Part shown: positions 1 through 64,000 of the stretch, one piece after another
Layout: each line of letters starts with the position of its first letter
Numbering within the stretch: position 1 is the first letter of the stretch
Assembly: GCA_950295325.1 (NCBI GenBank)
Contig: OX485805.1
Coordinates: 37,621,501 to 37,685,500 of the forward strand
Source: Polytrichum commune
Lineage: Eukaryota > Streptophyta > Polytrichopsida > Polytrichales > Polytrichaceae
DNA: 64,000 bases
Reading direction: 5' to 3'
The notes under the pieces: model-generated
Told to the model about the DNA's origin: nothing
What the model saw: only the letters and a program-made list of their open reading frames with translations
Database searches by the model: none
Translations under genes and position numbers: made by a program

Positions 1-3000
1 TTCTCTATTTCCGTTATGGATTGCACGTTTCATCAAGTCAATGGGTTGCCAACAATTGCCCCACTTAGTACCAACCTTCACCCTTATCTTTTGAACCCTT
101 CCTATATAGAACATGGCATATTTTGGTGGCAAAGTATTTAATTTTTGAAACTATCGTTTTTTCTCCATGCTATCTTATATGTACCACTTAGGTAATTTAA
201 TCATGTTTTGTCAAATGCTATATTACATATAATCATGTTTCACAATCCCAAAGCACCCTATACTACATCTAATAATTTACAAATTTTACGCCAAATTTTT
301 ATACAAGACCCTATATTTTATCGCACGTAGTTCCTACGTTTTTCGCCAGTGCCCCCCCCGAGGGATAAAAATAAATAGGTCACTGGTAAAATGAACAAAC
401 TAGTGATTTCATCTTAACCATCATATTGTGAGGTTTACTTATGTGGAATTTCTATACAACAGGGTCTGTGGGATCCAAATAAGAAATGTCAAGATTTCAC
501 TACTTTGAATCCCCCAAAAAATTTGGAGACGATTATTTTTGACAAATTTAGAAGAACTTGAATGCTTTAAGAGGTTCTCATATTATGACAAAATTATTGC
601 ATTCTTTATTGCATGGAATTAGATGTGTTAATCTAAGGGAGGTGACACCTTCGGTTATTGTACTATTTTGCATCTACCATGGACTTTGTTGCATGTTTCT
701 TTTGCCAGGGCTTATTATGGAGTTGCAAATTTAGAATATGAACATGAAAATATTGGAGGAATCCATGGTTTCATTTTCGCATGAATAATTTGTAATTGTG
801 TTTTATTCAGTATATATGGCTCGTAAATAAAACGATCAATTGATATAAGAAGCAAGTCCAATTGTGGATGAGATTGCGGATGCATATGCAAGAATAACAA
901 TTCATTTCATGTGTGGTTTTTATTTTGGGAATGATCGATTTCAATTACGTATGCAAATAAGGAATATGACTTTGGAGACAATGTTGGTAATGGTGAGATT
1001 AGGTATGTTATCACAAGAGGGTGCAAGCAAGGTAAAGTAAACAACTTCCGATCCTTGCCAAGAAAGATGAGTAGTGATATTCAACAATTATCTGAACGCG
1101 TTGAATGTCAATTATGATTTGAAACAATGATTAATAATAGGATGTTCTTTGATATTGATTTCTTTCTATTGAAGAATTGCATGTTTAATGGACTTACATG
1201 TATTTTATAAAGAATGCAAGTGACTTTGATTTCACTTGCAATTTTGTCAATTAAGATTCAACATAATTCCTTAATGTCCTCAAAACTATTTTCCCCACTT
1301 TCCAAAAAGTGGAGCCCACTAACATACAATGACCTTCTCAAAGCCTCATCAAAAGTTGAAGTTATATAAAAATTTACATATGGAAAGTTGTTTAAGAATT
1401 GATTTGACTAGCCATTCTTGGGCTTATTTTTTTTATCTATTTAAAAAAAAACAATTACTCCCAGACATTGCATTTGCCTCCTCATGAACCCCGTAGGAGG
1501 CTTCGTAATCTTAAAAGTGTCATTGAACATCATATGAGTCCATTTTATTGTTTCTATGTAGATATCATGACTGGAAGTATTGGAGGGTGATTTCTTTGGT
1601 TCACTTTACGTTGCTAAGCAACAAATGTTGGCGATGCATATGGTGAAAGGGATGAACAATGTGTTAAATAATTGGTTCCCGGAAAACATACCATGTCATT
1701 TCACGATGATGTAACTATTGAAGAGTGAAGTGGAGAAGTGAAAAATGAGATGTTAGATATGATAGGGTAAAGAAGATTTGTTGTATTTTGTATGCTTTAT
1801 TGTGTTGGGATTTGTTTTGAAGTGGAGGAGGCTCGTTCCTATCAAGGTCCTTCTATGTATTTTCTACGTACCATCTGTGATAACATGGTATTTAAAAGTG
1901 CCTTTAAAAACTTATTAATTATTATTATAACCATAATTTTTAGTTTAGTTTTTGAAATTGAGAATTTTGCATCCTATATTACTACAATTCATTTATAAAA
2001 ATAATATTCAGGACTTTTTTAGACCCTATTTTAGTTTGCACTTCAATGTGAAATACTTGGAAGTGACACCTGCAAGGGTTCATTACTAAGGGCTAAAACT
2101 GCGATTTCAAAAAGAGAAAGGCAATTGTGGGGCATTTTTGTAGATGAAAGAATAAACAAACACTATAGAAGTACAAAAGTATTTTGGATCATATATTTCT
2201 ACCAAAAATTTGTGTTTCACATCTTCCATACATAATTGTTATAGTGTATGACTTGCTGTGGAAGGGATTGAAATTTCAACACAGAGAGAAACAGAGCAGG
2301 ACTATGTGAAATTTGGTTGTTCCTTGCCACCGACTTTGAAGAGTGTGGAGTATGAACCGAAAAAATGTGGTATTCATGCATGATAGTCCAATTGAAAAAA
2401 GAGTGTGCATTTGGACATAATGCAAATAATGGACATATGCATTGTTTTGGACATAGAGCACAAATTTTTAATCTTGATCACAGGGATTATGTTCAAATCA
2501 TAACAGACATGACAATGAATATCATAGAGCTTTAAAATACTGTCTTCGTATGATTCAAGACCTTTTGGACCATGAATAGTTGTACTAGGTAACAAATAGC
2601 GTTGGGATGGTCTAACTATCTCATGTTGAAATATTTCTAGGTATGAACAAACTTACTAGGGTATTATGATTGGTAAGGGCGAAGGTAGTTATTACTTCCA
2701 CATTCCCCCTACACTCATCCCTCCCGAGTAGAGGGGGGATTGTGGCCAAGTTTTGGCATTATTTACACATTTCCAGAGCCTCCATGCAAGTTGTATTCTC
2801 CATGTATCTTCTACATTTTTTCGTGTCGTAAGTGCATGGGCTACCCAAGATTCATAGTTTGCGCTGGCATATTTGTGTTGCACGCTTCATGTGTCTCATC
2901 GGTGCGAGGCGGGAGGTGACAATAAGCAAAACCCACCCCCAATCCTCTGCTTTGCAATAAAAATATGTTTTGGAGGAAAATAACAATGTTATTGACTTGA

Positions 3001-6000
3001 CAACTTTTGAAAGTCTCCACCTCGATTTACAATGCATGCTTTCTTCCAAGCAAACCAAATTTTGAAGTGATCTTCATCAATTCTTTTTGTAAACTAAATA
3101 AACTCACAAGCATATCACTTCTATAACAATCTACATGACAAATATATATATCAAATTTACACAAAAGATATATTTCACAAAAGCATAATACAATCTAACC
3201 AGCACCAACATATTGTCTGCAACTAGTACTTGGTAGTGACTGTCAATGTCCAAGTAGCTTCTAGAAACATCTACGATTATCTTCTCTCAACATAATAATC
3301 CTGAACTAAAACGAACTAACTAACTAACTACAAACTAATCCAAAAAATTTGCATTCATTTTTATTTTTTAATGGGAAATGCTTATGATGTAGATTAATGA
3401 CAACATTGATAGCCATGATCGTATGTAGGTTGTTTAAAATTTAAAAGTCTCAACTGCACTTTTGATGATAAATAATGTCACCAACACTAATCACGAAGCT
3501 TACCACTAATTCTTAGTAATCCGGCTAATGTTGCCAACACTAAATGTAACATAGCCACTATTTGTCAACTGCTGGGTATAAATTTAGGTCATGTTTACAT
3601 TCAGTGCTACCCATGAAGGAGCCCTACAGGTGGAAGGGAGGTGGTGGCCATGCAAGGAAAACTTTCCCCCTTGAAAGAAAAGTGAATACAACACTAAATG
3701 CCAACTAATTGAAGTTTAGAGTAGCCGGGGTAAAAGCCCAAGTAACACTCATTTCATCACAACACAATATTTTCTTATCGTCATTGATGTACCTCTTCTG
3801 TGGTAACTCCGAATACAGTCTTCAAAGAATATGTTCAGATACATTTTTGGTTGGGGTGCGTCCCCTCGACCTTAAGAGCTGAACATTTCTACATCACATG
3901 ACCCGAGAAAAAATTATCCAATTGGCTAGTCAACTTTGCATATCATCCTCACCTTTATCTCATACACAAACAATGTCATCGTCATAATTACAAAACCGTG
4001 TACATAAATGATAGTTTTTTGAACCGCCATAACCAAACAATAAAATATTTCATGACCATGAAGATCGCAATAGTAATTATTACAAATTTCTCCCTTCCAT
4101 TGTCCAAGGTGCTACATCAATGCCAAAATGAAAAATCAATGCCAAAATGAAAGAGCTAAAAAATGGAAAAATTGAACATGATGAATATATTTGTTATTTA
4201 GTATAGAATTTTTTTTTCCATGATAGATATGAGATGTCACCTCCTCATCTCCACAAGTCCATGGCTTTTTTTTTTCCCTAGAAATGACGCACATAAAAAT
4301 CTTGTCACCTTCATGTTGTACATGATGTGAATCGATTTTGGTTACATTTGGCCGGATAGATTTTGAGATAGGAATGTTTGAATGTTAAAAATGGATGCCA
4401 TAATCTCCCTAACAACACATTGGAGTTGGGATTTATATTTCCCAACCTCTTGAAATGGACATCATTTGGAAGAACCCCCCCCCCCCCCCCCAAAAAAAAA
4501 AACTCATGGCAGCGGTAGGGATGGCAATCTTTATAAAGGCTGGGATATTGTGGTATGCTTTGCGTTAGAATGACGTCCATGTCCAATTGCATGCTGCAGA
4601 TAATTTAATGTATGAAGCAAACAACAAGACATTGAGCCAATTGGACATGCTTCCTACATTTCAAGATGAACTTGAAGAAACACATCCTTATATTTTGAAA
4701 TTGAGTATGTATACAATTTGCATGACATACATCAAATATGTATAATGCATGAATTATGCAAGGTTAATCCTTCATGATCCCGAAACCAGAGAGCAACAAG
4801 TCGAAGAAGTCCAAATTGTGTGGCAAACGGATGCATTGCAGAGCCTACTTGCCCCTAAATGGCAGCGGATGAATTCTTCAAGAACAAGGCAACATGATGG
4901 GATACATCTTCTACACACAATTAATTACCTGCAAGCATATCAACCTTGTGTGCAAACATACACATGCACACTCTTTGAGAAACTATCAATAGGTATGGTG
5001 TCAATGATGATTTTTTTGTGTCACTCACAAGTGTCCCAAGTTGGATTCATGAATCCACTTGGAGAACGTGAGTTTATGTCATGAGTCTTTCCATGTTCAT
5101 GTTACTGTTTTGGGTGCACAATGATGAATAAGGTTAGCCTGATGGCAATCTGCACACAAAGATCTTGTTTTTATTTTGGAGCTCCAATATCAAATTACCA
5201 AATAAGTCAGCTCCAATATCAAATACACAACATGGAGGGCACGTTACAAAAACCGTTGCTTTCATCACTAGGAGATTGCTCGTTCACCTTCTCCAATGGC
5301 GTCCCGAGTGCCATTGATGTCCAATTGACAATCACTTGAAAATTGTTCCACCAAATCCTCAAAGCATAATGAATAGGGAAAACTTTAAAAACAAAGACAA
5401 GAATGTTAAAAAATTACAATGTGACCACTCACAATACTTATTAGATACTTACTTCTAAAAATCATTTGAAAACTTATCATACAATGCTAATCAATCTCAT
5501 ATACAAACCAAAGGATCTAGTCTGCATTAGATTCCATCGATGTGGTATGCTCTAGACATTCAAAAATTTACATATTATGGACAAAGACGTTACAATATCT
5601 TGAGGCCTATGAAATGTCGTGATCATATGATTTTGTATATATTTTTTTTCTCATGCAGTCCTCCTAACCGAACTCTTCACAATAATTCTTCAGTCCTACA
5701 TATTTTGCTCGGGCTATTTTGTCGGCAAAAGGAATAACCCAAACTTTTCCACCTGAACAACAACACAAAATAACAACTTGAAAAATGCATTGAACCAATT
5801 TACACGATAAAAATAATCAAACTATTTTATTCACAATGAAAATACTAACAAATATTTTGGTAAATGAGCGTTTGCCTCCAATCCCCATGCCAATTTCGTT
5901 CGTGGAACCTTTCTCCTACTTGCGGCATTCACCTATTGGGCATTCCAATTTGGATTTGTTCGGTGATCTCGAGCCTCCTTTAAAAAAACCCCCATAATTT

Positions 6001-9000
6001 GGTACTACAATCAATGGGACGTTCATTTGCATGAAAATAATTTGTTGAGTTCCTTTCCAACACAAACATTTGGAAATAAAATAAAACAAATGTATTATTG
6101 GCTTCACCTCAAACAATCAATCTTTGTTTCTTATCTGATGCCATAGCAGCCTTTCGAAACTCAAATCTTTTCCTCTATGTGATCTCCCCAATTTTTTTGA
6201 CTACCTCACCGTAATTTCACGGACCCGGAAAATCTCGCATTTAATGCCCTCATAACCTCTGCCACTCCGTTGGAATTTTTTAATGTGGGCCACATAATGT
6301 GCACATCACTCAAGTACAATTTTGTCAAACCCTTGATCCGGCTCTCAAAATCCTTTTGCAGCTCTCCCATAAGCAAACCCCATCCATCCACCTGCATTTT
6401 TGGTTTTTTTAGGGAGTTTTTTTTTGGAGGAGTGAATATGAAACGCCAAAATTTTCTTGGGTTCTTGGTGTTGGTCTCTCTGGGTTCATTCTTCTTCCAT
6501 CCATCGCATTTGAAGCCTCCCTTTTGTGTTCATCACCTATTTCCTCTCGCTGCAAAGTTTCACGTACACTGCGAATTGGCACACTTTTAAACTGAGATTC
6601 AAAAATCCATCTATGGGGGGGGGTTGGTATCCTGATGGACGTGTATTACTCGGACTTGCAATACTCTGCATCTTTGAATTCCCGAGAAAAAACATTTTTG
6701 ATCCATGTGCTCTTTAACTTGGTGTTGGCATATTCACATCCAGTTCATACAAAGGCTTGGAAAGCCTTGTTCGAGGTGGAAGGACGGTTGTGTCTACTGT
6801 GATTGTAGTTTGAATTGGTACATCACAATTACCCTTACATTGTTTTGGCAAGGCAGAGCCATCCTGGACCTCTTTCAGACTCGAAGCACTTTTATTTATA
6901 GCAACTCCTGTAATTGCATGCACAAACCATGTAAAAAGTCTCATAAGCTAATACTTCATGAACACAGTATGTATATCTCATTACATTTCCAATGTACATT
7001 GATGAAGAATGACCCTCAAGCAGAAAAAAAATTTCTTCAAATTTCTTCAATTGTTGTTTTGCTATGACTTTGTTGGGGTGACCAAACGTCTTGTCATCTA
7101 ATGAGTGATACGCATGAATTGATTGTTAATATTCTCGCTCTTCCTGTCTACTATCTAGTGAAACCACATCCAAGAGAATGGGTGTGGAAAAAATGTAATG
7201 CAAGAGGCCTTGGGTAAACACAATGTCAAATTACACATTTGTTCCTACTGTTACAAACTTCCGGACAAAACAATTCAAACTTTCTCATTTGGCTTTATTT
7301 CTAAATTGTGAGAAGGCAAGCAATGGACAACGAGACTCTTGCACACATGACTTGCATTCTTCTCAAAGAGTATAAATGACTACATAATAACTTTCAAAAT
7401 ATACAACTATTGTGGCATTTCAAATATGTAGCAATTTTTTCTCAATACACTGATATTCTATGGTTTACAGTTTTTTTTTTAAACAGGTTTGAGTGGAAGG
7501 TTTAGAAAGGTTCTAGTAACATGTTAATTCTTTGGGGTTTGAGGAGACTTATTGTCTCCTATACATGGTGTGCCCAGGTGAACAATTCTTGACTAGGGTT
7601 GGCCTCTAGCCTCCATTCTAGGAGATTGGTGTTTTAAATCATTGTGGCTTTTGCTATTGGATGCACTTTATTATAGCAAATTCATTGACCACATTGTTCC
7701 CTACCATGTACAACTTGTTGGCAAAGAAGAAGCGAAGACCGGAGGCCTTCAAAATGCTCCACAAGAAGCATAACTAGAAACACGCACAAGGACTTCTAGA
7801 GCAACACCTAGCATACAAGAAGATAGTTTTTATATTTTGTGATTATGTCTATGAAGCTAGGGGTTTCCATTTTTTGAAATTTCAACATTGTAGGTCTTGA
7901 TGTGTTTGTGTGGTATGAAATTTATACAAAACTTTATGACTTGCAAAGACTTCTGAATACCTATATTTGGTGAGAGCGATATATCCTCGAACAAAAATAT
8001 TTTAGAGATTGCATGCTAGTATGTCAAGGGTAAGTGATCCACTACAGTAACGTAAATTAAATAAATTATTAATTTGTAGATTACAGTAACGTAAGTTACA
8101 TAGATTATTAATTCATGTAACAAATATTATTGAAAGAAAACTGATTCAAGACTTGAAAAACATCCAACTTCCACCTTTGAAACTATCCGAAAGATCTATC
8201 TTGCATTATTCAGTAAGGTTGTTATTGAAAGCTAAATTTGGTCTGATGTTTTTCACCCAATAAGTTCAAGAAAACGACATCTGCCACTCTCAGTCTCGCA
8301 TTCAACAACTGAAATAATCTTTCAATTTCAAAACCACACCGCAATTTCCTCCACCAAGTGTACAATCAAATGTTGTTGGTTGTCAGAAAAAGAAGTCAGA
8401 AACTGCATTTGCAACAAAGTCATAATAACATAGCTCTCATGTTTCATTTTCTTAAATTTTCTTGGATCTATATCCTTCAATGATATCCATTGTACCAACC
8501 GAGAAAACATGTGTAAAACTCACATATTCCATATGACAGTTTGCCACGGAATGCAAGTGGCAATTTAAATTGCAAAATATTATAAAAATCGCATAATTTA
8601 AGACATGTAAGAACATAATATTAATATAACTTAAACTTATAAAGAATGAACTGATTGTAAAAACATTGCCAGCTTTGTGGGTTCATTATTAATGCAAGAG
8701 CAAAAACAACGATTATTGATCCAATGAACAACAATGGTTGACACACTTCAAATTTATACATTAAATATTAATAAACTAGAGAAATGTCCTTTTATATTAA
8801 AGGCAATGCATAAGAGTGACCCAAATCCAGATGGAGTTCATATAATTAGAATATATGAAAAAAATCTTTTTGATTAGTATGTATTAATATATAAGGTGCA
8901 CTTTGGTACATCATTTTTGAATTTTCTAACATAATAGTTGGCCTCCACCAAAAAAAATTGTGTTCGATAATTTCATGTTTTACCTGGAACTCACAGTATC

Positions 9001-9040
9001 CAAATCTCCTGATAAATGTGTAAGTAACGGTTTCCATACA
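1..9040. other. AT-rich region without a supported gene
   Basis: Open frames here are short, start in poor contexts and resemble no family I recognise. Local features are homopolymer runs near 4480-4502 (C then A) and a ~45-bp imperfect direct repeat around 8041-8115 built on GTAACGTAA and ATTATTAATT. The only coding-like stretch is listed separately at 6206-6944. Nothing else can be supported. Confidence 0.6.
6206..6944 (-). pseudogene. Decayed coding-like stretch, family not recognised
   Basis: Two minus-strand open pieces (6714-6944 and 6206-6397) have protein-like composition. The first has a run containing TTITVDTTVLPPRTRLSKPL; the second contains KDFESRIKGLTKLYLSD. They are separated by stops and frame changes, and the plus strand is also open over part of it. 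I cannot place it in a family. It may be an eroded transposon gene, or simply chance. Confidence 0.22.
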
Positions 9041-9069
9041 TTTTTGAAAATATGCATAGGATCCACAAG

Positions 9070-9652
9070 CTGGTTAATTTTCAATACATGCCAATATTCC
9101 AAGGGTTTAGTGCATAGGATCTAGAAGGTTTCTAATTCTAAAAAGTTTCAAACCTAACTAAGTTTCTCATATAAAATACCTACAAAAAATTAAAAGTATT
9201 CCTAGGAGCGCCTTTAAAATGCACTCCTAATGAGCCAAAAAGCATAAGAAATGGACTCCATATGAGAGAGAAATTGCAATTTAAAGCTTGTTGGGCTTAA
9301 ACCCAGCAAGCTTCAAATTTCAATAAGTTTCTCATATGAAATACCCACAAAATATTAAAAATATCTCTAGAAGCGCCATCAAAATGCGCTCCTAATGAGC
9401 CAAAAACATAAAAAATGGACTCCATATGAGAGAGAATTGCAATTTAAAGCTTGTTGGGCCTAAACCCAGGAAGCTTCAAACCTCAATAAGTTTTTCATAT
9501 GAAATACCCACAAAATATTAAAGATATCCCTCGTAGCGCCTTCAAAATGCGCTCCTAATGAGCCAAAAATCATAAAAAAATAGACGGCATATGAAAGAGA
9601 AATCGGAATTTGAAGCTTGTTGAACCTTTTATCTTCTAGACTCTTCAACTCA
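9070..9652. repeat. ~165-bp satellite array, left block
   Basis: Tandem units of about 160-170 bp. Each carries an AAGCTTGTTGGGCYTAAACC block followed by AGCAAGCTTCAAA, which can fold on itself. A GCGCTCCTAATGAGC block and the phrase GGACTCCATATGAGAGAG also recur. About three units are visible (around 9130-9300, 9300-9465 and 9465-9630). The same unit continues at 11.3-12.4 kb, so the gag segment between them interrupts one array. Confidence 0.8.
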
Positions 9653-11275
9653 TAGGTGATGGCATTGGTGTGTGGAGGCCATTGACCTTGTTCCTCTTCA
9701 ATGGAGATTGGAGAGGAAGAGCATCATCATGGTGTGATTCTACTACACCGTCCATAAATTTGACATCCTGAGAATTAGACGGACCCGGATCCGTAGGAGG
9801 AACTTGCCGCCTATTGTCGAAGTTTGTGGATCTCCTTGCCTACCTTGAATCGGAATGTAACCATTCGCCGTTTGCAATTCCGCCGGTGAATGAAAAATTT
9901 GTCTTGCATTACCATGGTCATGGTACAAATTCGGTGGCCTAAGCTTATTTGGTGGTTGACCTTGAGGTTTAATTCCCCTCATGTTATTCCTCGCTTGTTG
10001 TTGTGAATTGGCTACCGGATAATTCACACTAACAATCTTATCCGGTTGACGACATTCGTCCGAAGGATGGTTTCCTCCATAATTGCTACAACCATGACCT
10101 TGTCCCTCGGACCAACATTGACCTTATGCATGCCATCTTCTACAAAATGGTTGGAACTCCCTCTTCTCCACGTCTTGACCACCTTGACCTCTAGAAGGAG
10201 GTCCCGTATTGTCACCTTGTCCATATTGATGTTGTCCTTGACCTCTTCGGTTTTGTGGAGGTGAACCACCATTTCCTCTTTGATCACGGTTTTGTCCACT
10301 TCTATAAAACTGACGAGTGTGACCAGGTTGGCCACATTGAACACACCACAATCCCGATGTTTGCCTACCCGACTCAATCGGAGGAAGATGACCCGGTTAT
10401 TGGCTCTTGATCATCAAAGACATTTGATCCGTAAGACTTTGCATTTGCTTAATCATGGCCTCTTGAAATCCCAATTGACTAGCTCCCAAACTCTTTTCCA
10501 CTTCCTCTAGGTGAGGGTCCCTTCTAGGAGCCGGTAATGCCAAAAGTGGCGTCGGTTCCCTAACCGCCAAAGGACGTGGACCCGTGTCAACAATGGCATA
10601 TGAGACTTGACCCTCATACTTGGCCGGTTCTCCCGCCATCACCCTAGGTTGAATGGGAATGAATTGTGCTATCAATTCATCTTCCCTTCTCCACAATCTC
10701 TCATGATCTTTATCCAAGCTCTCCATGTCTCTAGCCGCCCGCTTGGCATCCGCCAATATTTGAGGATTCCTCTCAAGAACACCCCTAATTGTCCATGACT
10801 TAAAAAATCCTTGAATGAAAAATTGTTTTAATGTATTATCATTGAGCATAATGTCCATAAACCGTGTACACACTAAATCAAACCTCCTAATGTAGGCCGA
10901 AATCTCCTCTTCCCTACCTTGTTTCAACGAAGCTAATGCCCTCAAAGCCGTGTTTTGACCAACCTCCGGCCGAAATTCATTCAAAAACTCCTTTTGCAAT
11001 TGCTCCCATCTTCTAAAATGTCCATCGGTATAATCTTTATACCATTCATAAGCCTCACCCACTAGAGTGGTAGGAAACCATACCAATCAATATCCCGGAT
11101 TAGTCACAAGTGAACTAGCCAATCTCTCAATGTACCTCTCCATGTGTGTAGAAGGATCTTCATCCTTAGTTCCATAAAACTTAGGGAGGTGGGATGGCAT
11201 ATCCACTGCCTGTAAGTTTTGTGGAACCACAATTGGTAGACCTCTCGGCCTAACCAATGGATCAATAGGTGGCAT
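9645..11275 (-). pseudogene. Decayed LTR-retrotransposon gag gene
   Basis: One minus-strand frame runs from an ATG at 11275 to about 9743, with a frameshifted tail reaching a stop near 9645. It encodes a retrotransposon gag core (EAYEWYKDYTDGHFRRWEQL, then a GREEEISAYIRRFD stretch), then an RGQG-rich region and two zinc knuckles. In-frame stops lie at 11087-11089 (TGA), 10397-10399 (TAA) and 10124-10126 (TAA). In both knuckles the second Cys appears changed: CVQCGQPGHTRQFY lacks its last Cys, and CSNYGGNHPSDEC has Tyr for Cys. No protease, reverse transcriptase or integrase follows, so this is a gag-only remnant, probably of Ty3-gypsy type. Its ATG abuts satellite sequence and its end abuts satellite sequence. 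Confidence 0.8.
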
Positions 11276-12395
11276 TCCAAGGGTTTAGTACATAGGATCT
11301 AGAAGGTGGTTAATTTTTAATACATGCCAATATTCCAAGGGTTTAAGGTTTTAGGATTTTAGGTTTAGGCCTAGCAAGCTTCAAACAATCATAACTTTGA
11401 CATATCAACTTTAAAAAAACATTTAAAAAAACAAAAAATAGGCGCCTTAAAAATGCGCTTCCAATGAGCTTAAAATCATACACAATGAACTACATATGAG
11501 AAAGATATCTCAATTTGAAGCTTGCTGAACCTAATTCTAGAAAGTTTGAAACCTAAATAACTTTCGCATATGAAATACCTACAAAAAATTAAAAGTATTC
11601 CTAGGAGCGCCTTTAAAATACGCTCCTAATGAGCAAAAAAACATAAGAAATGGACTCCATATGAGAGAGAAATTGCAATTTAAAGCTTGTTGGGCATAAA
11701 CCCGGCAAGCTTCAAACTTCAATAAGTTTCTCATATAAAATAATCACAAAACATTAAAGATATCTCTAGAAGCGCCTTCAAAATGCGCTCCTAATGAGCT
11801 AAAAATAAAAAGAAATGGACTCCAAATGAGAGAGAAATTACAATTTAAAGCTTGTTGGGCCTAAACCCAGGAAGCTTCAAACTTCAATAAGTTTCTCATA
11901 TAAAATACCCACAAAACATTAAAGATATCTCTAGAAGCGCCTTTAAAATGCGCTCCTAATGAGCTGAAAAGAAAAAGAAATGGACTCCAAATGAGAGATA
12001 AATTACAATTTAAAGCTTGTTGGGCCTAAACCCAGCAAGCTTCAAACCTCAATAAGTTTCTCATATAAAATACCCACAAAACATTAAAGATATCTCTAGA
12101 AGCGTCTTCAAAATGCGCTCCTAATGAGCTAAAAATCATAAGAAATGGACTCCGTATGAGAGAGAAATTGCAATTTAAAGCTTGCTGGGCCTAAATGGAG
12201 CAAGCTTCAACCCTCAATAAGTTTTTCATATGAAATACCCACAAAATATTAAAGATATCTCTAGAAGCGCCTTTAAAATGCTCTCCTAATGAGCCAAAAA
12301 TCATAAGAAATAGACGGCATATGAGAGAGAAATCGCAATTTGAAGCTTGCTGGGCCTAAATCCAGCAAGCTTCAAACCTTTGTAAGTTTTTTTTT
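11276..12395. repeat. ~165-bp satellite array, right block
   Basis: Continuation of the satellite seen at 9.07-9.65 kb. The AAGCTTGCTGGGCCTAAA-type block recurs near 11367, 11521, 11691, 11857, 12022, 12187 and 12350, a spacing of about 165 bp. The first 60 bp (ATTCCAAGGGTTTAGTACAT and following) also occurs at about 9098, left of the gag segment, as a direct repeat. Confidence 0.85.
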
Positions 12396-12479
12396 TCTAA
12401 TATCAAAACAAATTGTCAAAGTAAGGACTTAAAAATTTACCTTAATCACTTAGCAAATTTTGAGAATGATTAACGCATT

Positions 12480-14490
12480 GGACCCCTATTCATTATATAC
12501 GTAAATTAAAGAACTTAACTATAAGTTGAAGTTGCAGTTTAATTCGAGTTATCTAAATGTTAGGATTTCTATTTCTTATCCAAATGACTTAACCTTAATA
12601 CAAATTATCTAGGAATTAAGAGCTTTCTTTTTTATAAAGACCTTTTATCCATACATTACTCAACCTTAACTAGTGTTAAAGTAAAGACATCTTTTGAACT
12701 CAAGTCGAACAGACAATCAACCTAAGTTCAACTCATACTTAGAATATCATTTAGGATAGGGTTCATCTATTGTCAACTTAATGTCAACTCCAAGAAAACA
12801 TTCTTTTCAATATCCTCCACCCAAAACATATACTCTTCTTAAGTTATACTATGAGTGGAGATTTTTTTTCTTATCCACAAGATTATCGCATATTCGAACT
12901 AAGATCAACTCAAAGTAACAAAAAATCAACCCAAGGTAATAAGTTGGTTATCGGAGGTTAACACAAATTAACTTAAGCTTAACACAAATTGACTAGATTT
13001 AATACAAATAACTTAGACCTAACAAAAATTTACTTACACTTAACACATATAGACTCAAGCTTAACACAAAAAACTCAGGTTCACATAAATTGACTCAACC
13101 TTACCACAAATTAACTTAACCTTAACACAAATACACTTAGACTTAATACAAATAACTTACACTTCATACAAATTAACTTAGGCTTAATTTTCACTTACCC
13201 TTAATTCAATTTGACTTAAGCTTAGCATAATTAACTAAGGTTTAATATAAATAGCTTAAACTTCAACCCTATTAATTTAAGCTTAACATTATTTATTTTA
13301 ATCTTAAGACAAATTAACTTAAATTTCACACAAATAAATCTAAAGTTAACACAAATTAACTTAATCTTAAGTCAAATAGACTTATGTTTAACACGAATAA
13401 CATAGACAAAACCCAAATTAACTTACGCTTAACACCAATTAATTTAGGTTTAATATAATTAACTTAGGCTTCACAGAATGAACTAAAGCTAAATTCAAAT
13501 TAATCTAAACTTAATTCAAAGAACTTAAATTTAACACGAATTGATTAAATTTTAACTCAATTTTACTAACCTTAACGCATGTTAACTCAAAATTAATACA
13601 AACAACTTAAACTAAAGCCACGGGTAGATCACTCTAAGGCATTTTTGTGCACCACGTGCGCTGGGGGTTATTTGTTTTGGGGCTATTTACCTTCTAGGAT
13701 CCTTATCTTCAGCCCCTATATTAATTTTACAAAAAAATAATGGCCCACGTTTTATGTCCATCTAACTTACTTATAATGGGATTGTCTACATTTAATGGCC
13801 CCGGGCCTTCATTATTTGGAATTCCTTTATAATTTTTATTTCAAATGATTTTAATCCTCTCTATATTATGCCGCACGTCGTTTTTAAAATGCACTAAGTG
13901 ATCTACCCGTGACTAAAGCTTAACTCCATTTCACTTATACTTAATATAATTTAACTAATTTAGCTTAACAAAATAACTTAGACTTCACACCTATTAATTT
14001 AACAATAACACAATTACACTTAATCTTAATACAAATTAACTTTAACTTAACCCTAAATTGATTTAAACTTAATACAAATTAACTTAATCTTAAAATAAAT
14101 AGACTTAGGCTTAACACGAATTACTTAATAGACTGAAACCAAATTAACTTACACTTAACACCAATTAACTTAGGTTAATACGAATAACTTAGGCTACACA
14201 AAAATTAATTAAAGCTAAAGAGTTATTAATTTAGCTTAATTCAACTAACTTACACTTAATACAAATGGATTTACACTTATCTCAATTTTATTGACCTCAA
14301 TTCAAATTAACTTATGATTAATACTAACAACTTAAACCCAACACAAATTAACTAAATTTTATTTCAATTAAACTTAAACTTAATACAATTAAACTAAATC
14401 TTAACAAAATAACTTAGACTTGCGACAAATTAATTTAAGCATATCACAATTTAACTTAATATTAATACAAATAAACTTAAACTTGGCTGT
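12480..14490. repeat. AT-rich degenerate short-motif array
   Basis: About 2 kb of imperfect 20-22-bp units built on CTTAACACAAATTAACTTA, with many variants such as CTTAATACAAATAACTTAG. No coding potential is seen. A 293-bp inverted-repeat element (13619-13911) is inserted in it. Confidence 0.7.
13619..13911. mobile_element. 293-bp hAT-like MITE with 8-bp target duplication
   Basis: The ends are inverted repeats starting CACGGGTAGATCACT, and the similarity continues imperfectly for about 40 bp (left TAAGGCATTTTTGTGC, right complement TAGTGCATTTTAAAAA). The sequence ACTAAAGC is duplicated directly outside both ends (13611-13618 and 13912-13919). An 8-bp duplication with short inverted ends fits the hAT group. 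There is no coding capacity, and its GC content is higher than the surrounding array. Confidence 0.85.
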
Positions 14491-14622
14491 GGTTTCATTA
14501 GATAGAAAATCTTGGAGCAAAGGCCTATCATCTACCCTATATAACTATACACCATCATACGTGTACTCCAAGTCCGCTATAATGTCCAATCTTTGTGCTT
14601 TTGCAACGGAAGCCACGGCTGC

Positions 14623-15480
14623 CTAATTACGCGCATCTCTAAGTTGATCTTTCATGAATTTTCCGCTCCAACCAATGGCACTTCGCGTAAAAATGAGAGC
14701 ACTACGTATCTCAACTGAAAGAATGCGCTCATTTCTTCTGTAACAACACTCAACAAATCCCCTCACAAACTCTTCACACAAGTCCATAAAATCATCAATC
14801 GCTTCATGAGTAGTTCCAAAGGCACCACCCAAAGCCCTCTCAATACCCTCAACCCTGAAAATTTCTTGCTCGCTACATATTTGACGATCATCAACCACTT
14901 TTTTTGTTAAAACAATCAACTCTATCATCATCTATGTGAAGTGATTAATCCTTATCTCATTACTCATATTTCTCTACTTCTTCGTCAAATCTTATAACTA
15001 ACGTAATTTGGTCTGCATAGTACACATGCTGCTAGGCATATGATCCAACATCTGCCTCTGAATCATTGAAAGTAACTCGTGACAAAATTCCTAACATATT
15101 TTAACCCGCATTATACGCTGATAAATAACACGCCTGAAATCTAATGATCCATACTCCTCACTGTTGTACATCATGTGCACAATGCCCTCTATATACTTCC
15201 CTACACGACGCTGATCATCACTGAAGCTATACAATATCAGATCATCAGTCTGAAATCGCACTCCATAATCAAACAAGTTATTTTGCAGAGGCACAGAAGA
15301 ACCCATCTCTGCTCAATACCTCTCTATAAAGCGGTCTAGAATAGGCTTTGCCGTAGTAAGATGCCATTTCATTCCAAAGAATGAAACATAGTAGATCATG
15401 GTTCCTAAGGCATACAAGTCTGCGACATAGCAAACAATGACACATTAACATGATAGCGAGATATAATATTACTATCATTA
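14623..15480 (-). pseudogene. Decayed coding-like region, family not recognised
   Basis: Minus-strand open pieces at 15278-15478, 15091-15306 and 14623-14931 have protein-like composition. Examples are FDYGVRFQTDDLILYSFSDD, then HMMYNSEEYGSLDFRRVIYQ, then ERALGGAFGTTHEAIDDFMD. They sit in different frames separated by stops. I do not recognise the family; an old transposon accessory gene is possible. Confidence 0.3.
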
Positions 15481-15889
15481 CTGCAAGTTAAGGTCAAACC
15501 CAAAGGAATCCTCAACATCTTCACCAACTCAACTCTAAAGTTATCCTTCTTCTTCATCCTCTAAAAAAGACATAGGTAACTATTCCTCCACTACTTCATC
15601 TAGAAGTGACATAGAAAGTTCTTCTTCCTCAAATTCTAAAACATGCATAGAAAACTTCTCCTCTAGTTATTCCTCATCAGAAAAACTCAAATCAATCACA
15701 TCAAAATCAGAGGCATCTCCTAACCCTAAGGCCTAAAAAACCCTTTTATGTACATTTAGGATGAGAAACAAAAATTCTATTGAAAGACTATTGTTTGAAT
15801 TGTCTCCCGTAAAAAACTTAAATCGTTCCGTACTGCAAATATAAATATAAAATATTTTTATAACTTCAAAAAATACCCAGCTACCTTTA

Positions 15890-16365
15890 AGACTTGATAA
15901 TTTTCTCATATAAGCTACCCTCAAAAAATTAAACATATATAGAGGAACACCTTAGCAATGCGCTTCCAATGAGCCTAAAATCATATAGATTGGATAACAT
16001 ATGAAGAAGATATCTAAATAGAGGTTTGTTAGATGAGGCCCTGTAAGCTTCAAACATAAATTACTTTTACATATCATACATTCACAAATAATTAAACATA
16101 TACAGAGGAACATCTTAAAATTGTGCTTCTAATGAGCCTAAAATCATACATATTGGATTAGATATGAAGAAAATATCTCAATTTGAAGCTTGCTGGGTTT
16201 AGGCCCAGCAAGCTTCAACCACAAATTACTTTCACATATCAATGTCATAATTTTTTTAAAGATATCTAAAGGAGCACCTTAATAAGGTACTTCCAATGAG
16301 CCTAAAATCATACACTTTGGAATGCATATGAAGAAAATATCTCAAATATACGAATGCTTTTGCAT
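15890..16365. repeat. Diverged copies of the ~165-bp satellite
   Basis: Three diverged units recur about every 150 bp. Each has a CTTCCAATGAGCCTAAAATC block and, in the best copy near 16187, AAGCTTGCTGGGTTTAGG followed by CCCAGCAAGCTTC. They match the array at 9-12 kb but are older. Confidence 0.6.
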
Positions 16366-18037
16366 TTACATGTCTATAAATTCTACTTATGTCTTTATTT
16401 TTCATATAAGAGCCCATTAATTTTATTTTTTCATAAGATTGAAATATTATTTGAATCCTTGGAATGAATGATAAATAACACATGACTTGCAAAAAAGAAA
16501 ATATTAAAAAAAAATCCTAATTTTTTTCTTCTGAATATAATTATAAAATAATAATATTTATAATGATAGACCAAAAAAATATAGCTTATATGGGTTCATA
16601 CAATTTCTAAAATTTCTAAAAAAATTCAATACAACAAATATATTTAATGAAATAAATATTCATTTAACTATATGATAAAAAATATTTAAAATTATATATT
16701 AAATTTTTTTCTACATTTGAATATTATATCGGTACAGAAATATCATATGCATTTGGAAATCACTTAATACAAGAACAAAAAAAATTATATGTCTTATGAG
16801 GTACAACCAAAGGTTGTAGGTCTCGTCAGTATCGTAGAACTTGACATTTCAAACGAGTCGGTATTATTTCCTCTGAATAACATACAATCATTTATACGAA
16901 CATAGATGAAGTCCACAAGTAATTTGGCTTTCATCAAAATTTGTTTACATTCTCTATGAGATTCTATAATAACATTAGATTTTAGCAACAAATATTTCTT
17001 AAGAAATCTACAAGTCCAAATATAATGGTTTTGCAATCGTTCGTCGTGTATGAACATAAGACTATATTATAGGCAAAATAACAAGAAACTTGTAAGTGAT
17101 GCATTAATTAAATAGTGATGAATATGCTACACTAAGAGATATGTTTTGGTCCTTAGTCATATGGTTTATATTATAAAATATTTTTTGTGCAAAAAAAAAT
17201 CACTTACTTTTCAATTTTCCATTACAAAATATATTATAATAAACTTTTTAATACTTGAAACATATGATACACATTATTATTTGGTCTTCAAATTGATGTA
17301 TGTTGTTTCTACATATTTTTTTATATAAGTTCATAAATGAATTCATGTTTTTTAACATTGTTTTTTTATATGGAACGTAATTGTTTGCAATATTGCATAA
17401 CATGGTTGCATGCAACCTTAATAAAACCATTTTTCAAAAGATCCCATCGATATTTTTCAAATTGGTTTGGAAATGACCGACACCAAAATCCAGGAAAACA
17501 AGTAGAAGTAATACACCTGTGAATGGTCGTCCTCATCATCATCTGGTTCGGAAGAAACATCCAAAGCATGTCCCTAAACCCTAAACCCAAAGCACCCTAA
17601 ATCTACAGAACAATCTTTTGAGTCCTTACTCTTCAATAAACAGATAATGATATCTCTATTTAACATATCGACGATGCTATTATAACAGTAAAACCATATG
17701 ATATCTTCTTACCTTAAAGTTGCATGCATTTTTTAGGACGCATTGGAGTTTTTCCAGCATTTTCTAGATCAAGTAGAGCAGAACCACACCTCAATCTCTG
17801 GGAAAGATCCATCTTGATGTTTCAAATTTACTGTAGACGAACGGATAATGTGTTCCTCTTCAAGTAATGTGAAATACACAAGGAAAATTGACAATATTCT
17901 CTCTGAATATATCCATTGAGTGCTGCTGTAAATAAAGGTAAGATTTCTATCTCATGTTAAATTCCTGTATGTCGTCCTTGAAGATCTCATATGTTTGTGT
18001 TATGTGTTTTGAAGCAAAAAACGCTAGAAGTGTGCAG
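16366..18037. other. AT-rich region without a supported gene
   Basis: Long A and T runs and only short open frames with no recognisable family. A CCCTAAACCCTAAACCC stretch near 17573 is too short to count as an interstitial telomere array. Confidence 0.5.
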
Positions 18038-18158
18038 GCGGGAATACTCCATTGCGATTTGAAACCCTCGAACCTGTTGGTGTCCGCGGACGGCACTCTC
18101 AAGGTGGCGGACTTCGGCCATGTGAGAATTGTTGCTGCATCAAACACCGGGACAGCAG
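18038..18158 (+). pseudogene. Isolated CDKF-like protein kinase exon
   Basis: A 121-bp segment flanked by an acceptor (GTGTGCAG) and a donor (CAG then GTTTGT) encodes the kinase catalytic loop and DFG motif: ILHCDLKPSNLLVSADG, then LKVADFG. The His-Arg-Asp motif is HCD instead of HRD. The spacing and the SADGTLKVADFG wording resemble plant CDKF (CDK-activating kinase) rather than other CDKs. I see no glycine-rich loop exon upstream and no APE region downstream in a convincing place. This is therefore probably an orphan or decayed exon, although an exon of a long-intron gene cannot be excluded. Confidence 0.6.
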
Positions 18159-18170
18159 GTTTGTGCTGAA

Positions 18171-19490
18171 ATTGGAGAGTTTCATGTAGTTTTTGGGAAT
18201 ACATATTCGACAGCCTGCTGTGGCATGGAAGTGAAGGAGAAGATGGTTTTTTTTTTGCATACAATCATCTTGGAACATAATTTCGCTTCGTTGATGTGCA
18301 GCCACATTCAAGAGAATGTGACCCTTGCATCAGTTTATTTCTATAGTAACTTCTGCAAGTGATTGTTACAATAAAGATAAATTAAAGTTTTAGAGTTTCA
18401 TGTAGTTTTTAAGAATACTTGTTCGCCTTCTACTTCTGCCATAGTAGCAAAGGAGAAGATGCTTTGTTTGCGTTGATGTACGATCAGAGAATTCCAGAGA
18501 ATGTGACCTTTGCACTAATTTATCGCTATTGTGACAGTTTTTGCAAGTCAATGTTACAATAGGGGTAAAGGAAAACCCAGGAGTTTCATGTAGTTATGTA
18601 GAATAATTTGTATGACTGCTACTTCTGGCATAGAAGTGAAGGAGAGGGCAATTTTGTTGCATATACTTGTGCTGAACATATTTTTGCGTTGTTCATGTAC
18701 GGCCACATTCCAGAGAATGTGACCTTTGCATCAGTTTATCTCCACAGTGCCTTCTGCAAGTGTTTGTTACAATAGGGATAACTGAAAATTTGAGAGTTTC
18801 ATGTAGTTCTGTAGGATGAATGTTGGACTTCCACTCCTGGCATAGAAGTGAAAGAGAAGACTTTTTTGTTGCATAGGATCATGATCAACATTTCTTCACT
18901 CCGCTGATGTGCAGCCACAGTCCAGATTATCTGATGCTCGTTGTAATTTTTCTGTCTATTGAGTTTGGAGTTTGTTACCTTCACCTTATTCAGAGCCTTG
19001 ATGATGCTTGAATTTCTCTTAGAATGTTTTCCTAATTACCTCTCATGCGGAAGCGTTGCAAGCTCTTTGCTTGCAATCCCCAGGCTGTATGTTTGTTTAT
19101 TAAAATAGAAACCATGTTGTTGAACTATTTGGTCAACTTTTACTTCTTAAGGAGAAGCCTCTTATGTTGCATAGTTTCGTGTAAAACACATTAATATTGC
19201 TTTGGTGATGGATGGGCACATTCCAGAAAATGTGACCCTTGCATCAATTTGTCTCTAAACCTTCGGCAAGTGATTGTTACAATAGGGACGAATGAAAATG
19301 TGAGAGTTTTATGGAGTTTTAGAAACAAATGTTCAACTTCTACTTGTTCTGCTGCCCAGGATTATGTTGAACATACATTAGCTTTAATGATTTGTGACCA
19401 CATTCCAGAAAATGTGACTCGATGCAATTTTCCATTTAACAGCTTTGGCCCTGTGATTGTTAGGATAGGTTTTGCACCTCTTGGTGCCTC
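18171..19490. repeat. ~200-bp tandem array, about six units
   Basis: Repeated blocks include GAGAGTTTCATGTAGTT at about 18172, 18392, 18582, 18793 and (changed) 19302. CCACATTCCAGAGAATGTGA recurs near 18302, 18490, 18702, 19209 and 19398. GTTACAATAGGGATAA-like ends occur at about 18364, 18550, 18768 and 19272. Units are 190-220 bp and diverged. The array starts 13 bp after the donor of the kinase exon, so it may have grown inside that gene's intron. Confidence 0.75.
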
Positions 19491-19920
19491 AGCCGATGTT
19501 ACCCTGAATGTTAGAGGTCTCCATTTCTTGGTTACAGCATCAAATTGCCAGGTTGTTCAAGGTTGAGTTGACAGGTGACAGGTATCGACATGTTTGTAGG
19601 TATGCACATCACCTCCTTGCAAGAAAATGAGGTGAAGGCTGGCCTCAATCTCAAGAAAGAATCTGTGGATTCTTGGACTGAAGGTACACTCCAGTACTGC
19701 CTGCAAAACCAGCAAGATTGACCACAATGTTAAGTGCTTCTCAACAGCAAAATTGGGTTGTTGACAACCAGATAGAGATATAGTTATAAGAGTTCACTCC
19801 ATAAAGAGTTGCAATCACTTTCAATCCTTAATACAAAGGTTTTATATGTATCATTGTCTCTGCATGCAAGAGATGCTGATTAGATAGCACTCTATGTAAA
19901 CCTTCAACTTCAGGTGCAAA

Positions 19921-20150
19921 GTCGACCTAAATGAGGACATTATGTTGTCAATTTAGGTTGAGTCGACCTAAATGAGGACAATATGTTAGTCAATTTAAAT
20001 TGAGTCGACCTAAATGAGGACATTATGTTGTCAATTTAGGTTGAGTCGACCTAAATGAGGACAATATGTTGTCAATTTAGGTTGAGTCGACCTAAATGAG
20101 GACAATATGTTGTCAATTTAGGTTGAGTCGACCTAAATGAGTCGATTTCC
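19921..20150. repeat. 41-bp tandem array with internal palindrome
   Basis: About 5.5 units of 41-42 bp start at GTCGACC at 19921, 19962, 20004, 20045, 20086 and 20127. The joint between units reads TTTAGGTTGA then GTCGACCTAAA, an inverted repeat. Compared with the 22-bp palindrome of the large transposon, it differs mainly by G-to-A and C-to-T changes plus one base. Confidence 0.9.
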
Positions 20151-21287
20151 CAGCTTAACATACTCTCATTTTAATGGAAACTACGGCGGAAAATCAAATG
20201 TTATTTTTTTACTTGTACTCTACAACTTTCCAGTGGTTTCCATTTCATTCTTGGATTAATAGTTTGCTTTATGTACTCTCAATTCACTGGAAAACTCTCA
20301 TTTTAATGAATATTGTTCAGAGAACACTATCTTCCTATGAGGATTTAAACCTCAAGACAGATTCAGGTTTTGGACAAAAGAAGTGACAAGCCCAAGAGAT
20401 ACAAGATTAGGGAAAAATAAGTTGTGCGGCATTATACATCACCTAAATTTCTCCAGATGAGGCGAATGTTGAATTATCTTGAATCATATTTACAGTTGGA
20501 ATGACACACCACTTTGCGAGGCTTCAGGGAGTCCTCATGCAGCACAGAAGGAGATAAAGAATCTATTCAAGCGCCGATATAGAAAAGAGATGTAAGAGCT
20601 TACCATTCCGAACGAAAGCCAGAGTTCTGCAAATTCATGAAATTCGTGAACCAAAAGCAAATATCAATTGACCTTAGTCAGATTATCAAACGGTAATAGA
20701 AAGCGGCCTTAATAAAATCCCCCACAAAATCACTTATAAAAAACCAGAAATTGCCATGCAATTCCTACACCCAACAATTTTGCGAAAAGACGATGACTAC
20801 ATGACTAAAATCTTACTAACAGCAGAAAAATGGCACAGAACTCCCTGTAAGAGAAATGAAGGGTGAAGCAAGGGATGTTATGAACGACAGGGAAGAAGGT
20901 ATAACCACTCAATTGATCACTTTGTGCTGCTGCTGAATTTTGGAGCTTATCAGTCATCCCTGATTCAGTATCTCGATGTTGGAATTTTGTTTAAGACTAT
21001 TTTCCTGAACACCTGCTATCGCAATGTTTTTGCATGCAATTCTTAAGCTGCATGGATGACATTAGTTCACCCAGAGCAAGATGACAGTTGATAAAGAAGC
21101 TGTGGAGAAGGCTAAGGAGAATGGGTATATATGGCCAGTGTTATTGTGAAGAAGGCGATGACACTCGAAGGCCGGATGAAAGAAACAGCAGTGGAAACAT
21201 GCTAGGGTGCAGAAGCTTGAATTGGAGTATGATAAAAAGAGACGGATCAATTTTGGCAAGGAGTAACCATTTTGTAAGGATGGAAAA
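20151..21287. other. Left flank of the large transposon, no intact gene
   Basis: Just before the transposon (21080-21270) there is coding-like sequence on the plus strand in broken frames. One piece reads KEAVEKAKENGYIWPV; another, in a different frame, reads QWKHARVQKLELEYDKKRRI and ends at a TAA near 21268. I do not recognise the product. It may be an eroded terminal exon of a host gene next to the insertion. Confidence 0.35.
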
Positions 21288-21289
21288 AA

Positions 21290-21315
21290 CACTATATTCG
21301 TTAAATTGAGACTTT
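21290..21315 (+). repeat. Left terminal inverted repeat
   Basis: CACTATATTCGTTAAATTGA plus GACTTT, identical over 26 bp to the complement of 37868-37893. Preceded by six A residues. Confidence 0.85.
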
Positions 21316-21449
21316 TTGGGCATTTTGAGACATTCACAGAAATAAGAACAAGGATAAATGGAACACGTATTGGAGAAAGTTGTAAGATGCAAACACTTTG
21401 AAGCGGGTGTTTAGAACAAGAACCCCATTAATAACTCATATTTGGGATT

Positions 21450-21700
21450 GTTTAGGGCGGGCAATCCAAACCTTAGGCCAAGTTGAAGGGGAAATCTTAA
21501 AACATTCATATTATCGCACAAAAACTTGTATGAATATGGTTTAGGTAGGGCAATCCAAACCATAGATCATATTGAAGGGGAAATATGTGAACCAATATAA
21601 TATAACATACAAAATATTCCAAACTCATATTTGTGATGGTTTAGGTAGGGCAATCCAAACCTTAGACCATATGGAAGGGGAAATCATGTGACACTTATAT
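21450..21700. repeat. Left subterminal repeats
   Basis: Three units about 90-100 bp apart (about 21453, 21539 and 21637). Each has a GGTTTAGGTAGGGCAATCC core followed by AAACC and then a TTGAAGGGGAAAT-like tail. The core is an imperfect inverted repeat and looks like a decayed version of the 22-bp palindrome. Such subterminal arrays are transposase-binding sites in known CACTA elements; that role here is inferred. Confidence 0.7.
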
Positions 21701-21826
21701 TATTGCAAAAAAAAACATACAAAGTGTGGCATGTAAAATGCATAGCATGCTAACACCACACATCCATTGGATAGTGCGACCCAAAATGTTCTTGCCTATG
21801 GCCCAAAACCCTACGCCTACTATGGC

Positions 21827-22174
21827 CTATCTAGCCTCGGAGACTACCTCTTTTTCTTTTGCTTCATTTTCTTTTGCTTTTTTTACTTTTGCCTCTTTTT
21901 CTTTTGCCTCTTTTTCTTTTGCCTCTTTTTCTTTTGCTGCGGCTTCTTTTGCTCGCATTGCTTCAACATTCCTGAAAATCTCCGCCCCGCGACTATAGCC
22001 ATTCTTGGGGTGACCGCCATCAAAAACACATTTTGGATTCCGTCGGCCGCCCGAATTATACGACGAAGAATTCGAATACGATGAAGTGGACTGTCTTGCA
22101 TTTCTGGTCATGGAGTAGAAACGCTCCAACTCGACGGACGCACTAGCCCACATAGGTTTACGGGTGGGAGCAAC
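21827..22174 (-). CDS. Last exon of transposon minus-strand gene (KEKEA tail)
   Basis: The exon starts after the acceptor GCGTTGCAG (exon base 22174) and runs 115 codons to a TAG-type end at 21827. The first part is Ser/Tyr/Asn-rich (TRNARQSTSSYSNSSSYNSG). The end is a strongly charged tail with about five KEKEA repeats, likely helical. It is in phase 0 with the upstream exon 22308-22661. No function is recognisable; a charged tail may aid protein or nucleic-acid contacts. Confidence 0.55.
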   Translation of the reverse strand, partial: VAPTRKPMWASASVELERFYSMTRNARQSTSSYSNSSSYNSGGRRNPKCVFDGGHPKNGYSRGAEIFRNVEAMRAKEAAAKEKEAKEKEAKEKEAKVKKAKENEAKEKEVVSEAR

Positions 22175-22307
22175 CTGCAACGCGTCAATGCAAGAACACA
22201 TGTGTTAGTTTAGGGAGGAAGACCCAAACGTGTCACACGTTCAATTTTTAAGTGCGGGATGATTGTAATGCGCGGTTAACCATGTTTTGGGGGGGGGGGG
22301 GGTTCAC

Positions 22308-22661
22308 CTTGTCACCGGGGGCGTTCCCGTCGGAGTTGGCGAGGAGGGGCAAGGCGTCCCGCAAAGGGATAGGAAGGGTGCCACTCTTCGTGGGCCGAGC
22401 GTCCATCCGCAGCCGCCGTTGAGGTGTAATACTGCCGCCGGGCCGAGAGGGGGACGTCCGGATGCATTTGCGATTTATGCCCTTGAGCGGCGACGGGGAC
22501 AGAGATGGCCGGAAGATTTGCTTGGGTGGGGGGCTATCGACGACGCCGGCGTTGATAGGCTCTTTGGAGTAGTCGATGGTGGACGCGGCATCGTAGACGG
22601 TCTCGTAGAAGAAGCTCCCCAAGTTTGATTCGCTGACGATCTCAATCGAGGGCTCCAAACG
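22308..22661 (-). CDS. Penultimate exon of transposon minus-strand gene
   Basis: A strong branch and pyrimidine tract ends in GCGCCAG at 22662, then 118 open codons lead to the donor AAG|GTGAAC at 22307. The 133-bp intron that follows holds a run of about 15 C on this strand. The product is Pro/Ser-rich (SPPPKQIFRPSLSPSPL) without a known domain. A clean donor joining the phosphatase exon to this acceptor was not found, so the connection upstream is unresolved. Confidence 0.5.
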
Positions 22662-22772
22662 CTGGCGCAAAAAAAGAAACAAAACAAAACCCAAGGGGAG
22701 GGGGGAGCATGTGAAAATCGATATACAATTGAGGCATAATATATCACACACAATGGCACACCATGTAGTATC

Positions 22773-23537
22773 TCAAATGAGTTTATTATATTTCGCATGA
22801 GCGTACAACTCTCTGTACATATAGTCCTTCGGATCCATGTATCTTTCGCCTATCGGATTACAACTAAGGAACCGGGGCACGGGTAGTCCGCTCCCCACGA
22901 GCGTTTGAATGTACTTAAGTAGGTCTAACAAAAAGCGGTCTCGGACCTTCTCGACCGTCCACGTGGGGCAAACTATGAAGTTCGAGGTCGGGTTCAAAAT
23001 GTTTTTGGAAGCGCTGTCGTCCACCATCAACGTGTTGTCATGGGTGGGGCGAACGTCGTAGGGACAGCCGACCATGGTCGGACGCTGGTCCCATACGACT
23101 GGCTTCAAGACCTTAAGAAATTGGTTTACGGCGGGGTTGTTGGGCTTCTTCACAACCCTGCCCTCGGGGGTGTATAATGTTTTACAAGAATCCTGTCATA
23201 GGACCAAGCACGGGGGTTGGAGTCCCTTGAAGATGAACTCCACGACGGCCTGGGTATTCTCGGACTTCATGGAGCTCCAAATGATCACCCACCATTTGGA
23301 TAGGGCGACCTGTAGGAAGCGCCGAAGGGACGGGCGGAGGTACACTAGCTTGCTTTTGATGTACGCGGGGGGTCCATCGTAGTTGGCGTCCTCGGGCTTG
23401 CAGAAAGGCACCGTAGGGACCCTCGGACAATGCACGCACTGGACAAGGACCCCGTTGAGGTCTAGCACCAGGAACCGGGTCTTGGGAGGCGAAGGTGGCG
23501 AGGGCAAAATCGGGGGGACCACCGCGCTGTCCTCCAC
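22773..23537 (-). pseudogene. FCP1-type HAD phosphatase-like domain with in-frame stop
   Basis: A single frame encodes an FCP1/NIF-like HAD fold. Motif I is LVLDLNGVLV, a plant-type DLNG variant of DxDxT. A KLVYLRPSLRRFLQ segment follows, then motif II VIIWSSM. A KPxxW segment and motif IV TLMVDDSASKNILNP come later. The family dephosphorylates phosphoproteins such as the RNA polymerase II tail. An in-frame TGA at 23196-23198 interrupts the domain between PPCLVL and QDSCKTLYTPEG, where relatives have an ordinary residue (Trp by TGG-to-TGA is the simplest reading). There is no ATG: the frame begins at GTG 23537 or, if spliced, after GTGGAG at 23531. It is either the C-terminal part of the large minus-strand gene or a separate captured gene. 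Confidence 0.7.
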
Positions 23538-24081
23538 ACTCCTCGGAGAGGATCAGTGGGGAGCTGCGACGCTATGCTCCGAACCCTGCGGCGACGAGCG
23601 AGAGAAGGCGGACGAGGACTATGTTATGCTATGTCCATCTCAAGCAGAACGGAAATTTTGTGCAAACACAAGAAGAATTGGACCATTGGTGGCAACAAAA
23701 ACATACAAGGGGAACAACATACATTGGGACACGGATGCAAACATATGGGCGCCAAAAATAATAATTTTATTTTTACAAATCTCTATGTACAATTTTATTG
23801 GGGGGGACCGCGGTGAACGAGGGCATTCACACTACCCTAATTCTACATCTACAAAATTGGTTGCGCGCCGCCAAGGTCGAGTGTAGTCGAGTGCAGGTGA
23901 GACGAAGGGGATCGCGGGGGGGCACGTTGGGGGGAGGGGGAGCAAGTGTAGAGCATGGGGGGGGGGGGGGGCAGGGGGTGTGCATTTCCTCCTAGCAAGG
24001 GGGACACGACCACGCCAACAAGACAATGACCCAGGAAGTTTGGGTCGGTCGACCCAAACTGGGGAGGGCTCAGTGTATTAC

Positions 24082-25569
24082 CTCGCCCTGGTCATGTCTC
24101 GACGATGTGGAAGCCTCCACCGTCCCCGCTGCCCCGCCTCTCTCGCCACCGCCTTCTCCGACGACGTCAGGAACCTTCTCCTGCAAACGATCGGCATCAG
24201 GCCCTTGTCCTAAACCAATCTCCGCATGTGCATCATGCATGCGTTCATCGATTTGGTTAGGAGTAGAGGTATCACCAGGCCCTTGCAGGCCTTCAACATC
24301 TAGCATGGCCGTGTCTAGTTGACACCCATGTTGGTCAAGGGAGGACTGCGCTGCAACGGGGTTTGGGTCGCCCGACCCAAACTGTCCTGCATCTGGAGAG
24401 GGCCCTTCGGACACTCCAGTGGATGGTGGGTTTGGGTCGGTCGACCCAAACATCCTGGGGTCGTCCGCTTGGTGAGGGGGCGCCATGACTATGGGGGGCC
24501 GAAGTGGTGGAGGGCCCAAAGGGGAGGAGGCTCCAGAGACGCGCCAGATGTTGGGGTCATCCACTTGCTGGACCGGCGCATACGGAACTTGGTGGGGCCG
24601 AATCAAGTGCTGGAAGCTGAAAGACAATTGCGGCACAGGCTGCTGAGGGATGCTCTGCGGAGGGAAGCCGGGGGGCAAGTGCGGGAAGGAGCTGGAGGGA
24701 GCCACCACCAAACCTTGCGCCCACATTCCTTGTATCACTTGTGATATCAATTCGGCGTGGGACGGAGGTTGGGCCATCGCCCTCTGTCGCTCCTGCTCCA
24801 ACAGGAGAGCCCTCAGCTCTGCTACCTCGTTCCGCATTGAGGGCTCTTCAGCGGCAACCTTCTGCAGACGGACGCGTTGCTCCTCGTCCCTCCTCATCTT
24901 CTCGTTCGCCTCCTCCACAGTCAGGACCTCGGGCTTCACCCTAACCATGCCAGCGAACGCTGTCGGGGAGGGGGGATCTGATCTGAGCCGTTTGGCGAGC
25001 TCAATATCATCGTCGTCCTCGCTGCTTATGGCAATGGTCTCCTCCACGGAGTAGTCGCCATACAGCTTCTTCCCCTTCAACTTCCTCCTCTCCCTGAACG
25101 TGGCGGTCGCGTCCCTGGAGTACATGTCCCGTGCATCGTCCACAGTCAGGACGGGCACGAGCTTACTCTGCGGGGTTGCCGCCCGCATCGCCTTCTTCCG
25201 TTGAGGGGCTTCGGATTGTTGCGTGAAGCCCGTTGCCCCTTCCTCGACGTCGCCTTCCTTCTCCGCCTCCTCGTGTTCCTCTGCTTCCTCCTCCTCCTCC
25301 TCAACCTCGCCACCTTCTGTGCGGGACGGATTGCCCGGATGCAACCCGACCAGAGGTTCGGGAACTTGGGTCGTGGCCCTCATGGCCATTTCCTCCGGGT
25401 TGATGCGCCTCACCCTATCAAGAGGGTTTTCGCCACCCTGAACAACCTCGTCGACGTAGCTACCCGGGATCCAATCGAGGATGTCCATCTTCTTCGCCAG
25501 CGATTTCTGCACCCTATAAAATGGCAGATCGCCATCCTCTATGTAGGAGTATATATTCAGCCCCGACAT
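24082..25569 (-). CDS. Exon 3 of transposon minus-strand gene (coiled coil, Pro-rich)
   Basis: The exon spans 496 codons from the acceptor TTGTGTAG (exon base 25569) to the donor GAG|GTAATA at 24081, both phase 0. It begins MSGLNIYSYIEDGD, which completes the methyltransferase-like segment of exon 2. An acidic EEEEEEAEEHEEAEKEGD region follows. Then comes a helical, probably coiled-coil stretch (NEKMRRDEEQRVRLQKVAAE and following). After that lies a long Pro/Gln/Met-rich tail. Two copies of the transposon's 22-bp palindrome lie inside the exon and are translated as FGSTDPN and FGSGDPN. No stop interrupts the exon. Antisense open frames over it are GC-driven shadows. Confidence 0.7.
24361..24451 (-). 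repeat. Two palindromes inside coding exon
   Basis: GTTTGGGTCG-CC-CGACCCAAAC at 24361-24382 and GTTTGGGTCG-GT-CGACCCAAAC at 24430-24451 lie inside the open exon and are read as FGSGDPN and FGSTDPN on the minus strand. They are 47 bp apart. All six frames of the palindrome are free of stops. Confidence 0.85.
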
Positions 25570-25643
25570 CTACACAATCCAAGTTATAGGGAAATTAGAA
25601 TTTGTCGAGGCAGTCACATATACAAGACTAAGTGAAATGTGTA

Positions 25644-25773
25644 GTTTGGGCCGGTCGACCCAAACCTGCAAAAAGCCTAGTTTGGGTCGGTCGACCCAAA
25701 CCTGCAAAGAGCCTAGTTTGGGTCGATCGACCCAAACCTGCAAAGAGCCTAGTTTGGGTCGATCGACCCAAAC
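25644..25773. repeat. Four palindromes with exact 36-bp period in an intron
   Basis: Copies start at 25644, 25680, 25716 and 25752. The 14-bp spacer CCTGCAAAGAGCCT-like sequence is almost constant. The centres are CCGGTCG, CGGTCG, CGATCG and CGATCG, so the last two are perfect palindromes. The array fills the 232-bp intron between exons 2 and 3 (25570-25801). Confidence 0.9.
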
Positions 25774-25801
25774 TGCTTACGAGCTATAGAAAGTCACTTA
25801 C

Positions 25802-27133
25802 TATAGCAGCATAGACAGGTTTTGAGCCTCCGAAGACGTTGAAGATGCAGTCCCCTCTCCTCGTCAGCGTCCTCATCATTCTCATGTAAAATTCCATCCG
25901 CAGCTCATCTAAAGGATAGTTCGCGTATTTAGCCTCGTCGTAGAGGCACTTGTTGGCACCCAACCCTTCTGGAACTAGGAAGAGTTTGTCCATCCGGGAT
26001 ATAGGGTGGTTCGGCACCTTCAACAACTCCGCTTTGTACACGAAGTACAAACACAAGACGTTGACGAACTTGGTCTTCTTGTCCCTCAACGTCGTGTAAG
26101 CCCCCTCCGCCGGTGCGGCGATGTAGTGAGACTTGGAGACTGCATACTCCGCCTGCAGTTTCCGGACAAGCTCGTACACCTGCTCCGCCCTCCTATCCTC
26201 GACTATCCAAAGCCAGATATCTACCTCCCTGAACTTAGGGCTTGCATAATCGACGAACTTAGATAGGAAGGGGTCATAGAAGAGGGTGCTCATTGTGCCC
26301 TCAAATGAGCTTCCAGGAATATTCCTGAAATCAATCATCCCAAAAGGAAAGCGGTCCCTTGCTTTCGTCCTTATCGCCATTCTGGCGTCCTGACCTGGCT
26401 AGCCCTGAATTTTCAAAGGCTCGAAGGTGACAAGGTTGAAGTAAGCGTCCCCTTCAAACTTGACAATCTTCTTCTCCTTGATGAAGTTCGAGAACGCACG
26501 CGCTGTGTGATCCGGAAGCGCCCGGTTCTTCCCACCCTTCACCATCTTGGCCCGCAAGAAGTCGTCCCCCGCTTCCCTTATTAGAGCCGCCATGGAGGCA
26601 CTGGTGAACTTATATTCATCTTTGAATGCTCTCCAGTTAGCCTCATGAACCTCGCCGTCCACGACAATATTCCTCTCTGGCACCAATTTATGCAGCTCCT
26701 GCACGATAGTCGTCTTCTTTTTCCTGTTCTCCGTCCATTCCTTCATGGTGTAGCATGAAGGAACGAAGGATTTGGGCTTTTGGAAGACAATCTTCGGGTG
26801 CACCCAACACCTCTTCGCCGTGGGTGCCACGTGCAGGATGTGCGATGCCGCCTTCTCCACCTCCGTCTCTGACAGACCTTGAAGAGTTCTAAAGAACTCT
26901 CTCACGAGAGGCTTCATCTGCTTGAAGCGCGAGGCCAGGCTAAAGAAAGCGCCAGTGTCGGGGTCGATCAAATCCCCCGTCTCGTGCTTTTCAAACACGG
27001 TTTTCCACTTCCTCCAAACTGAGTCCGATGCTGTAATCAAGTAAATCTCCTCCTTGAGGTCGCTGTATTTCTTTTGCTTGTGGCTCGAATTATCAATGGA
27101 GGAGAATTTGTTGATCATTTGGTATTTGAAATC
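25802..27133 (-). pseudogene. Exon 2: methyltransferase-like region with in-frame TAG
   Basis: The exon runs from the acceptor CACGTGCAG (exon base 27133, DFKYQMINKF) to the donor ATA|GTAAGTG at 25801, in phase with both neighbours. A TAG at 26399-26401 (between EPLKIQG and PGQDARMAIR) interrupts one otherwise continuous frame of 444 codons. The C-terminal part reads VDIWLWIVEDRR, then FVNVLCLYFVY, then RRGDCIFNVFGGSKPVYAAI, and continues MSGLNIYSYIED in exon 3. The order (aromatic strand region first, GD-x4-FxGG near the end followed by an AA-helix and GR-like strand) resembles beta-class N4/N6 DNA methyltransferases. The usual FxGxG is FGGSK, and a clear DPPY or SPPY is missing (SPKF or YDPF are the nearest). 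It may therefore be inactive or only distantly related. Confidence 0.5.
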
Positions 27134-27223
27134 CTGCACGTGAACAAAACAGAACATTTGAATGCGTGTTAGATATGTACATGTGATTTCCAAACCATAT
27201 CATGACCAACATCTACAACAAGA

Positions 27224-27341
27224 GTTTGGGTCGATCGACCCAAACTAAAAAAAAACACAAGACTGCAACAGTTGTTTGGGTCGATCGACCCAAACTAAAT
27301 AAACAAGGCTACACCAGGAGTTTGGGTCGGTCGACCCAAAC
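27224..27341. repeat. Three palindromes inside intron 1
   Basis: Copies at 27224-27245 and 27274-27295 (perfect, centre CGATCG) and 27320-27341 (centre CGGTCG). They lie in the 217-bp intron 27134-27350 between the ParB-like exon and exon 2; the last ends 9 bp from the donor. Confidence 0.9.
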
Positions 27342-27350
27342 AATACTCAC

Positions 27351-28676
27351 CTCCCACTTGGGATTCTTGTCCTTTGCATTCTCCCTCTCCTTGGGAGGCC
27401 TACCATAGAACTCCCACACCTCCCGCGAGGCCATGATATTCCTTATCCAGGAAGCTTGGTAAGCCCTCTTCTTGTTTCCCATATTGAAGTACCAGGAGAT
27501 GTCGCTGAGCTTGGTCTCGTCGTCAGACCACACCACCAGTGCCTTCCAAACCTTCAGCTTTTCCTTCTGATTGTTGGGATCATCCCACTCATTCATGAGT
27601 TGGATTTTCTTGGATGCCTCCACGCTGTGTTGGCCGTCTATCAGCCAAAAATCGCCCTTCTGAATTGTTGGCCACATTTCAGGTGTAGGCATTTTCTTGA
27701 GACCCTGTGGCATCACTACAATCGTTTGCCTGTTGTCTTTAAACTGCTCGCAAACGATCTGCGCGATTATCCAGTCAACGTAGGCGTCCTCCTTTGCCCG
27801 GACACACTTCTCCGGTGGCGCTAGATGGCACTGGCTGATGTTCACGTCGAACTTGAAATCCCTGCCCATGAAAAAACAGTGGGAGCATTTCGTCGTGAAA
27901 TTGTTCACAATTTTCTGCAGCTCCCCTGCATCCACCTCTTCGCCGGGCTTCGGCATGCGCAACTCCGGTGAGACTGGCTCGTCAGTCATCACAGATGACT
28001 CTCTCGTCCTCTTGGATGGAGTTGTTTGACGGCTCCCAGAAGGTGTAGGGGTCTCACTATTCGTAGGTGTTTGGGAGGGAGTGGTCCTACGCGAGTCAGC
28101 CGGTACTGGTAGCGGCATCCTCACCGATTGAGGTCTTGACGACCCTGCTCCTTCCTCTGTGGGAGCTTTCCGCCTCACAGGTTGCTGTGATTTGGTTTTG
28201 CTTTGCAGGCCCCTGTTCAGCACGGTTATTGCATGTTTTAGTTTTGTGAACCGGCTTGAGACCTTGGTATTCGATGTACTCCCATCGATAAATATTGTCT
28301 CCGGCTTGATAACTTCCGGTTCGACACAGGACTCTCTTGCATAGAGTGCGTCGAAAGGCTCGGAGAACTGGTGTATGAACATATGCGCGTTCTGCACAGC
28401 CGAGTTCTCGAGGATGACGTCGGTATAGTCTCCAAGAGACTGTACCGATGCGACCTCCCATCCCGCAAGAGTCGCCCAGGTGTGTTTCTCCACGGTTCCC
28501 ACCTTGACAACAAAAATCATTTTGTATGTTGAGGCTTTGACTACTTGAATAGACCAAGCGAGGACAAGCCCGTCCTTAGGGGAATAGGAGTCATCCTGCG
28601 GGGTTTCGTGCTCCTGCCACAACATGTCCGGCGCAGGCATGAACCACCTTTCGCCGGGTCTTTTCTTTGGAGCCAT
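27351..28676 (-). CDS. Exon 1: ParB-like (DGQHS) domain of transposon minus-strand gene
   Basis: The exon has 442 codons from ATG 28676 (MAPKKRPGERW) to the donor GAG|GTGAGT at 27350. The ATG lies directly after TTTCTTACAG, a good acceptor, so a 5' untranslated intron is likely. Residues 1-130 are a compact domain of unknown type. Residues 160-245 are Ser/Thr/Pro-rich linker. Residues 298-360 read VDWIIAQIVCEQF, then TIVVMPQG, then GDFWLIDGQHSVEASKKIQ. This matches the pattern of ParB/sulfiredoxin-fold domains (hydrophobic helix, Pxx-V strand, then [ILV]-x-D/E-G-x-H/R-R/S-x2-A). A segment KVWKALVVW...ISWYFNMGN follows, as after ParB motifs. In bacteria and phages ParB domains are often fused to N4/N6 methyltransferases, which fits the next exon. 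The domain call is by eye. Confidence 0.6.
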
Positions 28677-28702
28677 CTGTAAGAAAATAATGTGCAAGGT
28701 TA

Positions 28703-29087
28703 GTTTCGGTCGTTCGACCCAAACATCTATGACATGAATAGGTTTAGGTGGATTGTGTATTTTTATATTTCAGCATCATTTGTAATGATAATAAGAATGT
28801 TGTGATTATTGGGTGGATTTGCATTTTATATTGTTTGTGACATGCAGGATTCCTTGATACTTTTCCTTGATACATTCCTTGATTATTATTTTGGGTTGAT
28901 GTGAATTTTATATTGATGCAAAATATCATGGATTTCTTTATGAGTTTATAATTAGAAGACTTTGTTTGGGTCGCTCGGCCCAAACATGATGCTTTGTTTT
29001 GTGTTTGGGTCGAGCGACCCAAACAAAGGGCTGTGTTTGGGTCGGTCGACCCAAACAAAAGGCTGTGTTTGGGTCGTCTCCCCAAAC
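28703..29087. repeat. Five palindromes upstream of the minus-strand gene
   Basis: Copies start at 28703 (GTTTCGGTCG-TT-CGACCCAAAC), 28964, 29003, 29035 and 29067, the last one damaged. They sit between the start exon and its likely 5' untranslated exon. The centres vary most (TT, CTCGG, AG, GT), while the GTTTGGGTCG arm is well kept. Confidence 0.85.
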
Positions 29088-29289
29088 AGTATTATTTTAA
29101 TATATTTTTTAAACTTGGCATGTAGCATATACAATGCTTATGCATTGTGTATGCTACAACACCGTGAATCTACAAACACATATTGGTTAAAATAAAATAC
29201 AATACCTTTCAAAGATGTTGTGCAAACAATTTGGAGTAGAGCAGGTTGTTCTTCCAATAATTCTCAATATCAAACAAACTGTGAGAAAG

Positions 29290-29610
29290 TTCAATGAGAA
29301 ACTTTCAAACAACTATCAACTCTCTCAAACAGCTCTTGGATCTCTCAACCAACTCCTGAATCTCACACAGAACTACTGAATCTCTCAAAAGACTTCGAAA
29401 TGTCTAAACTAACTCCTGAATCTCACACACAACTACTGAATCTCTCAAAAGACTTCGAAATGTCTAAACCAATTCCTGAATCTCACACACAACTACTAAA
29501 CCTCTCAAAAGACTTCGAAATGTCTAAACCCACTCCTGAATCCCTCACAAAACTACTGAATCTCTCAAACGACTTCGAAAACTCTCAAACAACTCTTGAT
29601 ACTCTTAAAG
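29290..29610. repeat. 60-bp tandem repeat, about four units
   Basis: Units of 60 bp begin near 29341, 29401, 29461 and 29521, with shorter relatives before 29341. Each contains GACTTCGAAATGTCTAAAC and CTACTGAATCTCTCAAAA. One plus-strand frame (29400-29714) stays open and would encode 20-residue repeats of the form MSKPTPESHTQLLNLSKDFE. The open frame may be a by-product of a 60-bp period divisible by three; I cannot tell whether it is translated. Confidence 0.75.
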
Positions 29611-29859
29611 AACTCTTGAATTTCACAAGCACTCCTAAAACTTCCAGTACAAACACCTGGACCTCCCAAACAGAAGCTTTATCTCCTACACAATGTTCTA
29701 CTAACTTCCCTTAGCACTTTCCAACACTCTTCAACAGTCTTGGACTAATTTCCTTCACACTCACGCTCGAAAACCCTCCTCCGTATGTTTCTGTTTCTTT
29801 CAAAATAAACCCTAACTTCCAAGATTGCACTGCGGCTATTCTATTGTAGAGCAAGAGGA

Positions 29860-30065
29860 AGGAGGGAAATAGAAGAATTAGAAGAAAGCAAAACGCGGGT
29901 GAATGTGAAGAAAACCCACACCAAGCCTGAATCGCCGTGGCGCTTTGCGAAAGCGGCGCTTCAGGAGAGGCGGCGCTTCCAAGCAAAGCGCGGAGCGTAA
30001 GCTTGGCGCGGAGAGAGAGAGAGAGAGAGAAAGAATGAAAAAATGTGACGGTTGGGGTTTTGTTT
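29860..30065 (-). promoter_or_regulatory. Possible promoter and 5' leader of the minus-strand gene
   Basis: A GC-rich island in AT-rich surroundings. On the minus strand it has a CT microsatellite (30012-30032) followed by CGCGCCAAGC- and GAAGCGCCGC-type sequence and pyrimidine-rich stretches ending near 29850. CT-rich leaders are common in plants. It lies about 1.2 kb upstream of ATG 28676, which is preceded by a splice acceptor, so a long 5' untranslated intron would connect them. This is inference without a clear TATA box. Confidence 0.3.
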
Positions 30066-30383
30066 GCCTCGGGAATTGGCCCCCAACCACATGAATAGGG
30101 TGCCCACAGGTTTAGGGCACCCACGGAAACAGGGTTACAGGGAACCCTAAAACCTAAAGCTTGACTCTAAACCCTTAGCGGGCCTACCTCTTTAAGAGTA
30201 CATAGGCTATTTGCCTCATAGCATAGGTTGCATTCTACAATATCAACTTTTTGTAAGTTGAAAACCTTTTGAGTTTGTAAGTTCCTCGCCAATTGCCTTC
30301 AAAACTAATTTTTAGTAGGTTAAAATCCTTCATATCTTTTAATGTTGTAGGTTTTAAAATCAAAATTTGAGTACTAAGTGGGA

Positions 30384-30438
30384 TCCTTGGCAGGAATTGA
30401 ACCTGGCTAAGCCTTTCACCACGTTTGAAGGCCAAGGA
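30384..30438 (-). repeat. tRNA-like or SINE-derived fragment
   Basis: On the minus strand GGTTCAATTCC (30393-30403) matches the RNA polymerase III B box and T-loop. The segment is enclosed by TCCTTGG and CCAAGGA, a 7-bp acceptor-like stem. It is only 55 bp long, too short for a tRNA, so a tRNA-derived repeat fragment is more likely. Confidence 0.3.
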
Positions 30439-30781
30439 TTAACCAAGTCTTTTTTAAAGAGTTGATTATAAGTTATGAAAGGTTGCTAAAATTCAAATGA
30501 GTTCAAGGGTGAAAGTTCTCACCATGTTCTCATTCAACCTCTACTCTTCCTGCAAGATATAGCCTAAAGATATGTACTTAGGCCAACTAATTTCCCAATT
30601 TGAAGAAGGATGAATGGCTAAAATCCTCTCTTTTAAAAAAAATTTAGGCAAAATTTCCTAAATGTTTTTTATCACATAGGTTGATATCCTATGTTTTTAA
30701 ATTGTCCATAGGCTCTTTGTCCTACACTTTCAAAATTTTATAGGCTAAGTCACTAATTTTGTAGGCTGCATTTGTTTTAAT

Positions 30782-31035
30782 CGGTATATTCATTAATTTG
30801 GGATTTTTTCGGCATTTTGAGAAAGTTACAAATATAAGAACATGGATAAAATCGCACGTACATTGGAGAATGTTGTAAGATGCAAATACTTTGAAGCGGG
30901 TGTTCATATCAAGAACGCAATTAAGATCTCATATGAAGATGGTTTAGGTAGGACGACCCAAACATTACACTATGTTGTTGTGGTTCATATATTAATTTGA
31001 GAGAAGAGAAAATCTCAAATTAGCAAATTTTAGGG
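30782..31035. mobile_element. ~250-bp decayed MITE related to the large transposon
   Basis: Its first ~190 bp resemble the left end of the large element at 21290-21475. Shared blocks include TATATTC, GGCATTTTGAGA, GTTGTAAGATGCAAA and CTTTGAAGCGGGTGTT, then GGTTTAGGTAGGACGACCC. Its last ~60 bp resemble the right end at 37834-37893 (TTCATATATTAATTTGAGA, then GAGAAAATCTCAAATTAGC). Left end followed at once by right end is the layout of an internally deleted derivative. It has no clear target duplication and is well diverged. Confidence 0.65.
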
Positions 31036-31504
31036 TTTAGGTTCTTTTGGACCCTGCTCTAAACCCTTATTAGTTTTTTCAAAAGAACTATGGAGTACCC
31101 TAAGGTGCTACATAAAATGTGTTATTCTACAAAACTAACCATTTATATAGCCAGCGCATTCTTACAACAAAACTTTATGCTAAACTAATACTTATCCCCT
31201 ACTTACATGACACCATACCCTAAATTTTCCAAAATCATTGAAGGCATTGGTTTCTCTTTTGTTTGAGCATGTTAGAAAAACCATATAATTGCGTTATATT
31301 TAACGATGTAACCATTCACATTTAGTCTTTACCAATGATGCCAACAATTCACACGATATTGAATGAAAAAATAGAGATTACACACACCCCCCAACATGTG
31401 GAACAATTTAGAATAATTGAGTGTGGAGCCTAATAAATGAATACCTTCCCCAACTGCATTTTGCAAGGGTTTTGAAATGCACGATCCTTATTTGAAAATG
31501 CGAA

Positions 31505-32400
31505 CATGCTCAAGTTTTAAGTACATCCCTTAGATCGTGACTTTAATGAATCACATAGTCGCCAATAAATCATGGTTCATGATATATTTAATATATAGAT
31601 TGTGATATAAGAGTAAATGGGATAAGCACAACATCAAATGAAGCCATTCAAGCAATCATGTTGTTATTCCTTGTTCCTTCCATGTATATTAGATGATGGC
31701 GCAAGATAAAATAGATGTTGTTTGTATATGGGGGCATCAGTGAACCACAACTACATTTGGTGTTTAGAATTTAGGGTTTAGGGTTTAGGAGATAGGAGAT
31801 AGGGTTATAACATATTAATCTATCCAATGTCAATGTATAACATTGTCTTACTCGTGAGAAGAGTCTTATAGGAAGGTTATAGTGAAGACGATGTTGATTA
31901 TGTTAATTTGTTATTTGAGACGTTTAAACGCGATATATTGATTGGTCGTGTGTTTATTCAAATAACATGAAATATTGTGGATGTTAATAGGGGCTATGGG
32001 TCCAACTTTGGATGTTTCGCTCACTTTAGGGAATCACATATTAGTCGCTAATAAACCATCGTTCATGATGTATTTAATATATGGAATGTCATGTAAAAGT
32101 AAATCGGAGAAGCACAACATCATGTTGTTATTCATTGTTCTCTCCACGTGTATTAGATAATGGAGGAAGATATAACAGATATTGTTTGCATAATATTATG
32201 AAGAAGAGTCTAATCGGAAGGTCATAGTAAATACAATCTTGATCATGTTAATATGTTATATGGGACGTTTAAACATGATATCCTAATTGGTTTTGTATTT
32301 AGTCAATGCGTATTTCATGTTGTGGATGTTATAAGGGTTTAGGGTCCAATCTTGGATGTTTTGCTCTCACACATTAGTAAACTTGAAGTGAACTTGAGGA
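31505..32400. repeat. Two diverged direct repeats of about 350-500 bp
   Basis: The first unit contains GCCAATAAATCATGGTTCAT, TTGTTATTCCTTGTTCC and GAGACGTTTAAACGCGATAT. The second (from about 32021) contains CGCTAATAAACCATCGTTCA, TTGTTATTCATTGTTC and GGGACGTTTAAACATGATAT in the same order. No coding frame is kept. Short GGGTTTAGGGTTTAG runs occur at 31758 and 32522. Confidence 0.7.
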
Positions 32401-33279
32401 TGGATTCAAGTAACATTAAAAGATTGAACTAGAAAGGGACATTGGTAGTTAGTATCCCCTTAACAACGTCCACATACGTTCGTCATTGCCACTCTTGCAT
32501 GCGAGATAATAGAGCAAGGTTCTAGGGTTTAGGGTTTAGGGGGGACAAATAAATAATTCTATTCATCATGACAATGGCCTCAAGCCTTGGAAACTCTCTC
32601 ATAATTGCAGCCTCCAAATGGCCCAAACCCCACCTAAATAGGTTTACACTTGAAAGCATTGAATGGAGTTGTGTTTGGGTCTACATATTGGTTAAAATAT
32701 ACCTTGATGATACTTGAAAAAATTAATGTGGCCGCCACCCTTCCTCCCAATGGCGTATGTCATATCCACACAAAACAAAACAAATAGATTAAATAACATA
32801 GACTAAGTCATATGACGGCTGGGGTATCATAGGGGCATTGATAGATGCGCATTTTTCTATTATAAACAGAAAACGGGGAATTCTGTCAGGAGGTTTGAAA
32901 TAACCTCTGCAAGAGAAGAAGGCGGGGAAGGCATCCAATGACTAAGTCTGGGAAGCGGAGGTGGATAGTATAAAGGGGCGCACCCCCCAAAAGTCGGTCC
33001 TTTTTTTCTCTTCTCCCGCTATCGAATTCGTAGAGAGAACTCTTAGTAGGAGCTGTACTTCAAGGTTCGTGCATGCTGCCGTTCATGAGCACTTATCCAT
33101 AGCATGCAAGTTCATGAGCACCTATCCACACCATGCAACCCCACCGTGAACTTTGCAATGAGCTCAAATTCAACACACCACGCAATATCCGCCGCATTAT
33201 ACGCCGGATTTTGTGGTGTACTTGGGCGAACCTTCACCTTTACACTAGTGTTGGCGGGTTTTGAGTCTGACCCTATGAG

Positions 33280-34096
33280 GTTTGGGTCGACCGACCCAAA
33301 CCTGTCCACTAGTGTGTTAGGGTTTATGTCTGACCCTTAACATGTTTGGGTCGGTCGACCCAAACCCCAACCCCAGTGTGTTAGGGTTTTTGTCTGACCC
33401 TTATCAAGTTTGGGTCGACCGACCCAAACCTGTCCACTAGTGTGTTAGGGTTTATGTCTGACCCTTGTGAGGTTTGGGTCGGTCGACCCAAACCCCTACC
33501 CCAGTGTCTTAGGGTTTTTTTCCTGACCCTTATCAGGTTTGGGTCGACCGACCCAAACCACTACATGGTGTGGGTGGATGTACTCTTGTGAGGTTTGGGT
33601 CGGTCGATCCAAACCCCTACCCCCAGTGTGTTAGGGTTTTTTCCTGACCCTTATCAGGTTTGGGTCGACCGACCCAAACCCCTACGTGGTGTGGGTGGAT
33701 GTACCCTTGTGAGGTTTGGGTCGGTCGACCCAAACCCCTACTCCAGTGTGTTAGGGTTTTTTTTTGACCCTTGTCAGGTTTGGGTCGACCGACCCAAACC
33801 CCTACCTGGTGTGGGTGGATGTACCCTTGTGAGGTTTGGGTCGGTCGACCCAAATCCCTACCCCAGTGTGCTAGGGTTTTTTTTCTGACCCTTATCAGGT
33901 TTGGGTCGACCGATCCAAATCACTACCTGGTGTGGGTGGATGTACCCTTGTGAGGTTTGGGTCGACCGACCCAAATCACTACCTGGTGTGGGTGGATGTA
34001 CCCTTGTGAGGTTTGGGTCGGTCGACCCAAACCCCTATCCCAGTGTGTTAGGGGTTCAGTCCGACCCTTATGAGGTTTGGGCCGGTCGACCCAAAC
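33280..34096. repeat. Array of 14 palindromes in alternating orientation
   Basis: Copies start at 33280, 33344, 33408, 33472, 33537, 33593, 33658, 33714, 33778, 33834, 33899, 33955, 34011 and 34075. The asymmetric centre (GACC versus GGTC) mostly alternates, giving a composite unit of about 121 bp (33537, 33658, 33778, 33899). Between them lie CCAGTGTGTTAGGGTTTT and GGTGTGGGTGGATGTACCC blocks. The array ends about 200 bp before the ATG of the transposase candidate, where a promoter would be expected. Confidence 0.9.
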
Positions 34097-34295
34097 CTGC
34101 ACCAAAATAATTCCTGGAACTTGTTTTGGACTTGCACACAGTGTTGGGAGTTCACATTGTAGTTGTGTTGGAAATGTCTTCATCCTCGGTGTCCCCATTG
34201 ATCATGGTGTCTTGCATTTTCCGATATTTGATTCTTTTGGACCCTTACATTCTTTCCATGTGTGTTGAGGTTTCATGTGCATGTGTGTAGGCGCA

Positions 34296-37200
34296 ATGGA
34301 GGGAGTTGGTGGAAGAGGGGATTCCTTCTCTGACGACATGGGCAACACCCAATCTCCGTCTGGGGATGAGCTAGACATTGTTGGGGAGGATAGTTTTGAT
34401 GACAGTGCAGATGAAGGTGACTTGGGGAGTCCTTCGCCATCTGCCCCTTCTTGCCCCACTGTGGAATGTGCTAGGCTTTCACGAGCTTCATGGGTGAATT
34501 TGGATATAGTACTTGTTAATGACAGTGGAGTTGCTGTGGCGGAGGGTATTTGTCGTAACACACATCCACAAGATTGCATTGATGAAAACCCCCTTGGCAC
34601 CGAGGACGTTGGAGTTGTTATATTGGAATCACTCGTACATTCCGAAGTTAATCCAACTCATAGGTTCTCGTTGCGAAGGTGGCCGTTGAGGAATGTGACA
34701 ATTGATGGGGTTAATTTGCATGAGCATGAGCGACGACACATCCAAATCCAAGAGGAGCTCCAAGCAAACATTCGGCCACGCAAAGGCCTACGGAAGTACG
34801 ATACATTGGCACGTCCTATTCCGTCTGCAAATGAGTGTAAACGTCAAAGGTTGCTTTGTGAGGAGTCCATTGGAGAAGTTGCCACAAAGGATTGTTGTGT
34901 ACATCGTTGTTGCCAATTGTTCCCAAGGGATAAATTGAAGGCCATCCGCGAGGAAATGTGGCTTGGAGATTTCCGTCTAAGATCCACCAAAAAGCTTGAT
35001 GTCCATAGGGCGATACATGTGAACGGAGCGGGTCGCAAGGTCATCACCCTTCAGAGCATAGACGTGTGTTGTACGGCATGGTACATCATTCACGGTGTGT
35101 CGAAAGCGGAATTTTATAGACAAGCCGCGTATGCCAAGGAAGGCCGCCGGTCCCATCACCATGGGAATACGGGCTTAAAGAAACCAAGGGAAGCAACGAG
35201 ACAAGCAACCGCCACTCTGGCAACCATCATTGTCCCCCTTGCCGATGCAATGCCACACAAAACACGCACACTCGCAACCGGTGAAAAGGTTGTGGAGAAG
35301 GTTCTTCCTACAGGCACGAAATGGAAAGACATATTGTTGGACGTAAACGCAGTTGGCGAGAAGGCTGGGTTGGACCCTATTTCGTTGTCGAAACTGAGTG
35401 CAATAAAAAAATCTCACTTTAGCGAATACATCACAAAAAGACGAGGCGACAAATTTGCGCGTTGTTCTAAATGCGAGAAGTTGAAACGCCTTCGAGATGC
35501 ACACACGATGGGGACAGAGTCCTATGCCGCACATCAAATGAACTATATCAAGCATGTGAACATGCAAGAGGCACACCGTAATGATTACTACACAAATAAA
35601 ACTTTGTCCATCTCTAGGCCTTTGGAGGTCCTTACAATCATCCATGACAAAATGGACCATGCCAAAACAGCCTCACCATGTTTTGCAAATCGAATCAAAG
35701 CCACGGACGGCCTTTTTAAGCTTCCTGTATCGGTTACAGGTGATTTCGATAACAATTGCATTGCATTACCTAAACACAAATTTGTGCTTTAGGTTTGTAC
35801 TTGGGACCATAGATGTACAGCAGGTGAATTTTTTGGTGTCATAGTTGAATATTAAACCATTGCGTTGGCTTTGCAGGGATGATTGCACATGGACATGGTG
35901 ATGTCAAGTATGCTCATTATGCTCTTGATTTGTATCCGGCGGATTCAAACCACACGATAGGGTCATTTGCAAAGCTTTTACGTGATTTGGAGAAACCGCC
36001 GTCCTATTCATCAAGATTGTTATTTGAAAACTCGGGATCAACACCTCTATATGAAGCGGTCTTGGATGGAAGAGATGTATGCGTGCACTCCTTGCCGGAG
36101 CCACCAAGTGAAGATGTGATTGCCAAGAATTTGCCCCCAACTCTGCGTGTCCAATTGGACAATTGTGCGAAGGACAATAAAAGTAGATATGTTTTTGCAT
36201 ATTGGTCGTTGTTGGTTGCGAAAGACATTTTCAAGGAGGTTTTTGTGTCCTTTCTATTGGTAGGCCACACGCACGACGATATCGATGCATCTTTTAGGCG
36301 GTGGAGCATGAAGTTGCGCGAGGAGGATTTTCCAACAATCCCATTGTTGATGAAGTCGTACATGGATTTGGAGAACATTCCCGTCATCCCCCATATGATC
36401 GAGGAGGTTCCCGACTTCAAGGCATTTATAGAACCGTATATTCGAAGCGGAGCTCACCGATTGATCGGACATACGAAGGCACAACAATTTCGGTTCTACG
36501 TGCGTGACGATGGTGTCCCCGCCATGCAATACAAGTTGTTGTGCACGTCACAAGACTGGAGCCCGCCGGAGGGTCTCCTTGTATGGCGTGTTGATGGGGA
36601 GGAAAGGACGATGTTGCCTGACGGAGAGCCTAAGCCTTGCAAACCAATACCCATGAAGAATTTGGAGGACATTTGTAAAGGCATATCAGGCTTCATACAA
36701 TATTGGGAGAGTTTGAGGGTAGCGGATGTTGGTGGATCGTGTTGGCTTCGTTACGGAAGTTGGATACAATATTGGACACGTGTTCGTGGCGCTTTGGCAA
36801 ACCTTCATCAAGATACACCCCTTACTTTAAGGCATGGGTTTTGGCCACAAACACGTGTCAATGTACAAGCTTCGGAGGCTAGTCTTTTGGGAAATGGAGA
36901 GGTTCGAGAGGAGTTTGATGTGGACGACCATTACGTTGGGCCTGCTAGTAGTCGTCCGCCACCATCTTTCCGCATTGCAGTGGATTGTCATGAAGGTTAT
37001 ATGCTCATTTTGCGTCCTGGAGATGAGACATATGCAAAGCCAGTGTGGGTGGCAAGAGCTTTGTCCAATCCAAATTTTGTAACTTCCAGCCCTCATTTTC
37101 GACAAATACAAGTAGAGTACTACCGACCGACAACACGGAATGAAGATGTTGTTCGGCATTATACAGGCTGGGATACAAACCAACACTTTCGGTGGAAGGT

Positions 37201-37363
37201 GGATTCTGAGCACGGTCCATCTTGGGTAGATACAGATTCCATATTCATAGCATGGAAACCACGGAAAAATCATAGTGGATCAGTGTCCATCCCTCAAAAG
37301 TACATAACTTTTGCAAAAGACAACCTTGCTCGGATCGCAGAAGAAGCAACCCACGTTGAATGA
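34296..37363 (+). CDS. DUF7869-like protein, candidate D-D-D transposase
   Basis: Two exons, 34296-35739 and 35877-37363, are joined at CAG|GTGATT and TTGCAG|GG with a 137-bp intron (phase 1), giving 976 aa with no interruption. ATG 34296 is chosen because GCGCAATGG is a strong context; an in-frame ATG at 34275 is weaker and lies before a possible acceptor. The N-terminus is acidic. CCVHRCC (200-206) and CSKC (390-393) may bind zinc. Across the junction KLPVSVT-G-MIAHGHG is a family block. An RNase H-like pattern follows: IIHDKMD (D451, D454), VQLDNCAKDNK (D576) and LLVGHTHDDID (611-618). This wording is typical of DUF7869 proteins. A transposase role is inferred from the acidic triad and from lying between matched inverted repeats. 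The C-terminal ~350 residues have no domain I can name. Confidence 0.8.
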
Positions 37364-37867
37364 GAAGTTGGTAGGATTGTGTTAGCATGATTATAGTGTA
37401 ATATGTAATTCGACAAATATATATTACTCATATGTGTGCTCCTCAAACTTGGGGCAAAGTTTGGGTAGAGCTTGCGAATGCTATATTGTTTGGGGTTGGA
37501 TGAATATCCATTTACTATATTTCAATGCAGTTGTGAAGTTCATTTTTTTTATTAAGTTTGGGACTAAATTTTCCAGTGAAGAAAAATGCATTTATTGCAT
37601 GTACTTTGTATGTTGCAATGTCTATATTTTATTGACCATGCTAATAATAGAAATCATTTTATATGTTTCTTGGGTGAAACTAGTTTGGAGTGCTCTACCC
37701 AAAGTGTTTTTGTTGATGAAGTTGATGTTGAGTGCTCTACCATATGTGCTTATGTACACACATAATAGATTTGGGATATTAGAACATATAATATATTTGA
37801 GATTGTTCGCAATATAGTTTCGGAACACGGAATGTTGTTTGATCCATATATTAATTTGAGACTAGAG
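37364..37867. repeat. Right subterminal region
   Basis: AT-rich, non-coding. Half-sites related to the palindrome occur: AAGTTTGGGTAGAGC near 37450, GTTTGGAGTGCTCTACCC near 37683 and GAGTGCTCTACCATA near 37729. Directly before the terminal repeat, TTAATTTGAGACT and AGTCTCAATTTAA form a hairpin (37851-37882). Confidence 0.55.
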
Positions 37868-37893
37868 AAAGTCTCAATTTAACGAATATAGTG
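37868..37893 (-). repeat. Right terminal inverted repeat
   Basis: Exact complement of 21290-21315, ending TATAGTG, followed by TTAAAAG. Confidence 0.85.
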
Positions 37894-37906
37894 TTAAAAG
37901 AAGCAA

Positions 37907-38281
37907 ATGTCTGAGGATTCTCTGTGGCGAGCCGCAATTTTTGAGACGCAGGCCACTTTTCATCATTCTCTTGCTATCAAGCTTGGAGTGCATGCCACCT
38001 TGTGGCGAGCATTCATCTCTCAAAACAAAGTTTTCCTTAATGCAGATTTCGGAAAATATATTTCAGATTTTATTGATCCCGCTATATGCACTATCCTCTT
38101 GACATCTGTTGAAAATGAAATGCGAGTCAAAGAGTTGGAGTTTTATGAGAGTAATACCAGGGTTTGGGGATGGTTGTGCTACAGGGGAGGCTACATTCAG
38201 TTTTTGGGGAGAATAAGACACCATGACAAATGCTTGTGGCTGACTGAAGAGTATGTAGTCAGGATGTTATGCGATGAGTGA
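37907..38281 (+). other. Open frame of 124 codons, not recognised
   Basis: It starts at an ATG 14 bp after the transposon end and reads MSEDSLWRAAIFETQATFHH to CLWLTEEYVVRMLCDE. The composition is protein-like and the downstream sequence after the stop still looks coding in another frame. It lies upstream of the rhodanese pseudogene and may be part of the same decayed locus. No family is assigned. Confidence 0.3.
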
Positions 38282-38501
38282 ACTTGGCCATGGCAGTAAT
38301 GTATGGTTCTATTGCCAAGCAAGTTTGTGATCGAGAAGCCCTGCTTTATCTCAGGCACTGTGGTGGCTCTTTACTTACACTGAATGAAAACGGGCATTTG
38401 AGGGTAGGATTTCAGAAGCATTGATGATACAGTTATGACACATTGTAGATGAGTTGTACTGTCACCCGGCCACATATTGATGGTTTTATTGTATACGAGC
38501 A

Positions 38502-39160
38502 ATGGCGATGCTTACTCATGTTCCAAATGTTGAGGGTGTAGCTGAGGTGGATTGGAAATCAAAGCGTGAAGTGCTTATGAAGAACAAGGTACATTTTCTC
38601 ACTGTTTTGGTCCTGTCACTGAAATTTGTTGGTACATGTCAATGTTGGCTTAATAAACACACTTCACCATTGAGGGCTTGCATTGCCTTATTTTGACTGC
38701 TCATTGGATTGCCTGAGAGTGATCCAACGAATGGTCATTAGTATTAGTTTAAACAATTGCTGGTAGTAGCGAAAAGTGTTGACATTGCGTTTGCTCACAC
38801 TACCACAAGATGATATATTGTTATCAGATTTCTCAACAGGGCTGATGTCTGATTGGTTGTGCAGCTGCGGTCAGTCTCCCCAAAGGAAGCATTACCGCCC
38901 CAACAAGAACAAGGTTATTTTATTCTTGATGTACGCCCAGAAGGTGAATTTGAAGAGGTATGACTTTGGTGGTCAATCTTTGAAGAGTGGACTTGACAAT
39001 ACCTTGCATCAACGAGCCGACAAGAGAAGCAGACTTCAAATTTTTCATGCTGATGAGATGTACCTTAAAAGTCAATTTATGTCTTGTAGGCTCATCCAAC
39101 ATGAGCGGTTGATGTATAACTCTACAGACTCATCAAGGAATGGACTCATTGTGTGGACAT
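38502..39160 (+). pseudogene. Rhodanese-like protein 14 (STR14-type) pseudogene
   Basis: Three exon-like pieces match the plant plastid rhodanese STR14 in order. Exon 38502-38588 (VAEVDWKSKREVLMKNK) ends at AAG|GTACAT. Exon 38865-38957, after TTGTGCAG, reads LRSVSPKEAL then GYFILDVRPEGEFEE and ends at GAG|GTATGA. Exon from 39090, after CTTGTAG, reads AHPT-stop-AVDV-stop-LYRLIKEWT. In the functional family the last block is AHPPGAxNVxxYRLIKEWTAWDIAR, so the TGA and TAA replace a Gly and a Gln/Glu-type codon. The downstream FAFFGIF block and catalytic region are not found. The family sits in chloroplasts and has sulfurtransferase-like folds. Confidence 0.8.
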
Positions 39161-41050
39161 GAAGTTTCTTGTTCACACATTGTTGTGTGATACTGAAGCT
39201 TGTACCCATGGTGTGGATGTCCATATCATTGGCCAAATCAAGAGTGCAATGGATTGTATGAATGAAATTGATTGTGCAGACACAGTAGCGGATTTGTTGC
39301 AATTGGACTGTGTTTTAGACAATATGCAGCAAAACTCAATCGATACAAAATGTCACAAATCAGGATGGAATTGTATGCATGGTTTGAAAATTGGATCTCA
39401 TAAAGAATGCATAAAAAATAACTTATTACTATTGTAATGGGATTCACATAGTGAACAGGGAATGTGGGTATGAAGTAATGAAAACATGAAGGAAACAGAT
39501 GTGACATGTGGGGAAGTTGTACAATTTTAGATCCAAAAACAAAACAAATGCATAGCAAAAGATCACCCAACAATGTTTAAAGTTTGAACTACGAATGTGT
39601 CAGAAATGTTTGCAAATTAGCGCAAGAAAAAGACAGTAATCTAACAAAAAAAAATGGATGATGTGGGAAAGAGGTCCCTAAACATGGGAAAAGGTGGATG
39701 TAGAACATTGGGAGGTTGTGTATAGTGTGTCTTGAAACTAATACAATTGTGTTCTGCATGGGGCTCATATTGCATTGCAAATTCAAACTAGGAGTGCATG
39801 AAAATTGGTTGAAAACTAGTAGAACTACAATACAATAGTATTCTTGGAATATATAAATATAGCGAGAATGAGGTTGGAAAATGATTGAAGAAATAAATGT
39901 AGTTTGTGAGAAAATAATTTGAGGGTTGAGTCTAAGATAAGGGAGTTGCAATGGCAAAAGGTCCAAAATCTGCTTTTCCTTTGTGCTGTTCATGCACAAG
40001 AAGTGTTTAGACTCAAGGAAATAGACAAAGAGAGGGTGTATATGAGATGAATAAAATTTGGAAAAGAGGTATCGTGAAACATCCCTAGAACCATACAAAG
40101 AATGTGAGAAACGTTGTTTGTTGTTGTGAAGGAAATGATGTAATTCTAGTGAGAATGGATGGTATATGGAGATCCAATTTCGGATTGTTGTCGTATCTAG
40201 AACATCTGTAAAGTAACTAAAACACACTGGAATATAGTATGAATAACGTATAAATATTGTAGTGAGAGTGGGAAAAACCAACATAAGAAACGTGTGTGTT
40301 GTGTGGGATGCTTATTGGACAATTGTTTGAAAACATGTCTTGCTCAGTGCATGAAGTGGCTTAGGGATGCAACAAAAACATTCCAATATCATTCTTGTCG
40401 AAATTGTTGTTATCTTGTCACAAAAAGATGTCAACAATGTTTCAATAACGTTGGAAACAAACAAATAACAATGGATTTGGAATGGGACAAGCGCTCTTTT
40501 TTGCATCGGGTCCATAACAGAGATTCCCATGTTGTTGGTACAATGTTGCAAAGAATTTGTTTAAAAACAGACGGCAAAGAAGCCCATAAAAACCTCGTTT
40601 TCGTCACAAAAGTGTGTACCCAAGATTGGACCCTCCTGACCCTCCTGTAACAAACTTCCCTTCATTCGGAAAGTTTAAAGTGTCACTGCAAGTTGGTATT
40701 CAGACTTATCCAATGTGGTAATCAAGGATTCTGATGAAGCTCCCGAGTTGGAGAGGTTACAATTACGTTTGCCATGATTGAATCTTCAACCCAAAGCTCA
40801 ATCATCTTTGCAAATGTGCACTAGTGAACTAACGCGCATTCCCTGACAGGTCTGTGCCCAAGATCATACCCTCCTGCAACATGTCCCTTCGTTAGCAAAA
40901 CTCAATTTAAAAGCAAACTTCTCATCAAGTTGAGTCTAAAGTTATCTTCAGAGTAAAGTAACTTGGTAACCAATTGGTAAGTTAATTTGGTAACGGAGTT
41001 GGTACTAAGTTAGTGTGGTAAGTGATTCGTAAGTGGATGCGGTAATAATT
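39161..41050. other. No supported gene
   Basis: The longest open stretch is a 231-codon minus-strand frame at 39589-40284. It is rich in Phe, Ile, Leu, His and Tyr, as expected from AT-rich random sequence, and shows no domain. A 118-codon plus frame at 40294-40650 is likewise unrecognised. Two related blocks (near 40620 and 40860, both with GACC/ATACCCTCCTG) suggest an old local duplication. Confidence 0.4.
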
Positions 41051-41058
41051 CTAACATC

Positions 41059-41279
41059 AACGTCACTCAAGAGGTGTTGGGTTTGGCCCGGAACTTGGTG
41101 GACAGCGTGGGGATTGAGATCACAGGCTCCTACAACTGCCCCCTAGGCGCCACGGAGGTGGTCCTCACCAAAGTTGTGGATGGCAATTCAATTGATGGTA
41201 GACGGGTTCACCATGGCCGTTGATGACCTGGTGAGTGCACAACCTGGATTTCTAGGCCTTCTCAACGGCGCTGTGTAGG
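41059..41279 (+). pseudogene. Inverted, frameshifted relative of the secreted hydrophobic protein
   Basis: The plus strand reads INVTQEVLGLARNLVDSVG, then ITGSYNCPLGATEVVLTKVV. This aligns with VTVTQEALGLVLSLVNSLGN and SSIDLPLGVTEVILTQVV of the three minus-strand genes. After GNS the frame shifts; the next frame gives MVDGFTMAVDDLVS, then GFLGLLNGAV and a stop, matching the family C-terminus. The signal-peptide half is missing. It is more diverged than the three intact copies. Confidence 0.75.
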
Positions 41280-42497
41280 ACCAAATTAACTTCGTTCGTC
41301 TCCATCAAGTCATGTATTAGCCTACACTCAGGCGAATTCTCTGCAAGTCAAAGCTGCACCATTCTTTCGTGTAGAATCAATCGTCACTCACGTTATTATG
41401 TTCCCTTCCTTCAGTAGTCATATGTTTAGTCACCTTATGAACTCGACCTGATGTGAAGGTCTTGAGTATAACCTTCTCTATGCGGTGTCTCTTTTCTTAC
41501 TGTGAGGTTAGCAACAACAGTTTCACGCATCATTGTAAGACTCGTCTGCGACAACAAGCACCTTGTGTCATTACTCCAAAGAATATCCATGCAAAAAATC
41601 TGTGGACCCAGGTCAAAAGCTGATCCTTGCTTCATGTGAGTTTCTCTTCACGAAGAAAAATCATTATACATGGCCATGGCACTTGCCGTTGAGACATATT
41701 GCAAGTACTAGGAGGCAAGTAGCCAGCAACATTGCAGGAGCTTTAAGTTCATCATCACCTCACGGGATTCGGAAACACAAAGACGTGAACACAATCCCAC
41801 GACTTCCCTGCCAGCATACAAAATCTCAGTATAACAATCAAGAGAGCACATGTTATCAGCTCTGGACTCTGGAACGATTTTCCAAAGAATGGTGGCAGAA
41901 TCTTTATTTGCAACCTTATCAATGATTCAGGACCAGGAATTGCACAAAGAAATGTTTCCCAACACTGAATAGGCATCTTGAGATGCAACCCCTATCTCGA
42001 AATTTCTGCCCATAGCTTCATGAGGTCGGGTTCCTCAATATCCACGTAATCTATATATTATATTGCTTATATGACTAGTTGAGCACATCACCCATCAGCT
42101 CTCTGCCGAACGCCATGATCCTCAATCGCCCAGCCCCACCAGCAAATGGATTTACACCTATCTCCAACCCTCGATCAAGCGCCCCAGCAACTCATGAGGT
42201 GACCTGTGAATACCAAAAACAAACCAGATGGTTACAAAACCCAGCCACGTGACCAGTCGCCATGCGTTCTGTAAGTAGAGAAAGTATACTGCAAAGCACA
42301 AAGCTCCATGATCAGAGTAAAGTACACGACTTTCACTACGTACGAGCAATGCCGCTTTAATTCCCGGCTTCATCTTGAGTGATGATCAATTGTGCACGAA
42401 GGAATCCAAGCGGTGCCGCTTTGGCCTGCAGAGAATGATTCGCAATGTGTAAGGGCCGTACCTCACTTGATGGAGACGAACGCAAGTAAAGTTTGTT

Positions 42498-42878
42498 CTA
42501 CACGGCGATGATGGCGAGAACGAGGCCCAGAAGCGAGTTCACCAATCCGCCCAGGAGGCTGAGGACGGTCGTGGTGACCGCGCCCACCGTCACCTGAATG
42601 CCACCCACGACCTGGGTGAGGATCACCTCCGTGACACCCAGGGGGAGGTCGATGGAGCTTGTGATCTCGTTCCCCAGGCTGTTCACCAAGCTCAGGACCA
42701 GGCCCAACGCCTCTTGGGTGACGGTGACGACGGCTGTGACACCCGCCGCGATGTCGATGCCGTTCACGTTGATGCTCACAGGAGTCTGGTTCTTAACACT
42801 CACGCTGACCCCATGCACCGCCATGACGGCGGCCAACAGGACCATGCAGATGAGAGCGCTCTTCGCGGCGGACGCCAT
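42498..42878 (-). CDS. Small secreted hydrophobic protein, copy A
   Basis: 126 aa. ATG 42878 is chosen because a TATA box lies 136 bp upstream and because frame upstream of it is promoter and leader sequence that happens to be open. The N-terminus MASAAKSALICMVLLAAVMA is a typical signal peptide, likely cut after VHG. The mature part has no Cys or Trp. It alternates polar and hydrophobic residues (SVSVKNQTPVSINVNGIDI), suggesting beta strands, and ends in a hydrophobic stretch (SLLGGLVNSLLGLVLAIIAV). It is probably secreted or surface-associated; the family is not recognised. The product differs from copy C mainly at TTTVLSLLGG and AIIAV. Coding sequence is GC-rich compared with its surroundings. 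Confidence 0.8.
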   Translation of the reverse strand: MASAAKSALICMVLLAAVMAVHGVSVSVKNQTPVSINVNGIDIAAGVTAVVTVTQEALGLVLSLVNSLGNEITSSIDLPLGVTEVILTQVVGGIQVTVGAVTTTVLSLLGGLVNSLLGLVLAIIAV

Positions 42879-43013
42879 TTGATCGCTCGATCCAACTCTT
42901 TGGATCCTCCTGAAGTGCTGGAGCTGTAGAAAGCTGGAGAAGAATGAGGAGGATGGATCCGGTAGCTGCAGCTGCAATGAAAGATGATGGTGAACTCCGA
43001 GGACGGTGTGCAC

Positions 43014-43022
43014 ATTATATAG
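43014..43022 (-). promoter_or_regulatory. TATA box of copy A
   Basis: CTATATAAT on the minus strand, 136 bp before ATG 42878, kept at the same place in copies B and C. Confidence 0.7.
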
Positions 43023-43279
43023 CTCATCGCCTCCGTCATACAGGATCCGGACACCTCTAGCAACGTCGACGTCGCCGCGTGATTCCACCCCATGAAAGTG
43101 TTGTGGACGTGCCAACTGCCAAGTGATAATCCTTCATGAGTCGTGCCTCGACGTTCCTTGGATTGGGGTTATCTTCTTCCGGTGCACTTTAGGCTCACTT
43201 TAGGCTCATCTGGAGCTGGCTGCGTATATGGCCACTTGCAGTTGGGGAACGGTGACTTTCATGTGCACGCATGGGGAGT

Positions 43280-46020
43280 CACCAATTCGATTTTTGGAGT
43301 AGCCGAATAAACTAAAGCGTGCGCACTTTGTCTCCGAGTGGTGAGGGAAAGCTGCACAAGACCCCGCAGATACGTCCGACCTAGTGGTCACTGCGTCCGA
43401 CCAATCTATACTGGATCAGTGTTGGTTGTGCCGTTGAATCGTGTCCAGTGTCTGGCAACGTTGGAGATGGCGTTTTGCAGTTGTCATTCTCCTCCCAGGT
43501 ATTAGGTTCATGGTTTTGTTGCGTATCCTTGAGATTCAGCTGTGGCCAGTTCTTGGCCAATTCTAGGTGTATAAACAGCCAAGAGTTCTAAACGCTAATT
43601 TCCGAAGCGCTCAGTGCGAGCATCAAGTGACAAAGTGTATAGACCTTTCTGGTTCACGTGCTGGCCGTGGGACTCCATCACGTGGATGTATCTGTGAATG
43701 CACATTGGGATGACCATCAGAGACGGGAATCTGAATCTGATTATTTATGGAACGCTCTTGCCGAAAATTGAGGTGAAATGAAGCTGTTGTCGTCTACAAA
43801 ATCCACTCAAGAATGTTTGATCCTCGGAGACGAAGTCTATGCTGTCTACTTCCTATCTTCATGATCGGTTTGGATAAGTAAACAGGCAGCTCTCCTGTTC
43901 GTGCTCATTCAATCTCCGTTCTGGTGATCGATGACACATCCTGCTTGTTCAATTTAACCGTCTACCCTCACAGCTACATGTTTCCAGGAAGTAGTTGTCA
44001 AAATCTTCCCATTGAGAATTAGCAGTGAAGTTCAGAGTGTGCACTTGCCAACAGGAAGTGGGTTATGAACAGGTGGATCTCAGATATCTCTTCATCTTCA
44101 TTCAGTGAAGCCGGGATATTCGTTGCAATTTGGCGAACAGTGTACTGTGCATCTACACAAAAAGCTCGAACTCCCACAATCTTGGGAAGCAATAGCTGTG
44201 AAATCTTAGGACGCAGCTCAAGAAACAGCCACACAGCTCACGATTATAAATTTCACATGCAGCTCTGGATCTTCGATGCACTGAACAACATCGCAACACA
44301 ACCTTAAAATGTGAATATTATTAAATGAAAGAACACTTGAAGATTATCCACTTATGAGATGTGGGAAATAAATTATAGTTATTGATAGAATCTTAGCATG
44401 AAACGGTTATCAAGTTTTTAAAAATTGAAAATTGAAAGTTCATCCGTAGAACTCTGCCCTTTGTGATGTTAGGATTTTGTCAACATGCCGATCAGGAATC
44501 ACACCCATGTCATAGGATATTGACACAACAACCAAGTGGTTGAACCTTGCTTCACTACCCAGATGATTTGCTAAGGCAGCATCTATTACAACTACACTAG
44601 ATAGTCTTAATACTGTGGGCCACAATACTTTTATAATGCACATGCTAATTTTCATAATGAGTACTAATGTGGACCACATTAATTTTCAACACATGCTAAA
44701 TTTTTAGTAGGGAAGTAGCATGGGCCACATTAATTGTTTTCTATAAAAAATTAGTATGGGTGATTATTTATTTTGTGCTAATTTTGTCCCATAACAAATA
44801 TTCAATGTGTTGGACGAAAATCTTCATGAAGATTCAGGGGAAGACCCAAGTCTTGGGTGCATGTTAATTCCACCTTAACTAGAAAATTAATTTGACCCAC
44901 ACAAATTATTTCCACCCATACTTATAGGATTATTTTGTCATTCAACAGCCAACATGAGTTCGTTATTAACTGTGATCTTGGCCATACACTCTAATTATGT
45001 ATCTTCTTCTTAGCATACGAAGATGCTCCAAACTTTCTTCCCCTCCTCAAATCGTCCAAGATGAATTTTCTTTATGGGTTTTATTTTACACTATCACAAA
45101 CTAAGAGCAAAAGGGTTAAGAAAAAGTCCTCCATATAGTAAAATGGCCCAATCACTTCATATACAACATTATTCATGTTACTACCAATATTTACATTGGA
45201 TGGTTTTGGTTTCCTTAATGTCCATGTATAGTCATTATTGTTAAATCCATCCTTTTATGTTGTCTTTGTTAATTGCCTCATGGTGAACCTTTGATATTTT
45301 GTGTACTTGGTAAGCTCTCAATGCTTATTTCAATAGCCATCTCTTTTAAAACTTGAACAAAGAGTCGCCATCACATAAGTTTATTAATCTAGATTTATCA
45401 TATTCTGACATATGTACTTTTCATGACTTTAAATATTTTGAAGTTGGAATTTTTCATATTTTTTGAATTCAATATAAAATTAAGGGCAGTATTACAAAAT
45501 TCATAGAAAAAATATCAATTTAATGTAATTTCATCATGTTTTGAACAAATTTTAGACAATTATGTGTTTAATACATCTACTTGCACATTATTTTCTCTTT
45601 CTTCTAAAATATATATAGACTTTTCTTGAAATTTTCAATCCCAACATAAATTACTTGGTTTTGTATATCAATGTGTTTTTCGAATGTTTATGATGTTTTC
45701 GTTCACAATATTCAAAGTTAGTATATAATTTTGAATGATTCACTTTCACTTAACATATGCACAGTAATAGACTTATGTAATTGACTGTGCTTGCGCCCCA
45801 AACAAAAGTACATTATTCCTTATCTATAGTTGTTCCATTGTGTAGTTGTCAAGTTATGCTAGAAAATTCTAAAAATTATTTTGGGGTAGCCCAAAAATAG
45901 AATAATCTCATGGATATAGTTGAGCAAATTTGGGCACATGTCTCAATAAATTATGGGTTACCCCACAAATATGCAAGTATGTTTATCAAAGGACATATAC
46001 ATCCACAAAAATAGGCTTAC
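43280..46020. other. No supported gene
   Basis: Unique and AT-rich sequence. Around 44590-44960 several GGGCCACATTAATT and CATGCTAA motifs repeat imperfectly, possibly an old element. Short open frames show no known family. Confidence 0.45.
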
Positions 46021-46043
46021 AAGGTCCGCTCATGAAATAGTTG

Positions 46044-46222
46044 AATCACTCGCCAACAAGCTTGACTTTAAGCACCCATTTTGAGATAATTGTGTTCTCC
46101 CTAGCCGGTCGATCCAAAATCTCCCATGTTTGATTTCTTGCAATCCATTCCAACTCTTGTCTAATTGCTTCCCTCCAACCTTGATGTTGAGATGCCTCTT
46201 CATAATTCTCTGGTTTATTGAT
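46044..46222 (-). pseudogene. Ty1/copia polyprotein fragment
   Basis: The minus strand reads INKPENYEEASQHQGWREAI, then RQELEWIARNQTWEILDRPA and RENTIISKWVLKVKLVGE before a stop. This is the linker and start of the copia reverse transcriptase (EA-x-W-x2-AI-x2-E-x3-I-x2-N-x-TWE-x8-I-x2-KWV-x-K). The catalytic YxDD part is absent. Confidence 0.8.
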
Positions 46223-46488
46223 TTATGCATTGTGCACATGGTCATTGTGTCTCATCGGTGGTGTTCTTAATCTTGTTGATGCACTCCTCAATACTGACTC
46301 CTTTTGTTGTGTGCTGTGTGATGTTGGTTTGGTGGGAGCAACTACACGTGTCCTTGTCTAGCTACTTGTTATCCCTAAGTGTCATAAGATGTGTTTTGAT
46401 ATTTGTGGTGTGAGTTGTGGTGTGGGTTGTCAGTCATCAAAAATGGATTGATGTCATTGGACATGTCATTGTTGTGGTAGTTGATATA

Positions 46489-47697
46489 CAATAAGGATTC
46501 TATAAGCGTTATCCCAATAAGCGTTATAATTTCATATATATTAAGAAAATTTTACTCTTCTACAAAAACATAATTGATAAGACTAGTGAGTGTTATGTGT
46601 TAAGTGTTATAACATGCTCTACTCCCTTCTTTTTTAATTGCACCTTTATAAGTGTTAATTTTGAGAAAATCAAGGTAATGATATATGAGAGCATACATTT
46701 TAAACATGTAATCACATTTATTCCATATTCGTTTGAGGGTCACACGATGAGAATATTATTTCTACCTCCAAACACCACAAGTCGTTTTCAACCTTTGGAT
46801 GCAGGCATTATTGCATCTTTAATTTCAAGGCATAATACCGAAAGTTGGTGATTCAATATCAGATAGATTGTTTTAGCGCAAACAAGGTGTTTGCAATTGA
46901 TATATATCAAGCTGTTGTTATGGTTGAGTGGGCATGGCGTACAAGAATTATCACATTGACAATTCAAAATTATTGGAGGCACACGGTGTTCTTTCGATCT
47001 TTATTGAGAGGTTGATATAGGAAACTAGGCGCTTGGTAAAGGTTGACGAAGTTGCTACTCCACTTCATCAATTGACGTTGTTGTCATCTGGTAGTGAGGT
47101 GGGTGACGTGATGAATGCTCATGAATACCTCAATTATGAGATGGAGTTTGATTTAAACAACCCCTATGAACCTACCGATGAGGACGTTTTGGATATGTAC
47201 TCCTCATAACATCAAGAAATTGATGTTGATGAGGTTATGATTGATGTGGTAGAAAAAGTTGTAGGATTGAGTGTTGCTGAGCGTTCTCTAGAGACTTTGA
47301 AGAAATGCTTTGAACAAAGACCAAATGATGCCCTATCACACATCGGGAGCATTCAAGGACTCCAGAAGGAAGTTTCATCTCATCATTTGGAAGCTTCCCG
47401 TTAGACTACTATAGACTCTTTCTTTCGGTTAGTTTAGTTAGAAGAATCTCATCAAGTTACTACTATAATATAGATTATTTCTTTCAATCAGTTTAGTTGA
47501 ATTATGTATTATCATTTCTACTTTCATTTTTCATTTTTATGGAACGTTTTGTTCTTCATTTTTAGAAATTTTAAGTGTTATTTCTATAAATGTTATTAAT
47601 CATTGGTATGAATTCTATGAGTTTTACCTGTTATAATCCTATATATGTTATTTTTTAGCTACTCCCGATTTGTAACACTTATATAGAGTCTTGACTG
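46489..47697 (+). mobile_element. Pogo/Tigger-like element remnant
   Basis: The ends are imperfect inverted repeats, left CAATAAGGATTCTATAAG and CGTTAT, right complement CAGTCAAGACTCTATATAAG and TGTTAC. TA lies on both sides (46487-46488 and 47698-47699). It encloses a DDE_1-type transposase fragment. At 1.2 kb with most of the gene missing, it is non-functional. Confidence 0.6.
46720..47209 (+). pseudogene. DDE_1 (pogo/CENP-B-like) transposase fragment
   Basis: FLPPNTTSRFQPLDAGIIAS is the hallmark block after the second catalytic Asp in pogo-like transposases. After a frame change it continues IYQAVVMVEWAWRTR and TIQNYWRHT, as in the family. A final in-frame piece reads YLNYEMEFDLNNPYEPTDED and ends at the TAA 47207-47209. 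Frame changes and missing N-terminal DNA-binding part mark it as dead. Confidence 0.75.
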
Positions 47698-48923
47698 TAT
47701 GTTCGTCCCACTCTAATTCTGGTGAAAGATCATTAATTTGTCAGAATGTGCACTATCTGTAGGAGCCAGCAAAATTAGGCGTATCTTTGGTGGGTATCAA
47801 TCGTCATTCACGTTGTTTTGTTTCCTTCCTTCAGTAGTCGTATGTTTAGTTACCTTATCAACTCGACCTGACTTGAAGTTCTTGAGTATTACCTTCTCTA
47901 TGCTGTGTCTCTTTACTGTTACTGTGAGGTTAGCAACAACAGTTTTACGCATCATTGTAAGACTTGTCTGCGACGAGAAGCACCTTGTGTCATCACTCCA
48001 AAGAATTTCCATGGAGACCCAGGTCAAAGGCTGATCCTTGCTTTATGCGAATTGCTCATCAAGAAGAAAAATCATGACACCTGGCCATGGCAATTGCCGT
48101 TGAGACATATTGCAAGTACTAGGAGGCCAGTAGCCAGCAGCATTGCAAGAGCTTTAAGTTCATCATCGACGCACGGGATTCGGGAACACGAAGACGTGAA
48201 CACAATTTCACGACTCCCCTGCCAGCATGCAAAATCTCAGTATAACAATCAAAAGCACATGTTATCAGCTCTGGACTCTGCAACGATTTTCCAAAGAATG
48301 GTGGAAGAATCTTTATTTGCAACCTCATCAATCAGGACCAGGAATTTCACAAAGAATTGTTTCCCAGCACTGAATAGACATCTTGAGATGCAACCACTAT
48401 CTCGGAATTTTTGCCCATAGCTTCTTGAGGCCGGGTTCCTCAATATCTACTGTATACATATTATATTGCTTATATGACTAGTTGAACACATCATTCTTCA
48501 GCTCTCTGCCGAACGCCATGATTCTCAATCGGCCAGCCTCATCAGGAAATGGATATATAAGCATCTCCGACCATCGATCAAGCGCCCCAACAAGTCCTGT
48601 GGTGACCTGTGAATACCAAAAACAAACCAGAAATGTGAAATTATTCGTGACAGATGCTTACAAAACCCAGCCACGTGACCAGTCTTCATGCGTTCTGTAA
48701 GTAGAGAAAGTATACTGCAAAGCACAAAGCTCCATGATCAGAGTAAAGTACACGACTTTCACTACGTACGACCGATGCAGCTCTAATTCCCGGCTTCATC
48801 GTAAATGATGATCGATTGTGCACGAAACAATCCAAGAGGTGCTGCTTTGGCCTGCAGAGAATTATTCGCAATGTATAAGTGCCGAACCTGACTTGATGGA
48901 GACGAACGCAGGTTAAGTTTGTT

Positions 48924-49298
48924 CTACACGGCGATGGTGGCGAGAACGAGGCCCAGAAGCGAGTTCACCAACGCGCCCAGGAGGCTGAGGAGGGTCGTGG
49001 TGACAGCGCCCACCGTCACCTGAATGCCACCCACGACCTGGGTGAGGATCACCTCCGTGACACCCAGGGGGAGGTCGATGGAGCTTGTGATCTCGTTCCC
49101 CAGGCTGTTCACCAAGCTCAGGACCAGGCCCAACGCCTCTTGGGTGACGGTGACGACGGCTGTGACACCCGCCGCGATGTCGATGCCGTTCACGTTGATG
49201 CTCACAGGAGTCTGGTTCTTAACACTCACCCCATGCACCGCCATGACGGCGGCCAACAGGACCATGCAGATGAGAGCGCTCTTCGCGGCTGACGCCAT
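48924..49298 (-). CDS. Small secreted hydrophobic protein, copy B
   Basis: 124 aa from ATG 49298. Identical in plan to copies A and C, but two residues (SV) are lost just after the signal peptide: VHGVSVKNQTP instead of VHGVSVSVKNQTP, a 6-bp in-frame deletion. The C-terminus matches copy C (TTTLLSLLGALVNS and ATIAV). The open frame and TATA box are intact, so it is probably functional. Confidence 0.8.
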   Translation of the reverse strand: MASAAKSALICMVLLAAVMAVHGVSVKNQTPVSINVNGIDIAAGVTAVVTVTQEALGLVLSLVNSLGNEITSSIDLPLGVTEVILTQVVGGIQVTVGAVTTTLLSLLGALVNSLLGLVLATIAV

Positions 49299-49433
49299 TT
49301 GATCGCTCGATCCAACTCTCTGGATCCTCCTGAAGTGCTGGAGCTGTAGAAAGCTGGAGAAGAATGAGGAGGATGGATCTGGTAGCTGCAGCTGCAATGA
49401 AAGATGATGGTGAACTCCGAGGACGGTGTGCAC

Positions 49434-49442
49434 ATTATATAG
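49434..49442 (-). promoter_or_regulatory. TATA box of copy B
   Basis: CTATATAAT on the minus strand, 136 bp before ATG 49298. Confidence 0.7.
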
Positions 49443-49730
49443 CTCATCGCCTCCGTCATACATGATCTGGACACCTCTAGCAACGTCGACGCGTGATTCC
49501 ACCCCATGAAAGTGTTGTCGACGTCTTATCTGCCAATTGATAATCCTTCATGAGTCGTGCCTCGATGTTCCTTGGATTGGGATAATCTTCTTCCGGTGCA
49601 CTTTAGGCTCACTTTAGGCTGCACTGCAGCTGCCTGCATGGCCGGCCACTTGCAGTTGGGGAACGCTGACTTTCATGTGCATGCATGGGGCTTATAAGTA
49701 TGTGCCTATGTAGACTGCTTATGATGTACC

Positions 49731-49948
49731 CAGTGATTGGGGAGATTTTTGGGCATAATCAGTTGAGATCCTAGTGTTTGCAAGTCAGCATATTGACATT
49801 CTTTGGTTTTTCGATACTAATTCGGGGTATATTCCATAAATTCTTCTAAAGTGATCGGTAATTCTCCTGAGGTTTTCAACTTCAACTGGTTATTTCTCAG
49901 ACTCCACCGGTTTATCTGTAACTAACTGCCGGTTCTCCCCGATCAGTG
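49731..49948. mobile_element. 218-bp hAT-like MITE with 8-bp target duplication
   Basis: Starts CAGTGATTGGGGAGA and ends with the complement CACTGATCGGGGAGA. GATGTACC is duplicated at 49723-49730 and 49949-49956. Copy C keeps the empty site, TATGATGTACCAAGTTAGG near 58679, which shows that the 218 bp plus one 8-mer were added. Confidence 0.88.
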
Positions 49949-50040
49949 GATGTACCAAGTTAGGAAGCTCCCAAAAGGAGTCAAGGTCTGGCTTAACCTA
50001 CCAACTTAACCTCAATTAACTCTTTTTCAGTGGCTGCAAT

Positions 50041-51320
50041 GCATGGCATCACAGGAGCGAGGACTCTTGGTCACAGAAGACATCAGCACTTTAACCTTGG
50101 CTTGCACAATAAACTGTACCTAATTGTTACAATATCTGAGACGATTTTCTTTGTTATAATCATCTGGTTGACTGCACACCAACTTGAGGGTAAATCCAAA
50201 TTGACTTTTCTTTTTGTGGCCTCTTGGGAGAATATGTCATTAGAGTAAGTGAATTCTATGAATTGTACTTTGATGTTTTGGTTGGGAGCAAGTGAGGGTT
50301 TGGTAGTGGGTATGGTGTCTAGTATATACGCCATGCATGGTCTTCAACAAGCAAGGCATTTGCACCTTGGGAAATTGCAAGTACGTGGCAATAACCATGA
50401 TGGTGACATATTGTCTAGAGTCCTAATATTTAGTTTCCCGCCGTTTATGAGTGTAAGACATTGGGTTGTTGGGTGGGCAAAGAGAGTATCGGCTAGTGTG
50501 TGTATTGCCTTACAACGTCTATCAACTTTGAGATTATAAATGTGTTTATTTATGCAACGTGAGAGTAGGTCGAGGCATGTGTCATTTGTTCTCGAGCATA
50601 GGTTGCATAGTGGTGGGATGTCTTGTTTTGGAGCATGTTTTTGAGCCCCATTACAAGCATGCATCTAGTTTGGCATTTTTTTGTGAAACATTGCAGCAAG
50701 GAGACACACAACAGAAAGATCAAAGAACTCAAAGGCCACACAAGGCAAGTTATGTATGGCAGGTATCAGATGCAAGAGAGGGATCGAAGTACTTAAGAGT
50801 CACACAATACCAACACATATTATGGGTGGTGGGTATGGGTGTTTTTGAGGCGACAACCTTGAAATCATCTTTTGGTAAGTCCCAAATTGGTGTTGTGGTA
50901 GTAGCAACCTAGGAGGAGATTTTGGGTGAATTTTTAGAAGTGGATTTGTATCGGAATCTTGAGAAATGTATTTATTACTTCTTATCCTAATTTTTTTTTC
51001 TTGAGATCCTAAGATAAATATACGGTTATAAATATGAATGCTCCAAAATTTTACAATTGAGATACCATCCCTTCAAAAGACTTGAATCCAATATAACATA
51101 AATGAAGGGGCCTCATAATGTATGCCAAGAATAATAATTTCTCCCCCCCCCCTCCCAAAAAAAATGTCAATATCGCACATATGTACAACATTTTACACTT
51201 GATGAGGGCCCCAGTGGAAATGCATCAAGTCTCATGGTCAAATCGTATCTCACATTCATTTCTTCATGTCATTAAAAAAACAATTCTCAATAGTCTTTGG
51301 GATTCATATTGAGATACCAC
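50041..51320. other. No supported gene
   Basis: The plus-strand open frames at 50030-50248, 50249-50539 and 50559-50912 are in different frames. They show no recognisable domain. Confidence 0.4.
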
Positions 51321-51323
51321 AAT

Positions 51324-51482
51324 ATTATTAAGCATTATGTGTTCGTTCATATGGGCTCTAAGAATATAATCATGGGATGCCCCAACCTAGTGTACATTAA
51401 GTCTGAATTTGCACTAGGTTGGAACACCCCATAATTATTATTCTTAGGGCCCACATGAACGAATGCGCAATGCTTAATAATT
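51324..51482. repeat. Foldback inverted repeat, arms about 65 bp
   Basis: The left arm (ATTATTAAGCATTATGTG, TTCGTTCATATGGGCTCTAA, GGATGCCCCAACCTAGTG) pairs with the complement of the right arm (ATTATTAAGCATTGCGCA, TTCGTTCATGTGGGCCCTAA, GGGTGTTCCAACCTAGTG). A loop of about 25 bp separates them. It would make a long hairpin RNA if transcribed. It is most likely a foldback MITE. Confidence 0.85.
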
Positions 51483-52479
51483 TTATGACAACATTTCCAA
51501 CCTTGAATTAATCAATACATCTGGGACTTAAAGCACCAAAGCTGGTGCAGCAACAATAAGAACTTTGTATCAGTTTTGGTATTCTCCTTCCAAATGACCA
51601 CTTTTGAGCCCCAAAAGCACCTAAGAGACGCCTTCACCTTGGCCTTCACAATACCATGATAACCCCTTTTGCCATGTTCGTCCATGTCAACTTGGATCAT
51701 GACAAAAAGTATATTTTTATGGTAGTTGGAAAACTACCATAAGATTAGGCTCTTTGATCCTAATTGTCATATAAGGATAAAAACAGTAATGTACATTGTA
51801 TTCTAGGTGGTGAAAGAAGTTAAATTAGACCCACTTCAGCCATGGAATTATTGCTCCCATAATTTGTGCACAAATTCCTCGATTGAAGGCCTAAATGAAA
51901 GGAGGGGAGGGTTTCACATACAGGACCCAAAGGCACACACGTATGTACAAGATAGAAAGCCCCGGCGGTATGCTGTAAGTAAAGTTGTTACCAATTTGTA
52001 AGGGAATGGGAGTCGTGGCGTCTGTGTAAACTCATCCATCGTGGATGAAGGGGCTCTACTAAAACCTACACTATTTAGTGTCACCAATTCTAATTGTCTT
52101 ACTCGATACTAAATGTAAACCACAGTATAATGTCGCCAACACTAAACGTTAACCCAACATTGTTTTTCATTCCATGCAATTCTTTGGGGGGGGTTTATAG
52201 ATTTCCAAAATTCCTTTTCATGTCCAGTGGTTCATAAGGCTTGTAAGGAAATGTGGAAAGAGTGGGAACTTTGCTCATGTCCCTTGATTGATAATGGGAA
52301 TGTTTAGTTGTACATGAGAAATTATGTAGATGGGACATTTTGCATGGATGATGGGAATGTGCTACTTGGGAGTTTTTTCAAAGGGAAAATTTTAAAATGA
52401 ACAATCATACACATTCCATGAACTTGGTCTAACCTATAAGTAGGCTCTTCCCACTTACAAGATGAGACTTAGGGGTGTT

Positions 52480-52545
52480 CGCCAAAGGATTTGAATCTTG
52501 GACCTCACTATCCAACTTCAACACCTTGGCCACCAACTCATTGCA
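52480..52545 (-). repeat. tRNA-derived SINE-like fragment
   Basis: On the minus strand TGGCCAAGGTG (52522-52532) resembles an A box, and GATTCAAATCC (52487-52497) a B box about 25 bp downstream. No acceptor stem closes it, so a SINE head is more likely than a tRNA gene. Confidence 0.35.
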
Positions 52546-55500
52546 CATTACCTATGAAATTGGAGGGCTTTTAAGCACTTTATATGTAAGCGAGCATTTA
52601 ATATCTTGTAATGTAAGAATGTAGAAATTAAAACACCTCTCCTTCATCCAAAATAAAAACTTGCCCCTTATAGATTTTTGTCGGATTCATCTCAAATAAT
52701 TTGAACTAGACTAATTTGGGGTCTTTGATTCAACTTAAATCCGGTATCTAAATGACTAAAAATATAAACTTGAGGCTTGTTTACTATTTCAAGGCTTCTT
52801 GTTGGATGAATGAATAACACTTGTAGGCGATAATTCCCTCTCTCTCTCTCTCACATTGGTAATTTCTTACGAAGGTGATTCACATCTAGATCTAGACTAG
52901 ACCTACAAGATCTCTAAATTGGAACAGAGATAGTACATTTTTTCATGGACGTTCACTAATAAACATGCAATTAGTATGAGATGATTAGCAAATCCAAATC
53001 AAAGTTGTTATCACTTTTTTGATAATTTTTGGAGCTCATAATGATACATTATTCATTATCAAAGTTAAAACCGTGAACTAGCGCAGATAGAGTCAAGTGT
53101 GGAGGGGCCATCATGTTTTAAAATAAAATTATTGTATTCTCATTATTGAAAAGTTGAAATTGTCCCTTTGATTGAGAGGAACAATTGTGAGATTAAACAA
53201 ATTCTCATATATTTGATGCATCTCACATTGGGTTGTCCCACGATGATTCCCCTCTATCATAGGGCATACAAACTTTTCATTTATAACATTGTGACCCATG
53301 GGAGTTAAGGGGTATGTCCCATGTTCTTCCCATGAGACATGGTTGGAAGTTGCTTGTGCTTAACTAAATACATGGGTTTTCCCAACTATGTTTTTATTGT
53401 TGAGTGTGGAGTACACAATGGGATTTGTAGACACGGCCCAATCTCTTTTCAATATATGTATGACACTTGAAAGACACTTGTTATACTGAGATTGACCTAC
53501 TTGCTCAAAGTATAGACATTACTCTAGGATTCTTTTATGAACACATTGACAGAGAAATGACAATCCTCGTGATTTGCAATTGTTGATCAAATGAAACAAC
53601 TCCTAGTTCAAAAAAACATATAAAAACATATGTGAATGTGAAAATGCCCACCATAGGGCCACATATTTCAGAGTGGTTTGGTAATATTTGAGTAATTACA
53701 ACAAACACATTGAACCAAATAGGTCTAGGCATTCATATTGGATGGGGCTTGCCTTTTCATAGCAATATGAATATTGGATGACTATGGGGTGAATGGAACC
53801 TCAATGTTCTTTTTGTTGGTTTTATGAGTATTATGTGTTGGCTACACAAATGCAAAATGAAGAATGGCAATTGGCTTTTATTTTATTTTACCCAAAATTT
53901 TAATTTGATGACATGCTATTGGTTTTTTCCTAGAATTTGAAGATACACACTAATATTGCAAATGGATTGGCAACAACATGTGTTTTGTATGTGACGTTTG
54001 ATGCAAAGGAGCCAACAACCTGCCAAATCATGTGCCCCATTGATTGTTTTTGTCAATTGGAAAAAACAAAATTGATCCATGAGAGGAATAAAATCAATAA
54101 TTTTGGGTGCAATGCGACCTCATGGTCACAAACCTTCAAATATATATGCAAGTAACATGGGGATGCATAGTTGAAGCTCGGGTATCTTTGTATGAGATCA
54201 TTTTTTTGTTGACATTATAGGACTTTTTGGATAAATTTTGAGGTCACTTTGTGTCACTCAGTGAGTAGGTCTTCCTTTGGCTATATTAGAATAAGTTATT
54301 ATAATTTGAGCATGTCTACTACAAAATAATTAAACACTAAAGACCAATTAACGGGGAGAACCAACTACTAAAACCCCATGAAATTAACTAAACTAATATA
54401 TACTAGTAATATAACATTTACAGTTTAAAGCAACAATACAAGAAATAGACAAAGAAATTTAGTGAACAACCAATTGATAACCAAGAAATAAGGATATTGA
54501 CCAAGTTGGCTCAAATTTCTCCCCGTTCACTATGGAAGACAAAAGAGTAAAACCTTGCCTTCATGAGAACATGCCTTTTACAAGACAATAATTGCTATGA
54601 TGACTCCTTATCCATGGGTGATTGATTGATGGGTTATCCTATAACTTTGGACTTTGATGTATTCCTACATTTATCTTGTTGCTACGTGCTACACCACACT
54701 CCATCTGTAATGGTTGTTCAAGGATCTAGAATCCATGTGCTTTCAACCTTTGTGTTATAGCCTTCAAGGTTTGAATTTTTTATGGGTGACGTTAGTGACA
54801 TGGTTTTATGACTCGAGTGTGTGCCTTGCACTACCTATCAAGATGCATAAATGACATAGGGGGAATAATAATGGGCATGAATCCATGGATCATCCGATTG
54901 TTGTTGATGTGGAGATTTATCTTTCACTATCCCAATTGAAGGAACAACTTGCCAAGATGTCATTATTTCGAAACATATTGTGTAGGTTAAAGGTATGTGA
55001 GAATCTTATAGATGCTTTCTTAACTGTAAAAATGTACAACTCTCCTATATTTGTATTTTAGAAACAAAAAGGCATGCTACATTCTAGAAGATTCTCATCA
55101 CTTTACAATCTTTGTTTGTTTCATGTTCACATACCTTCAAATGATTTTGCACTATTTATACACTATAATGATATGAAAACAATAGACACCGTCATTTTGT
55201 TTCTTCTTAACAATTTTAGAAACTCAATTGTTAGTTAAAGGAAGAACAACCACAAGAGGAGAGCCCAATGACTCGGACCCTTCAAGAACACAAAGAAATG
55301 AGATCCATCACCAAGTCATGGCCTCTTAGTAAATTGTTAGATTGCTCCCATGAACAATATCAAACTCCTTCATACTTACACCAAACCTATCAAACTCATT
55401 GAGAGTACTTTTGTTGAGCTCATGCATTAGTTGAATTGAGGTAAATTGGCCTTGTTCGGTTATTTATCTTGATTGGACACCTATATTTAAATTGTATGTG

Positions 55501-56273
55501 GTTAGGTTAGATCCATGAAAGGCACCCAACAAGACATGTGTCTAATCGAGATTGGACTACATGCTAAAAATTTATCAATTGAGCTAGAGTAATAGTCAAC
55601 AACAAGGGGGACTAGGTATTCATTTAAACAATTAGCACATACACATTTCAATAATCATGATAACAAAATCAAGGCCCCTTAAATATCATCCAAAGCCCGT
55701 ACCGTGGAAAATAGAAAGCCAATTTTGCAAGTGATGGGCCCTCAAGGATATTGTAAAGTGAAAGTGGATCACGATGAGGGGCTCCAACATATGTTTGGGT
55801 TCGGGTCCACACCGTGGCAATATAAATTTTTAGCAGCCACTAGCAATTAAGTTGATTATCACAAGCCTTAGTATGTGTTATTCCCACCATTAATTTATGT
55901 GATGAATATGACGCAATATCCGGTAGATCAAGAAACACTTTCCACTTGTTCTCATGTGGACCCTCGAGCCTTTAAGGTCTAGTGTATGATGAAGTTGGAC
56001 CGACTCCAGCTTGTCAACTAATCACATTATCTGCATATCATGGCTAAGAGCCCTCAAGCTCTCCTACATGTAATGTGGCCCTAAACCACCTCAGTGAGGT
56101 CACTTCTATTTGTTTCCAAAACAATTGCAACATGTTTTGTGGGCGCAAATCAAACATGCATTCAAGCAACATTGTTTAGGCATTGTCATTTTTATGAGGT
56201 CGGACTTGGACCAATAAATTATACTATTTGGTGACCATGTCTATCAGTTAGATAGACAGTTGCAACTACCAAA
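52546..56273. other. AT-rich region without a supported gene
   Basis: Only short open frames; none shows a known family. A short CT run lies near 52830-52850. Confidence 0.5.
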
Positions 56274-56502
56274 AGAATTTCCATGGAGAAAGTCTGTCGA
56301 CCCAGGTCAAAGGCTGATCCTTGCTTCATGTGAATAGCTCATCAAGAAGAAATATCATGATACATGGCCATGGCGATTGCGGATGAGACGTATTGCAAGT
56401 ACTAGAGGCAAGTACCCAGCAACATTGCAGGAGCTTTAAGTTCATCATCACCGCATAGGATTCGGGAATACGAAACGTGAACACAATTTCACGACTCCCC
56501 TG

Positions 56503-57156
56503 CAGGGTTGTCTATTGTGTCGTGACGGAGGCTAATCTCGGCATAATGTTGTGCCGTTACGACACGTATCCGTCACGACATTATGCCGGATGCTGTCTTT
56601 ATCCTGACGGACTTGAATTTTACCGAATTCTGTGTGTAATTACATTACCCCATTTCGGACACGTAGGATGTAAGATGTCTATGTGTGATGACATATCAGC
56701 AAATTAGAGGTAAAGTGGGGAAAAAATTACTAGCCCCCGTTCGCCCCCCCCCCCCTCGCCCCCCCGTCCGCCCCCCTCCCTCCCCGTCCGTCCCTTTTTT
56801 TTTCTTTTTTTTTCCCCTCCCGTCCGCCCCACCCTCGTCCCCTATCCGCCCCACCCTCGTCCCCTGTCCGCCCCACCCTCGTCCCCTGTCCGCCCCACAC
56901 ACTCCTTAGTCATATTTTACTACTTTGATTTTAACAGAATGATAACAGAATGGCAAAATGGTTTACCTGGCGCTAGGCATATCCACGTCCACGTCGGCCT
57001 TTTCTGCCACATAGGACGCCACCTTGGCAAGAAGGTAAGTATTTTACCCACCCTACTAGCTGCCCCCTAGGTTGACCCTACGTGGACCCTATTGTGTCGT
57101 GACGGAGGGGTCCGTCACGACACGACACCGTCATGACGTCGGGATAGACAACCCTG
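56503..57156. mobile_element. 654-bp hAT-like element with 8-bp target duplication
   Basis: Ends CAGGGTTGTCTAT in inverted orientation, then a further GACGG-rich imperfect match. CTCCCCTG is duplicated at 56495-56502 and 57157-57164. Copies A and B keep the empty site (CCCTGCCAGCATRCAAAATC). The inside has several palindromes of GTGTCGTGACGG and CCGTCACGACAC and a pyrimidine-rich minisatellite. It has no coding capacity. Confidence 0.92.
56738..56898. repeat. Pyrimidine-rich minisatellite inside the hAT-like element
   Basis: Runs of C and T (56747-56815) are followed by three to four 22-bp units of CGTCCCCTGTCCGCCCCACC. It is strongly strand-biased. Confidence 0.8.
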
Positions 57157-57868
57157 CTCCCCTGCCAGCATGCAAAATCTCAGTATAACAATCAAGCGCG
57201 CAAATGTTATCAGCTCTGGACTTTGCGACGATTTTTCAAAGAATGATGGAAGAATCTTTATTTGCAACCTTATCAATCAGGACCAGGAACTGCACAGAGA
57301 AATGTTTCCCAACATTGAATAGGCATCTTGAGATGCAACCACTATCTCGGAATTTTTGCCCATAGCTTCTTGAGGTCGGGTTCCTCAATATCTACTGTAT
57401 ACATATTATATTGCTTATATGACTAGTTGAACACATCATTCTTCAGCTCTCTGCCGAACGCCATGATCCTCAATCGGCCAGCCTCATCAGGAAATGGATA
57501 TATAAGCATCTCCGACCATCGATCAATCGCCCCAACAAGTCCTGTGGTGACCTGTGAATACCAAAAACAAACCAGAAATGTGAAATTATTCGTGATAGAT
57601 GCTTACAATACCCAGCCACGTGACCAGTCTTCATGCGTTCTGTAAGTGGAGAAAGTATACTGCAAAGCACAAAGTTCCATGATCAGAGTAAAGTACACGA
57701 CTTTCACTACGTACGACTGATGCCGCTCTAATTCCCAGCTTCATCGTAAATGATGATCGATTGTGCACGAAACAATCCAAGAGGTGCTGCTTTGGCCTGC
57801 AGAGAATTATTCGCAATGTATAAGTGCCGCACCTGACTTGATGGAGACGAACGCAAGTTAAGTTTGCT

Positions 57869-58249
57869 CTACACGGCGATGGTGGCGAGAACGAGGCCCA
57901 GAAGCGAGTTCACCAACGCGCCCAGGAGGCTGAGGAGGGTCGTGGTGACCGCGCCCACCGTCACCTGAATGCCACCCACAACCTGGGTGAGGATCACCTC
58001 TGTGACACCCAGGGGGAGGTCGATGGAGCTTGTGATCTCGTTCCCCAGGCTGTTCACCAAGCTCAGGACCAGGCCCAACGCCTCTTGGGTGACGGTGACG
58101 ACGGCTGTGACACCCGCCGCGATGTCGATGCCGTTCACGTTGATGCTCACAGGAGTCTGGTTCTTAACACTCACGCTGACCCCATGCACCGCCATGACGG
58201 CGGCCAACAGGACCATGCAGATGAGAGCGCTCTTCGCGGCGGACGCCAT
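57869..58249 (-). CDS. Small secreted hydrophobic protein, copy C
   Basis: 126 aa from ATG 58249, with signal peptide MASAAKSALICMVLLAAVMA, a mature part starting SVSVKNQTPVSINVNG, and the C-terminus SLLGALVNSLLGLVLATIAV. Its product equals copy B except for the two residues lost in B. Conservation of the protein while flanks drift suggests selection or gene conversion. Confidence 0.8.
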   Translation of the reverse strand: MASAAKSALICMVLLAAVMAVHGVSVSVKNQTPVSINVNGIDIAAGVTAVVTVTQEALGLVLSLVNSLGNEITSSIDLPLGVTEVILTQVVGGIQVTVGAVTTTLLSLLGALVNSLLGLVLATIAV

Positions 58250-58387
58250 TTGATCGCTCGATCCAACTCTTTGGATCCTCCTGAAGTGCTGGAGCTGTAG
58301 AAAGCGGGAGAAGAATGAGGAGGATGGATCCGGTAGCTGCAGCTGGAATGAAAGAGGACGGTGAACTACTCCGAGGACGGTGTGCAG

Positions 58388-58396
58388 ATTATATAG
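58388..58396 (-). promoter_or_regulatory. TATA box of copy C
   Basis: CTATATAAT on the minus strand, 139 bp before ATG 58249; the leader differs by small indels from A and B. Confidence 0.7.
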
Positions 58397-58775
58397 CTCA
58401 TCGCCTCCGTCATACAGGATCTTGACACCGCTAGCAACGTCGACGTCGTCGTGTGATTCCACCCCATGAAAGTGTTGTCGACGTCCCAACTGCGATTTGA
58501 TAATCCTTCATGAGTCGTGCCTCCACGTTCCTTGGATTGGGATAATCTTCTTCCGGTGCACTTTAGGCTCACTTTAGGCTGGACTGCAGCTGCCTGCATG
58601 GCCACTTGCAGTTTGGCCAACGCTGACTTTCATGTGGATGCATGGGGCTTATATGTATGTGCCTACGTAGACTACTTATGATGTACCAAGTTAGGAAGCT
58701 CCAAAAAGGAGTCAAGGTCTGGCTTACCCTAGCAACTTAACCTCAACTAACTCTTTTTCAGTGGCTGCTATGGAT

Positions 58776-59942
58776 CGGAGTGAAGCTAGGACATGAGCAT
58801 GACCATGAGCAAGCCCTATTACCAACTTTTGGGGACGTTGTCATCATGATGATTTATTGGAATTATTCTAAGGGGCACATACATCCGTATGATCAAGTTT
58901 GCGAGGTGGCTATCCATAATAATTTTTGTGATGCCCAAACTACATTTATAAGTGCCCATTCAAAACCCGAAGACACATGACTTGTGAGGTTGGTGTTTTG
59001 CAGAGGATAGATATTCTAGAATAGGGTTTACTTTTCATTAGAGAGTAAGGATTTTCAAAGGATGTACAAATTTAGATATGATGTAGTGTTGTTTTGGTAG
59101 GGGTGAGTCAATGTGCTCAAAACATTACATGTGAAAGCAACAAATAACATGCTCAAATTATTAAATTCTAGGGTTAGGGATTTTTTGGTTTAGGGTTTAT
59201 AAGTATGATTGATGTCATTGCAAACATTATATCCCCAAGATTGTGATTAGAAATAAACAACACACATTTGATGCAAACAATGTTAAGCAATGTCCATAAT
59301 GCCACAAAACGTTGTTTAAACATATTACTTCAATGACACTAAATGGCACACTCTATTCAAGTAAGATGCATGATTGAAATGCCTCAAAAGTATGGACATT
59401 TCAAAACATCTTACAACTATCAAGCTCACTAAAGTATTAAATTTCTGCAACAACAAAACATGTGTTCTCTCAACATCTTCAACCCTTTGGTCCAAAACTC
59501 AACTTCATTGATCTCTAACATTCAATCCTAAGTTCAAGCCATGGACCTTTGGAATGGTCTCCAAAAACAAGGCAATGCAAGGCTCGGATATTTATGTAGG
59601 ATGTGATGTGGACATGAAGGCATATGCCTTGGTATGTATCATCTATTATCCATCAAATGGGTCATTGTGGAGAAGTTTGGCCACCTCATAATCGTTGTAG
59701 GTTGCGTTGTGGATTTACACATCCACTACAAGGTCAATTTGCAAAACAACCAAGAACACATAATATTGTTGCTTGCAAGGGATGTACTTTCCTTTCTTCC
59801 CAACACTAGAGAAGAACATCCTACAAAAACCAGGGCAATTTCATCTTGGGAACTTGTCAATTGCCACAATCCACTCCATAGTAGGATTTGTGCTATTTTG
59901 GTTTGTTAAGAGGTACACTCTACCTCCAGGGAGAGGCATCCT
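58776..59942. other. No supported gene
   Basis: AT-rich with short open frames only. A TTTGGTTTAGGGTTTAT stretch near 59187 is not a telomere array. Confidence 0.45.
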
Positions 59943-60451
59943 CCCGGGTACGCAACTCCCATATTATACGCAGGGGGCATCGTACTTAAAACGGCTTAGA
60001 GGACGGCTTTTGTAAAAATTATATCAAATTATATCAAATTAAAATGATCAAAAAGTTGGGTGAAGACCAAATTAAATAAACTGAGATGAAAAAAAAGTTG
60101 GGTTGCATATTTATTAAGCCTCCCATTAAAATTATAAGCCACGAATAGTTGCCTCCCATTAAAATTATAATTCATTCACAATCATGTTAAAATTTTATTA
60201 AAAAGTCCAAAAAGTTGGGTAGTTTGACCTATGGTACCTGTATTAAAAAAATCATATAATTAGGTTTTTAATGCAATTATATGCTTCAAAATATATTAAT
60301 TTCCTATATATAATTACATTTTTGGATTCCTTGTTAGAAGGGCTACAAGGGTTTCCTACATTAAAACAAATTGTATCATTCAATATTGGACTAAAACGCT
60401 TTATAAGTGATTATAATCAGGACCATATAATACGGGAGTTGCGTACCCGGG
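59943..60451. mobile_element. 509-bp inverted-repeat element with 8-bp target duplication
   Basis: Starts CCCGGGTACGCAACTCCC and ends with its complement, followed inward by TATTATA on both sides (left ATATTATACG). GGCATCCT is duplicated at 59935-59942 and 60452-60459. The 8-bp duplication fits hAT. Internally it is AT-rich with three AAAAGTTGGGT motifs and no coding capacity. Confidence 0.85.
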
Positions 60452-60459
60452 GGCATCCT

Positions 60460-63400
60460 CCTCTTTATTGTCACAACCATAAAGCGTCTAAAATCCATTT
60501 TTGTAAAATGATTTGTTGTGGGTTGCACTCGATGAACCACTTTGTTGTGTATTGTGGGATGTGTATCATCCAACTTAGACTGGGTATGCTAATTGGAGAC
60601 CTCCTCCATAGGGGCAATGAAGCTTTCTCACCTAATGTCTCCAATAAGAAACCACCATCATTAAGCATAAGTACTTTGGTAGTTGTCAAATTGGTTCCTA
60701 TTTTCACAAGCCAAACAAGAGGGATTGTTGGCTTACATAGTACAACATCACGTACTAGTATGCCCATCACACACATCCCATTGATCCCAATATCACTTAC
60801 ACAAAACCAATGGAGTTCTGGCTTTTGACTCTTTGAATAAAGGCCAATATGGAAGATGGAGGCAAAAGGCCACATGATATCATTTTTTGAATTGCAGGTG
60901 GATTATGAAAGTGACAAATTCATCCACACGCCAACGTATACCTACAACAAAGTCATGCAATTACTTGAGCTTGATGGTGTTGTTGAACACGAGTAATGAT
61001 GCTAGAACAGTGTTCACCCTAGTGTCTTAAAATATCAGTGTCTGACATTAAATATATCTAACATTTTTTGGTTGCACGCAACATTGCTTTGGATTATTAC
61101 AATAAAATCCAGTAATTGACTACATATTTTTTTGAGTATTCCATGCTAATAAACTCCCTTTAGTTGTGAATTTTTCAAATTTTAATATTATAGTGCCAAA
61201 TTTAGGTATTGATCCCTATAGTCATGGAGATTTACTTTTGTTGTCTTTACTACTCACATGTTATTGCTCACCGCTCACCGCTCATGTCTTAGCTTCCCTT
61301 GATTCTAGGGTGATATAGGTACAAATTTGTTATAGGTCATTATGGCTTTCACGTCAAGAGTTCCTAAAATTTTCCACTTCACTCCAAATTAGCAAGCTCA
61401 AGTCCCTTGTTCATCCTTTGGATTTGCTTATATATTTATGTAGTTTTTTGGTTTGTTATCAAACCCCTACATATATTGAAACCTAAAGGTTGTTCATCAT
61501 AGGTGCACTCACTTTATCATCTTATTGACCACATTAAACAGCTTACAATTTTTGGCAGCCACGTAAGTTGACAATGAAAATAGTGACAACTCTTTATAGC
61601 TTGGAATTTATTCGAAAGAAACAAAGAAAATTAAAATTAAATTCAAAATCCAGAAGTATGTAAGTTGCTTTATGATACTTCATGTTACCAACCCAATAGT
61701 GTTACATACCGTGCATTCATAGTCTAAGCATAAATTACACTATTTGTTACCATATTATCAATTAGTGTCAAAAACAAATGGTGAAAGTAGAATTGAACTA
61801 AAAGCTTAGTTGTCACCTCACCACCTACTTCATTCCACATTTGTCACTCCTTAAACCTTAAAATGTCAATTTACAAAAACATATAGGTTTGACTTATGTT
61901 GACACTTAGTGAATGTGACATTTAGAGGGTTATAGAAATTTATTTTAAACACTACAATGTACTTTGCAAACATTGTACATGACACTCATTACCGTAGCCT
62001 GAAATATATACATAAACATATACACATATAATACATATTTAAGTATCACTTGACTAAGTCCAAGTCCAAACTTATAGCATGTTGAATTTTTTCATAGGAT
62101 CCTATGATAGGATTGAATGTTGTCATCCTTCAATAGAGTATTATGCCTAGTTGATTTTGCTAATATATAGCATTTGGGTGGAGAGGGAATTATCTATACG
62201 TGTGTATCTCTCATATCATCCAATATAAAAAGCTTTGAAATAGTATGCAGCCATGAGGTTACTTTTTTCAGTTGATTTAATATCAGAATTAGTTTTAAAG
62301 ATTTCAAATTAGTTTACTTGAGGTTATTTAAAATGAATCGGCAACAAACTTATAGGGGGTCGAGTTTTGTATGTTGGATGGAGGAGAGGAACGCTTGCAT
62401 ATCATAATTTCCGCTCTCCAATTTTATAAATTGTTAAATGTCTAAGAAGTCAAAAAATGATGCGAGCATTTTTCAAACATATTGAAAGAAAAACTCAAGA
62501 GTTGTCTTAGCACAACTCACCATAAACTAGTGGGTCCCATGGAGAGCTTTTGGCACGTGCTTGATAATGCTATGTTTTTGGCTTTTGAAAAGGGATCGAA
62601 GCTTCATGAATGTCATTATTTTACTACCATCACATGAGTCCTAAGCTATTGTCGTGCACCGGTGAAAGAAATATGCAAATCTACCACTTTGGTAGATTCA
62701 TATATCCTTGTGGCACATGACAATCACCGAGACGTCATGGCCACTTTACACTAGAGCTTGAAGGCCCCTTGACCCATGATATACAAATCATGTGAATGGT
62801 CAAGAAGTTGGAGACGGCCCAAGTTCACTTTACACTAGACCTAGACGGTACAAGGAAATTCTAATTGATGAAAGATCTACGTGACATCCTACATGACAAC
62901 AAGTGGATATCGTTTCATGACCTACCAGATATTGCATTGGACCCATCAAAATGAAATGGGTTGAACACAAAACTAAGAAATGTGACAATGAAGTAAACTG
63001 TCATTAGTTGCAATAAATATTATTATATTATATTACCGTGGTGGGAACCCGGATGCAAACATATGATGCAATCCCTCAACACGATCCACGTTCACTTCAC
63101 TGAGGGCCCATTAATTGCCAAATTGGATTTATAATCATCACAGGGTTTGGCCTCTGGATGATTTTGAAGGGCCCTTACATTTTCGTGGTCACGGCTCTTG
63201 GTCTGTGAGTAAAGTGACCCTAGACACAAGCTTGCAGTGATTGTATGTGCCAGCGAGGCTTCTGACTCCCATCATCTGGAGCACCATGAATTCAAATTGA
63301 TTGAATCGAGGCAAGATCAATCCATGTTATTTTTATTTTTCAGTCGAATTTGTTGAAGAAGCTTATTTATTATGACGTATCACTTCTTAGACTTCTTCAA

Positions 63401-64000
63401 ACCATGAATCTGGAGAGACAGTGAATTCACAGCCTGTGACAGCTCGACTTGAAGCGGCTCGCGCTCCCACCAATCCCTTATTCCAACTCTCAGTTCAAAT
63501 AAAGGCCATGTCACACAGGCTCCCAAGTCCTAACCCTAAGTCCCAGTTCACTGGAGGTCAATCCGTGCAATCTCGGCCGTCGAGGGCAAGGAAGTTAGGA
63601 CATATCACTTCACATGGGTCCCAAGTCTGACATGGATGCCTACATGGCAACACTTTTTGGATGTGAGATTTGAAACTTGTGTTGAGAAGAAAATCTAAAC
63701 CCAACTTTGACCACAAGTCCCCTAGAATATTTTTACATAAAACAATCAAGACCTTAAAGGATGAATGCCACACTTTAATGGTTTGTTGAGGCTCAAAAGT
63801 TGAGACTTTGCCTCCATGTCCGGACTTGCTGACATGGCTGAGATTTGGGACTTGGAACCCCATGTGAACCGGCCCTAAGAGTTGAATGAAAAGTTCAAAA
63901 GTAGCAAAGGAAGGTTAACATCTTCATGACGGAATTGATCAAAGTTGATTTCTCAATTTCTTCAATGCTTCAACTCTCTCAAGTCTCCCCACGGTGTGTA
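60460..64000. other. AT-rich region without a supported gene
   Basis: Both strands are open over 60471-60875 without any recognisable domain. The rest has only short frames. No RNA gene is apparent. Confidence 0.45.

Follow-up and report, generated by a model that had tools for sequence, protein, structure and literature searches.

Within a 64,000-nucleotide stretch of the Polytrichum commune genome (the window), a minus-strand gene inside a mobile element encodes a ParB-like motif and, further on, motifs reminiscent of DNA methyltransferases, raising the question of what this protein is and what it does for the element. Gene structure, mobility, conservation, motif conservation and palindrome distribution answer the first part plainly: it is a conserved protein with a DGQH motif, encoded by a giant plant transposon that has its own palindrome system. 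For the rest, our preference is tentative and falls somewhat short of probable. It is that this conserved accessory protein, which belongs to a large DUF7869 TIR transposon, joins a DGQHR/ParB-like part to a non-catalytic, methylase-derived part and would serve in anti-silencing via the palindromes. The first-pass annotation had noted ParB-like and methylase-like motifs, an observation that is partly confirmed, and had interpreted them as a ParB-methylase, which is partly supported.

The transposon and its accessory gene

The 16.6-kb element (21288..37895) is a TIR DNA transposon, since it has shared 28-bp terminal inverted repeats (AACACTATATTCGTTAAATTGAGACTTT), 4-bp target duplications (AAAA in the window) and a transposase-like gene; it also occupies many insertion sites. 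Copies on C7 and C3 match the window sequence from 21285 onward, carry the same terminal inverted repeat at both ends and have the 4-bp duplications CAAA and CAAG. The transposase gene region (34269..37363, plus strand) includes a DUF7869 domain in 35849-37363 (PF25273, E 4.1e-42). Sola2 transposons have TIRs and 4-bp target duplications (PMC3627910), and the 16.6-kb element resembles Sola-type transposons in those two features, whereas its transposase is annotated only as DUF7869. A second accessory gene of the transposon encodes a NIF/FCP1-type HAD phosphatase (22773..23552, minus strand; PF03031, E 2.7e-7 and 1.8e-4 for the two halves), and has an in-frame stop in the window copy. Elsewhere in the window, a retrotransposon gag fragment (10397-11086; PF03732, E 1.8e-12) is accompanied by 165-bp repeats between 9043 and 16346, and three dispersed repeats in 41578-58600, 6.4 and 8.9 kb apart and 68-97% alike, carry a gene whose small product looks secreted (MASAAKSALICMVLLAAVMAVHGVSV...). 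The host genome also has an AUX/IAA domain gene, as expected of a plant.

The accessory gene of interest lies on the minus strand and has three exons and 1,385 codons, with the frame kept across both GT-AG introns, as read from ORFs and splice sites. Exon 1 (27351..28676, 442 codons, delimited by its ORF and splice sites) encodes DGQHS at 27624-27638 (residues D347-S351), with FNMGN downstream. Intron 1 (27134..27350) separates it from exon 2 (25802..27133), and intron 2 (25570..25801) precedes exon 3 (24070..25569), which has 499 codons plus the stop and is mostly low-complexity. Exon 2 holds IDFRN (26321-26335) at the position of methylase motif IV and FGGSK (25820-25834, residues 876-880), near its end, at the position of motif I. 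It also contains a TAG nonsense codon at 26401-26399, the sole break in the reading frame of the gene. That TAG is private to the window copy, because the codon is a sense codon in every other aligned copy (22 locus records, 16 distinct places).

LIDGQHS had been placed in exon 1 by the first-pass annotation, and it is indeed present there in a long minus-strand ORF. The same annotation had counted exons 2 and 3 up to FGGSK, and these are one exon (27133-25802) cut by the private TAG, which had been read as an exon boundary. FGGSK lies near the end of this exon, and the gene continues into the third exon (25569-24070).

Conservation and a probable ParB-like domain

Exon 1 is encoded at at least 95 places at 91-100% identity, mostly stop-free, a count drawn from 1,169 first-look candidates. 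Among close copies, 33 of 34 informative locus records have an intact DGQH, and FGGSK is retained in five of five. Compared with an 83%-identical relative (L052), the window gene has a dN of ~0.1 with synonymous sites near saturation, and dN/dS is ~0.035 for exon 1 and, for part of exon 2, ~0.1. Judging from these substitution rates, the accessory gene is under purifying selection in exons 1 and 2.

The gene also has distant relatives. A homologue at 28% identity, with VDGQH, lies near a strongly diverged DUF7869 element (G000:C6:41940433), and a search with this homologue led to L050, L051, L053, L054 and L070-L074. L050 is an intact 875-codon ORF without stops, with the DGQH and C-terminal regions in one polypeptide. 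By coordinates, of the seven best-scoring diverged DUF7869 hits, six have an accessory-gene homologue 0.5-20 kb away. A model of the distant relatives retrieves the window protein, the colinear matches being GRDFKFDVNI and the stretch downstream of DGQH, with an E of 5e-5 for one target. An alignment of six rows (window, L052, L050, L072, L071 and L074) shows no variation at the D, Q or H of DGQH or at the A that follows, and several positions further on are equally fixed; one row has DEQH instead of DGQH. The families that keep DGQH are otherwise only ~20-30% identical. From the invariance of D, Q, H and A across diverged element families, the DGQH region is, at the sequence level, an old and selected part of the transposon protein.

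A captured host or bacterial gene, carried as cargo with no role in the element, would be in keeping with the passengers of other large elements and with the phosphatase gene in this one. It is the faintest of the possibilities considered, since the accessory gene is kept in old, diverged element families under purifying selection.

Searches of Pfam, NCBIfam, PHROGs and PDB sequences with the accessory protein returned nothing over threshold. The best sub-threshold library match is a phage ParB-like family (E 0.22), and it falls exactly at DGQHS. The ParB N-terminal domain model, PF02195, has no match over its cut-off in the protein, and its matches in the genome are in the small contigs C10, C12 and C23 alone. 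In these contigs, probably contaminants, ParB and methyltransferase genes are clearly of bacterial or phage type, and two ORFs of 501 and 722 codons each match both families. The PF14072 (DGQHR/DndB) HMM has no match anywhere in the genome, and the exon-1 protein has no tblastn match in phage records and none in a viral-contig scan.

Profile comparison points to the DGQHR/DndB proteins. A window-based profile scored 24.1 against 85 bacterial DGQHR/DndB proteins, with 18.3 for the best of 60 column shuffles, and the score was exceeded by none of 40 and none of 60 column shuffles. The hhalign probability against DGQHR/DndB is 1-7%, for an aligned part that is short and confined to the DGQH neighbourhood; the classical phage ParB profile gives no hhalign signal. 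DGQHR and FxxxN mark the DGQHR branch of ParB/Srx proteins (GmrSD study, PMC4619093). The window protein has DGQHS and FNMGN, FxxxN is also present in L050, and the fifth residue is Ser, Ile or Val, with Arg absent in all families. Shuffling the exon-1 protein 200,000 times yields DGQH in 0.09% of cases and DGQH-x3-A in 0.007%, and never DGQH-x3-A with FxxxN after it.

The window protein has in common with DGQHR/DndB (PF14072, TIGR03187; ParB/Srx superfamily) DGQH, an Ala three residues later, FxxxN and a hydrophobic stretch ending in Asp. It differs in being encoded by a eukaryotic transposon, whereas DGQHR/DndB genes belong to phosphorothioate or plasmid loci, and in having Ser/Ile/Val for Arg. 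An AF2 model of a 741-residue relative has a pLDDT of 34, too low for an informative Foldseek search, and the lack of a ParB-like fold among the matches of this model carries no weight. The exon-1 part probably contains a ParB/DGQHR-like domain, not a classical ParB, with its fold predicted. The ParB-type domain of the first-pass annotation is partly supported, by a short DGQHR/DndB-like profile signal and not by a classical ParB match.

A possible methylase-like C-terminal part

The first-pass annotation had described a GD-x4-FGGSK-x4-AA arrangement. The motifs are there (25820-25834), but the spacing is GD-x5-FGGSK-x3-AA (GDCIFNVFGGSKPVYAA), and the phage methyltransferases compared with it also have the x5 spacing (GDIVLDSFGGSG). 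The motif I region of the window protein, GDCIFNVFGGSK...YSYIED, can be set against FxGxG followed by a helix and a strand ending in an acid, with the final Gly of FxGxG being Lys. The start of exon 3, MSGLNIYSYIEDGD, would correspond to the strand and acidic residue that follow motif I. An HMM of 87 phage methyltransferases has its best local match exactly at RGDCIFNVFGGS, in motif I (P ~0.003-0.007), and this match is suggestive only, because in HMMER the best of 2,000 shuffled window sequences outscores the window (7.0 vs 2.9 bits). A local profile test for motif I gave a z of 6.5 for the window and nothing for the relatives. There was no signal in hhalign comparisons of small alignments with phage methyltransferase alignments, and semi-global profile alignment to methyltransferases gave scores near zero and was hence uninformative.

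DPPY ([DNS]PP[YFW]) is the catalytic motif of beta-class amino-methyltransferases. By the PF01555 criterion it is absent, with IDFRN in the window and IDCRWG, FDCRNG and INTRFG in relatives. Its position reads D-x-R or a variant in every family, so ordinary N6/N4 methylation is not expected. The first-pass annotation had looked to conservation of both DGQHS and FGGSK in relatives; DGQH is kept, but FGGSK is lost in distant relatives, where it is replaced by VGLCST or MEGFSH; of this region only G-x-[SC] is kept, along with an acid that follows the next strand.

Structure prediction had been suggested as the check, using AlphaFold and Foldseek. Relatives of the L050 family from the same genome were used as AlphaFold inputs because they have both regions in one open frame, and the second alignment, for the C-terminal domain, had the C-terminal piece of the window protein as a row. 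The template-free AF2 model of a relative's C-terminal domain has a mean pLDDT of 41 and a pTM of 0.44. With this low-confidence model, Foldseek against the whole PDB retrieved mainly beta-class N6-adenine methyltransferases. The top match (E 1e-3, probability 0.96, for a model of pLDDT 41) is one chain of the MTA1-MTA9 complex, followed by METTL3-METTL14, M1.HpyAVI, MboIIA and METTL4, with TM ~0.25-0.3 for the MT-A70-type proteins. VIA-align with the same model gave its top rank to Alba/IF3-C-like folds, at Z 6.0 and an rmsd of 4.0 across 82 residues; methyltransferases reached Z 4.2-4.6, with up to 149 residues aligned. The outcome of the suggested check is thus divided: pLDDT values of 34 and 41, and a Foldseek ranking for methyltransferases set against a VIA-align preference for Alba-like folds. 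The MT-A70 proteins, which supply the top Foldseek matches of this low-confidence model (MTA1-MTA9 and METTL3-METTL14), carry DPPW, which the window protein does not have. The MTA1-MTA9 and METTL3-METTL14 complexes include non-catalytic partners.

A methylase-like C-terminus is possible, and the modelled fold leans towards a methyltransferase-like one. The claimed methyltransferase-like domain survives as a weak motif I in the right place, and lacks DPPY, conservation of FGGSK and an hhalign signal. Methylation by the accessory protein alone appears unlikely from its sequence, because DPPY is missing, FGGSK is unconserved, hhalign is null and VIA-align favours Alba-like folds.

The motifs may also be coincidental. 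The protein would then be a transposition subunit of another fold, perhaps binding the palindromes described below, with no ParB or methyltransferase ancestry; TnpA of CACTA elements is an example of a second DNA-binding transposon protein. This explanation is doubtful, though worth weighing: it accords with the empty library searches, the very low profile-profile probabilities, the lack of any such match to methyltransferases and the first rank of Alba-like folds in VIA-align. It sits poorly with a DGQH that is invariant between families ~25% identical, and with the predicted strand/helix order and Foldseek ranking, which point to beta-class methyltransferases.

Phage ParB-N6/N4 methyltransferase fusions (e.g. 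MW202867) have in common with the window protein the order of a putative ParB-like and then a methyltransferase-like part, and GD-x5-FGGS. In contrast to them, the window protein is encoded by 1,385 codons that include long additional regions, lacks both the GHxR ParB motif and DPPY, and shows no similarity by profile to the ParB domain of the phage proteins. An active ParB-methyltransferase modifying element DNA, as the first-pass annotation proposed, could appeal to the resemblance of GDCIFNVFGGSK to motif I, to such fusions being common in phages, and to a Pfam-level N6_N4 methyltransferase in another mobile family of the genome. We regard it as very unlikely in view of D-x-R or similar for DPPY in all families, the unconserved FGGSK and the Lys for the last Gly of FxGxG.

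Two repeated gene families in the genome encode N6_N4 methyltransferase domains. L241 (G000:C1:9661401-9663100) scores 32.8 bits with PF01555 and has DIPYG and VGTGA motifs, and L242 (G000:C4:41570301-41570850) has motif I only and tens of copies. Neither is detectably related to the window accessory gene, and L241 was ruled out as a bridge to it for lack of detectable similarity.

Palindromes and a possible anti-silencing role

A 20-bp palindrome (TTTGGGTCGNNCGACCCAAA) occurs in 22 exact and six one-mismatch copies in the window, all inside the element. They span 24039-34095: some lie in the two introns and exon 3, others 5' of exon 1, and an array of them is found upstream of the transposase gene. 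Exact copies are at 27225, 27275 and 27321 in intron 1, at 25681, 25717 and 25753 in intron 2, which also has a one-mismatch copy at 25645, and at 24039, 24362 and 24431 in or at the end of the exon 3 coding sequence. The array (33281..34095) has 14 copies (11 exact, three one-mismatch). The genome contains 9,731 exact palindromes, and the reversed control none. The middle dinucleotide is free (TTTGGGTCGATCGACCCAAA), and arrays are often regular, with ~32-85 bp spacing. The palindrome looks like a candidate site for a two-fold symmetric protein. Folds aside, a deeply conserved element protein together with 9,731 identical palindromes in one plant genome is an unexplained and tractable system.

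The arrangement resembles that of VANDAL21 in Arabidopsis, where the VANC21 motif recurs within element-gene introns and ahead of the transposase; there, a protein encoded by the element binds to this motif and strips off DNA methylation (PMC5735166). As in VANDAL/VANC, the 16.6-kb element has an accessory gene and short repeats that are element-specific and lie in introns and upstream regions, including that of the transposase. The likeness is one of motif placement: the repeat here is a 20-bp palindrome and there a 9-base directional motif, and the 16.6-kb element has a DUF7869 transposase and a 4-bp target duplication. By this analogy an anti-silencing or element-marking role is favoured for the accessory protein, and the binder of the palindrome could also be the transposase or another factor. 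Of the roles suggested in the first-pass annotation, guided binding to the palindromes is the more attractive.

In the preferred reading, the exon-1 part would most likely be a DGQHR/ParB-like nucleotide-binding or DNA-associating domain. The C-terminal part may descend from a beta-class amino-methyltransferase that has lost DPPY, and may bind DNA or a partner instead of methylating. The protein, or a complex with it, would recognise the palindromes scattered through the introns and the region upstream of the transposase, and this may keep the element open for expression and transposition, in a VANC-like anti-silencing. If true, a eukaryotic transposon would be running a DNA-marking protein of bacterial-style ParB/methylase derivation directed at a repeated palindrome of its own, and VANC anti-silencing would have a counterpart of independent origin. 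The palindrome is absent from the sequenced pieces of distant relatives, though the accessory gene is kept there; if the protein binds it, specificity would therefore have changed between families, as among VANC proteins.

The same palindromes suit two other explanations. A DGQHR/DndB-like repressor could bind those palindromes that lie in its own introns and close to the transposase promoter, and so hold expression down by autoregulation. DndB is a negative transcriptional regulator according to work cited in PMC10853773, DndB/DGQHR is the best profile match, and the palindromes are in regulatory-looking places. We consider such a repressor unlikely, the match being limited to the DGQH neighbourhood and the coding exon 3 also having palindromes. 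It is similarly improbable that a phage-type ParB/DGQHR-methyltransferase fusion has turned into a non-methylating, palindrome-guided coat or mark of element copies, with thousands of parS-like nuclear sites, for anti-silencing or DNA organisation.

Comparison of palindrome copies by column gave no significant constraint on the arms (4/54 vs 27/157, P 0.12). Protection of CpG from deamination in the palindromes was considered from the count of cells (0/368 vs 118/6,538, P 0.003), and was set aside since independent columns are not significant. Degenerate palindrome-like sites (TTTAGG..GGGCAATCCAAA) at 21451, 21540 and 21640, near the left end of the element, are perhaps an older form of the palindrome.
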